The position numbers were made by a program, and so were the translations under genes. The notes beneath the pieces were generated by a model. It saw nothing but the letters and a program-made list of their open reading frames with translations, did not search any database and was not told the origin of the DNA. From Isoetes taiwanensis (Eukaryota; Streptophyta; Lycopodiopsida; Isoetales; Isoetaceae), in the NCBI GenBank assembly GCA_021234155.1, contig JAJEKV010000033.1:15693422-15757421 (forward strand): a stretch of 64,000 bases of DNA, written 5' to 3'. Below are positions 1 to 64,000 of this stretch, one piece after another (position 1 is the first letter of the stretch; the number at the start of each line of letters is the position of its first letter).

Positions 1-892
1 ATCACAAAGCAACAATGAGAAGCGAAAACTTGCCCTCCAGTTTCAACTAGAAAATCACAAAGCAACAATGAGAAAAGATGGCACGCACGCCAAACCTCCA
101 TAGATTTTAATATAATCCATTTTCTACATCGGCAAAGTTCCACTCCATTAGTTCATTTGAGTTATCAAGTAAAATTTTAATTCAATAACTTACATGAAGT
201 CCACTCTAGTGCTTCCAAACAATTATCATGAATCTACTATTCTTTGTATAAGTCAAAGCTTATATGCTTCCAGAGTACTACTCTATGCAAAACCGGTTAA
301 AATGGCTAGTTAGGAAACTCTCGCACTAGCTTGATGCATGAGCCGAAGCTTCGCACTCGCATATGCCCACGAAGGGAGCTAAACCGAGATTTGGAAATGG
401 GTGTGAAAGTCTTATTTCCATTTTAAAAATTGGCAAATCTTGGTCCGCTGTTACATACCTTGATTCTCGCTCATTGATCACTCTCCGCTTTCGGTTATCT
501 TATGAGTACTATGATATTAGCTGCCTCGATCTTTGAAAAAATAGCCAAATCAGGTCCTAGAGCACCATATCATTTCGTGATCAACATGCCCTCGCCTCTC
601 CTACTTTTAATCTTTCATGACCGCCAAGTTGGGGTATATACCTTGCATCTCCAAATGTTTATTGTTGTTCCTTTATAGAACAACTTGATAATGAAGCACC
701 GCTCCATAGCCGTGGGTAATCGCCTCCATTCCAAAGATATAAAATCCCCTTTTGCATTCTAAGAATATCTTTCACACCATTCCACGATATACAAACCCCC
801 TTGCGTGAGTTAGTCTGAAGAGAAATGTTGGCGGCGGCCTTGGTCACGCGATAAATTTCTTTGTATATATAATATATATTGAATACTTTTTG
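1..892. other. Left flank of the repeat array, no gene recognised
   Basis: No coding region is recognised here. A 20-bp direct repeat (positions 1-20 and 54-73, starting atcacaaagcaacaatgaga) is visible. Positions ~864-891 match the AT-rich sequence that lies after the PEBP-like gene at 19,462-19,490 and 50,411-50,437, so the end of an older upstream unit appears to be joined here directly to the start of unit A, without the ~320 bp spacer seen before units B and C. Confidence 0.5.
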
Positions 893-1292
893 TTTGGATA
901 ATTAATTTTTTTTTTTTCTAGGTGGCCTATTGATTCCTATAACTTTTAGTTTCTTGGATAGTCTCATTTTTTTTTTCACATGTTTTTTTTTTTGCATTGG
1001 ACATGACACTAAAAAGAGGGGCATTAATGTATGTTTTGTGGTGACTTGCTCTAGAATTGTGCATGTACGTAGAAATTTTGCCCTAAGCCTAGATAACATC
1101 CAATTATAAACATAGCGATCTAAAAAATATTCTAATATGGACCTTAGTGGCAACCATAATAATATATAAATGTCAACACATTTGTGTTGAATTTGCTCTA
1201 TTTTTTTCAGCAGACCAAACTTGGACAAAATTCCTTAAGAATGATTCCATTCTTTGAAAGAAGTTACAATGCCTGTGATAAATTAAATTGCA

Positions 1293-1293
<1 letters not shown>

Positions 1294-1332
<39 letters not shown>
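1294..1332 (+). repeat. Poly(A) tract, 39 A
   Basis: An uninterrupted run of A. The same site has about 15 A at ~24,230-24,244 and 17 A at ~51,193-51,209, so its length differs between the three units. Confidence 0.9.
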
Positions 1333-1334
<2 letters not shown>

Positions 1335-2047
1335 CATCAAATTACCTTGAAGATACTTAACTGGATTGTTGAGACAACCTGCAATCCATGGTATTATTCT
1401 TTCCTGAACTCCAAAGAACTAAAATGCCTTCTCTTTAGATAGATAAACTATATAATATCAATCAGTTGAAAAGCATGGAGAACTGTTTAAAACAAAGCAC
1501 ACAATTCTAGGAATTGAAGTGAAGAGGTCAACAAAACAAAGTCCTTAGCGAGAGTATATTGTCTTGAAGGCGGCATTCTAGAAAGCCAAATGAACTTTTA
1601 TTCTGTTCCTAGAAGCTTGATGTTTCCACCATTTGATATGGTACAAAGCTAAAAGAAGCATTAGTTGGAGAATTCCAGCATTTGATGCATTACATGGCCT
1701 ATGCATTACACGACTTCTAATGGAATATAATGGTAAAGGTAAGACTCATGGATGAGCCAGAAAAAAAAAAAAAAAAAAAAAAGATAAAGACGAAAATGAA
1801 CCCCAAAGTTGAGGGCTCTGGAACGGATCTAATATGCCCACAATCTGTACAAAAGATTTGGTACGATGCATTTTTAAATGTGAAGACCTCTTACACCAAT
1901 CTCTATTAGATGCACCGAGATACATTTGAAAGCAAAACAACACGATTAATAAGAAAGATTCAAAAGTTTCATATTTTTACTTTTGGCAAGAAAACAAATT
2001 ATTAACGTGAATTAGAAAGAGTTCTAAAAAAAATATAAGTGTTGCTC

Positions 2048-2075
2048 TTCTATTCTATTCTATTCTATTCTATTC
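2048..2075 (+). repeat. TTCTA pentanucleotide microsatellite
   Basis: Tandem copies of ttcta end at ttcttttgatc. The same site in unit B (24,947-24,970) and unit C (51,893-51,916) has fewer repeats. The pentamer equals the tail of the LINE fragment at 36,245, read on that element's sense strand. Confidence 0.9.
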
Positions 2076-3657
2076 TTTTGATCAAACTGTCATTAAGTAG
2101 CATTACAAACCTAGAGCGATAGACCTTAGTGGAGCATATATGACATTAAGAGTTGGTAGATACAACCATCTCAAAGTTCCAAACCATTACAAATACGGGG
2201 ATCAAAAAATAAGTGAAAATATATCCGGTTCCTTGTGGTGTCAATCCTCTTTTCGCTACGTTAGATTTGTTGGATGCCATGTTTATTTTGCTTCACACCT
2301 GCATGACATCTTCAACAGACACCAGCGGGTATACATAAACAAAATTTGCATGCTCCCAAATAAGAGGCCTGGTGCCAGTTTAATTCCAGTCCCCCAAAGA
2401 AGAATCGAACAATTTCCAAAGACTTCAGTGTCTTACATAAGGCCAATCATTTATTAATATACTCAGAAATAAAAAATGAGCTCAGTAAACCTCAGGCTCA
2501 TTACTTGTCCCATTTGTCGAGAGCATGTTTATGTATGCAAGCCTTTGCACACACACTTATAAGAAACAAAACACTAAAGTAGATCCTTTTTCAATGTAAC
2601 TGAAGCACATAACATAAATTGGTGGCAGCTTTTAGCTACCTTGTGGAACTTTAAATATGTGATTTTAAGAAATTGCATCAATGGCCACATTATTGTAGAA
2701 ATAGAGTTAGTTGGACTGGCGGCAAAATATAGACATTCATCGCTGAGCATGAAAACATGTTTTAAGGCCATAAATATTTACATGTGGATGTTAAGCAACT
2801 GCTTCCTAGCTATATCCTAGATATCTAGCTATATCCTAGGACAAACCCAAACAACTTCAGGAAACATTCATGTTGAGGAAGAAAATAACATTGAGTAGAG
2901 TGAGTGGAGCCAGCCAACTTCAGGAAAAGCATTCATATTTGTCTGTCAGGATTCTGCACATGGCTTGCATGCTTTTTGTCTTTATTCAGATCAGGTTTCT
3001 AAATCAGGTTTGATCTAAGACGTATGCTTATGATTCCATGGAAGTCGTAGATAGTATAAACCTTCTATTTGGTACACTCAAATTCTCAAAATTAAGGAAT
3101 GGAACAAAAGAAGTGTCTAAGATGCTTGTAAAAGTTCTGATATATATTGAAAATGGTTACATACAAATTTGGTTACATACAAATTTGTGATTGTATTAGA
3201 TACAAGTTCTACACTTTATATGGAGTAAGACCTATTAGAGAAAGTACGTATCATCTTTTTCTTATAATGTATTTTTTATTGTGTCATGTTTGTACACTTT
3301 CCATTACTGCCTAAGTATCAGCCAGACTAATTAGGTATAGACTTGTAATTACGTGTACAATGAAGCTTATCCAATTGGTAACAATTACAATTTATTGTTT
3401 GCTCACATGTAGCAAGGTCATAAATTGCTATGCCGTGTCTATGAATTCTGGAGGCTAAGACCTACTTGTTCCTTATTCTTGATCTCACCAAGCAAACATG
3501 TTGTCTTTGACCATGTCCTTTTTCAACTCCAAGAGTCTAAGATGTGGTGGGTGTCTTTGACATCACATCCGCTGGTCTTGTTCTATTGAATTATGCATCA
3601 CAACCGGTAATCAATACGCTTAGCATGGCATCATAAATGATTTTAAATTCTCTTGCG

Positions 3658-3760
3658 GATATTGTTTGAAGTGCGTAATGTTTTATCTTCATATAATAAG
3701 CTACAAGAAAATGGCATGAAAGTTCCAATTTGGGTGGTTGCAGAAAATTACCGATTTTAT
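3658..3760 (+). pseudogene. Exon-like coding fragment, unit A, function unknown
   Basis: A pyrimidine-rich tract ending in TTGCAG in unit B (ttgcgg here) looks like a 3' splice site. It is followed by a frame reading IAEVQNVLSSYNKLQENGMK and then VPIWVVAENYRF. I do not recognise the family. Copies are at 26,559-26,648 (cut by the CACTA element) and ~53,469-53,570. Codon-like character and the acceptor suggest a captured exon. No flanking exon is recognised. Confidence 0.35.
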
Positions 3761-5339
3761 GTATGCTTTGTACTCCACGAACAACCGGCATCATCTTCGA
3801 CTTTCACCATTCTAGGAACGTCCCTGTGGTGTTCCCGAGCGACTATTTGGGAGGAAGAAGAGATATGCACCGCTAAAACTTTCTATAGTCCATAATCAAA
3901 TAGCTTGTTCCTTTTTTTTTCATAGATACATCGTCAGCAAAAGCTATCCCGTAGAGCCAAGAAATGTTATTCGTCTTGGTGGCTCGACCGCCTCCACAAT
4001 CAATGCTTGTTACATCCGCAAGGAAAATCTTATCGGACTAAACACACCTTAGCCGGTTTCCAAAGTGGTCGCCAAACAACAAATGCCACACGCCTGTTTG
4101 CAAGCATTGGCATATTCCAGGCATATACTGGCATATACCTGGAATATGCCATAAACCCACATCCCTAGGGGCAACCCAAAAAGAAGAAGAGAAAATGCTC
4201 TTCATATCTTCAAAACCATGCTAAAATGCAAAAATGCAAACTAGGGACTTTTTTAGTATACAAAGAGATTGATATGATATGAAATGCATTTTTTGGCTTC
4301 AAAATATCCCATCGTGGCAGCTTTTTAGCAAATATAGAAAATATGCATTTAGCTGCCTTTGCATACTATACAAGCCTTGGAAAATACAATAGTTTTTTTG
4401 AATGGCTTATTGGTTGGAGTTTATAATTTTCTAAAGACCTATAATATTGGGTCGACTAAAATATTAGGGCTTTTTCCAGCAAACATGGTGGCGCCAAAAC
4501 GGTCGCCCAAAAGGGCATAGCCAGATCGATGGGTTTTGCTTGAGATCGATGGTAAGAGAGATGATGATCTATTGCGCCTAAGCTATGGCCTCTGAAGGTA
4601 TGATCTTGCTTCAAGGCTTATGTTATGAAGCGATCGGTTTTGCGCTTGATAGTAATGGTAGAGCATCAAGAAATATCGATGCTTATTGCTTGTTTTAGAG
4701 CCAACTTTGCTTGTGGCGGTGAAAAATAGATATGCATATACTGTTTTTACAAACTAGGTGCGGGTCAAAATGCACAAACAAACTTATGTTGGATGTTGTG
4801 AAGTAGCTCGGCTTTAAACTATCATCAAATAATATATGGATGGCATACATAATGGGCTTTAATCTAAGCGACGAGAGAATATAATCGCATCGAAGTACCG
4901 GGCTTAAAAATGTCCAAGATAGGGTGGTAATAGCCGATTTATAACCCGGATCCAAAGGCAAGGTAAAAGAGATGTTATTTCGCCATATGCTCGTGATTTT
5001 GACCCGCTTTGAAATGGTTTCTTGCTCGCTTGGTTATTCTTTTTATAATATGATGAGCTTCTACATTTTAAGTTTTCAATAATTGTCATGGCTTTGCCGG
5101 ATACTTGCATGTGGTCGCTTATTGTTTATGCACGAGCTTGCTCGGTAGGTATGTGTGGACTGCCAGCGATTACGTGGTGGTTGTTTCAAACTAGAAGAAT
5201 GTCTAGATATAAGCGTAATAAGTGGAGCTTTCTAAATCAGTCGTAGATAGTATAAACCTTCTATTTGGTACACTCAAATTCTCAAAGGAACAAAAGAAGT
5301 GTCTAAGATGCTTGTAAAAGTTCTGATATATAGCAATCG
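3760..5339. other. Noncoding block of unit A after the exon-like piece
   Basis: No gene is supported. Matching blocks are 34,883-36,244 plus 37,408-37,735 (unit B) and 53,562-55,420 (unit C). It includes a hairpin at 4,108-4,151. Minus-strand frames near 3,600-4,060 and 53,624-53,983 are open over ~100 residues in some copies, but I could not match them to a family. Confidence 0.5.
4108..4151. repeat. 13-bp perfect inverted repeat (hairpin)
   Basis: TGGCATATTCCAG at 4,108-4,120 is the exact reverse complement of 4,139-4,151, with an 18-nt loop that itself carries gcatatac twice. In units B (~35,240-35,282) and C (~53,908-53,950) the right arm reads ccgaatatgcca, having lost the CTGG, one of many CTG-site differences between copies. 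Confidence 0.75.
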
Positions 5340-5772
5340 ACACATAACTATCATTAACATTAATTAATATAGACCATTGCATCCAACACATTTAAATCAA
5401 AATCCCCCCAAACCCCTTTGGTTTGGGTGCATATTCACACCTGGGTGACTCCGGCAACGAGTCGTTGGATAGGCATATTCACCCTTTATTCCTTAATCTA
5501 CACCGTGCGTAAAGTTCCTCGCTTGTGGGGTATTCAAGTACAAAATTTGCTATATTTGATAACAAGATTCGCAAAATACTATAAGATTTCAAGCTTTAAT
5601 ACTATATGGTGTTGATTTCAAATGACGTGCAAAATACAATTATGAGGGCTCTCGCCGCCCTACGCCACCCCGTGTGAATATGCACCCAAACCAAAGGGGG
5701 TTTAAGGGGATTTTAATTTAAATGTGTTGGACCCAATGGTTGTGTTAATTAATGTCAATGGTAGTTATGTGT
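5340..5772. repeat. ~100-bp imperfect inverted repeat (fold-back)
   Basis: The left arm 5,340-5,440 and the right arm 5,672-5,772 are imperfect reverse complements around a ~230 nt loop. The inner ends match best: GGGTGCATATTCACAC against gtgtgaatatgcaccc. The right arm recurs at ~21,470-21,575 in the Helitron-like element. There the inner part extends the match (CTGGGTGACTCCGGCAA against its complement). It resembles a MITE or other fold-back element. Only the left arm exists in units B and C. Confidence 0.65.
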
Positions 5773-5877
5773 TGGTTGTTGATGTCAATGGTTGTTATGT
5801 GTTGGTCGTTATATGTTGGGGGATTTAATTTTTATATGTTGGATGTTAATGGTTTGTGTTGCAAGAAAATTTTTTTT

Positions 5878-5892
5878 GGCCCCTTCGGGGCC
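5878..5892. repeat. GGCCCCTTCGGGGCC hairpin
   Basis: A perfect palindromic stem (GGCCC/GGGCC) closed by a C(TTCG)G loop. As RNA this would be an extra-stable UUCG tetraloop. An identical copy is at 21,658-21,672. It lies in otherwise AT-rich sequence, followed by a C-rich run. Confidence 0.75.
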
Positions 5893-6563
5893 TTAGGGAC
5901 GTCACCCCCTCCCCCCGGTGTGACAAAAATTTTAGAATTCAAACCAGAAAAAAACTAGAATTCATTTGAGGCTTTCATCACATTGCATCAGAAGCTTTTG
6001 AATTTCATCACAATAAAACAAATAGAACATAAGTAAAAGTTACCATAAAGATAGAGCAGATTGATCCCATTATTCTCAAAGTCATAAAGTTTGCAACACC
6101 CATACACAAACATTTTTCAACCGGAATTTAACAAAGCCAGTTTGGCCTCCATGGATTCTTGTGGTGAGAAACCAAAGTGGGGAACTTTTCTGCTTGTTAG
6201 CACAAGGATCTAGAAGCCTTGGAATTTGCTTAATAACTGCCTCAAAATCTAAAAATGCATGGTAATTGTTTGCAAGCTTCATTCGGAATGAGCCATAAAA
6301 CAATATCCAATAGCGCAATCCTCAGATAATCGGGCTTGGTAGGATGTGAAAACCTACCAAACCCGGCCGAAAAATTGCTGTTTTAGCATAGATAACTTTA
6401 CCAAACATATCCATATCATACACTATCAAAAAGATCTCGGAGAGAGCTTTCCAACGCAATAAAAATCATCTGAAACAGAGCTCTGGATCAAAAGTTATGA
6501 TAAGAAATGTGTTGCCGGCGGGGAAACTGCACTACATGCGCCCTTCAAGCCCTTCATGTGCCC

Positions 6564-6737
6564 ATTATGCACCACACACACAAAAAGAGGGCTTTTCTTG
6601 TGAGCCATTGGTTGTTGACCATTATGCACCACACGCACAAAAAAGGGACCTTTGTTGTCACCCATTGGTTGTTGACCATTATGCACCACACGCACAAAAA
6701 AAGGGCTTTTGTTGTGAGCCATTGGTTGTTGACCATT
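6564..6737 (+). repeat. Three 57-bp tandem repeats
   Basis: Units start at 6,564, 6,621 and 6,678 with attatgcaccacac, and the last ends at gttgttgacc(att). Units differ by a few bases. All three frames on both strands stay open across it because 57 is a multiple of three, so the overlapping open frames are not evidence for a protein. Confidence 0.9.
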
Positions 6738-7338
6738 GAAAAAAAAAGGGCTAAAATCAATGGCTCAGAAATGGTGCACTCTAGATGTACGCATTAGTAC
6801 ATCCATTTGAATACATCACGAAATCATAGGAAAACCTTAGTGAAAAGCGTACAAAAACACAAAGAAAACCCCCTGTTATTATGCTACATATTCACACGGA
6901 GGGTTACTCTGGGCAACGAGAGCTGTCGGATGGGCATATTTGCCCTTTATTCCAAGATCTGGACTGTACATAGCGATCCTCGTTTGTGGGGTATGCATAT
7001 ACAAGTTTTTGTATACTGTATATTAAGATTTGCAAAATACTGTAAGGTTTGAGATAATGTACTTGATGGTCGAGCAAAATCAATCTGTCGAGCAAAATGT
7101 GTCTCTCTCACAAAAATTTAAAATGTATGTATATAACTCCAAAGAAATCAAATGAATAAGCATTACAATTCACTAACTTACCTGCACACCTAACAATAAC
7201 CATGCACATAAGATGTGACTTCAATTCTAGAAACAACTCCACTTGTAACTGATATTGTGTCGCCACCAATTGGATAGCCAACTACGATATAAAGATCCCC
7301 GCAAACGTGGTAATACTCCAAACTCAACAGGAACTCAC

Positions 7339-8148
7339 CAGCAGTTACAGCAACTGGAGCTGTAGCAACATCAAACTTGGAGGGATCCTTCAAAAATTCT
7401 TTAACCTGATCTGCCTGTGGATATGAATATTCTGTTGCAAGGGCAACTGAAAGAACATTTTTATACGAATTGACGAAGAAATGAGCAGCTGTTGCCAAAG
7501 TAGGGTATCCTACTGCCAATGACAATGCAACCACCATTGAAACACCAGAAGAGAACTTAGCCATCAGATCATCCTCAGTCAAGTCAAGGACTGCAGGATC
7601 AAAAACTGAACCATAAGAAAATGGACGAATGCCAAGCTTTGCAAGCAAAGTTGCCTCAGATGAACCAACTTTATCTCCTTTTTTAATCAGATCCACATTG
7701 GACACAATTTCCACAGTTCTCTTATTAATCTTTGTGGGAATGTTAAGAACATGGAAGAAGGACGTTTGAGAAGGATCAAGCCCTGTGTTTCCAGGAGGTA
7801 TGGTCACATCAATTGGGGCTACAAGCCCAACACGAGCAGGTGCACCCACCTTGTACTTGGCAACTTCTTCTCTGACTTCCTTTAGATCCCCTTTTGTAAA
7901 AATAAGTCCCACGTTGCCCAAGAGAAGAGATATCAGATTCAAAACAGCCGTATTTCCAGTTTTCTCTGCGTAAACTCGAATGGTTCTTTTCATCATGGTA
8001 TTCTTCCCCATAAGTACGACAGATTCTGGCCTTAAACCCTTCCTGATTTGCTGCATTTGAGTAGACCCAACATTATCCGCTACACAGATCAAAGCCTTGG
8101 AGTACTCCTCCAAAAGCTCACACATCTTTTCTAAAGTATTATATGTAC
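7339..8148 (-). pseudogene. 60S ribosomal stalk protein P0-like exon, unit A (intact frame)
   Basis: P0 (uL10) anchors the P1/P2 stalk at the GTPase centre of the large ribosomal subunit. A 311-codon frame (8,125-7,190) matches plant P0 over most of its length. Recognisable blocks are [73 protein letters not shown] and [11 protein letters not shown]. Splice-like signals bound the homology: CCCAG at 8,153-8,149 before it and GTGAGT at 7,338-7,333 after it, and homology stops exactly at the latter. The extreme N-terminus and the acidic C-terminal tail needed for P1/P2 function are not found nearby. About ten residues (VVQSVYDN region of plant P0) are missing at ~7,611 between FSYG and SVFDP. 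It is probably a gene fragment, although the frame is unbroken; a diverged expressed copy cannot be excluded. Confidence 0.8.
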
Positions 8149-8860
8149 CTGGGTTATTAGTGATGGCAAATTAAAAAGAGGCCGGAGCACCGCAAAAAAG
8201 AAAAGGGAGGTGAATGCCTACCAGAACTAAGAACAGGAATCGGATAGCTACAAAGACCGATTATTTGCAGAATACCAAAACAGGCCGCCACGGATTTCCT
8301 GACGCATCATAGCTCTGACACAAAAGAAACACCCATTTCTGCAAGTTGAACATTCATTTCTTTCTGATGCTTGCTCCAGCCTTCTTGTTCTCGATGCTTG
8401 CTCTAGCCTACCGAAACACCACAGACAGTGCTCCACCTCTGCAGAATTTGTGCCTTCCGCTAGCAAACCCTATCTAGCAAACCCTATTTCTAAATGGCTC
8501 GAGGGTTGCATGTGAAGGAGTCTGAATAAGCTAATTGAAAAAAAAATACAACATGGCCCATGGGTCTAAACCATTGAACAAAAAACACTAAAATTAATGT
8601 AGGCGTATATGCACTCTAGATATACTAATTAGTAGTTCCCATGCAATACGTTTTCGAAATCATATGAAAACCATAGGAAAAATAGTACAAAAATACAAAA
8701 CCAACCCCCTGTTATTATGCTGGATATGCACCCACTAAAAAGAACAACTAGCGGCGGCGATGCTTTCGCGGTAATATGAAAACTTAGTTGTTTCTTTAGT
8801 TGTTTGTACACATATGCATCCACTAAAAAGAACTAGCGGTGGCGATCGCCGCCGCGACAA
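8149..8860. other. Sequence upstream of the P0 fragment, unit A
   Basis: No first exon of P0 is recognised. The minus-strand frame 8,466-8,248 is conserved in all units (39,421-39,206; 57,094-56,786), but these units are near identical, so this is weak support. The stretch 8,585-8,724 resembles 6,770-6,886 (both run through gcactctaga and end ccccctgttattatgct), so the P0 block and the 5,441-6,897 segment share a related right end. Confidence 0.45.
8724..8855. repeat. ~35-bp direct repeat with a GC palindrome
   Basis: The sequence atatgcaYccactaaaaag followed by aactagcgg occurs at 8,724-8,757 and again at 8,812-8,846. The second copy runs into GCGGTGGCGATCGCCGCCGC (8,836-8,855), a palindrome with one mismatched pair. 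Copies are at ~39,680-39,815 and ~57,352-57,490. Confidence 0.75.
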
Positions 8861-10780
8861 AGTCTTGTAAGATTTATGATACTTCACACAATTTATTGCA
8901 TTTCAAAAATTTAACACAATCTCTGAAATGCCATAATTGTGTGAAATATCATAAAATCTTGTATCTGGAAAACAATGGTTCCGTGCGAGAAGAGAAAAGA
9001 ATCTGCAGTGGTCCATGATAACCTTAGAACTTCGTGCTAGGTCAATGATATCTAGACATCTGGTCAGGCTTTTTTCCCTTTGAAATCTATGGTGGAACCA
9101 TGGTACCCATTGCAAAGAAGGTCATGATGTCCGAGGGACAGATGTCATTGAACTTGAATATGCATGCAGTTGGAAGCAAGAGTGGATCATGTATCTTGTG
9201 AACCTGCTTCTCTTCCACGGGCTTTTGAATGGTCTGCCATGGTTTGGCCCCTTCGCTCGCAAAGATCCCTTCACAGCAAGATTCGGCAACACGAGAAGAG
9301 ACAAATAGTGTCAGAGTTCAGAAGCCCATGGAAGGCAGCATGTTCTCGAGCTACTAAGGTCAACGATTTCTCCTGAATTCTAGGAACGAGCCATCGACAA
9401 TCTTAAGTATCTCAAGTTGAAAGCAACTGGAATTCCCAATCTTTCTTTCTCTGCCTCTCTGGATCAATGTGGTGTAGTCACTTTCTAGGCTCCATTATTT
9501 AGAGAGGCGTGGTTGCAAGACCATCGAAGTTCCCATATGCACTCTCCATGTTCAATGCTCCAGTGTAATATCTCAATGGCATCAGGACTTACCTTGGGCA
9601 CTATAGTTGGAATCATTGTTCTCACTACAAAGCACAATGGTCGAAACGAAATGGCTACATTTCAGCGTTACCTCCCTCTCGGGTCACAAAGGAGGGTTTC
9701 CACATGCCTCTTGCATTAGCGTCTCTTAGGATCAATACAACTTAGCTCCTTGCTAAGCTCTATTGCACAAAGAGATGAATGCACGGTGAATTCTTGGAAA
9801 TCTTGTTGTAAGAGTGGATCATGTATCTTGTGAATCTGCTTCATTTTGATGGGCTCTTGAATAGTCGGCGTCGTTTGACCCCTTCGCATGCGTAAAGGTC
9901 CCTTGAGCAAGATTTTGCAGCATCTTGAAGAGACAAACGGCGTCGAGTTTAATAAGCCCGTTGAAGGTTCTGCGGGCTCTCGAGGCACTAAGGTCGGTGA
10001 TTAGCCCTAAATTTAAGAAACTCTTGAACCTTAGATGGTTCTCAAAGTATTATGTAATTTTGCGAGTGAAAATAACAAATGAAGAGAGATACAAATGAAA
10101 TGACAAAATTTATTGTTTTATTCACAAGTTGTTTATTCTTCCACGTCACATTGAGATAATGCCATCGACCTTTGGAGAGTCAAGCGGATCAAGACATGTG
10201 ATTAATTCCTCGACAAAACTTGTTGTATTGATGGGAGCAAGATCACCCACCCCTCATGTGTCCAAATTCTTCGTTTTCTTGGCTACCGTTGGATTGATCC
10301 AAGAATATGTTTTCTAGGTCATCTTTGTGGATTGACCGAAATTGGTGCATTGAATGTGCGTGCCAACGTGGATCCAAAGCAAGTACTAACAAGGTTTGGA
10401 GGTGTTGGCCTTCCGTTTGCTTCATCGGCTATTTCAATTGTCTTGGCCATTCCTTTCTAAGCCCATGCTACACCTTTTGACCCTAGCCCACCCTCACGAT
10501 TGGTGCGTTGGGCGCAACAAGAGGGATGGTGTAGTTGATTTCTTCGCTTAGTGCTCCCCAGTTTGTCCCTTGTCTTTTTTTGCTATTATTCTTAGTTTTT
10601 ATTATCACATCTAATCTTTGTTTTGGTGTGTTATGAGAGATCTTATTTTTTGTGGTCAAAATAATAATTCAAAAACATGAATGACATATGAACCATTAAG
10701 CATACGACTCCCATAACACACCAAAACAAGGATTTCAAAATTTTGCTTTATTACTTTTTGGAATCTTAGAAATTAGGTTT
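8860..10780. other. Block with a duplicated ~200-bp segment, unit A
   Basis: Positions ~9,174-9,375 and ~9,797-9,995 are diverged direct repeats (shared gagtggatcatgtatcttgtg; more distantly, gaagagacaaa). Read on the minus strand both give similar peptides containing QVHKIHDPLL or QIHKIHDPLL, so they may derive from repeated exons of one gene that I cannot name. A short fold-back lies at 10,617-10,640 and 10,705-10,728. Counterparts are ~39,830-41,740 and ~57,500-59,360. Confidence 0.45.
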
Positions 10781-10789
10781 TTAGCACGC

Positions 10790-12440
10790 CAACCCTAACC
10801 AAGCGTGCAACCCTCCTTTTTGCATTCTAGACTATCCACGTGTCACCTCCACATCATAAAAATCTGAGTTGGTATCATCTTCTACCGTTAGATCTCTATT
10901 TTATGCATCCTACGGTCATGAAAATTAAAAATTGACTAAAATGGACACGGAGATGTAAAAGGCGTTGAACTTCGTCGTATTTTTTTCTCTTTCCCAAGCT
11001 GTGGCGTCCGGATTAGCCTTGCGGATTATGTGGATTTACTCGAGAAATTTGCTCTGGCCCAATGGCGGATGGGATCATTTAGCGTTGTTTACACATGCAA
11101 CCGGGGTTTTAGCCAAGCATCGGCCTCCCCAGTTCAATGGAAATTTGTCCAAGGCAAATCGGCCTACTTTTGGCTTTAGTCCCATGCTTCTCCATTATTG
11201 TCATAACCCTAACTTTGCCTCTTTGATTCTTCCTTCCGGCTGTGTATTAATGCAAAGAGAGCTCCTTTGATGGTAGAAAAACCTTACAACCGCATTTCTT
11301 GTTCCTTCTTTGGGTTATCTTTGTTCTATCATCCGGCCAGGCTGCAAAAAGGACCACTTTGCAATTACAATCTTTGCAATTACAATCTTTTTCTTTTCAT
11401 GTAGGAGTTTAGGTTTTATAATGCCGCATTCAGCTTGCAAGGTACAGTCTTTTTAATTGCATATGATTGCTCTTAGAAATATCTTTGCCTTTGTAGTCTT
11501 CATTCCTACTCTAGGCACTAAGGTCGTCCCTTGCTTCTTCCATCAACACAAGCTTATCAATACTAGATTATTTCTTTACAAGAATCTAAATTGTTTTACT
11601 TATCTTGATCTTTGCACTTTGTGCAATTACCACAATTCCAAAATTGGAGATGCATAAGATGAAGGAAGATTTCAAACGACTCTCTTACGCAAACTATTAG
11701 GGTATTCTGCGAATCTTTGTTTTCTCTCTGTTTTCTCACCAATAATAAGGCTCAAGCTCTCGAAAAGCTACTGAACAAAATATTAACCTAACTAGCCCAA
11801 ATCAGTAGCTTGTTAATAACCTCATTTTGATTATGCTTAAGCTTTTCTTTGCTATTCTTTCCTTCCCATTTTGCTAGCATTACGTCTTTTCTCCAAGAAC
11901 TCTTTGTTTGATTGCCCATGTCTGCGCGGAAAATCCTCGTCGTAAGAGGTTGCAATGGACTGCATACAAGGCATGGGCCCGATTGGATCTCGTAAAACAC
12001 CACTACATACACGTCCATTGGGCTCATCGGTGGAGTTTTTCATTGTACAAAAGGCGTAGGCAAGCCTGCATCATAAAGTCCCGATGATTATTTGTTGGGA
12101 AGTATAAGAATCTTTTTTACCTCAGATGGAAGACAAGATAGAGCCTCAAATACTCATTTTATGGGCATGCCTGAGACCTTTAAGCCTCGAATGGGATACT
12201 TTAAATTTTTGTTTGAGTCCCTTTCCTTTCAATCCTATTAATTATTAATGCTCCATACGTCTCATACTTGCATCATCCATAAAAACGTAAACTTGCTCAA
12301 AACTTAAACTTGCCCTTCCAAACAAGAATGTTGCCTCCCATCTTCATTGAGCATGGTGCATTTGTCTTCTTTGTCGAATTTATTCATGTAACACTATTTG
12401 TGCGCATCTTCACACTGTTCAAGTGTTTAGAAGCATAAGC
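10790..12440. other. Left part of the 3.6 kb block present in A and B, absent from C
   Basis: Present at ~41,735-43,390 in unit B and missing from unit C, where 59,360 jumps to the equivalent of ~14,410. A minus-strand frame at 12,043-11,852 and a plus-strand frame around 10,965-11,270 have some coding character, but I match neither to a family. A hairpin with GCACGC/GCGTGC stems (~10,778-10,803) sits at the left border. Confidence 0.4.
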
Positions 12441-12507
12441 GGGTGCTATTTACGGGCCGGTGTGGATCGCTAAAAAGCGAGGAATTGACACTTCTTTACG
12501 GGCTGCA

Positions 12508-12845
12508 ATGGAGAGCGATCTTTGCTACTTATGCATCCCTTCTTAGGCGATGTATCAAAAGAAAAGGCTTTTCATTATTGGGTAAGTGCGCGTTCATCTT
12601 TAACATTAGTAGAAATGGATTTCAGCAAGAGAGATAATGTGTAATTTACTTCTTGAGATATATTGTAAATGTGGATGCGTAATGCAAGCATAGAAGGTTT
12701 TGTCTCCATAAAAATGTGTACTCTTGGACTATCACGATTGTGTCTTATCTCATGCAAAAAGCATTGATTTATTCAAAGAAATTGCAGATGGGAGGTTTGA
12801 AACCCAATATAATATCCTGATGCCATGATTGCTGCTTATGCACAT
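12508..12845 (+). pseudogene. Pentatricopeptide-repeat (PPR) gene fragment, unit A
   Basis: PPR proteins are plant organellar RNA-binding proteins built of ~35-residue repeats. Translation in three frames recovers PPR signatures: a TYASLLR start, then VSRNGFQQERIMCNLLLEIY (clearest in unit B at ~43,530-43,600), a KNVYSWT segment, and GGLKPNIIS with AMIAAYAHYGQ near 12,790-12,845. Frame changes fall between these blocks. It lies directly upstream of the transporter fragment on the same strand. Only one to three repeats remain, far short of a working protein. Confidence 0.7.
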
Positions 12846-12886
12846 TATGGGCAAAACCATATTTGCTAGATAGTTTAGGCTGCTTT

Positions 12887-13660
12887 GCTTTGGAAAGAAT
12901 GCAAAAGTTCTCCAACAATCAAAATGATTTGTAAATTTGGCTGGAAAAGCATACTGGTATGCTGGTTCCATCCATCATTTATCTCATTCACAACAATGTA
13001 CGGTTTGCAACTCTCACATATGTGGACACATCAACATACCAAATTATGGAAAATCTCAAAATTATCACAACTGGCGTCTTATTTGGTAAAGACAATTTTA
13101 TAGTGAGATACCAATACCGAAATATAGTACCTAGTTTGATCGACATTTGGGCATCGTCTTGCGGGGGCCTTTTTAAAAAGGAGGCTTTCAAATTTGCGGT
13201 GGATAGCTATAATTTTGTTGGCACTTGGAACAACTACAAGCTAGGTTTGAATGGGCAAAGAGGAATCTGGTGTATGGACAAGGCCTATCTGATTACCTCT
13301 CGACCTTGTCTTTGCTGCGATAAAGGGTTGTGGCGAGTGGTTGTGTGGCAAACTTTTCTTTGCACCAATCTGAGGGGTATATGTTTGGTATATTGTCGAC
13401 TGCCTTCGGCATCGGCGAGGAGTTTACGGAGTTCCTAATGAAGAAGGATTATGATTTCTGTATTGGCAAAACTTGCAACTCTATACATGCTTCCGACGGC
13501 CCATTATATGCTAGGTTTATGCCACATCAATGGCTATGCTATTAACAATGGTGCTATCGGTTCTCCTTTTCCACTTCCGACCTACCTTGCGGGTTCTCCA
13601 CAATCTTTTGTGCATGTCACTTCAAATGTACTTTACACCGGCACACTTCTTGATTGCTTA
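12887..13660 (+). pseudogene. CMP-sialic acid transporter-like (nucleotide-sugar transporter) fragment, unit A
   Basis: These are Golgi multi-pass membrane antiporters of nucleotide sugars. Blocks in family order are LWKECKSSP (12,887), VPSIIYLIHNNV then FATLTYVDTSTYQIM (from 12,961), LKIITTGVLF, IAIILLALGTTTS (~13,205-13,245), YMFGILSTAF, then TEFLMKK, and MAMLLTMVLSVLLF with SLQMYFTPAHFLI (13,530-13,657). Intron-like gaps remain between blocks (GTAAAG after LLFG at ~13,086, acceptor near 13,165), so this is copied genomic DNA rather than a retrocopy. About 60 family residues are missing between the WQN-LQLYT region and VYATSMAM. N-terminal helices are also missing. Non-functional as written. 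Confidence 0.85.
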
Positions 13661-16600
13661 TCACGCCTTACAACTACCACAACGTCAAGGCAATCGGGGA
13701 CATCATATTGCGGAACATAAATATGTATTTATTCTTATTATTCCTTTATTGTTTACACAAAGTCATCGTGGCAATTACTGGGTGCAATATTTCACATGCA
13801 ATATTTCTTGGCAAGCTTAGGAAATGGGATGCTACTTTGATGTGTCATAGACAAATGTTCTTATCTTTGTGAATGGTGAGCTGAATTTCCATTACATCCG
13901 CAATAAATCCAATGAATTGATGTTTTAGTTTAGGGGGGCTAGGCTATTCTTGAGTGTAGTCTAGGCCTAATTTTTTTTCATATATTGATTTATCTTCGAT
14001 GCATATTAACTTATATCCGATCGCGAGGCGGTCTCGGCCATCAAGTATCTGTCACCCCTTGAAATATACAATCGGATCTCTGCTTTTGCCAACATGCACT
14101 CAATATTTATGTCAATGGAAATGATAATAACATTCATTGCTTAATATGTTTATAAGAAATATTCATTGCTCATTATTACAAAAATATACCTGGGCGGACA
14201 TTAAATCAACAATCTCATATCCCGCGCTTCCAAAACTAAGAAATACTGGTACCTTAAATGGAGGGGTATTATCTAAAGTATCCAAGCAACATATGCTATT
14301 TCATATACAATAAATTTCAATACAATTTTGCCCTAATACACCTTGCTCTAATCTTCTTGCGCCTTTATTTTCTATGGCCTGTGGCGTGCCTTTTTGCTAG
14401 TTTCTTTGTCTGTTTCAGTTTGTGGTTTGAAAGACAAAGTACAAGGCGGCCAATTTCTTTATTTTATTCACTCATTCTCTTCTTTAAGTATATTCCTTTT
14501 TTAATAAATTTGTGAAATTCGTCTCTGTTATTTCTTTAACACGCTTCTTTTCTTTCCTTTTGTTTTACTTACTAGAGAAGCAAGATTTGAAAACGCATTT
14601 AGCAACTTGATGAGCAATATATGAAGCATTTCATTTACCAAAGTATGAAATACTTGATAGTGCTTTATTGAAATCCATACAAAAGAATTTGAAATTTTAT
14701 TTGGGCCGTTCAACGAACATAGTTTCTGTTTAAATCCCCGAGCGGGCACGTACATTTAGATCCATTTGAAAAATGCAGTCCATCTGAAAAATGCTACTTC
14801 TCTGCGGAGCTTTCCATGGCGACACTCAGGCTTTTTAATGCTCTGCTGGACGGCACAAAAGCCATGGCCTCTTGTTCATACCACAAAACCACGATGGGGT
14901 CGAAACCCCTTCTAAGAAATTAGAAAGCGGGCTTTGTATGATTGGTCGTCCTTGAGAATTATTGTTGGAATTGTTGTCATGCCATATTGATAATTAATAA
15001 TTGAGCGAGAGGGAGTCGTCGCGGGCGGTGAAGCATCTGCACGGGGTAAAGCTTTGAGAGATCGGCTTGTGGTGGCTGCTGTGCCGGTTGCGGATCGGTT
15101 GGAAGCCGCGGGGATTTTGAGCATAGCCATAGCTTCATAATCGATGTAGATGTATGTAAGCAGGTCTATAGTTGAAAAGCTCAATTCTTGCCGGCATATA
15201 AGAAATGCATATCATCTTGGTAGCTTCAAACATGCTTGTCAACTTACCATTCTAGGATGGATTGTAGTCAAGAAAATTGTTGTGAAATCACGGTTTAGAA
15301 CATCTCTTCCATAGACTACTTGAAGATTTGGAAACGAGCCGCGATAAGAAATAGCTACAAAGAAAATAAACTATTTACCTCAAACATACCTTTTGTGATG
15401 GAACATGAGCAAGCAAGAACCCGAACTTCTAATTGCTCTTTCCTTATAAATTGCTCTTTTGTTGATAGTTCATCAAGTACCGTTTTGGTTTCTATCAAAA
15501 GGATGAATATGAAACGAAGAATGAGGAAAGCGGCATCTACTACGATTAAAATAATAGGGGTCAACCTCACATGTAGAACATGATCGTGTCATTCATGCAA
15601 ACAAATCAAAATAAGCACATCGCAATGAGACCATTTTGAATAGACATTGCAACCTGCATTTCTTGCGGATGCATTCCGGGATGGATTCAAACGTCTCAAA
15701 CTTCGGATACATAAGGCACCCGGACGATGCATAGGATGTCAAGAATCAATAAAAATGGCGCATTTGGAAAGAATGGATTAAGTGGAATCAACGGATAAGA
15801 ACTCATCAAAATAACGATTTGCAAAGATGTGATGCATTACAATAAAAAGTGAAAGCCATATAAGCGAAAATAATCAAAGAATCAAATGCAAGTGCATTGA
15901 TACATTGTAATCGCGTAACTCTTGGCCAAGACATATTTTCAAGTAGACCAAGCGAAGAACTAAAATAGATAAATTGCGGATGGACAACTACTGAAACTAT
16001 TAGCCTATAAATACTAATGAGAAGAATTGAGACAAATCGATAGAATTGCTTTCGGTCATTAATGCTCGTTAATCTTTGTTACCTTCCAATACAACCAAGA
16101 TCGGATCCATTAAAATCATCATGAACCAGCATAATTAGTGCTTTCTGCGAATAAGTTAGCATGTCATTATACAATTTAATGCCCCAAAAGCAACATGTAA
16201 CCAAATAGATAGACAAACATGGCAACATCCTTGAAATATTTTCACATTCAACAAAAGCATTATTGAAAGAATCATGTGTATTGAAAGAGCTTGGTTCTAG
16301 CAAGAATTATTCCATAGTAGAAAACGGTGCAACATAAAGTACCTAAGTAAGATATAATCTGCCCTTATTATTCTTAGTTTGAGGTGCATATTTCTCATCA
16401 AATATATCACCAACTCGACATAGAAGTCGGGACGAAGAAAAACAGGGGATTATCTCAAGAAAATAATTGAATCTCACCATCATGCATCAAGCGTAGAAGT
16501 CGGGGGCGAAAAAATGCATATCATGCAATAAAGTTTGTTGCTTATGTATAAATTCCCCGACTTGCCTCTGGTAGCTGCAAACCGGAAGATGCATCTCCTA

Positions 16601-18400
16601 CCAATGTCTTGAAACAAAATAATAATCGATTCTGATAGACACACAAAATAGATGTGAGCAGGGGAAAAGCGAGGAAAAAATAGTGGGAAGAGGGGAAAGC
16701 GGAATTAACACCAAAAAAAAACTATGGCTTTGCTTTTCGATGAAAATGTAGCAACAAAATGAAGCCCGCGTTCTGCTGCTATTTCTCCATTTTTTACTCC
16801 TTGGAGGTTCTGCGCCGCTCTTCTTGTTTTGAACCATGGTTACGCCATGGTTCTGCCATGGTTTTGAACCATGGTTACGCCATAACCAGCTATGAGGCGT
16901 TGAAATAGAAAAGGAAGGGGCGATAATTGAGAAGCTACGGAGAGGAGAGAGGCCGCATCAAGGAGCTGATGTTGCATAAGATCACAGCGGTATTTGAGAA
17001 CAATAGTGACCTCGAAATACGCGCAGAAGATAGTGTTCTTCATCGGACCCTTCAAGAAGCATCGAGAAGGTGCAAGCTAGATTCGTTGGCGGTCACGGAG
17101 TTGAGCATGCGAGCTTTTAACAGATACAAACAAATGGACAAATGGCTATGGAGTCGATTATGCGAGATCGGACATAACATTGAGGGCCATAAAATATGGC
17201 AAAAAGAGATGTTGAACTGCTTTGTTGGTATGTGAGGATGGCCATGACCTTTCTTTGCTTGAAGGAAAAGCATTGCCCATCCTGCCATGAGACAATGGAT
17301 AAGGTAGATTTGAAATATAATCCGGCATGTTCATGATGCGGAGGATAAAATGAAAAGAAACGGAACATGATTGGAAGACACTAGGAGCCGCCGCGAAATT
17401 TTCCTAGTCGATTTCAAATTTCTTTGAAGCGGATAATCTTTGTCTATTGAGGTACATTAGTCTTGCTCTCTCTCAGCTTGTTATTTTAATCGCCAAATCC
17501 AGTCCTCATGTCTTTTATCTTCTCCCACGGTGTGATACCCAGCTGAGGCTTTGAAGGCTGCATGGACAAGCTCTAAGGCTTCATCCATTTGAGGCTTTGA
17601 AGGTCATGATACCCGTGAGGCTTTGGGCCCGGTGTTTAAGAGTGAAAAGTGCTCTGCTATTGACGAACTATTACGTGTAGTAATATATGTACATTTCTTT
17701 GTGACAAATAAAATTACGTAAGCCAAGTTTAGTGTACAAGGTATCCTCGGGGCTGGCGACTTCATTTTACAATGAGGAAGTGTCGAACAAGTATTTAACT
17801 TCAAGTCATCTTGCCATGCTTTGACCTTACACAGCTTGATAATAACACGGAGGCTGGAAATGACCTCTTAGGCTCACAGTTTGTTAGAAAATGCTCACTT
17901 TTTGCACCAAGCAAGCCATGGTTTTCGCATCAAATTAAGCATGGGATTGCAGTCTAATTAAAGGGCCGTGGTGATATATAGCTATTTTAAAACCCCTCTC
18001 AACTTCCTAAGTATGAATCTGAAGATTTAACATACATATGTCAAACCCTCAAACATATCAACACGGAGAAGCCAAAAAAGCGAACCCTAAATATTCCTAT
18101 GCTAAATGAAAAATTATCCATACCGCTTCAGCGATTGAAGAAAGCGAGAATTCCAAACTTTTTATCGGTTTGAAGTGAAGCGCCATGTTTTCTTGACTCG
18201 GGGGCACGAAAGAGATGCCATCGGATTGAACCCTCGTAGCTCTGCTGGATATGTACGCATCCTCGTTAATTGCTTTCGTTGCGAGAATCACTCAAAGGTT
18301 TAGCTCCCAAAGGGAGCAGGTTCCTTTCCTTCAATGGCTTGGAAGCTATAATAGGGCCAAAGAAACATCTTTAGATGGAATGGCCCAAAGAGAAAAAAAA
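13661..18400. other. ~4.7 kb of unit A with no recognised gene
   Basis: Matching blocks are ~44,620-49,340 and, from the equivalent of ~14,410, ~59,370-63,360. Open frames such as 16,303-16,079 (minus) and 16,927-17,235 (plus, containing EGHKIWQKEMLN) look partly codon-like but match no family I know, and differ in frame between copies. It holds the CCATGG repeat cluster (16,831-16,885) and a short repeat of gaggctttgaagg around 17,545-17,630. Confidence 0.5.
16831..16885. repeat. Short repeats around the palindrome AACCATGGTT
   Basis: The palindrome AACCATGGTT and the spaced form CCATGGTTNNNGCC repeat four to five times. Counterparts are 47,760-47,820 and 61,785-61,848, where the spacers read ctcg instead of ctg or acg. 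Confidence 0.7.
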
Positions 18401-18406
18401 TCTTCC

Positions 18407-18414
18407 TATAAAAG
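18407..18414 (+). promoter_or_regulatory. TATA box of the PEBP-like gene, copy A
   Basis: TATAAAAG lies 55 bp before the ATG at 18,462. The same box is at 49,346-49,353 and 63,370-63,377, at about the same distance. In copy A roughly 17 bp just before the box are missing compared with the other two. Confidence 0.6.
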
Positions 18415-18461
18415 TTGGAAGAGAATGTTGTTTGTAGCGAAAGTAGCCTAGCAAAGCAATA

Positions 18462-19306
18462 ATGAAGATGCTTGTAGCCTTATGTTTGATGATGATGACA
18501 ACGGCGATAATTTCTCAAACAATGACACATCCGGTTTCCTTGACATTAAGGTTTCCATATATGCACAATGAGGTGGTGAGAGATATGGGTTTGTTCCTCT
18601 TGCGAAAATTGCTCATCCTCAATCATTACAATCGATTGGGGTAAGGATAATAGCTCAACACCACCAACAACACAAACGCCCATAGTTAACTCAACATCTC
18701 CAACTCTAGCTCCAGCTCGAGCACCGGCATCGGCACCGGCAGGAGAATCATTTGGAGCTTCAGCACTAGAATCATTTGTAACTTGGGAAGTACCTTCTAA
18801 TAACTTCTACTCATTGATTGCCATTGATAGATTTGCCATCTCCATCGCCAATCCTCAACCTCACCCTCCTCACCACCCCATACCTCATCCTCATTCACAA
18901 CCCAAATCGTTTCCTCATCCTTATACTTACCCCAAACATCCCAAATCTCATCCCCGTCCCCCTGCTCATCCTAAACCTCATCCTCGTCCTCATCCTCACC
19001 CCAAACATTCCAAATCTCATCCGCATCCTCCTCCTCCTCCTCACCCCAAATCTCATCCCCATCCTCGTCCTCATCCCCATCCTCATCCTCTTGTGCCGCC
19101 TAGGCATCAACCTCATCATTTGGAGCACAAAGATATCTATGTGCATTATTGGATTGTAGACATTCCTGAAGGAGCGAATGATGTTTCTTAAGGGAAGGTT
19201 TATTATTCTTATCAAAAACCGGTCCCTATGATGGTGATAATGGCTATCATACAATTGAATTTCACTTGGTGAAGCAAGCGCAACCCGGATTCTTTCACAT
19301 GCCTAA
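18462..19306 (+). CDS. Secreted PEBP-like protein with a Pro/His-rich insertion, copy A (frame broken)
   Basis: PEBP (phosphatidylethanolamine-binding, FT/TFL1/RKIP fold) proteins bind anionic ligands. Here a hydrophobic N-terminus (MKMLVALCLMMMTTAIISQT) looks like a signal peptide. PEBP-type sequence follows: SLTLRFPY, then EIAHPPIITIDWG (open in copies B and C), FYSLIAIDRFAISIANP, DIYVHYWIVDIPEGANDVS and, in copy B, GPYDGDNGYHTIEFHLVKQ. The usual DPDAP motif is degenerate (IDRFAIS), but the histidines of VHYW and GYH remain. Between IANP and IYVHYW sits a ~92-residue block with 25 His, mostly HP and HPRP/HPKS repeats. Length would be ~280 residues. In this copy the frame breaks near 18,580-18,625 and at a TAA at 19,189, where copy B reads tctgga. 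The start was chosen because the signal peptide joins the PEBP frame without a break only here. The breaks may be assembly errors. Confidence 0.7.
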
Positions 19307-19765
19307 ATATCAACCCACGACATCTGCCGAAACTATCACCTCATCTCACTACCCCTTAGACTGGAGTAATGATGTTGCGAATACTAGTTTTATTTGTTCT
19401 TCTAGGAGGATTTTCCGCTGAAGGCATTGTGTAAATGTCTTTAGGTTTTTGTATAGGAATTTATATATATAATATATATTGAATACTTTTTTGTGTCTTC
19501 TAAACATATATAAGTCTGTTTGAATTTTTGTTTGATGGAATATTTCCGTTCCAAGAAAAAACCTTGGAGCACCACGTGTACTTCAAAAATTCAAAAATAC
19601 AGTTAAAAAAAAATTAAATGGATTGACTGCGTGACGTCACGTTATGATCCATTGTAATCGGCTCTGGATCTGAGCAAAAAAGGGTAAAATCTGCGATTTC
19701 TTCCTCTGCAAGCAAATTTCTTGGATGCTAATCTGCTCTTCCTATGATGCCCGCTGTGGGCGATT

Positions 19766-20012
19766 GTGTGCTCCATACTTCTAAGCTTGAATGTAAAAGG
19801 TAATGAGAAGGCGTGGTCGGCTTTACAGACTGCGCAGATGGCTGGCTTTCAACCAAGCTCTGGTTTTGGTTTTGGGCTCCAAGCATCACTAAGGATGTTG
19901 ATCTATCTTTCACTAGGCTGTTCCGACCACCCATCCTACGCCAGCGAAATCAGCATCCCTGTTCTTCTATGCCCTGGGCCTCCTAAATCCGCAGCCCTTT
20001 TGTGTAAACCAG
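19766..20012 (+). pseudogene. Possible captured exon of unknown origin
   Basis: An open frame ends at AACCAG|GTAAGCG (~20,011), a good 5' splice donor, followed by a ~255-bp intron-like stretch and the acceptor at 20,267-20,268. No family is recognised in the first part. Confidence 0.3.
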
Positions 20013-20268
20013 GTAAGCGTTAGTTCAAGCTTAGTTTCAGAGTTTAGTTTCGTTGGGCATGGCAAATGTAAAGTTTACTTGGAGCTTAGCATTCTTCTCT
20101 CGGAGTTAAATTCGCTCCATATCTCTGTCTATATTGTTCTTGCGAATCAGATTTGGGGCCAGGAAGCGGCATTTTGATTCTAGTGTTAATCTAATGGCAT
20201 TTCTTTACTGGATTGAGCATGAATTAAGCATTCTCATTTTTTCTTATTTACTATTTGTTGCATTACAG

Positions 20269-20433
20269 GTTTGTTGGAGTTGGCGCTCGGCATGTCCGCT
20301 CATTGTTTCATGCTGCAAATAGGCGTGACTATCTTATTTCTGCCACTCAAAGTTATTTCTGCAAGCTAGCCCATGCAAGATATCTTCTGTTGCACAAGAA
20401 AGAAGTAGATACTTATCTAAGTTTTTGGAAATG
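20269..20433 (+). pseudogene. FtsH-protease-like exon fragment
   Basis: After the acceptor ttgcattacag the sequence reads FVGVGARHVRSLFHAANRR. This closely resembles the segment of FtsH AAA+ metalloproteases just after Walker A (FVGVGARRVRDLF). The exon phase (a leading G completing an ATG codon before FVG) also fits. FtsH proteins are membrane-bound ATP-dependent proteases of plastids and mitochondria. Homology ends after about 19 codons, before Walker B, and the frame then runs on to a stop near 20,433 with unrelated sequence. This is a captured fragment. Confidence 0.55.
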
Positions 20434-20712
20434 AAAGTCTGAGATATGGCAAATTTGCAGCATGCTTATGCAATATGACTGGAATCATAAGCCCAGGAAA
20501 AGGGCATGATTTCCACTTTTTCCAGTTCCTTTCTTTTGGTATCAGAGCAATTAAGGCTTCAAAAATGATTTGCATCTTTGTACTCTAGATGAAGCCATGT
20601 TGTCTTACATCATATCTTGGGAGTTGTGGACCTTTGCATCAAAAAACGAGAGGTGCGAGTTTGGAACCTGCAAATGGGCTTTTGATGTTAAAGAGGCATT
20701 TGGTTTTGTTAG

Positions 20713-20889
20713 GGCTTTTTGGTTCACTTTCTACATGGCTTGCCGGACTTGGCCTATGAGCTTGATACTCCAGAAAACCGTGGCGAGGAGGCAATGGGTC
20801 TCAATCCTTACGCCATCTTGGCATTCTTATCTTCAATGTTTGCAACATCTCTATCTTTTCATCAGAACTTTGAAGTCTTTTTTGTCTGA
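20713..20889 (+). pseudogene. Exon-like fragment of an unknown membrane protein
   Basis: After a TTTTGTTAG acceptor, an open frame reads FLVHFLHGLPDLAYELDTPE, continues through EEAMGLNPYAIL and ends with a hydrophobic stretch AFLSSMFATSLSF, stopping at 20,887-20,889. Codon use and composition look genuine, but I do not recognise the family. A different frame over the same DNA is longer (142 codons) but lacks this character. Confidence 0.4.
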
Positions 20890-21318
20890 GAAACACAATT
20901 TTCAGCATAGAAGTCTGACCTTAGCTCCTTGGCATTCATCTTTTCTTTGCTATTTTGTTTTCCAGTTTAGCCAGGCCTTGCTCTCTTTGATATGGTGAGA
21001 TGATATTTTGCCTTTTTTATCCTTTCAGGATTGGACTTCTATGCAGCCATGATTGCACTTTGCGTGTTGCCAAGCTGAAAGTTATAACCTTTGCCTGATA
21101 TATAAAAATTCCAAAGATCTGCAAGCATTTATAGGCGGTCAGTTTTGCCATGTGTTTTTTAGCCTAGGCTATGACGATACAGGGGTAGTGCAATTGCAAT
21201 GGTACAATTGCAACGTCAAACATAGTCGAATCTGGTAAATCATTCTGTGTTATTTTTTATTGTCTTTAGTTTTGTAAAAGCGGCAATTTATTTTACCTAG
21301 CTGTGATGTAATACTGAT

Positions 21319-22608
21319 CTTGTGGGGTATGCAAGTACAAAATTTGCTATACTGTATAACAAGATTCGCAAAATACTATAAGATTTCAAGCAGAATACTA
21401 TATAGTGTTGATTTCATACGTGCAAAATACAATTATGAGGGCTCTCATTTGCCGGAGTCACCCAGATGTGAATATGCACCCAAACCAAAGGGGGTTAAAG
21501 GGGGATTTTAATTTAAATGTGTTGGACCCAATGGTTGTGTTAATTAATGTCAATGGTAGTTATGTGTTGGTTGTTAATGTCAATGGTTGTTATGTGTTGG
21601 GGGGTTTAATTTTTATATGTTGGATGTTAATGGTTTGTGTTGCAAAAAAAAATTTTTGGCCCCTTCGGGGCCTTAAGGACATCACAGCCCCCCCCCCGGT
21701 GAGACAAAAATTTTAGAATTCAAACCAGAAAAAAACTAGAATTCATTTGAGGCTTTCATCACCTGTAGCTTTTGAATTTCATCACAATAAAACAAATAGA
21801 ACATAAGTAAAAGTTACCATAAAGATAGAGCAGATTGATCCCATTATTCTGAAAGTCATAAAGTTTGCAACACCCATACACACACATTTTTCAACTGGAA
21901 TTTAACAGCAACCTTTGGCCTCCATGGATTCTTGTGGTGAGAAACCAAAGTGGGAAACTTTTCTGCTTGTTAGCACAAGGATCTAGAAGCCTCAAAATCT
22001 AAAAATGCATGGTAATTTTTTGCAGGCTTCATTCGGAATGAGCCATTCCTGTATTAATCAGCTGGTAGGATGTAAAAGCCTACCAAACCCGGCCGGAGAA
22101 TTGCTGTTTTAGCATAGATAACTTAACCAAACATATCCATATCATACACTATCAAAAAGATCTCGGAGAGAGCTTTCCAACGCAATAAAAATCATCTCAA
22201 ACAGACCTCTGGATCAAAAGTTATGATAAGAAATGTGTTGCCGGCGGGGAAACTGCACTACATGCGCCCTTCATGTGCCCATTATGCACCACACACACAA
22301 AAAGAGGGCTTTTGGTGTGAGCCATTGGTTGTTGACCATTATGCACCACACATACAAAAAAAGAGCTTTTGTTGTGAGCCATTGGTTGTTGACCATTATG
22401 CACCACACGCACACAAAAAAGGGCTTTTGTTGTGAGCCATTGGTTGTTGACCATTGGAAAAAAAAGGCTAAAATCAATGGCTCAGAAATGGTGCACTCTA
22501 GATGTACGCATTAGTACATCCATTTGAATACATCACGAAATCATAGGAAAACCTTAGTGAAAAGCGTACAAAAACACAAAGAAAACCCCCTGTTATTATG
22601 CTACATAT
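21319..22608 (+). repeat. Second copy of the 5,522-6,891 segment
   Basis: Nearly identical to the unit A-specific segment, including the fold-back right arm, the GGCCCCTTCGGGGCC hairpin (21,658-21,672) and three 57-bp repeats (22,281-22,455). It lies inside the Helitron-like element, either as a nested insertion or as carried sequence. Confidence 0.85.
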
Positions 22609-23480
22609 AGGCAGCTTATTTTTTTTGCTAGAAAGTGAGCGTTGTAGTTGAACTTTGGCTGGTGTTTTCATTGGCCTGGGGTTTTCACTGGCCAGTATTT
22701 GATAGAAGCTGGCAGAGAGACAAGCTAGAGAGACAAGCTATGCTGTAAATGATGTTTAAAAGTTGTTAAATGCTTTCCAATTTGAGGTTGCAAAATTGCT
22801 GAAAGTAAATGAGATATTGTTGAAACACTTGAACTATATTTGAAGGGTCTCCAAAATTTTGGTCTTAATGTCCTTTTTATGTAATTTTCTTCTTTGTATG
22901 GCCTTTACTTTCTGTTTCTCACAAAGCCTGCATTTATGTGTCAAAACTCATGTAAATGCATGTGCGAAAGGTCATGTAAATGCATGCATAGTTTTTTATA
23001 TAAGTTATTCTACCATTATTGTTCAAGAAAACAATTGGCTATCGTACAATCTTTGACTTGAGGATGATATCACAACGATTGAATGTTGGCCTCATATGCA
23101 AAATTGACCTGATATTTAGGGTCAAAGAGGTAGCTTCTACTACCATGGGAAAATGGATATGAGAAAATGGATCAACTTTTTTAGGTAGGTGAATAATGTG
23201 GGTTCAAATGACACCAAGATATGTGACACTGGAATTTGTTGACAATACAAAGTTTTAGACCAAATCCTCCCACCTTTTAATTCCATACAATCATAGGGGC
23301 ACATGGTCAAAGAGAATCATTCTTATTTATCATACTTTTTCTTCATCAACCTAACAATGTTATTATGAGTTGGATAAGAACCAACATTGTTGTATAATGC
23401 TTTTGACTTCTTGGTTTGAATGATACCAAGATGGGCGTTACACAAATCTACCCATGTAAGTAACTTAGAAAAGAAAATGT
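22609..23480. other. 3' part of the Helitron-like element, no gene
   Basis: AT-rich. No coding family is recognised. A 15-bp phrase catgtaaatgcatg repeats at ~22,950 and ~22,974. Confidence 0.5.
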
Positions 23481-23509
23481 TGCGCGGCCTTGGCGCGCGT
23501 CAATTCTTG

Positions 23510-23832
23510 TAATAATAAGTTGCATAGGTTATGATGATAATTTGTTTTTTAGTTGATATTTTTCTTCTATTATTGTCTAAATATATACAATAAAGTCTCG
23601 TTTTTTTGTCGTTCTTATTTTTCGTCCTCTCGCGATTCTAAATTGAAACACCAAGGCTTTTCTAATTTCCTTTGAGGTGAGTATTAAAAGAAGGCGAGAA
23701 TTTTGTTTTGTAAGCATGAGTTGACGTGTTGCATTGATATGTAGAAGAAGAGTAATTGAAAAAAACTAGTAACGGGTGCCCGGCGTTGCTTGCATAAAAT
23801 CTGATTCTAAAATGATGTTGCCTCTTGTTGCA
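23510..23832. other. Inter-unit spacer before unit B
   Basis: Matches 50,449-50,803 before unit C. No gene. Around 23,760-23,790 it reads actagtaacgggtgcccggcgttgc; the reverse strand has a hairpin followed by CTAGT, which resembles a Helitron 3' end in minus orientation. The spacer before unit C differs here by ~50 bp. Confidence 0.5.
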
Positions 23833-26550
23833 TTTGGATAATTAATTTTTTTTTTTTTTTCTAGGTGGCCTATTGATTCCTATAACTTTTAGTTTGGGAT
23901 AGTCTCATTTTTTTCGACATGTTTTTTGCATTGGACATGACACTAAAAAGAGGGGCATTAATATATGTTTTGTGGTGACTTGCTCTAGAATTGGGCATGT
24001 ACGTAGAAATTTTGCCCTAAGCCTAGATAACATCCAATTATAAACATAGCGATCTAAAAAAATATTCTAATATGGACCTTAGTGACAACCATAATAATAT
24101 ATAAATATCAACACATTTGTGTTGAATTTGCTCTATTTTTTTCAATGAGACCAAACTTGGACAAAATTCCTTAAGAATGATTCCATTCTTTGAAAGAAGT
24201 TACAATGCACATGATAAATTAAATTGCACAAAAAAAAAAAAAAACCCATCAAATTACCTTGGAAGATACTGAATCTGGATTGTTGAGACAACACACAATC
24301 CATGGTATTATTCTTTCTGAACTCCAAAGAACTAAAATGCCTTCTCTTTAGATAGATAAACTATATAATATCAATCGGTTGAAAAGCATTGAGAAGCTGT
24401 TTAAAACAAAACACACAATTCTAGGAATTGAAGTGAAGAGGTCAACAAAACAAAGTCCTTAGCGAGTATATTGTCTTGAAGGCGGCATTCTAGAAAGCCA
24501 AATGAACTTTTATTACGTTCCTAGAAGCTTGATGTTTCCACCATTTGATATGGTACAAAGCTAAAAGAAGCATTAGTTGGAGAATTCCAGCATTTGATGC
24601 ATTACATGGCCTATGCATTACACGACTTCTAATGGAATATAATGGTAAAGGTAAGACTCATGGATGAGCAGAAAAAAAAAAGATAAAGACAAAAATGAAC
24701 CCCAAAGTTGAGGGCTCTGGAACGGATGTAATATGCCCACAATCTGTACAAAAGATTTGGTACGATGCATTTTTAAATGTGAAGATCTCTTACACCAATC
24801 TCTATTAGATGCACCGAGATACATTTGAAAGCAAAACAGCACGATTAATAAGAAAGATTCAAAAGTTTCATATTTTTACTTTTGGCAAGAAAACAAATTA
24901 TTAACGTGAATTAGAAAGAGTTGTAAAAAAAATATAAGTGTTGCTCTTCTATTCTATTCTATTCTATTCTTTTGATCAAACTGTCATTAAGTAGCATTAC
25001 AAACCTAGAGCGATAGACCTTAATGGAGCATATATGACATTAAGAGTTGGTAGATACAACCATCTCAAAGTTCCAAACCATTACAAATACGGGGGATCAA
25101 AAAATAAGTGAAAATATATCTGGTTCCTTGTGTGTCAATCCTCTTTCGCTACATTAGATTTGTTGGATGCCATGTTTATTTTGCTTCACACCTGCATGAC
25201 ATCTTCAACAGACACCAACGGGTATACATAAACAAAATTTGCATGCTCCCAAACAAGAGGCCTGGTGCCAGTTTAATTCTAGTCCCCCAAAGGAGAATCG
25301 AACAATTTCCAAAGACTTCAGTATCTTACATAAGGCCAATCATTTATTAATATACTCAGAAATAAAAAATGAGCTCAGTAAACCTCAGGCTCATTACTTG
25401 TCCCATTTGTCGAGAGCATGTTTGCGTATGCAAGCCTTTGCACACACACTTATAAGAAACAAAACACTAAAGTAGATCCTTTTTCAATGTAATCTGAGCA
25501 CATAACATAAATTGGTGGCGCTTTTTAGCTACCTTGTGAAACTTTAAATATGTGATTTTAAGAAATTGCATCAATGGCCACATTATTGTAGAAATAGAGT
25601 TAGTTGGATTTGTGGACGGACAAATATAGACATTCATCAGTGAGCATGAAAACATGTTTTAAGGCCATAAATATTTACATGTGGATGTTAAGCAATCTGT
25701 TTCCTAGCTATATCCTAGATATCTAGCTATATCCTAGGACAAACCCAAACAACTTCAGGAAACATTCATGTTGAGGAAGAAAATAACATTGAGTAGAGTG
25801 AGTGGAGCCAGCCAACTTCAAGCAAAAGCATTCATATTTATCTTGTCGGGGATTACGCACATGGCTTGCATGCTTTTGTCTTTATTCGGTCGGGTTTCTA
25901 AATCAGGGTTTGATCTAAGGCGTATGCTTATGATTCCATGGAAGTCGAGATAGTATAAACCTTCTATTTGGTACACTCAAATTCTCAAAATTAAGGAATG
26001 GAACAAAAGAAGTGTCTAAGATGCTTGTAAAAGTTCTGATATATATTGAAAATGGTTACATACAAATTTGGTTACATACAAATTTGTGATTGTATTAGAT
26101 ACAAGTTCTACACTTTATATGGAGTAAGACCTATTAGAGAAAGTACGTATCATCTTTTTCTTATAATGTATTTTTCATTGTGTCATGTTTGTACACTTTC
26201 CATTACTGCCTAAGTATCAGCCAGACTAATTAGGTATAGACTTGTAATTACGTGTACAATGAAGCTTATCCAATTGGTAACAATTACAATTTATTGTTTG
26301 CTCACATGTAGCGAGGTCATAAATTGCTATGCCATGTCTATGAATTCTGGAGGCTAAGACCTACTTGTTCCTTATTCTTGATCTCACCAAGCAAACATGT
26401 TGTCTTTGACCATGTCCTTTTTTCAACTCCACTAGTCTAAGATGTGGTGGGTGTCTTTGACATCACATCCGTTGGTCTTGTTCGGTTGAATTATGCATCA
26501 CAACTGGTACTGAATACAGTTAGCATGGCATCATAAATGATTTTAAATTC
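23833..26550. other. AT-rich noncoding start of unit B
   Basis: Counterpart of 893-3,650, with poly(A) ~24,230 and TTCTA repeats 24,947-24,970. No gene seen. Confidence 0.6.
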
Positions 26551-26558
26551 TCTTGCAG

Positions 26559-26648
26559 ATATTGCTGAAGTGCAGAATGTTTTATCTTCATATAATAAGC
26601 TACAAGAAAATGGCATGAAAGTTCCAATTTGGGTGGTTGCAGAAAATT
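26559..26648 (+). pseudogene. Exon-like coding fragment, unit B, cut by the CACTA element
   Basis: The cleanest copy: acceptor tctcttgcag, then IAEVQNVLSSYNKLQ and WVVAEN. The CACTA element interrupts it right after aaaatt. The remainder continues at 34,883 as accgattttctggatg. Confidence 0.4.
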
Positions 26649-26659
26649 CACTACAAGGG

Positions 26660-27005
26660 ATCAACGTCGATAATCGATATTTGTCCGTCGATTGTCGACC
26701 TAAACGGGTCGACAATCGACGGTCAACGTCGATCGTCTACGTTGACCAGTCAAACGTCGACCGGTGACCATTGAACGTCGATCATCGACGTTCAGTTGGA
26801 GTGACGTGTCGCCTTTGGCCTCGTGGCATGCCTACCTGGTCGCCCGACGACCGCGTGGCTGTACTCGCGTGGCGTAGAACGTCGATCATCGACGTTGTGT
26901 CGATGATGACATGGCATGCGTGGCCTGGCCGATGCCTACGTGGTCCCTCAGTGCCAGGGTGGCTGTGCGCGTGGCGTGGAACGTCGATCATCGACGTTGT
27001 GTCGA
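26660..27005. repeat. Left subterminal repeats of the CACTA element
   Basis: Several copies or variants of the palindrome AACGTCGATCATCGACGTT, within two larger ~115-bp imperfect repeats (each ending cgtggcgt(a/g)gaacgtcg). Comparable arrays bind transposase cofactors in En/Spm. Confidence 0.8.
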
Positions 27006-27049
27006 GATGAAGTTGAATGTGTGGTCTGGCCGAGGTTTGAAGTTGAATG

Positions 27050-30000
27050 TGTGTTTCTTTCTTTTGCGAAACCGACCTTGTAACTTGCTCCCTAGGGTAA
27101 TTTCGCCATTCCGGACGATTTGGCAGGGTCAATTTGCCATTCCGGAGCCTCCCCGTGCGGAACGACAAGACACCTGCGGGTTTCTACAAGGCCAACTCCG
27201 GGGCGCCCATGGTTTGACAAGTTCTCCCGGACCGATCTGGAATCTTTTGGGCCTTCCCCAAGAGGGGCCCCCCGAACGGAGGATCCAACGGTCCGGATAG
27301 GGGAACCGGCTCAGAAGGGTGGTCATTAGCGTGCGGCCCCGGGGCCCCAGAAGGGCTGCCTCGGGAACTTTTTTGGATCCCGCCTCTTGGGGTCCGGACT
27401 CTCCCCTCTTGTGAGGGATCCCTGCAAGGTCCTGGCCTCGTTTGACTTGGGGAAGGGTGCCAGCTCGGTTGCCCTGCAACGGGCTGCCCCGACCGTTCTA
27501 ATGCTAACCCTTTGACCTAGACCTTCTCCCTCGGTTTGAAAATTGGGTAGTGTTGGAGATGGATTAGGAATCCAGCTGGCAAAAAATCAGAATTTATTTT
27601 CGTACAATGCATTAATTGCGAATTTATGAATGTCTTGCCACTGCAAAAGCGCCCCGCGACTTCTACTTGCCACATCGGGAGGAGGACAGGCCCAAACTCC
27701 GCTCCGGCCGGTTCCCCTTGCTCATTATTCTCCTCGCTGCGGCTTCTGAAGCCCGTCCCAAGTGCAACAGACCAAGTCTCGGCCCCCAAAAAGCAAACCC
27801 TTCTAGAACCTGGCAACCCACAGGGTTTACGTTTTGGAGGCCCTCTCCTTGTCAGATTCGGGCGGGACCTTGCGCCGTGACTTGACGTGGAGTGGGGGTG
27901 TTGACGCCAGAGCACGGACCCTAAAATCCCCCCGGAAGCTGCTTGCCCCGAATTTCCTCTCCCCAAGGCCCTGGGGACGGACGGGCGACCTCCCCTCTCC
28001 GGAATCGCGATTTGGCTCTGCCAATGGACTCAGAACGTCGACATTGCCCTAGGGACCAAGTTAAAGGGGCGAAGACCACCCGACCTCCAAGAAGCGCCAA
28101 AGTAGCTCACTTCCATCACACTCGTAGTCAATTGGCCTAGGATGTGGATGCGGGATACTGTCGTGGAGGGCATGAGTGTTTCTTTCTTTTGCAAAACTGA
28201 CCTTGTAACTTGCTCCCTAGGGTAATTTCGCCATTCCGGACGATTTGGCAGGGTCGATTTGCCATTCCGGAGCCTCCCGGTGCAGAACCACAAGACAACT
28301 GCCCGGTTTCTACAAGGCCGACCTCGGGGCGCCCAGCGGGTTTGACAAGTTCTCCCGACCGATCTGAATCTTTTTGGGCCTTCCCGAAGAGGGGCCCTGA
28401 GCGGAGGATCCAACGGTCCGGATAGGGGAACCGGGCTCGGGAGGGTGGTCATTAGCGTCACGGCCCGGGGGAGCGGCGCCAGAAGGGCTGCCTGGGAACT
28501 TTTTGGATCCCGCCTCTTGGGGGTCCTGGACTCTCCCCTCTTGTGAGGGATCCCCGCAAGGTCCTCGGCCTCGTTTGACTTGGGGAAGGGTGCCACTCGG
28601 TTGCCACAACGGGCTGCCCCGGACCGGATTCTAATGCTAACCCTTTGACCTAGACCTTCTCCTAAAAAATTTGAAAATTGGGCTGTGTGTTTGGAGATGG
28701 ATTAGGAATCCACCGGCAAAAATCAGAATTTATTTTAAGCATAATGCATTAATTGCGAATTTATGAATGTCTTGCCACCGCAAAAAGCGCCCGACTTCTA
28801 CTTGCCACATCGGGAGGAGGACAGGCCCAAACTCCGGCCCGTCCGGTTCCCTTGCTCCGTGATTCTCGGATCGCGACTCGCCAGTCCCAAGTGCAATGGA
28901 CAAGTCTCGGCCCCAAAACGCAAACCCTTCTAGAACCCGGCAACCCACGGGGTTTACGTTTTGGAGACCCTCTCCTTGTCAGATTCGGACGGGACCTTGC
29001 GCCGTGACTTGACGTGGAGTGGGTGTGTTGACGCCAGAGCACGGACCCTAAAATCTGCTTGCCCCGAATTTCCTCTCCCCAAGGCCCTGGGGACGGACGG
29101 GCGACCTCCCCTCTCCCGGATCGCGATTTGGCTCGCCAATGGACTCGAACGTCGACATTGCCCCGGGGACCAAGTTCCGTGGCCAGAAGACCACCCGACC
29201 TCCAAGAAGCGCCAAAGTAGCTCACTTCCATCACACTCGTAGTCAATTGGCCTAGAATGTGGATGCGGGATACTGTCGTGGAGGGCATGAGTGTTTCTTT
29301 CTTTTGCAAAACCGACATTGTAACTTGCTCCCTAGGGTAATTTCGCCATTCCGGACGATTTGGCAGGGTCGATTTGCCATTCCGGAGCCTCCCCCGAACC
29401 ACAAGACACTGCGGTTTTCTACAAGGCCGACCACCTCGGGGGCCCGCGGTTTGACAAGTTCTCCCGGACCGATCTGGAATCTTTTGGGCCTTCCCAAGAG
29501 GGGCCCCCGAATCGGAGGATCCAACGGTTGGATAGGGGAACCGGGCTCGGGAGGGTGGTCATTAGCGTCAGCCCCCCGGGAGCGCCGCCAGAAGGGCTGC
29601 CTCGGGAACTTTTTGGATCCCGCCTCTTGGGGTCCTGGGACTCTCCCCTCTTGTGAGGATCCCCCGCAAGGTCCCCGCCTCGTTTGACTTGGGGAAGGGT
29701 GCCACTCGGTTGTTCCCAACGGGCTGGCTGCCCCACCGTTCTAATGCTAACCCTTTGACCTAGACCTTCTCCTCCGAAAATTTCAAAATTGGGTAGTGTG
29801 CGGAGATGGATTAGGAATCCAGGCCGCAAAAATCAGAATTTATTTTCGCATACAATGCATTGATTGCGAATTTATGAATGTCTTGCCATCGCAAAAGCCC
29901 CCCCGACTTCTACTTGCCACATCGGGAGGAGGACAGGCCCAAACTCCGCTCCGTCGGTTCCCCTTGCTCCGTATTCTCTGGCTGCGGCTTCTCGGCCAGT

Positions 30001-32371
30001 CCTGGCACAACGTACCAAGTCTCGGCCCCAAAACGCAAACCCTTCTAGAACACGGCAACCCACCCGGGGTTTCGTTTTGGAGGCCCTCTCCTTGTCGATT
30101 CGGAAGGGACCTTCTTGCTCGCGGACTTGACGCGGGAGTGGGGGTGTTGAGGCCGTGAGCACGGACCCTAAAATCCCCCTAAGCTGCTTGCCCCGATTCC
30201 CTCTCCCCAAGGCCACGATCCGACGGGCGACCTCCCCTCTCCGGAATCGCGATTTGGCTCTGCCAATGGACTCATAACGTCGACATTGCCCTAGGGACCA
30301 AGTTCCGTGGCCAGAAGACCACCCGACCTCCAAGAAGCGCCAAAGTAGCTCACTTCCATCACACTCGTAGTCAATTGGCCTAGGATGTGGATGCGGGATC
30401 TTGTCGTGGAGGGCATGAGTGTTTTTTTCTTTGCAAAACCGACCTTGTAACTTGCTCCCTAGGTAATTTCGCCATTCCTGGACGATTTGGCGGTGGTCGA
30501 TTTTGCCATTCCGGAGCCTCCCGGTGCCGAACCACAAGACATCATGGTTTTCTACAAGGTCGACCTCCCGGGGCGCCCCGCTTTGACAAGTTCTCCCGGA
30601 CCGATCTGGAATCTTTTGGGCCTTCCCAAGAGGGGCCCCCGAATCCAGGATCCAACGGTCGGATAGGGGAACCGGGCTCCGGGAGGGTGGTCATTAGCGT
30701 GCAGCCCCGGGGGAGCCGGCGCCAGAAGGGCTGCCTCGAACTTTTGGATCCCGCCTCTTGGGGTCCTGGACTCTCCCCTCTTGTGAGGGATCCCCGCAAG
30801 GTCCCGGCCTCGTTTGACTTGGGGAAGGGTGCCAGCTCTGTTTTTCCGCAATCGGGCTGCCCCGACCGTTCTAATGCTAACCCTTTGACCTAGACCTTCT
30901 CCGAAAATTTCAAAAATTGGGCTGTGTGCTGGAGATGGATTAGGAATCCAGCTGGCAAAAAATCAGAATTTATTTTCGTACAATGCATTAATTGCGAATT
31001 TATGAATGTCTTGCCACTGCAAAAGCGCCCCCCGACTTCTACTTGCCACATCGGGAGGAGGACAGGCCCAAACTCCTCGCCCGTCCGGGCCCCTTGCTCC
31101 GTATTCTCTACAGCAGCTTCGGCCAGGTCCCAAGTACAACAGACCAAGTCTCGGCCCCCAAAACGCAAACCCTTCTAGAACCTGGCAACCCACAGGGTTT
31201 ACGTTTTGGAGGCCCTCTCCTTGTCAGATTCGGGCGGGACCTTGCGCCGTGACTTGACGTGGAGTGGGGGTGTTGACGCCAGAGCACGGACCCTAAAATC
31301 CCCCCGGAAGCTGCTTGCCCCGAATTTCCTCTCCCCAAGGCCCTGGGGACGGACGGGCGACCTCCCCTCTCCAGAATCGCGATTTGGCTCTGCCAATGGA
31401 CTCAGAACGTCGACATTGCCCTGGGGACCAAGTTCCGTGGCCAGAAGACCACCCGACCTCCAAGAAGCGCCAAAGTAGCTCACTTCCATCACACTCGTAG
31501 TCAATTGGCCTAGGATGTGGATGCGGGATACTGTCGTGGAGGGCATGAGTGTTTCTTTCTTTTGCAAAACCGACCTTGTAACTTGCTCCCTAGGGTAATT
31601 TCGCCATTCCGGACGATTTGGCAGGTCGATTTGCCATTCCGGAGCCTCCCCGGTGCCCGAACGACAAGACACTGCGGTTTCTACAAGGCCGACCTCAGGA
31701 CGCCCCGCGGTTTGACAAGTTCTCCCGGACCGATCTGGAATCTTTTGGGCCTTCCCGAAGAGGGGCCCCTGAACGGAGGATCCAACGGTCGGATAGGGGA
31801 ACCGGGCTCCGGGAGGGTGGTCATTAGCGTGCAGCCCCTCCCGGGAGCGCCAGAAGGGTCAGCTGCCTCGGGAACTTTTTGGATCCCGCCTCTTGGGGTC
31901 CTGGACTCTCCCCTCTTGTGAGGGATCCCCCAAGGTCCCTCGCCCTCGCTTTGACTTGGGGAAGGGTGCCACCGGGTTGTTGTTCGCACGGGCTGCCCCG
32001 ACCGCTCTAATGCTAACCCTTTGACCTAGACCTTCTCCTAAAAATTTCAAAATTGGGCATGTGGCCGAGATGGATTAGGAATCCAGCTGGCAAAAAATCA
32101 GAATTTATTTTCGTACAATGCATTAATTGCGAATTTATGAATGTCTTGCCACTGCAAAAGCGCCCCCCGACTTCTACTTGCCACATCGGGAGGAGGACAG
32201 GCCCAAACTCCGCTCCGTCAGTTCCCCTTGCTCCGTATTCTCGGCTGCAGCTTCTCCGTCCCAAGTTACCTTGAGACCAAGTCTCGGCCCCCAAAACGCA
32301 AACCCTTCTAGAACCTGGCAACCCACAGGGTTTACGTTTTGGAGGCCCTCTCCTTGTCAGATTCGGGCGGG
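27050..32371. repeat. GC-rich tandem array, ~1.12 kb unit, about 4.7 copies
   Basis: The anchor cgaccttgtaacttgctccc recurs at ~27,072, 28,198, 29,312, 30,440 and 31,570, giving periods of about 1,114-1,130 bp. Each unit also shares ccattccggacgatttggc, a run gaatttattttcgtacaatg and ggcctaggatgtggatg. The array ends abruptly after cagattcgggcggga. It is clearly more GC-rich than its surroundings. Long minus-strand frames (up to ~220 codons) recur per unit but with frameshifts between units and no family match. Confidence 0.88.
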
Positions 32372-32504
32372 ATAGAACTAGATGTGAAGCGGCCAAGCTC
32401 TTGTTGCCTCAACCAAGAATATTTGAAGCGGCTAGGGTTTTGGATGTCAGGGTTTTTGCTTCAATTCGAACCTTTGTAGGTACAATTAACTTTTTTTTTT
32501 TGGC

Positions 32505-32606
32505 CAACGTCGATATTGACCGTTTTGTCGGTATATCCGTCGATCATCGACGTTTATACAGAACGTCGATTATCGACGTCGCGACGTCGATTATCGACGT
32601 TGCTCT
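32505..32606. repeat. Internal cluster of the CACTA palindrome
   Basis: At least three copies of the CGTCGATNATCGACG type stand together ~2.3 kb inside the right end, just after the tandem array. Subterminal repeats normally sit only at the ends. The cluster may mark the promoter side of a lost transposon gene or the end of a nested or earlier element. Confidence 0.7.
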
Positions 32607-32759
32607 GTAATATTTCCGAAACAGGGCGGAAAACCCGTGACCTATTTCGAGCAAGCAAGAAACTTGGAGGAGCATTTATTCCGGCGATTTTTGGCGCCCA
32701 TCGGTCTTGAAGCCCATTTCCTTTGCCAAGCAAGCTCCAGAAGGTATGTGCTTGGATCA

Positions 32760-33240
32760 ACCATCTCTTTTTTTGAATCCATGCTTGTTTTTTTCCAAGT
32801 TTTAGGGATTTATGTTCTTGTTGTTTGTTCTTCCCATTCTCATCAATCTTGGCCTCTTTTAGTTAATTCTTCCATCCCCTTTCCATTTTGATCCCTTCCA
32901 ATGTTTCTATCCTCATATTTGCCATGCCTTTTTTTATTCTTGCTTCTTTGCTCTTCCAAATTCTTGCTTCTTCTTCCTTCTTCCAAATCCCTCCCTCTTC
33001 TATATTCTTTTCCGAATTCTTACATCCCTTTCTCTCATCATCTCTTCCTCTATTTCTTCTTCTTCTTCTATTTTTTCTTCATCATCCTCCTCCACTTTTT
33101 CTTCTTCTTCCTCTTCCTCCTCCATTCTTCTTCTTCGAATTCTTTTTCACCATTCGTTTTTCCTCTTCGATTCTTCCTCTATTATTTTCTTCGTCGATGA
33201 AGGACGGCTTCCTTTGTTTTTGTTTTTTTCTTTTTTTAAT
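32760..33240 (+). repeat. Pyrimidine-rich (TTC/CTT) tract
   Basis: Almost pure pyrimidines on the plus strand for several hundred bases, yielding Phe/Leu/Ser-rich frames (32,888-33,253 and 32,901-33,200) that reflect composition, not a protein. Confidence 0.8.
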
Positions 33241-33638
33241 GCAAGGTCGATGAACGACCTTGCAATGTTTTGTTTCTTACTTAGTTTAATATTTTTTTCT
33301 AACCATTGGATGTCTTGTTTTGCATGCATAACTCCTAACAAAATGCGTTGCTTTTGCGAACGACAACGAACACCTTGTACTTATTCCAGGAAAGAATTTA
33401 TTTTTAATACGTTTAAGTTTAATGCTTTGTTTAGGTTTAAAAAAAACTTGGGGAGACTTGGGCAAGGGGCATGGTCGACTCCACCTTGAGTGGAGGGGAC
33501 TAAGTGCTTCGGGTCCAAGCTCACCTACTACTCTTGTAAATTTATTTGCTAATGTATTTAGGTTAATCCACGAATCCTTTTTTTCTTTGTATTTTTTTAT
33601 GCATTGCCGATAAAATTAGTTTAATTTGGTTTGTAGGT

Positions 33639-33812
33639 ATGGCCCCAAATGTGAAGACACAAATGCTTAGTGAGATTAGACGTGTGCTCATAAATGAGAT
33701 ATGTGCCAACGAAAGTCCCGACAGGGAGACACAAACTGGTCAACGTCTCGACCATTTTGTAAGGCATGTCCATTGTGCAGAACAAGGCTGCTTAACTTTT
33801 TATGCAGAGTAG
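33639..33812 (+). pseudogene. Small exon-like frame in the CACTA element, 57 codons
   Basis: After the acceptor-like tttggtttgtag, an ATG opens a frame MAPNVKTQMLSEIRRVLINE through RETQTGQRLDHF, ending with TAG at 33,810. A second short frame (33,862-33,960, MDTNPFMEALKAEK onward) follows ~50 bp later. They could be remnants of a TNPA-like gene, but no known motif is visible. Confidence 0.3.
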
Positions 33813-33960
33813 CTAACTAACACATTTTTCTCCTTTCCTTTCTTATGGGCCACCTGCAAAGATGGATACGAATCCTTTCATGGAAGCGCTAAAAGCTGAA
33901 AAATGCATATTTTTGAGACAAAAGAGAACGACTTATCGGAACCTCCGAACACTAAGTTAA

Positions 33961-34500
33961 GCATGAAGGTTTTTGCTACATGTTTCTTTGTTATGCTGCG
34001 ACCTGCTCTTACTCTATGCTTTTCTTCTATCTGCCCAGTCTAACTTTTCTTCTCCTTATTTGGTTTCTCTTCATTGCAGGTGCATAGACAAGAATAGAGC
34101 TTATGGCTTCATCTGAGGAAGCACGAAAATAAAGAGAAGGAATAATTTTATTAGAGGAAGGTACGCCTTTGTTCAATTTATTTTTTGTAGACTCAGCTAC
34201 AAGTATTTTCATGGCATGAGCCATTATTTTTATATGTTTTTCATTTCCTGCTTCTCAATTTAAGAACGATCTTTAATTGATTAATTTAGATTTTAGTTGA
34301 TTTTAATTAGATTTTAATTGATTAATTTAGATTTCTCCAAATATTTTATTTGATAAATAAAATTCGAAGTCTTTACAACTTAATATGTCTTAAATTGCAC
34401 CCAATTTGATGCATGGTTTATGTTTTTTATTTTTAAATTTTTTTGAAAAAAAAATAATTTTTTTAATTTTTTTAAAATTTTTTTTTTATATAAATATTTA
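33961..34500. other. AT-rich right interior of the CACTA element
   Basis: No gene. Around 34,280-34,330 a phrase gattttaattgattaatttaga is duplicated, and 34,430-34,490 is almost pure A/T. Confidence 0.6.
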
Positions 34501-34501
34501 G

Positions 34502-34860
34502 AGACGTCGATGATCGACGTCCAGTGGACATAACAGGTGTCCGCCACGTGGCACGGCGGCGCGGGGTGTGCCACGTCACTGCCCACTGAACGTCGATGAT
34601 CGACGTTCAGCGTGGCGGACACCGTGGCATCGCCACGTCACGGAGGCCAGCGTGGCATCGCCGTGGCATCGCCTCGTCACGGATCGTCGATCATCGACGA
34701 TCCACCGTCGAGCATCGACGTCGCGATTTCGACACGTATTTCGACCGTGTTTCGACGATGATCGACGGTCTTCAGTCGGTATGACGGTTTAGGGTCGACC
34801 TTTGAACGTCGATGATCGACGATGCATCGACGTTGCATCGTCGATATAGACGTCGAAAGG
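34502..34860. repeat. Right subterminal repeats of the CACTA element
   Basis: Six or more copies or variants of ACGTCGATGATCGACGT, in the opposite sense to most of those at the left end, separated by gtggcatcgcc-type repeats. Confidence 0.85.
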
Positions 34861-34882
34861 GCTCAACGATTTTGTAGTGATT

Positions 34883-36244
34883 ACCGATTTTCTGGATGCT
34901 TTGTACTCCACGAACAACGGCATCATCTTCGACTTTCACCATTCTAGGAACGTCCTGTGGTGTTCCGGGAGCGACTATTTGGGAGGAAGAAGAGATATGC
35001 ATCGCGGCTAAAACTTTGTATAGTCCATAATCAAATAGCTTGTTCCTTTTTTTTCATAGATACATCAGCGCAAGCTATCCCGTAGCCAAGAAATGTTATT
35101 CGGTCTTGGTGGCTCGACCGCCTCCACAATCAATGCTTGTTACATCCGCAGAGGAAAATCTTATCGGACTAAACACCTAAGTAGTTGGTTTCCAAAGTGG
35201 TCGCCAAACAACAAATACCACCGCCTTTGTTTGCAAGCATTGGCATATTCCAGCATATCTTGGCATATACCGAATATGCCATAAACCCATTATGGACGAG
35301 GGCTTGCCCCTAGGGGCAACCCAAAAAGAAGAAGAGAAAATGCTCTTCATATCTTCAAAACCATGCTAAAATGCAAAAATGCAAACTAGGGACCTTTTTA
35401 GTATACAAAGAGATTGATATGATATGAAATGCATTATTTGGCTTCAAAATATCCCATCGTGGCAGCTTTTTAGCAAATATAGAAAATATGCATTTAGCTG
35501 CCTTTGCATACTATACAAGCCTTAGAAAATACAATAGTTTTTTCGAATGGCTTATTGGTTGGAGTTTATAATTTTCTAAAGACCTATAATATTGGGTCGA
35601 CTAAAATATTAGGGCTTTTTCCAGCAAACATGGTGGCGCCAAAACGGTCGCCCAAAAGGGCATAGCCAGATCGATGGGTTTTGCTTGAGATCGATGGTAA
35701 GAGAGATGATGATCTATTGCAGTCTAAGCTATGGCCTCTGAAGGTATGATCTTGCTTCAAGGCTTATGTTATGAAGCAGATCGGTTTGCAGTTTGATAGT
35801 AATGGTAGAGCATCAAGAAATATCGATGCTTATTGCTTGTTTTAGAGCCAACTTTGCTTGTGGCAGCTGAAAAATATGCAAGATAGATATGCATATACAG
35901 GTTTACAAACTAGGTGCGGTCAAAATGCACAAACAAACTTATGTTGGATGTTGTGAAGTAGCTCTGGCTTTAAACTATCATCAAATAATATATGGATGGC
36001 ATACATACGTGGCTTTAATCTAAGCGACAGAGAATATACTGGCATCAGGAAGTACCAGGCTTAAAAAATGTCCAAGATAGGCTGGTAATAGCCAGATTTA
36101 TAACCTGGATCCAAAGGCAAGATAAAAGAGATGTTATTTCTGCCATATGCTCATGATTTTGACCTGCTTGAAATGGTTTCTTGCTCGTTTGGTTATTCTT
36201 TTTTATAATATGATGAGCTTCTACATTTTTAAGTTTTCAATAAT
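34883..36244. other. Unit B block right of the CACTA element
   Basis: Counterpart of 3,750-5,083. No gene. Its CAG and CTG trinucleotides between ~35,700 and 36,180 are mostly intact, where unit A shows CG or CCG. Confidence 0.6.
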
Positions 36245-37407
36245 AGAATAGAATAGAATAGAATAGAATACATTAACGTCCCTCAGGCCGTGAGGCCCCC
36301 GGACTTATGTAGCATCCTGCGAGCTCCCATAGGGTGCTGTCAGCAAATAGACGCATAGGTTTTATGTAGCCATCTAGCGGGCTTCACTTGTTCTTTATAT
36401 ATTACCCACATCGTGTTTATAGCTGGCTTCTTGGCCATACACAAATGCATCGTTATAAACAGCTTTTGAATCAGTACTTTGTGGGCTTCTCTCGATGCGC
36501 CTCATCCGTGTTTTTCGTGACATTAGCCCTCTCTTTGTGCACCCCCCGGTGTCTTATTATCATTTCTTTTATAGCTTTCGCTATATCTGTGAGTGTCTCT
36601 TCTTTGTCCATCAGTGCTGGGAGTGGGAGATCCCACCTGACCTTGTTAAATTTGGACCTTATGTCGTTGTAAACCGGGCACTCCTTTACCATGTGCTCTT
36701 CGCCTTCTATTTTTCCCGAGTCACATACTCGCATATTCTCTCGCTCTATCTATTTTTCTCCATCTATCTTTCTCAATTCGAGGTCGTGGCTTCCCATCCT
36801 GAATCCCGCCGTTCCTCATTACTCTTATTCAACATGCTGCTTTTGTATGTGATATGCTCTATCTGTCCCCCTGGATTGAAGGTTTCCAATAGCCATTCTG
36901 CCTTGGGTCCTGTGTGCCGTGCCAGCCAGTTTCTCATTGCTTTTCCTGTCCATTCTTCGTCCCATCCGTCTGCTTGTATAATCTGACTTAGTTGCATCCC
37001 CATATTTGTTTGTCCATTTCACAATTCGCTAAACCATCCCTTGCCCGGGCTATATGTCTTTTTTCTTTGATTCATCTATCGCTAGTGACGACAGTTTGTC
37101 CTCTTTCCCATAGCTATTGTCCTTTATTAGGTATCTAACTGTTCTTTCCCAGGCCCTCACTTCCATTGGCTTTTCCCCCGTCTCATATAAGATTGTTGCC
37201 AATGATGTACCTGTCTTCACCTGGAATTCTTGTCCGTGTCACTGCCTCAGTATGCCTTCTTGTTTTTCCCATTTCTTTTCTGACAGGCCTGTGCTGAATA
37301 GGTATGCTTTGATTTCCCAATTGGTGATCCTGCTGTTGTTGCAATAATTCATCATGATGTAATAATTGTCTATTGCTGCTTGAATCGTGTGTCCGCTCCT
37401 TTGGCTT
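36245..37407 (-). mobile_element. LINE (non-LTR retrotransposon) 3' fragment
   Basis: It splits the sequence caataat|tgttatgg that is continuous in unit C (54,897-54,911). On the minus strand, conceptual frames give ORF2 C-terminal features: NWEIKAYLFSTGLSEKKW, then PMEVRAWERTVRYLIK, and a Cys/His motif CDSGKIEGEEHMVKECPVY near 36,720-36,660. Frameshifts and stops separate them. The 3' end carries a CCTCA/TGAGG stem-loop (36,281-36,295) and a TTCTA-type tail (36,245-36,271). It is 5'-truncated; the reverse transcriptase core is missing. No target duplication is evident. Confidence 0.8.
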
Positions 37408-38284
37408 TGTTATGGCTTTGCCGGTCGTTGTTGCTATGCCATGAACAGGGATACTTGCATGTGGTCACAGATTGTTTATGCAACGAGCTTGCTCGCTAGG
37501 TATGTGTGGATCAAGCAAAGGCACGTGGTGGTTGTTTCAAATAAAAGAATGTCTAGATATAAGCGTAATAAGTGGAGCTTTCTAAATCAGGGTTTGATCT
37601 AAGACGATGCTTATGATTCCATGGAAGTCGAGATAGTATAAACCTTCTATTTGGTACACTCAAATTCTCAAAATTAAGGAATGGAACAAAAGAAGTGTCT
37701 AAGATGCTTGTAAAAGTTCTGATATATAGCAATCGACACATAACTATCATTAACATTAATTAATATAGACCATTGCATCCAACACATTTAAATCAAAATC
37801 CCCCTGAAACCCCCTTTGGTTTGGGTGCATATTCACACGGAGTGTTACTCTGGGCAACGAGGAAGTCTTGGATGGGCATATTTGCCCTTTATTCCAAGAT
37901 CCGACTGTACATAGCGATCCTCGTTTGTGGGGTATGCATATACAAGTTTTGTATATCTTGTATATTAAGATTTGCAAAATACTATAAGGTTTGAGATAAT
38001 GTACTTAATGGTCGAAAGCAAAATCAATCACGAGCAAAATGTGTCTCTCTCGGCCAAAATTTAAAAATGTATGTATATAACTCCAAAGAAATCAAATGAA
38101 TAAGCATTACAATTCACTAACTTACCCCGCACACCTAACAATAACCATGCACATAAGATGTGACTTCAATTCTAGAAACAACTCCACTTGTAATCGATAT
38201 ATTGTGTCGCCACCAATTGGATAGCCAACTACAGTGATAAAGATCCCCGCAAACGTGGTAATACTCCAAACTCAACAGAACTCA
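37408..38284. other. Unit B stretch up to the P0 fragment
   Basis: Counterpart of ~5,090-5,440 plus 6,898-7,338. No gene. The left fold-back arm is at ~37,730-37,842. Confidence 0.55.
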
Positions 38285-39109
38285 CCAAAGATTCACAGCA
38301 ATCGAGTCAGTAGCAACATCAAACTTGGAGGGATCCTTAAAAATTCTTTAACTTGATCTCGCTTTGTGGATATGAATATTCTCATTGCAAGGGCAACCTG
38401 AAAGAACATTTTTATACTGAATTGATGAAGAAATGAGCAAAAACGCCAAAGTAGGGTATCCCATCGCCAATGACAATGCAACCACCATTGAAACACCGAA
38501 AGAGAACTTAGCCATCGATCATCCTCAGTCAAGTCAAGGGCTACAGGATCAAAAACCGAACCATAAGAAAATGGATCTAATGCCAAGCTTTTGCAAGCAA
38601 AGTTGCCTCGAGATGAACCAACTTTATCTCCTTTTTTAATCAGATTCACATTGGACACAATTTCCACAGTTCTCTTATTAATCTTTGTGGGAATGTTAAG
38701 AACATGGAAGAGGACGTTTGAGAAGGATCAAGCCCTGTGTTTCCAGGAGGTATGGTCACATCAATTGGGGCTACAAGCCCAACACGAGCAGGTGCACCCA
38801 CTTGTACTTGGCAACTTCTTCTCTGACTTCCTTTAGATCCCCTTTTGTAAAAATAAGTCCCACGTTGCCCAAGAGAAGAGATATCGATTCAAAACAAACC
38901 GTATTTCCAGTTTTCTCTGCGTAAACTCGAATGGTTCTTTTTTCATCATGGTATTCTTCCCCATAAGTACGCATGCATTCTCGCCTTAAACCCTTCCCGA
39001 TTTGTTTTTTCTTTGCATTTGAGTAGACCCAACATTATCCGCTACACGATCAAAGCCTTGGAGTACTCCTCCAAAAGCTCACACATCTTTTCTAAAGTAT
39101 TATATGTGC
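38285..39109 (-). pseudogene. Ribosomal P0-like exon, unit B (frameshifted)
   Basis: Same fragment as at 7,339-8,148, but broken into frames of 124 residues (38,667-38,293) and 67 residues (38,974-38,771). The breaks coincide with CAG/CTG positions of copy A: near 38,290, copy A cagcagttacagcaactgg becomes caaagattcacagcaatcg. The breaks may therefore be sequence error. Confidence 0.75.
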
Positions 39110-41735
39110 CTGGGTTATTAGTGATGGCAAATTAAAAAGAGGCCGGAGCACTGCAAAAAGAGAAAGGGAGTGAATGCCTACGGAACTAAGAACAGAATCG
39201 GATAGCTACAAAGACCGATTATTTGCGAATACCAAAACAGGCATACGGATTTCCCGGACGATCATAGCTCTGACACAAAAGAAACACCCATTTCTGCAAG
39301 TTGAACATTCATTTCTTTCTGATGCTTGCTCCAGCCTTCTTGTTCTCGATGCTTGCTCTAGCCTACCGAAGCACCACAGACAGTGCTCCACCTCTGCAGA
39401 ATTTGTGCCTTCCGCTAGCAAACCCTATCTAGCAAACCCTATTTCTAAATGGCTCGAGGGTTGCATGTGAAGGAGTCTGAATAAGCTAATTGAAAAAAAA
39501 AATACAACATGGCCCATGGGTCTAAAACCATTGAACAAAAACACTAAAATTAATGTAGGCGATATGCACTCTAGATATACTAATTAGTAGTTCCCATGCA
39601 ATACGTTTTCGAAATCATATGAAAACCATAGGAAAAATAGTACAAAAATACAAAACCAACCCCCTGTTATTATGCTAGATATGCACCCACTAAAAAGAAC
39701 AACTAGCGACGGCGATGCTTTCGCGGTAATATGAAAACTTAGTTGTTTCTTTAGTTGTTTGTACACATATGCATCCACTAAAAAGAACAACTAGCGGTGG
39801 CGATCGCCGCCGCGACAAAGTCTTGTAAGATTTATGATACTTCACACAATTTATTGCATTTCAAAAATTTAACACAATCTCTGAAATGCCATAATTGTGT
39901 GAAATATCATAAAATCTTGTATCCGAAAAACAATGGTTCCGCGGCGAAGAAGAGAAAAGAATCTGCGAAGTGGTCCATGATAACCTTAGAACTTCGTGCT
40001 AGGTCAATGATATCTAGACATCTGGTCAGGCTTTTTTCCCTTTGGAATCTATGGTGGAACCATGTTACCCATTGCAAAGAAGGTCATGATGTCCGAGGGA
40101 CAGATGTCATTGAACTTGAATATGCATGCAGTTGGAAGCAAGAGTGGATCATGTATCTTGTGAACCTGCTTCTCTTCCACGGGCTTTTGAATGGTCTGCC
40201 ATGGTTTGGCCCCTTCGCTCGCAAAGATCCCTTCACAAAGAAGATTCGCAAACACGAAGAGACAAATAGTGTCGAAGTTCGAAGCCCATGGAAGGCAAAG
40301 ATGTTCTCGAGCCACTAAGGTCGACGATTGCTCCCCAATTCTAGGAACGAGCCATCGTCAATCTTAAGTATCTCAAGTTGAAAGCAACCGAATTCCCAAT
40401 ATTTCTTTCTCCGCCTCTCGATCAATGTGGTGTAGTCACTTTCTAGGCTCCATTATTTAGAGAGGCGTGGTTGCAAGACCATCGGTTCCCATATGCACTC
40501 TCCATGTTCAATGCTCCAAAGGTAATATCTCAATGGCATCGACTTACCTTGGGCACTATAGTTGGAATCATTGTTCTCACTACAAAGCACAATGGTCGAA
40601 ACGAAATGGCTACATTTCAGCATTACCTCCCTCTCGGTCACAAATGAGGTTTCCATTATGCCTCTTGCATTGCCTTCTTAGGATCAATACAACTTAGCTC
40701 CTTGCTAAGCTCTATTGCACAAAGAGATGAATGCACCTGTGAATTCTTGGAAATCTTGTTGTAAGAGTGGATCATGTATCTTGTGAATCTGCTTCATTTT
40801 GATGGGCTCTTGAATAGTCCGCCGTCGTTTGACCCCTTCGCACGTAAAAATCCCTTCGAGAGCAAGATTTTGCAGCATGCGAAAGAGACAAACGGGCCGA
40901 GTTTAATAAGCCCGTTGAAGGTTGCGGGTTTCTCGAGGCACTAGGGTCTATGATTGCTCTAAATTTAAGAAACTCTTGAACCTTAGATGGTTCTCAAATT
41001 ATTATGTAATTTTGCGAGTGAAAATAACAAATGAAGAGAGATACAAATGAAATGACAAAATTTATTGTTTTATTCACAAGTTGTTTATTCTTCCACGCCT
41101 CATAGGTAATCGCCATCGACAATCGAGAGTCAACCGGATCAAGACATGTGGTTAATTCCTCGACAAAACTTGTTGTATTGATGGGAGCAAGATCACCCAC
41201 CCTCCGTGTCAAATTCTTCGCTTTCTTGGCTACCGCTGGATTGATCCAAGAATATGTTTTCTAGGTCATCTTTGTCGCTGACTAAATTGGTGCATTGAAT
41301 GTCCTGTAAGTAATGTGGATCCAAAGCAAGTACTAACAAGGTTTGGAGGTGTTGGCCTTCTGTTGCTTCATCTGGCTATTTCAATTGTCTTGGCCATTCC
41401 TTTCTCGCCCATGCTACACCTTTTGACCCTAGCCCACCCTCTGATTGGTACGTTGGCGCAGCAAGAGGGATGGTGTAGTTGATTTCTTCCGCCCGTTCGT
41501 CTATGCTCCTCGGTTGTCCCTTGTCTTTTTTGCTATTATTCTTCGCTTTTATGTATCACATCTAATCTTTGTTTTGGTGTGTTATGAGAGATCTTATTTT
41601 TTTGTGGTCAAAATAATAATTCAAAAAACATGAATGACATATGAACCATTAAGCATACAGCTCCCATAACACACCAAAACAAGGATTTCAAAATTTTGCT
41701 TTATTACTTTTTTGGAATCTTAGAAATTAGGTTTT
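39110..41735. other. Unit B block without a recognised gene
   Basis: Counterpart of 8,149-10,780, including the direct repeat and palindrome (~39,680-39,815) and the duplicated ~200-bp segments (~40,135-40,335 and ~40,760-40,960). Confidence 0.5.
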
Positions 41736-43448
41736 TAGCACGCCAGCCTAACCAAGCGTGCAACCCTCCTTGCAATTCTAGACTATCCACGTGTCACCTC
41801 CACATCATAAAAATCTGAGTTGGTATCATCTTCTACCGTTAGATCTCTATTTTATGCATCCTACGATCATGAAAATTAAAAAATTGACTAAAAATGGACA
41901 CGGAGATGTAAAAGGACGTTGAACTCGCCCTCAGATTTTTCTTTTCCCAACTGCGGCGTCCCGATTAGCCTTGCCGGATTATGTGGATTTACTCGAGAAA
42001 TTTGCTCGCCCAATGGCGATGGATCATTTAGCCACACATGCAACCGGGTTTCGCCAAGCATCGGCCTCCCCCAGCTTCAATGGAAATTTGTCCAAGGCAA
42101 ATCGGCCTACTTTTGGCTTTCGTCCCATGCTTCTCCGTTATTGTCATAACCCTAACTTTGCCTCTTTCAGATTCTTCCTTCCGCTGTGTATTAATGCAAA
42201 AGAGAGCTCCTTTGATGGTAGAAAACCTTACAACCGCATTTCTTGTTCCTTGTCAAGGTTATACCGTTCTATCATCCGACGGGTTGCAAAAGGACCACTT
42301 TGCAATTACAATCTTTGCAATTACAATCTTTTTCTTTTCATGTAGGAGTTTCGCACATAATGCACGCTTCAGCTTGCAAGGTACATGTCTTTTAATTGCA
42401 TATGATTGCTCTTAGAAATATCTTTGCCTTTGTAGTCTTCATTCCTACTCTAGGCAGCCAAGGTCGCCCCTTGCTTCTTCCATCAACACAAGCTTGTCAA
42501 TACTAGATTATTTCTTTACAAGAATCTAAATTGTTTTACTTATAATCGATGTCGCACTTTTGTACAAGACCACAATTCCAAGCCGGAGATGCATAAGATG
42601 AAGGAAGATTTCAAACGACTCTCTTACGCAAACTATTAGGGTATTGCGAATCTTGCTTTCTCTCTTGCTTCTCACCAATAACAAGGCTCAAGCTCTCGAA
42701 AAGCTACTTAACAAAATATTAACCTAACTAGCCCAAATCTCAGAGCTTGTTAATAACCTCATTTTGATTATGCTTAAGCTTTTGCTCGCTATTCTTTCCT
42801 TCCCCTTTGCTAGCATTACGCCTTTTCTCCAAGAACTCTTTGTTTCAAAGGCCCATGTACGCTGAAAAATCCTCGTCGTAAGAGGTTGCAATGGATCGCA
42901 TACAAGGCATAGGCCCGATTGGATCTCGTAAAACACCACTACATACCGCCCATTGGGCTCATCGACCGAGTTTTTCATTGTACAAAGGTCAGAGGGCAAG
43001 CCTCCTCGCATCATAAAGTCCTGATGATTATTTGTTGGGAAGTATAAGAATCTTTTTTTTTACCTCAGATGGAAGACAAGATAGAGCCTCAAATACTCAT
43101 TTTATGGTCGCGGCAATGCACCTTTAAGCCTCGTAATGGGATACTTTAAATTTTTGTTTGAGTCCCTTTCCTTTCAATCCTATTAATTATTAATGCTCCA
43201 CTTCGCCTCATACTTGCATCATCCATAGAAAACGAAACTTGCTCAAAACTTAAACTTGCCCTTCCAAACAAGAATGTTGCCTCCCATCTTCATTGAGCAT
43301 GGTGCATTTGTCTTGTCGTCGAATTTATTCATGTAACACTATTTGTCCGCATCTTCACACTGCTCAAGTGTTTAGAAGCATAAACGGGTGCTATTTCGAC
43401 ACAGTGTGGATCGCTAAAGGTGAATTGACACTTCTTTTCTGGGCTGCA
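41736..43448. other. Unit B left part of the gene-fragment block
   Basis: Counterpart of 10,790-12,507. A plus-strand frame at 41,971-42,345 (with ADYVDLLEKFARPMAMDHLA) looks more coding than its unit A version. I do not recognise it. Confidence 0.4.
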
Positions 43449-43815
43449 ATGGAGAGCGATGTCGCTACTTATGCATCCCTTCTTAGGCAAAGGTATCAAA
43501 GAAAAGGCTTTCAGATTGGGTAAGTGCGCTCATGTCATTGTTAGTAGAAATGGATTTCAGCAAGAGAGAATAATGTGTAATTTACTTCTTGAGATATATT
43601 GTAAATGTGGGTCCAGAATGGAAGCATAGAAGGTTTTGTCTCCATAAAAATGTGTACTCTTGGACTATCACACGATTGTGTCTTTATCTGCAGCTTGATA
43701 ACAAAAGCATTGCAGCTTGATTTATTCAAAGAAATTGCAAATGGGAGGTTTGAAACCCAATATAATATCCTGATGTCATGATTGTTTGCTTATGCACATT
43801 ATGGGCAAAACCATA
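43449..43815 (+). pseudogene. PPR gene fragment, unit B
   Basis: The better-preserved copy: MESDVATYASLLRQ, then KCAHVIVSRNGFQQERIMCN and LLLEIYCKCGS in one frame after a single shift, and MGGLKPNIIS near 43,745. The pattern ends ~20 bp before the transporter fragment. Confidence 0.75.
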
Positions 43816-43835
43816 TTTGCTAGATAGTTTAGTCA

Positions 43836-44615
43836 GCCGCTTTGGAAAGAATGCAAAAGTTCTCCAACAATCAAAATGATCAGAGACTGAAAAAGCATAC
43901 TACTGCACTCGGTTCCATCTATCATTTATCTCATTCACAACAATGTACGCTTTGCAACTCTCACATATGTGGACACATCAACATACCAAATTATGGGAAA
44001 TCTCAAAATTATCACAACCTGGGCGCTTTATTTCTGTAAGACAATTTTATAGTGAGATACCAATACCAAAATATAGTACCTAGTTTGATCCGACATTTGG
44101 GCATCCGTCTTGCGGGCCTTTTTAAAAAGGAGGCTTTCAAATTTGCAAAGGGATAGCTATAATTTTGTTGGCACTTGGAACAACTACAAGCTAGGTTTGA
44201 ATGGGCAAAGAGGAATCGTGTATGGACAAGGCCTATACAGCTTATCTCTCGACCTTTGTACTGCAGATAAAGGGTTGTGGCGAAGCCCGACCGTGGCAAA
44301 CTTTTCTTTGCACCAATACAGGGTATATGTTTGGTATATTGTCACCGCCTTTCAAAGATCGCCAGGAGTTTACACGGAGTTCCTAATGAAGAAGGATTAT
44401 GATTTCCTATATTGGCAAAACTTGCAACTCTATACATGCTTCCGACACGACCGCCCATTATATGCTAGGTTTATGCCACATCAATGGCTATGCTATTAAC
44501 AATGGTGCTATCGGTTCTCCTTTTCCACTTCCGACCTACCTTGCGTGTTCTCCACAATCTTTTGTGCATGTCACTTCAAATGTACTTTACACCAGCACAC
44601 TTCTTGATTGCTTAT
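43836..44615 (+). pseudogene. CMP-sialic acid transporter-like fragment, unit B
   Basis: Blocks as in unit A: SPLWKECKSSPTIKM at ~43,836, IYLIHNN then FATLTYVDTSTYQIMGNLKI from ~43,925, IAIILLALGTTTS (~44,150-44,190), an exon starting after CTGCAG (~44,267) with IKGCGEA, then YTEFLMKKDYDFLYWQNLQL (~44,370-44,430), and MAMLLTMVLSVLLF (44,484). The introns are still visible. The same ~60 residues are missing before MAMLL, so that deletion predates the unit duplication. Confidence 0.85.
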
Positions 44616-47600
44616 GTTTGCCTTTACAACTACCACAACGCCAAGGCAATCGGGGACATCATATTGCGGAACATAAATATGTATTTATTCTTATTATTCC
44701 TTTATTGTTTACACAAAGTCATCGTGGGTAATTACCGGTGCGCAATATTTCCCCGTGTGCAATATTTCTTGGCAAGCTTAGGAAATGGGATGCTACTTTG
44801 ATGTGTCATAGACAAATGTTCTTATGTCGTGAATGGTGAGCTGAATTTCCATTACATCCGCAATAAATCCAGTGAATTGATGCTTTAGTTTAGGGGGGCT
44901 AGGCTATTCTTGAGTGTAGTCTAGGCCTAATTTTTTTTTCATATATTGATTTATCTTCGATGCATATTAACTTATATCCGATGCAAAGCCTCTCTCGCCA
45001 TCAAGTATCTGTCACCCCTTGAAATATACAATCAGATCTCTCTGCTTGCCAACATGCACTCAATATTTATGTCACGGAAATGATAATAACATTCATTGCT
45101 TAATATGTTTATAAGAAATATTCATTGCTCATTATTACAAGAAATATACCATCTACAAAGATTAAATCAACAATCTCATATCCCGCGCTTCCAAAACTAA
45201 GAAATACTGGTACCTTAAATGGAGGGGTATTATCTAAAGTATCCAAGCAACATATGCTATTTCATATACAATAAATTTCAACACAATTTTGCCCTAATAC
45301 ACCTTGCTCTAATCTTCTTATACTTTTTATTTTCTATGGCCTCCGACGCGCCTTTTGCTAGTTTTTTTTTTTAGTTTGTGGTTTGAAAGACAAAGTACAA
45401 GGCGGCCAATTTCTTTATTTTATTCACTCATTCTCTTCTTTAAGTATATTCCTTTTTAGTAAATTTGTGAAATTGCCTCTGTTATTTCTTCAACACGGTT
45501 TTTTTTTTTCCTTTTGTTTTACTTACTAGAGAAGCAAGATTTGAAAACGATTTAGCAACTTGATGAGTTAATATATGAAGCATTTCATTTACCAAAGTAT
45601 GAAATACTTGATAGTGCTTTATTGAAATCCATACAAAAGAATTTGAAATTTTATTTGGGCCGCTCAACGAACATAGTTTCGCTTTAAATCCCCGAGCCGG
45701 CACGTACATTTAGATCCATTTGAAAAATGCAAATTCATCCGAAAAATGCTACTTCTCTCGGAGCTTTCCATGGCGACACTCGTGCTTTTAATGCTCACTG
45801 ATTCGGCACAAAAGCCATGGCCTCTTGTTCATACCACAAAACACAAGAGGTCGAAAACCCTTCTAAGAAATTAGAAACGGGCTTTGTATGATTGGTCGTC
45901 CTTGAGAATTATTGTTGGAATTGTTGTCATGCCATATTGATAATTAATAATTGAACAGAGGAGTCGCGGCAGCGTGAAGCATCCGCCTCGAGTAAAGCTT
46001 TGAGAGATCGGCTTGTGGTCGGGTCATTGGTTCGGATCGGATTTGGAAGCACAGTGATTTTGAGCATAGCCATAGCTTCATAATCGATGTAGATGTATGT
46101 AAACAGCCTATAGTTGAAAAGCTCAATTATCGCCAAAGATATAAGAAATGCATATCATCTTGGTAGCTTCAAACATGCTTGTCAACTTACCATTCTAGGA
46201 TGGATTGTAGTCAAGAAAATTGTTGTGAAATCACAGCTTTAGAACATCTCTTCCATAGATCGCAAAGATTTGGAAACAGAGCACGATAAGAAATAGCAAC
46301 AAAGAAAAATAAACTATTTACCTCAAACATACCTTTTGTGATGGAACATGAGCAAGCAAGAACCCGAACTTCTAATTGCTCTTTCCTTATAAATTGCTCT
46401 TTTCTTGATAGTTCATCAAGTACCGCTTTTGGTTTCTATCAAAAGGATGAATATGAAACGAAGAATGAGGAAAGCAAAGATCTACTATCCGATTAAAATA
46501 ATAGGGGTCAACCTCACATGTAGAACATGATCGTGTCATTCATGCAAACAAATCAAAATAAGCACATCGCAATGAGACCATTTTGAATAGACATTGCAAC
46601 CGCATTTCTTGCAGATGCATTCCGTGATGGATTCAAACGTCTCAAACTCGATACATAAGGCACCCACTGATGCGAGGGATGTCAAGAATCAATAAAAATG
46701 ACGATTCGGAAAGAATGGATTAAGTGGAATCAACGTGATAAGAACTCATCAAAAATAACACAGCTTGCAAAGATGTGATGCATTACAATAAAAAGTGAAA
46801 GCCATATAAGCAATCGAAAATAATCAAAGAATCAAATGCAAGTGCATTGATACATTGTAATGCGTAATTCACGGCCAAGACATATTTTCAAGTAGAACAA
46901 ACGAAGAACTAAAATAGATAAATTGCGATGGACAACTAGGAAACTATTAGCCTATAAATACTAATGAGAAGAATTGAGACAAATCGATAGAATTGCTCAG
47001 GTCATTAATGCTCGCAATGCTTTTACCTTCCAATACAACCAAGATCGGATCCATTAAAATCATCATGAACCAAAGATAATTAGTGCTTTCTCAAAGATAA
47101 GTTAGCATGTCATTATACAATTTAATGCCCCAAAAGCAACATGTAACCAAATAGATAGACAAACATGGCAACATCCTTGAAATATTTTCACATTCAACAA
47201 AAGCATTATTGAAAGAATCATGTGTATTGAAAGAGCTTGGTTCTAGCAAGAATTATTCCATAGTAGAAAACGGTGCAACATAAAAGTACCTAAGTAAGAT
47301 ATAATCTGCCCTTATTATTCTTAGTTTGAGGTGCATATTTCTCATCAAATATATCACCAACTCGACATAGAAGTCGGACTAAGAAAAACACCGGGATTAT
47401 CTCAAGAAAATAATTGAATCTCACCATCATGCATCAAACGAGAAGTCGGGGACGAAAAAATGCATATCATGCAATAAAGCTTGTTGCTTATGTATAAATT
47501 CCCCGACTTGCCTACAAATACCTGCAAACCGAAGATGCATCTCCTACCAATGTAATCAAAACAAAATAATAATCGACATGATAGACACACAAAATAGATG

Positions 47601-49340
47601 TGAACAGGGGAAAACAGAAAAAATAGTGGGAAGAGGGGAAACGGAATTAACCCGCCAAAAAACTATGATCTTCTGATGAAAATGTAGCAACAAAATGAAG
47701 CCACATTCTCGCTTATTTCTCCATTTTTTTCTCCTTGAGGTTCTCATTTTTCTTGTTTTGAACCATGGTTCTCGCCATGGTTCTCGCCATGATTTTGAAC
47801 CATGGTTCTCGCCATGGCCAGCTATGAGACGCTGAAATAGAAAAGGAAGGGGACGATAATTGAGAAGCTACTGAGAGGAGAGAGAGGCCGCATCCAAGGA
47901 GCTGATGTTGCATAAGATCACAAAGCAGATTTGAGAACAATAGTGACCTCGTAAATACGCATAGAAGATAGTGTTCTTCATCGACCCTTCAAGAAGCATC
48001 GGAGGTGCAAGCTAGATTCGCTGGCGTGTCCGGAGTTGAACGCCAACGAGCTTTTAACATACAAACAAATGGACAAATGGCTATGGAGTCGATGTTCCGA
48101 GATCGATATAACATTGAGGGCCATAAAATATGGCAAAAAGAGATGTTGAACTCATTGTTGGTATGTGAGGATGGCCATGACCTTTATCGCTATGAAGGAA
48201 AAGCATTGCCCATCCCGCCATGAGACAATGGATAAGGTAGATTTGAAATATAATCAGCATGTTCATGATCATGCGAGGATAAAATGAAAAGAACGGAACA
48301 TGATTGGAAGACACTAGAGCCGCATCGAATTTTCCTAGTCGATTTCATTTCAGCAAAAACGGATAATGCCGTCTATTGAGGTACATTAGTCTTGCTCTCT
48401 CTCAGAATCGTTATTTTAATGCGCCAAATCCAAATTCCTCAAATCTTTTATCTTCTCCCACAGACCGTGATACCCACCGAGGCTTTGAAGGTCGCATGGA
48501 CAAGCTCTAAGGCTTCATCCGCGAGGCTTTGAAGGTCGTGGATACCCACCGAGGCTTTGGGCCTGGTGTTTAAGAGTGAAAAGTGCTACCGCTATTGACC
48601 TAACTATTACGTAGTAATATATGTCCGCTTTTTGTGACAAATAAAATTCTGAAGCCAAGTTTAGTGTACAAGGTATCCCGGGTCGATGAAATTTTCATTT
48701 TACAATGAGGAAGTGTCGAAACAAGTATTTAACTTCAAGTCATCTTGCCATGCTTTGACCTTACACAGCTTTGATAATAACCTGAGGCTTGAAATGACCT
48801 CTTAGGGTCTGCAAATGTTAGAAAATGCTCACTTTTTGCACCAAGCAAGCCATGGTTTTCGTGATCAAATTAAGCATGGGATTGCAGTCTAATTAAAGGG
48901 CCGTGGTGATATATAGCTATTTTAAACCCCCTCTCAACTTCCTAAGTATGAATCGAAGATTTAACATACATATGTCAAACCCTCCAAACATATCAACACC
49001 TGAGAAGCCGCAAAACGAACCCTATGCTAAATGAAAAATTATCCATACCGCTTCACCGATTGAAGAAACGAGAATTCCACCGCTTTTATCGGTTTGAAGT
49101 GAAGCGCCATGTTTTCTTGACTCTGTGGGCCCGAAAGAGATGCCATCGGATTGAACCCTCGTAGCTCTCTCGGATGTCCGTGATCCTCGCTGGCTGCTCG
49201 CTGTCGAGAATCACTCAAAGGTTTCGCTCCCAAAGGGAACAGCCTTTCCTTCAATGGCTTGAAGCTATAATAGGGCCAAAGAAACATCTTTAGATGGAAT
49301 GGCCCAAAAGAGAAAAAAAATCTTCCATAATTGGCATAAA
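44616..49340. other. Unit B block without a recognised gene
   Basis: Counterpart of 13,661-18,400. It contains the AACCATGGTT repeats (47,760-47,820) and a tandem repeat of accgaggctttg at ~48,475-48,560. The frame at 48,005-48,223 is open but unmatched. Confidence 0.5.
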
Positions 49341-49345
49341 ACCGC

Positions 49346-49353
49346 TATAAAAG
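49346..49353 (+). promoter_or_regulatory. TATA box of the PEBP-like gene, copy B
   Basis: TATAAAAG, 54 bp before the ATG at 49,400. The region from here to the ATG is almost identical in all copies. Confidence 0.6.
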
Positions 49354-49399
49354 TTGGAAGAGAATGTTGTTTGTAGCTAAGTAGCCTAGCAAAGCAATA

Positions 49400-50256
49400 A
49401 TGAAGATGCTTGTAGCCTTATGTTTGATGATGATGACAACGACGATAATTTCTCAAACAAAGAAAGACATCCAGCTTTCCTTTGACATTAAGGTTTCCAT
49501 ATATGCACAATGAGGTGGTGAGAGATATGGAGTTTGTTCCTCTTGCCGAAATTGCTCATCCTCCAATCATTACAATCGATTGGGGTAAGGATAATAGCTC
49601 AACACCACCAACAACACAAACGCCCATAGTTAACTCAACATCTCCAACTCTAGCTCCAGCCCAAAGACCGCAAGATCGGCACCGGCAGAGAGAATCATTT
49701 GGAGCTTCAAAGACTAGAATCATTTGTAACTTGGGAAGTACCTTCTAATAACTTCTACTCATTGATTGCCATTGATAGAAATGCCATCTCCATCGCCAAT
49801 CCTCAACCTCACCCTCCTCACCACCCCATACCTCATCCTCATTCACAACCCAAATCGCTTTCCTCATCCTTATACTTACCCCAAACATCCCAAATCTCAT
49901 CCCCGTCCCCCGCTCATCCTAAACCTCATCCTCGCCCTCATCCTCACCCCAAACATTCCAAATCTCATCCGCATCCTCCTCCTCCTCCTCACCCCAAATC
50001 TCATCCCCATCCTCGTCCTCATCCCCATCCTCATCCTCTTGTGCCGCCTAGGCATCAACCTCATCATTTGGAGCACAAAGATATCTATGTGCATTATTGG
50101 ATTGTAGACATTCCTGAAGGAGCGAATGATGTTTCTTCTGGAAAGGTTTATTATTCTTATCAAAAACCCGGTCCCTATGATGGTGATAATGGCTATCATA
50201 CAATTGAATTTCACTTGGTGAAGCAACCGCAACCTGTGATTCTTTCACATGCCTAA
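49400..50256 (+). CDS. Secreted PEBP-like protein with a Pro/His-rich insertion, copy B (frame broken at N-terminal side)
   Basis: The C-terminal half is the best of the three copies: a 185-codon frame (49,699-50,256) runs from TWEVPSNNFYSLIAIDRNAI through the His/Pro block to DVSSGKVYYSYQKPGPYDG, YHTIEFHLVKQ and the stop after ILSHA. The N-terminal PEBP strand (FVPLAEIAHPPIITIDWG, 49,530-49,583) is open in another frame. The signal peptide from 49,400 runs into a stop at ~49,511 because of extra bases near 49,460-49,490. The breaks again fall at CAG/CTG-rich sites (agcttcagcac in copy A is agcttcaaagac here), so the true gene may be intact. Confidence 0.7.
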
Positions 50257-50803
50257 ATATCAACCACGACATCTCGCCGAAACTATCACCTCATCTCACT
50301 ACCCCTTAGACTGGAGTAATGATGTTGCGAATACTAGTTTTATTTGTTCTTCTAGGAGGATTTTCCGCTGAAGGCATTGTGTAAATGTCTTTAGGTTTTT
50401 GTATAGGAATTTATATATATAATATATATTGAATACGTTTTTGTGTCTTAATAATAAGTTGCATAGGTTATGATGATAATTTGTTTTTTAGTTGATATTT
50501 TTCTTCTATTATTGTCTAAATATATACAATAAAGTCTCGTTTTTTTGTCGTTCTTATTTTTCGTCCTCTCGCGATTCTAAATTGAGACACCAAGGCTTTT
50601 CTAATTTCCTTTGAGGTGAGTATTAAAAGAAGGCGAGAATTTTGTTTCGTAAGCATGAGTTGACGTGTTGCATTGATATGTAGAAGAAGAGTAATTGAAA
50701 AAAAAAATAGACGGTGCCCGCTGTTGCGGCATAAATATTTGCCTCTATTGCGTGAATTGAACTTAATTCCTTGCACTTATAAATGATGTTGCCTCTTGTT
50801 GCA
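50257..50803. other. 3' flank of PEBP copy B and inter-unit spacer
   Basis: The 3' flank is shared with 19,307-19,498. The uninterrupted Helitron site is at 50,448/50,449. The spacer matches 23,510-23,832. No gene. Confidence 0.6.
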
Positions 50804-53465
50804 TTTGGATAATTAATTTTTTTTTCTAGGTGGCCTATTGATTCCTATAACTTTTAGTTTCGGATAGTCTCATTTTTTTCGACATGTTTTTTTTGCATTG
50901 GACATGACACTAAGAGAGGGGCATTAATGTATGTTTTGTGGTGACTTGCTCTAGAATTGTGCATGTACGTAGAAATTTTGCCCTAAGCCTAGATAACATC
51001 CAATTATAAACATAGCGATCTAAAAAAATATTCTAATATGGACCTTAGTGGCAACCATAATAATATATAAATGTCAACACATTTGTGTTGAATTTGCTCT
51101 ATTTTTTTCAGCAGACCAAACTTGGACAAAATTCCTTAAGAATGATTCCATTCTTTGAAAGAAGTTACAATGCCTGTGATAAATTAAATTGCAAAAAAAA
51201 AAAAAAAAACCCATCAAATTACCTTGGAAGATACGAACTGGATTGTTGAGACAACCTCGCAATCCATGGTATTATTCTTTCCCTAACTCCAAAGAACTAA
51301 AATGCCTTCTCTTTAGATAGATAAACTATATAATATCAATCAGTTGAAAAGCATGGAGAACTGTTTAAAACAAAGCACACAATTCTAGGAATTGAAGTGA
51401 AGAGGTCAACAAAACAAAGTCCTTAGCGAGAGTATATTGTCTTGAAGGCGGCATTCTAGAAAGCCAAATGAACTTTTATTCTGTTCCTAGAAGCTTGATG
51501 TTTCCACCATTTGATATGGTACAAAGCTAAAAGAAGCATTAGTTGGAGAATTCCAGCATTTGATGCATTACATGGCCTATGCATTACACGACTTCTAATG
51601 GAATATAATGGTAAAGGTAAGACTCATGGATGAGCCAGAAAAAAAAAAAGATAAAGACGAAAATGAACCCCAAAGTTGAGGGCTCGAACGGATCTAATAT
51701 GCCCACAATCTGTACAAAAGATTTGGTACGATGCATTTTTAAATGTGAAGACCTCTTACACCAATCTCTATTAGATGCACAACAACACGATTAATAAGAA
51801 AGATTCAAAAGTTTCATATTTTTACTTTTGGCAAGAAAACAAATTATTAACGTGAATTAGAAAGAGTTCTAAAAAAAATATAAGTGTTGCTCTTCTATTC
51901 TATTCTATTCTATTCTTTTGATCAAACTGTCATTAAGTAGCATTACAAACCTAGAGCGATAGACCTTAATGGAGCATATATGACATTAAGAGTTGGTAGA
52001 TACAACCATCTCAAAGTTCCAAACCATTACAAATACGGGGGATCAAAAAATAAGTGAAAATATATCTGGTTCCTTGTGTGTCAATCCTCTTTCGCTACGT
52101 TAGATTTGTTGGATGCCATGTTTATTTTGCTTCACACCTGCATGACATCTTCAACAGACACCAGCGGGTATACATAAACAAAATTTGCATGCTCCCAAAT
52201 AAGAGGCCCGTGCCGCTTAATTCCAGTCCCCCAAAGGAGAATCGAACAATTTCCAAAGACTTCAGTGTCTTACATAAGGCCAATCATTTATTAATATACT
52301 CAGAGCTCAGGCTCATTACTTGTCCCATTTGTCGAGAGCATGTTTGCGTATGCAAGCCTTTGCACACACACTTATAAGAAACAAAACACTAAAGTAGATC
52401 CTTTTTCAATGTAACTGAAGCACATAACATAAATTGGTGGCAGCTTTTAGCTACCTTGTGGAACTTTAAATATGTGATTTTAAGAAATTGCATCAATGGC
52501 CACATTATTGTAGAAATAGAGTTAGTTGGACTGTGACAGCAAATATAGACATTCATCAGTGAGCATGAAAACATGTTTTAAGGCCATAAATATTTACATG
52601 TGGATGTTAAGCAATCTGTTTCCTAGCTATATCCTAGATATCTAGCTATATCCTTAAGAGGACAAACCCAAACAACTTCGAAACATTCATGTTGAGGAAG
52701 AAAATAACATTGAGTAGAGTGAGGGAGCCACCAACTTCGTGAAAAGCATTCATATTTGTCTGTCAGATTCTCGCACATGGCTTGCATGCTTTTGTCTTTA
52801 TTCGTGATCAGGTTTCTAAATCAGGTTTGATCTAAGACGATGCTTATGATTCCATGGAAGTCGAGATAGTATAAACCTTCTATTTGGTACACTCAAATTT
52901 TCAAAATTAAGGAATGGAACAAAAGAAGTGTCTAAGATGCTTGTAAAAGTTCGATATATATTGAAAATGGTTACATACAAATTTGGTTACATACAAATTT
53001 GTGATTGTATTAGATACAAGTTCTACACTTTATATGGAGTAAGACCTATTAGAGAAAGTACGATCATCTTTTTTTTTATAATGTATTTTTTATTGTGTCA
53101 TGTTTGTACACTTTCCATTACCGCCTAAGTATCACCCGGACTAATTAGATATAGACTTGTAATTACGTGTACAATGAAGCTTATCCAATTGGTAACAATT
53201 ACAATTTATTGTTTGCTCACATGTAGCAAGGTCATAAATTGCTATGCCATGTCTATGAATTCGAGGCTAAGACCTACTTGTTCCTTATTCTTGATCTCAC
53301 CAAGCAAACATGTTGTCTTTGACCATGTCCTTTTTCAACTCCAAAGAGTCTAAGATGTGGTGGGTGTCTTTGACATCACATCCGCTGGTCTTGTTCTATT
53401 GAATTATGCATCACAACCGGTAATCAATACGCTTAGCATGGCATCATAAATGATTTTAAATTCTC
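50804..53465. other. AT-rich noncoding start of unit C
   Basis: Counterpart of 893-3,650. No gene. TTCTA repeats at 51,893-51,916. Confidence 0.6.
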
Positions 53466-53468
53466 TTG

Positions 53469-53570
53469 CGTATATTGGTCAAGTGCGTAATGTTTTATCT
53501 TCATATAATAAGCTACAAGAAAATGGCATGAAAGTTCCAATTTGGGTGGTTGCGTAAAATTACCGATTTT
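53469..53570 (+). pseudogene. Exon-like coding fragment, unit C
   Basis: Same piece as at 3,658 and 26,559. All three CAG/CTG sites at its start are altered (ttgcgtatattggtcaagtgcg against ttgcagatattgctgaagtg in unit B), so neither acceptor nor frame is clean here. It shows the intact CACTA target site at 53,559-53,561. Confidence 0.35.
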
Positions 53571-55963
53571 CTGGATGCTTTGTACTCCACCTAACAACGG
53601 CATCATCTTCGACTTTCACCATTCTAGGAACGCCCCGGGTGTTCCGGAGCGACTATTTGGGAGGAAGAAGAGATATGCATCGCGACTAAAACTTTGTATA
53701 GTCCATAATCAAATAGCTTGTTCCTTTTTTTCATAGATACATCAGCAAAGCTATCCCGTAGCCAAGAAATGTTATTCGTCTTGGTGGCTCGACCGCCTCC
53801 ACAATCAATGCTTGTTACATCCGCAAGGAAAATCTTATCGACTAAACACCGGTTAGTGGTTTCCAAAGTGGTCGCCAAGCAATAAATGCCACCACCGCTT
53901 GCAAGCATTGGCATATTCCAGTATATACCGGCATATACCGAATATGCCATAAACCCACATGGATCCCTGCCCCCTAGGGGCAACCCAAAAAGAAGAAGAG
54001 AAAATGCTCTTCATATCTTCAAAACTATGCTAAAATGCAAAAATGCAAACTAGGAACTTTTTTAGTATACAAAGAGATTGATATGATATGAAATGCATTT
54101 TTTGGCTTCAAAATATCCCATCGTGGCAGCTTTTTAGCAAATATAGAAAATATGCATTTAGTCGCTTTTGCATACTATACAAGCCTTGGAAAATACAATA
54201 GTTTTTTCGAATGGCTTATTGGTTGGAGTTTATAATTTTCTAAAGACCTATAATATTGGGTCGACTAAAATATTAGGGCTTTTTCCAGCAAACATGGTGG
54301 CGCCAAAACGGTCGCCCAAAAGGGCATAGCCAGATCGATGGGTTTTGCTTGAGATCGATGGTAAGAGAGATGATGATCTATTGCAGTCTAAGCTATGGCC
54401 TCTAAAGGTATGATCTTGCTTCAAGGCTTATGTTATGAAGCAGATCGGTTTGCAGTTTGATAGTAATGGTAGAGCATCAAGAAATATCGATGCTTATTGC
54501 TTGTTTTAGAGCCAACTTTGCTTGTGGCAGCTGAAAAATATGCAAGATAGATATGCATATACAGGTTTACAAACTAGGTGCGGTCAAAATGCACAAACAA
54601 ACTTATGTTGATGTTGTGAAGTAGCTCGCTTTAAACTATCATCAAATAATATATGGATGGCATACATACGTGGGGCTTTAATCTAAGCGACGAGAATATA
54701 ATCGGCATCGAAAGTACCAGTGCTTAAAAATGTCCAAGATAGGGTCGGTAATAGCCGATTTATAACCCGGATCCAAAGGCAAGGTAAAAGAGATGTTATT
54801 TCGCCATATGCTCGTGATTTTGACCCGCTTGAAATGGTTTCTTGCTCGCTTGGTTATTCTTTTTATAATATGATGAGGGTCTACATTTTTAAGTTTTCAA
54901 TAATTGTTATGGCTTTGCCACCGTTGTTGCATACACTATGCCATGAACAGGATACTTGCATGTGGTTTCTTATTGTTTATGCAAAAGTTGCTCGCTAAAA
55001 GTATGGACGATTAATATTCAAAGTTAAGATAAAGTTGTTTCAAACTAGAAGAATGTCTAATATATATAAAAGTTCTAGAATGTACCTTTTTTGAGATATT
55101 ATTTATGTTTCAAACTAGAAGAATGTAGGGACACCCTAACATGCTTTTAAATTGAGTGATTTTTTAATTTTCAATAATTGTTAAAGCATTTGGGTGGAGC
55201 CTTCTAAATGCAAATTCATTGATTGATTGCCCTTCAGATCTACTTGCATGTGGTCATGCTTATGATTCCATGAATGTCTAGATATAATGATAGTATAAAA
55301 ATGATTCTAAGACGATTTGGTGGTATGGAAGTCATAATTTGGTACACTCAAAAAATTAAGGAATGGAACAAAAGAAGTGTCTAAGATGCTTGTAAAAGTT
55401 CTCGATATATAGCAATCGACACATAACTATCATTAACATTAATTAATATAGACCATTGCATCCAACACATTTAAATCAAAATCCCCCAAACCCCCTTTGG
55501 TTTGGGTGCATATTCACACCTGAGGGTTACTTTGGGCAACGAGAGTCGCTTTGATGGGCATATTTGCCCTTTATTCCAAGATCCGACCGCATATAGTGAT
55601 CCTCGCTTGTGGGGTATGCATATACAAGTTTTTGTATAATCAGATATTAAGATTTGCAAAATACTATAAGGTTTGAGATAATGTACTTAATGGTCGAAAG
55701 CAAAATCAATCTGTCGAGCAAAAATGTGTCTCTCTCACAAAATTTAAAAATGTATGTATATAACTCCAAAGAAATCAAATGAATAAGCATTACAATTCAC
55801 TAACTTACCTGCACACCTAACAATAACCATGCACATAAGATGTGACTTCAATTCTAGAAACAACTCCACTTGTAACTGATATTGTGTCGCCACCAATTGA
55901 TAGCCAACTACAAGAATAAAGATCCCCGCAAACGTGGTAATACTCCAAACTCAACAGAACTCA
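53571..55963. other. Unit C block up to the P0 fragment
   Basis: No gene is supported. A minus-strand frame of 119 codons (53,983-53,624) is the longest of three related frames, containing KIFLADVTSIDCGGGRATK; the family is unknown. Between ~54,990 and 55,340 the sequence differs from units A and B by small rearrangements of otherwise shared phrases. Confidence 0.4.
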
Positions 55964-56776
55964 CCGCCAGAAGCAAAAGAATCGAGTCAGAGCAACATCA
56001 AACTTGAGGGATCCTTCAAAAATTCTTTAACCTCGACCGCCTGTGGATATGAATATTCTCGCTGCAAGGGCAACCGAAAAGAACATTTTTATACGAATTG
56101 ACGAAGAAATGAGCAAAACGCCGCCAAAGTAGGGTATCCCATCGCCAATGACAATGCAACCACCATTGAAACACCAGAAGAGAACTTAGCCATCAGATCA
56201 TCCTCAGTCAAGTCAAGGACTGCAGGATCAAAAACTGAACCATAAGAAAATGGATCGAATGCCAAGCTTTTGCAAGCAAAGTTGCCTCGTGATGAACCAA
56301 CTTTATCTCCTTTTTAATCGATCCACATTGGACACAATTTCCACAGCTCTCTTATTAATCTTTGTGGGAATGTTAAGAACATGGAAGAAGGACGCTTGAG
56401 AAGGATCAAGCCCCGTGTTTTCCGTGGAGGTATGGTCACATCAATTGGGGCTACAAGCCCAACACGAGCAGGTGCCACCTTGTACTTGGCAACTTCTTCT
56501 CTGACTTCCTTTAGATCCCCTTTTGTAAAAATAAGTCCCACATTGCCCAAGAGAAGAGATATCAGATTCAAAACAGCCGTATTTCCAGTTTTCTCTCACA
56601 GAACTCGAATGGTTCTTTTCATCATGGTATTCTTCCCCATAAGTACGACGATTCTCGCCTTAAACCCTTCCCCGATTTGTCGCATTTGAGTAGACCCAAC
56701 ATTATCCGCTACACAGATCAAAGCCTTGGAGTACTCCTCCAAAAGCTCACACGTCTTTTCTAAAGTATTATATGTA
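55964..56776 (-). pseudogene. Ribosomal P0-like exon, unit C (frameshifted)
   Basis: The longest intact frame is 56,571-56,314 (85 residues), from [20 protein letters not shown] to the KINK region. It is frameshifted at ~56,410, ~56,480 and ~56,600 relative to copy A, again next to CAG, CTG or GG sites. The same FSYG/SVFDP deletion is present, so the deletion is older than the array. Confidence 0.75.
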
Positions 56777-59358
56777 CCTGGGTTATTAGTGATGGCAAAT
56801 TAAAAAGAGGCCAGAGCACTGCGAAAAGAGAAAGGGAGGTGAATGCCTACCAGAACTAAGAACAGGAATCGGATAGCTACAAAGACTGATTATTTGCAGA
56901 ATACCAAAACAGGCCGCCACGGATTTCCTGACGATCATAGCTCGACACAAAAAGAAACACCCATTTCTGCAAGTTGAACATTCATTTCTTTCTGATGCTT
57001 GCTCCAGCCTTCTTGTTCTCGATGCTTGCTCTAGCCTACCGAAGCACCACAGACAGTGCTCCACCTCTGCAGAATTTGTGCCTTCCGCTAGCAAACCCTA
57101 TCTAGCAAACCCTATTTCTAAATGGCTCGAGGGTTGCATGTGAAGGAGTCTGAATAAGCTAATTGAAAAAAAAAATACAACATGGCCCATGGGTCTAAAC
57201 CATTGAACAAAAAACACTAAAATTAATGTAGGCGTATATGCACTCTAGATATACTAATTAGTAGTTCCCATGCAATACGTTTTCGAAATCATATGAAAAC
57301 CATAGGAAAAATAGTACAAAAATACAAAACCAACCCCCTGTTATTATGCTAGATATGCACCCACTAAAAAGAACAACTAGCGGCGGCGATGCTTTCGCGG
57401 TAATATGAAAACTTAGTTGTTTCTTTAGTTGTTTGTACACATATGCATCCACTAAAAAGAACAACTAGCGGTGGCGATCGCCGCCGCGACAAAGTCTTGT
57501 AAGATTTATGATACTTCACACAATTTATTGCATTTCAAAAATTTAACACAATCTCCAAATGCCATAATTGTGTGAAATATCATAAAATCTTGTATCCGAA
57601 AACAATGGTTCCGCGCGAAAAAGAGAAAAGAATCAAGAAGTGGTCCATGATAACCTTAGAACTTCGTATAGGTCAATGATATCTAGACATCCGGGTCGCT
57701 TTTTTCCCTTTGGAATCTATGGTGGAACCATGGTACCCATTGCAAAGAAGGTCATGATGTCCGAGGGACAGATGTCATTGAACTTGAATATGCATGCAGT
57801 TGGAAGCAAGAGTGGATCATGTATCTTGTGAACCCGCTTCTTCCACCACGGCTTTTGAATGGTCCGCCATGGTTTGGCCCCTTCGCCGCAGAAAGATCCC
57901 TTCACAACAAGATTCGCAACACGAAAGAGACAAATAGTGTCGAGTTCGAAGCCCATGGAAGGCAAAGATGTTCTCGAGCCACTAAGGTCAACGATTGCTC
58001 CTCGAATTCTAGGAACGAGCCATCGACAATCTTAAGTATCTCAAGTTGAAAGCAACCGAATTCCCAATCTTTCTTTCTCTCGCCTCTCTCGATCAATGTG
58101 GTGTAGTCACTTTCTAGGCTCCATTATTTAGAGAGGCGTGGTTGCAAGACCATCGAAGTTCCCATATGCACTCTCCATGTTCAATGCTCCAAAGTAATAT
58201 CTCAATGGCATCGACTTACCTTGGGCACTATAGTTGGAATCATTGTTCTCACTACAAAGCACAATGGTCGAAACGAAATGGCTACATTTCAGCATAAGTT
58301 ACCTCCCTCCTCGTCACAAATGAGGTTTCCATGATGCCTCTTGCATTCGCCTCTTAGGATCAATACAACTTAGCTCCTTGCTAAGCTCTATTGCACAAAG
58401 AGATGAATGCACCGGTGAATTCTTGGAAATCTTGTTGTAAGAGTGGATCATGTATCTTGTGAATCGCTTCATTTTGATGGGCTCTTGAATAGTCTCGCCG
58501 TCGCTTGACCCCTTCACACGTAAAGATCCCTTCGAGCAAGATTTTGCAAAGATGCTAAGAGACAAACGGCGTCGAGTTTAATAAGCCCATTGAAGGTTGC
58601 GTGTTCTCGAGGCACTAAGGCCTGATTGCTTCTAAATTTAAGAAACTCCCGAACCTTAGATGGTTCTCAAATTATTATGTAATTTTGCGAGTGAAAAAAT
58701 AACAAATGAAGAGAGATACAAATGAAATGACAAAATTTATTGTTTTATTCACAAGTTGTTTATTCTTCCACATCTGTTAGATAACGCCATCGACAATCGG
58801 AGAGTCAACCGGATCAAGACATGTGGTTAATTCCTCGACAAAACTTGTTGTATTGATGGGAGCAAGATCACCCACCCTCTATGTCAAATTCTTCGCTTTT
58901 CTTGGCTACCGCTGGATTGATCCAAGAATATGTTTTCTAGGTCATCTTTGTCGTTGACTTAAATTGGTGCATTGAATGTCCGTGCCAACGTGGATCCAAA
59001 GCAAGTACTAACAAGGTTTGAGGGTGTTGGCCTTCGTTGTTTCATCCGCTATTTCAATTGTCTTGGCCATTCCTTTCTCGCCCATGCTACACCTTTTCGA
59101 CCCTAGCCCACCCTCCGATTGGTAATGCGGGATGGTGGTTGAAGAAGAGGGATGGTGTAGTTGATTTCTTTGTCTTTTTGCTCCCCCTTATTTGTCCCTT
59201 GTCTTTTTTTTTATTATTCTTATTTTTTTGTGGTCAAAATAATAATTCAAAAACATGAATGACATATGAACCATTAAGCATACAACACATAACACACCAA
59301 AACAAGGATTTCAAAATTTTGCTTTTATTACTTTTTGGAATCTTAGAAATTAGGTTTT
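56777..59358. other. Unit C block without a recognised gene
   Basis: Counterpart of 8,149-10,790. The palindrome and direct repeat are at ~57,352-57,490. About 50 bp at ~59,205-59,230, including one arm of the short fold-back, is missing. Confidence 0.5.
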
Positions 59359-62300
59359 TTCTTTTTTTTTTTTTAGTTTGTGGTTTGAAAGACAAAGTTC
59401 AAGGCGGCCAATTTCTTTATTTTATTCACTCATTCTCTTCTTTAAGTATATTCCTTTTTTAGTAAATTTGTGAAATTGCCTCTGTTTCTTTTTAACACGC
59501 TTTTTTCTTTCCTTTTGTTTTACTTACTAGAGAAGCAAGATTTGAAAACGATTTAGCAACTTGATGAGTTAAATATATGAAGCATTTCATTTACCAAAGT
59601 ATGAAATACTTGATAGTGCTTTTATTGAAATCCATACAAAAGAATTTGAAATTTTATTTGGGCCGCTCAACTAACATAGTTTCGCTTTAAATCCCCGAAA
59701 GCACGCATACATTTAGATCCATTTGAAAAATGCAGTCCATTTGAAAAATGCTACTTCTCTGAGAGCTTTCCATGGCGACACTCGTGCTTTTTAATGCTCA
59801 TTGACGGCACAAAAGCCATGGCCTCTTGTTCATACCACAAAACACAAGAGGGTCAGAAACCCCTTCTAAGAAATTAGAAACGGGCTTTGTATGATTGGTC
59901 TGTCCTTGAGAATTATTGTTGGAATTGTTGTCATGCCATATTGATAATTAATAATTGAACAGAGGAGTCGTCGCAAAAGGCGTGAAGCATCCGCCTGGGG
60001 TAAAGCTTTGAGAGATCGGCTTGTGGTCTGGCTCAGCCGTGGGTCGGATCGGATTTGGAAGCACAGGATTTTGAGCATAGCCATAGCTTCATAATCGATG
60101 TAGATGTATGTAAACAGTCTATAGTTGAAAAGCTCAATTACTGCCAAAGATATAAGAAATGCATATCATCTTGGTAGCTTCAAACATGCTTGTCAACTTA
60201 CCATTCTAGGATGGATTGTAGTCAAGAAAATTGTTGTGAAATCACAGTTTAGAACATCTCTTCCATAGACTGCAGAAGATTTGGAAACAGAGCACGATAA
60301 AGAAATAGCAACAAAGAAAATAAACTATTTACCTCAAACATACCTTTTGTGATGGAACATGAGCAAGCAAGAACCCGAACTTCTAATTGCTCTTTCCTTA
60401 TAAATTGCTTTTTCTTGATAGTTCATCAAGTACCGCTTTTGGTTTCTATCAAAAGGATGAATATGAAACGAAGAATGAGGAAAGCAAAGATCTACTACCC
60501 GATTAAAATAATAGGGGTCAACCTCACATGTAGAACATGATCGTGTCATTCATGCAAACAAATCAAAATAAACACATCGCAATGAGACCATTTTGAATAG
60601 ACATTGCAACCGCATTTTGCGATGCATTCCGTGATGGATTCAAACGCCTCAAACTCGGATACATAAGGCACCCGACCTGATGCGTAGGATGTCAAGAATC
60701 AATAAAAATGACGCATTCGGAAAGAATGGATTAAGTGGAATCAACAGATAAGAACTCATCAAAAATAACACAGTTGCAAAGATGTGATGCATTACAATAA
60801 AAAAGTGAAAGCCATATAAGCACTGAAAATAATCAAAGAATCAAATGCAAGTGCATTGATACATTGTAATGCGAACTACCGCCAAGACATATTTTCAAGT
60901 AGAACAAACGAAGAACTAAAATAGATAAATTGCAGATGGACAACTAGGAAACTATTAGCCTATAAATACTAATGAGAAGAATTGAGACAAATCGATAGAA
61001 TTGCTCAGGTCATTAATGCTCGTTAATGCTGTTACCTTCCAATACAACCAAGATCGGATCCATTAAAATCATCATGAACCAGCATAATTAGTGCTTTCTG
61101 CAAAGATAAGTTAGCATGTCATTATACAATTTAATGCCCCAAAAGCAACATGTAACCAAATAGATAGACAAACATGGCAACATCCTTGAAATATTTTCAC
61201 ATTCAACAAAAGCATTATTGAAAGAATCATGTGTATTGAAAGAGCTTGGTTCTAGCAAGAATTATTCCATAGTAGAAAACGGTGCAACATAAAGTACCTA
61301 AGTAAGATATAGTCTGCCCTTATTATTCTTAGTTTGAGGTGCATATTTCTCATCAAATATATCACCAACTCGACATAGAAGTCGGGACGAAGAAAAACAC
61401 TGGGATTATCTCAAGAAAATAATTGAATCTCACCATCATGCATCAAACGTAGAAGTCGGGGACGAAAAAATGCATATCATGCAATAAAGCTTGTTGCTTA
61501 TGTATAAATTCCCCGACTTGCCTACAAAAACCGCTCGCAAAACCGAAGATGCATCTCCTACCAATGTAATCAAAACAAAATAATAATCGACATGATAGAT
61601 AGACACACAAAATAGATGTGAACAGGGAAAACAGGAAAAAAATAGTGGGAAGAGGGGAAACGGAATTAACCCGCCAAAAACTATGACTGCTTTGATGTAA
61701 ATGTAGCAACAAAATGAAGCCACATTCTGCTGCTATTTCTCCATTTTTTACTCCTTGAGGTTCTCATGGCCGCTCTTCTTGTTTTGAACCATGGTTCTCG
61801 CCATATGGTTCTCGCCATGGTTTTGAACCATGGTTCTCGCCATGGCCAGCTATGAGACGTTGAAATAGAAAAGGAAGGGGACGATAATTGAGAAGCTACG
61901 GAGAGGAGAGAGGCCGCATCCAAGGAGCTGATGTTGCATAAGATCACGCAGCAGATTTGAGAACAATAGTGACCTCGAAAATACGCGATAGAAGATAGTG
62001 TTCTTCATCGGACCCTTCAAGAAGCATCGGAAGGTGCAAGCTAGATTCGCTGGCGTGTCCGGAGTTGAACGCCAACGAAGCTTTTAACAGATACAAACAA
62101 ATGGACAAATGGCTATGGAGTCGGTGTCCGAGATCGACATAACATTGAGGGCCATAAAATATGGCAAAAAAGAGATGTTGAACTGCTGTTGGTATGTGAG
62201 GATGGCCATGACCTTTATCAAGAAGGAAAAGCATTGCCCATCCCGCCATGAGACAATGGATAAGGTAGATTTGAAATATAGTCAGATGTTCATGATCATG

Positions 62301-63365
62301 AGGATAAAATGAAAAGAACGGAACATGATTGGAAGACACTAGGAGCTCGCGAAATTTTCCTAGTCGATTTCAGCTTGCTGAAACGGATAATGCTGTCTAT
62401 TGAGGTACATTAGTCTTGCTCTCTCTCAGAATCGTTATTTTAATGCGCCAAATCCAGTCCTCAAATCTTTTATCTTCTCCCACAGACTGTGATACCCTCG
62501 CCGAGGCTTTGAAGGCTGCATGGACAAGCTCTAAGGCTTCATCCGCCGAGGCTTTGAAGGTCGTGGATACCCGCCGAGGCTTTGGGCCCTGGTGTTTAAG
62601 AGTGAAAAGTGCTACTGCTATTGACGAAACTATACAGGTAGTAATATATGTCTGTTTCTTTGTGACAAATAAAAAATTCTAAAGCCAAGTTTAGTGTACA
62701 AGGTATCCTGGGGCTGACAGCTTCATTTTACAATGAGGAAGTGTCGAAACAAGTATTTAACTTCAAGTCATCTTGCCATGCTTTGACCTTACACAGCTTG
62801 ATAATAACCTGAGGCTTGAAATGACCTCTTAGGGTGCAGCTGTTAGAAAATGCTCACTTTTGCACCAAGCAAGCCATGGTTTTCGCATCAAATTAAGCAT
62901 GGGATTGCAGTCTAATTAAAGGGCCGTGGTGATATATAGCTATTTTAAAACCCCTCTCAACTTCCTAAGTATGAATCTGAAGATTTAACATACATATGTC
63001 AAACCCTCCAAACATATCAACACCGGAGAAGCTGCAAAACGAAAAATTATCCATAAATGAAAAATTATCCATACCGACTTGAAGAAACGAGAATTCCAAA
63101 TGCTTTTATCAGTTTGAAGTGAAGCGCCATGTTTTCTTGACTCGTGGGCCTGAAAGAGATGCCATCGGATTGAACCCTCGTAGCTCTCTGCCTGGATGTC
63201 TGCATCCTCGTTGGCTGCTCGTTGCCGAGAATCACTCAAAGGTTTCGCTCCCAAAGGGAACAGTTCCTTTCCTTCAATGGCTTGGAAGCTATAATAGGGC
63301 CAAAGAAACATCTTTAGATGGAATGGCCCAAAAGAGAAAAAAAATCTTCCATAATTGGCAAAAAC
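59359..63365. other. Unit C block from the deletion junction to the PEBP-like gene
   Basis: Counterpart of ~14,410-18,400. No gene recognised. AACCATGGTT repeats at 61,785-61,848. Confidence 0.5.
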
Positions 63366-63369
63366 TGGG

Positions 63370-63377
63370 TATAAAAG
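63370..63377 (+). promoter_or_regulatory. TATA box of the PEBP-like gene, copy C
   Basis: TATAAAAG, 54 bp before the ATG at 63,424. Confidence 0.6.
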
Positions 63378-63423
63378 TTGGAAGAGAATGTTGTTTGTAG
63401 CGAAGTAGCCTAGCAAAGCAATA

Positions 63424-64000
63424 ATGAAGATGCTTGTAGCCTTATGTTTGATGATGATGACAACGACGATAATTTCTCAAACAAAGAAGACATCCAGTTT
63501 CCTTGACATTAAGGTTTCCATATATGCACAATGAGGTGGTGAGAGATATGGAGTTTGTTCCTCTTGCCGAAATTGCTCATCCTCCAATCATTACAATCGA
63601 TTGGGGTAAGGATAATAGCTCAACACCACCAACAACACAAACGCCCATAGTTAACTCAACATCTCCAACTCTAGCTCCAGCCCAAAGACTCCAAGATCGG
63701 CCGAGAGAATCATTTGGAGCTTCAAAGACTAGAATCATTTGTAACTTGGGAAGTACCTTCTAATAACTTCTACTCATTGATTGCCATTGATAGAAATGCC
63801 ATCTCCATCGCCAATCCTCAACCTCACCCTCCTCACCACCCCATACCTCATCCTCATTCACAACCCAAATCGTTTCCTCATCCTTATACTTACCCCAAAC
63901 ATCCCAAATCTCATCCCCGTCCCCCTGCTCATCCTAAACCTCATCCTCGTCCTCATCCTCACCCCAAACATTCCAAATCTCATCCGCATCCTCCTCCTCC
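63424..64000 (+). CDS. Secreted PEBP-like protein, copy C (partial, cut by the window end)
   Basis: Signal peptide from 63,424. The PEBP strand from 63,503 is open (MTLRFPYMHNEVVRDMEFV, then EIAHPPIITIDWG). The His/Pro block begins at ~63,825 and is still running at the window end. Frames change near 63,490 and between 63,680 and 63,730, at the same places as in copy B. Confidence 0.65.

Follow-up and report, generated by a model that had tools for sequence, protein, structure and literature searches.

Isoetes taiwanensis PEBP-like genes with a hydrophobic leader and two loop inserts, one rich in His and Pro: a possible family of cell-wall proteins

The window analyzed here, a 64-kb stretch of the Isoetes taiwanensis genome (C1038:15693422-15757421), is made up of long segments repeated in tandem (6866–19499, for instance, matches 37807–50449 at 92%) and carries three tandem copies, A, B, and C, of a PEBP-family gene (Table 1). 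The PEBP landmarks named in the original prediction are present. In copy A, the IITIDWG strand begins at 18622, the FYSLIAIDR.AISIAN stretch occupies 18775–18852, and KDIYVHYWIVDIPEG starts at 19129, directly after a His/Pro block. This block does contain the 25 His that were claimed for it, together with 36 Pro, 7 Lys, 4 Arg, and 1 Glu, although its length is 91 residues rather than 92. The copy does not end at 19306, as first thought; its C terminus runs to 19421, and no intron was seen across 18462–19421. The original claim is not borne out as worded, as the parts do not lie in a single reading frame. The leader of copy A occupies a first frame, the segment from IITIDWG through VHYW a second, where an in-frame TAA follows GANDVS, and the segment from GYH to the end is in the first again. 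These frame breaks, found in all window copies, were overlooked in the earlier reading, as was a second insert, which we call site 1. The position of the block, ahead of the HW strand, and the N-terminal hydrophobic leader were both correctly recognized, and both recur in uninterrupted copies elsewhere in the genome. Copy C, cut by the window edge, is complete at locus L020, where it shows 13 indels of 1–2 bases relative to the uninterrupted copy L010.

Table 1. Coordinates of the PEBP-family copies and their parts in the window
Feature	Position	Strand	Remarks
Copy A, His/Pro PEBP gene	18462..19421	+	5 one-base indels relative to L010 and an in-frame TAA; same DNA as L009
Copy A leader, hydrophobic, signal-peptide-like	18462..18521	+	Starts MKMLVALC; hydropathy computed on the equivalent leader of L010
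Copy A site-1 insert, N-glycan sequons and Ser/Thr/Ala-Pro stretch	18652..18774	+	Between strands IITIDWG and FYSLIAID
Copy A site-2 insert, His/Pro block, 91 residues	18856..19128	+	25 His
Copy A post-block PEBP core, KDIYVHYWIVDIPEGANDVS(stop)GKVYYSYQKP	19129..19221	+	Contains the in-frame stop
Copy A PEBP C-terminal part with GYH motif	19227..19421	+	Back in the frame of the leader
Copy B, same gene, same parts	49400..50371	+	12 indels of 1–2 bases relative to L010; locus L018
Copy C, same gene, ends at window edge within block	63424..64000	+	9 indels of 1–2 bases relative to L010 in the part present
TATA-box-like TATAAAAG upstream of copy A	18407..18414	+	Identical word before copy B (49346) and also before copy C

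Several other features lie in the window. An open frame on the minus strand (7190–8125) resembles 60S acidic ribosomal protein P0 (RL10P_insert and Ribosomal_L10); its Ribosomal_60s match covers 58 of 88 positions, and part of it is repeated at 56475–56774. A partial sequence for a nucleotide-sugar transporter (PF04142, 30 bits) occupies 12959–13438 on the plus strand. Self-comparison also revealed a head-to-tail array at 27047–32372, with a period of about 1.1 kb and 89–90% identity; Tandem Repeats Finder, with a longest period of 500 and thus below that of the array, listed nothing in 26800–32600.

The gene recurs well beyond the window. In a search of the genome (G000; 1,658,258,908 bases in 1110 contigs), 94 matches at E ≤ 10 came from a C-terminal query and 70 at E ≤ 1 from an N-terminal one; these merge into 76 family loci, weak and fragmentary ones included. 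Both ends are matched at 57 of these, with 26 on contig C1038, 16 on C1050, 3 on C720, and 12 dispersed over other contigs. The C1038 cluster occupies 14.7–15.8 Mb. An uninterrupted frame spans the whole gene at seven of the 76 loci (314–344 residues). Two of the seven lie in clusters, the other five belong to the 12 dispersed loci, and all can be read without any intron. This recurrence, at 76 merged loci with seven fully open, is more than chance. Six of the seven carry the His/Pro block (L010, L039, L040, L041, L043, and L044; 314–329 residues). The seventh, L045 on C1053, has 344 residues (307 from a later Met) and is without the block; frame-broken copies related to it lie on C71 (L046) and C940 (L054). 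The TATA-like box 5′ of the ATG is kept in five of the six His/Pro members (in L041 as TATATAAG) and lost in L044.

The inserts occupy two sites in the six His/Pro members. Site 1 falls between the strands IITIDWG and FYSLIAID, with 44–54 residues from TIDW to NFYSL. It contains two N-glycan sequons and 7–8 Ala/Ser/Thr-Pro pairs in five of the six, and four pairs in L039, where the site includes an off-frame, self-compensated stretch. Arabinogalactan glycomodules are built in this way. At site 2, ahead of the HW strand, stands the His/Pro block, whose 88–111 residues include 23–28 His in HP/PH repeats, 10–16 Lys/Arg, and one or two acidic residues. A simple pKa sum for three members puts its charge at +33 to +41 at pH 4.8 and +11 to +15 at pH 7.5. 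All six members have three N-glycan sequons, and after the leader there is one Cys in five of them and two in L044. The leaders of three proteins reach a best 12-residue Kyte-Doolittle mean of 2.0–3.2. In L045, site 1 instead holds poly-Pro (longest run 25) and a Cys-rich NCSCTCY patch. An origin of the block in another His-rich gene was considered and rejected: among the best genome candidates scored, each of the 84 block matches with E ≤ 1e-4 has a family match no farther than 1.5 kb away, two of these neighbors being weak (near C1038:14901125, E 0.35, and near C1050:6014095, E 0.45).

The inserts obscure the relationship of these proteins to PEBPs in domain searches. With inserts kept, none of three full-length proteins matches Pfam at E ≤ 1. 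With inserts removed, the L045 core scores 29.8 bits against Pfam PBP (PF01161), above the cut-off of 24, and a core of the His/Pro type scores 20.0 bits (E 8.9e-4), below it. A profile built from three cores without inserts recovers 18 PDB sequences at E ≤ 1; the top two are Hd3a (7.7e-7) and FT (2.3e-6), and TFL1, CEN, PEBP1, and ribosomal protein mL38 are among the others. Leaving Tm16 aside, these are PEBP-fold proteins. The Hd3a match spans core positions 52–161 of 170, and strands preceding this range were therefore equated only by eye. Thus, the PEBP membership originally proposed is supported by profile searches once the inserts are removed. A single-sequence PDB search was weak, with a best E of 0.049; sea-anemone pore-forming proteins made up six of its 20 entries at E ≤ 10, and we regard those as chance matches. 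The 14 matches to PF01161 in a genome search all lie outside the family loci, so ordinary annotation may overlook the family. A structure prediction for a single fragment of window copy B was poor (pLDDT 43).

The DPDxPS and GxHR motifs form the ligand pocket of PEBPs, and both are altered here. DPDxP has become DRNAI(S), or DRDAS in L045, and GxHR has become NHK, YHT, or IHT. Three residues persist, namely the first Asp of DPDxP and one His each in the HW strand and GxH; the Arg that should follow GxH is replaced by Lys or Thr. Among seven of the genome's own PEBP loci tried, no closer kin was found, as the best of them, L004, scored 18.6 bits versus 32.5 for Hd3a, in a comparison where the L004 exons were joined by eye and L006 was joined without its middle exons. 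L004 and L005, both on C908, belong to a second type of PEBP: they have a hydrophobic leader and a DPDAVSP motif, lack inserts, and contain at least one intron (by eye); exon 1 of L004 scores 39.7 bits against Pfam PBP.

The window copies carry frame-breaking indels, and the protein is therefore not continuously encoded there. Relative to L010, there is also one three-base insertion in copy A and two in copy B, and some adjacent indels compensate each other. These breaks look mostly like residual nanopore errors that escaped correction, with true decay also possible, because indels rival substitutions in number, cluster near CpG, and recur at the same positions. In four comparisons of tandem units within the window, the counts of 1–2-base indels to substitutions were 375/527, 140/194, 102/111, and 68/63; 62–72% of the indels lay within 6 bases of a CpG, versus 24–34% of background positions, and indel positions in the coding part are shared by many copies. 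Across the coding part, short indels per substitution amount to 0.50–1.67 in 12 cluster pairs, as against 0.02–0.23 in four dispersed pairs, a ratio biased downward because the dispersed loci were selected for open frames; for L010 versus L039, the value is 0.22. Near-identical repeats are, in our judgment, hard to correct in nanopore assemblies polished with racon and pilon. The published assembly, as its assembly procedure is described, was made from nanopore reads in this way (PMC8566536). The same indel pattern (6866–19499 versus 37807–50449; 14401–19037 versus 59358–64000) may break other gene calls in repeats of the assembly, and calls in its tandem repeats may err in either direction.

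A different account, that the clustered copies, those of the window among them, are pseudogenes within a segmental tandem repeat and that few copies elsewhere, or none, are functional, is one we hold to be possible, if doubtful. All three window copies are broken, a full frame survives at two of 45 two-ended cluster loci versus five of 12 dispersed ones, and L052 and L054 are older, decayed copies bearing stops and frame changes. Moreover, 62–74% of the substitutions in the four window comparisons are also near CpG, as decay of methylated CpG would yield. CpG-proximal short indels are likewise seen in the dispersed pair L043/L044 (64% of 25), whose flank has 19.8 short indels per kb; in the flank of L041 versus L043, there are 28.2 per kb. 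The high indel/substitution ratio in cluster pairs and the CpG clustering of the indels nevertheless speak against plain pseudogenes in the window, a possible reading that we do not accept, and the nanopore origin of the assembly and the divergence of the 12 cluster pairs, 4–24 substitutions per kb in the coding part against 24–57 in the flanks, also count against this account.

The pattern of divergence differs among the parts of the gene. In 19 cluster loci, window copies included, compared with L010, substitutions per kb are 5.1 in the block and 3.7, 3.8, and 13.1 in the PEBP parts, versus 36.7 in the far 5′ flank and 20.7 in the far 3′ flank; the leader (25.5) and site 1 (27.3) are no more conserved than the latter. 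Lower methylation or gene conversion could also cause the low coding divergence in clusters. The block shows no sign of codon-level selection in these 19 comparisons (distinct changes: 6 silent, 11 non-silent), and the coding part is at least as diverged as the short alignable flank (56–213 bases) in three of the four dispersed pairs. Among the six His/Pro members, pooled pN/pS over 15 pairs is 0.39 in the core, 0.37 in the block, 0.64 in site 1, and 0.63 in the leader; three separate pairs give 0.38 for the core and 0.42 for the block. Depending on the mutation model, 2, 20, 27, and 69 of 1000 neutral simulations reached the core value and 0, 18, 14, and 19 the block value. In 72 hand-picked ungapped codons of L043 versus L045, dS is 0.64 and dN 0.20. 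Taken together, pN/pS, the neutral simulations, and dS/dN moderately support translation of the core and block.

We favor, at a probability of about 0.4, the reading that the window sequences are members of a multi-copy family whose uninterrupted copies encode, each in one open frame, a PEBP-like secreted protein in which two loops have grown into modules of the wall-protein type, the His/Pro arm being a pH-switched polycation that holds acidic pectins. The reading builds on the open frames, PEBP kinship, insert positions, and copy number described above. The leader, sequons, and Pro modules suggest that the protein is secreted. Its Pro-rich and sequon-bearing modules would be hydroxylated and glycosylated. 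At a wall pH near 5, the His residues would be charged, allowing the arm to bind acidic pectins, and it might also help boron to form bridges, an activity that AGP31's His-rich peptide shows in vitro. The PEBP core may act as a scaffold or offer an altered small-ligand pocket.

The main rival to this function keeps the same secreted chimeric PEBP and makes the arm chiefly a binder or buffer of apoplastic metals (Zn, Cu, Ni, or Fe). The richness of the block in His, its HP/PH repeats, and its near lack of acidic residues, all constant across the six members, would suit such a role; the 10–16 Lys/Arg in the same block suggest a polycation instead, and we consider a primarily metal-binding arm unlikely. 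A polycation that binds wall polymers is favored as at least as good an explanation, because the block is cationic and the similar His/Pro stretch of AGP31 promotes boron bridging of RG-II. That the block is an intron or untranslated segment is very improbable: it lies near the site of FT's second intron, but a single open frame runs from leader through block to C terminus in all six full-length His/Pro members (themselves found by their open frames), and few or no neutral simulations reach the block pN/pS of the three separate pairs. Extending the wall-polymer reading further, one could imagine that a lycophyte lineage remodeled florigen's PEBP fold as a wall glycoprotein by growing O-glycan and His/Pro modules in its loops, multiplied the gene to more than 50 copies, and employs the product as a pH-switched chaperone when pectin (RG-II borate) is cross-linked; we offer this as a long shot.

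Plant PEBPs are known mainly as cytosolic signaling proteins. With FT, TFL1, and MFT, the family shares the PEBP core, Hd3a and FT being its best profile matches, and the first Asp of DPDxP and the His residues of the HW strand and GxH. It differs from them in its leader, its two long inserts, DRNAI in place of DPDxP, the missing Arg after GxH, and its single open frame. The surfaces through which FT binds 14-3-3 are also changed: the site-1 insert ends right before NFYSL, which by FT numbering of NFY we place at the first surface (59–65), the Arg preceding NFY is missing, and in place of FT's PATTGTTF stands PEGANDVS. The two surfaces comprise FT residues 59–65 and 93–100, and angiosperm MFTs, as presented in the same source, have lost them too (PMC8408984), so the altered surfaces are compatible with MFT kinship. 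Lycophyte PEBPs reported to date form, in that account, one MFT-like clade (PMC8408984). Because of the leader, the differing residues at the 14-3-3 surfaces, and the altered DPDxP, a florigen role seems unlikely for the His/Pro PEBP, which is more probably a wall protein than a flowering signal. Among titles and abstract openings in the literature searched, which covered few subscription journals, none described a plant PEBP that combines a leader with inserts of this kind. A secreted, module-bearing, multi-copy branch, if real, would widen the roles of the fold.

Vertebrate histidine-rich glycoprotein, a secreted binder or buffer of metals, is alike in having His/Pro repeats in a secreted protein and differs in domains and repeat type. 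The features of chimeric hydroxyproline-rich glycoproteins, namely a leader, a folded domain, and Pro-rich stretches of glycomodule type, can all be recognized in the predicted proteins. The I. taiwanensis genome has been used elsewhere in a comparison of AGPs, as far as that source describes it (PMC12209756). A close parallel is with AGP31 and the histidine-domain AGPs, which likewise combine a leader, a His/Pro stretch, a Pro-rich region of O-glycan type, and a cationic character. AGP31 is described as having a 24-residue His/Pro stretch near its N terminus, and both the His/Pro peptide (moderately) and the glycoprotein as promoting RG-II boron bridging in vitro (PMC9555800). PAC proteins, in the account consulted, combine a folded domain with His-rich or Pro-rich parts (PMC7177597). 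The six-Cys PAC domain is absent from the six His/Pro members, given their one or two Cys after the leader and PBP as the only Pfam match. In contrast to AGP31-type proteins, the folded domain here is PEBP rather than PAC, the modules sit inside the loops of that domain, and the His/Pro block is about four times longer. If our reading is right, PEBP would be a second folded partner for His-rich wall glycoproteins.
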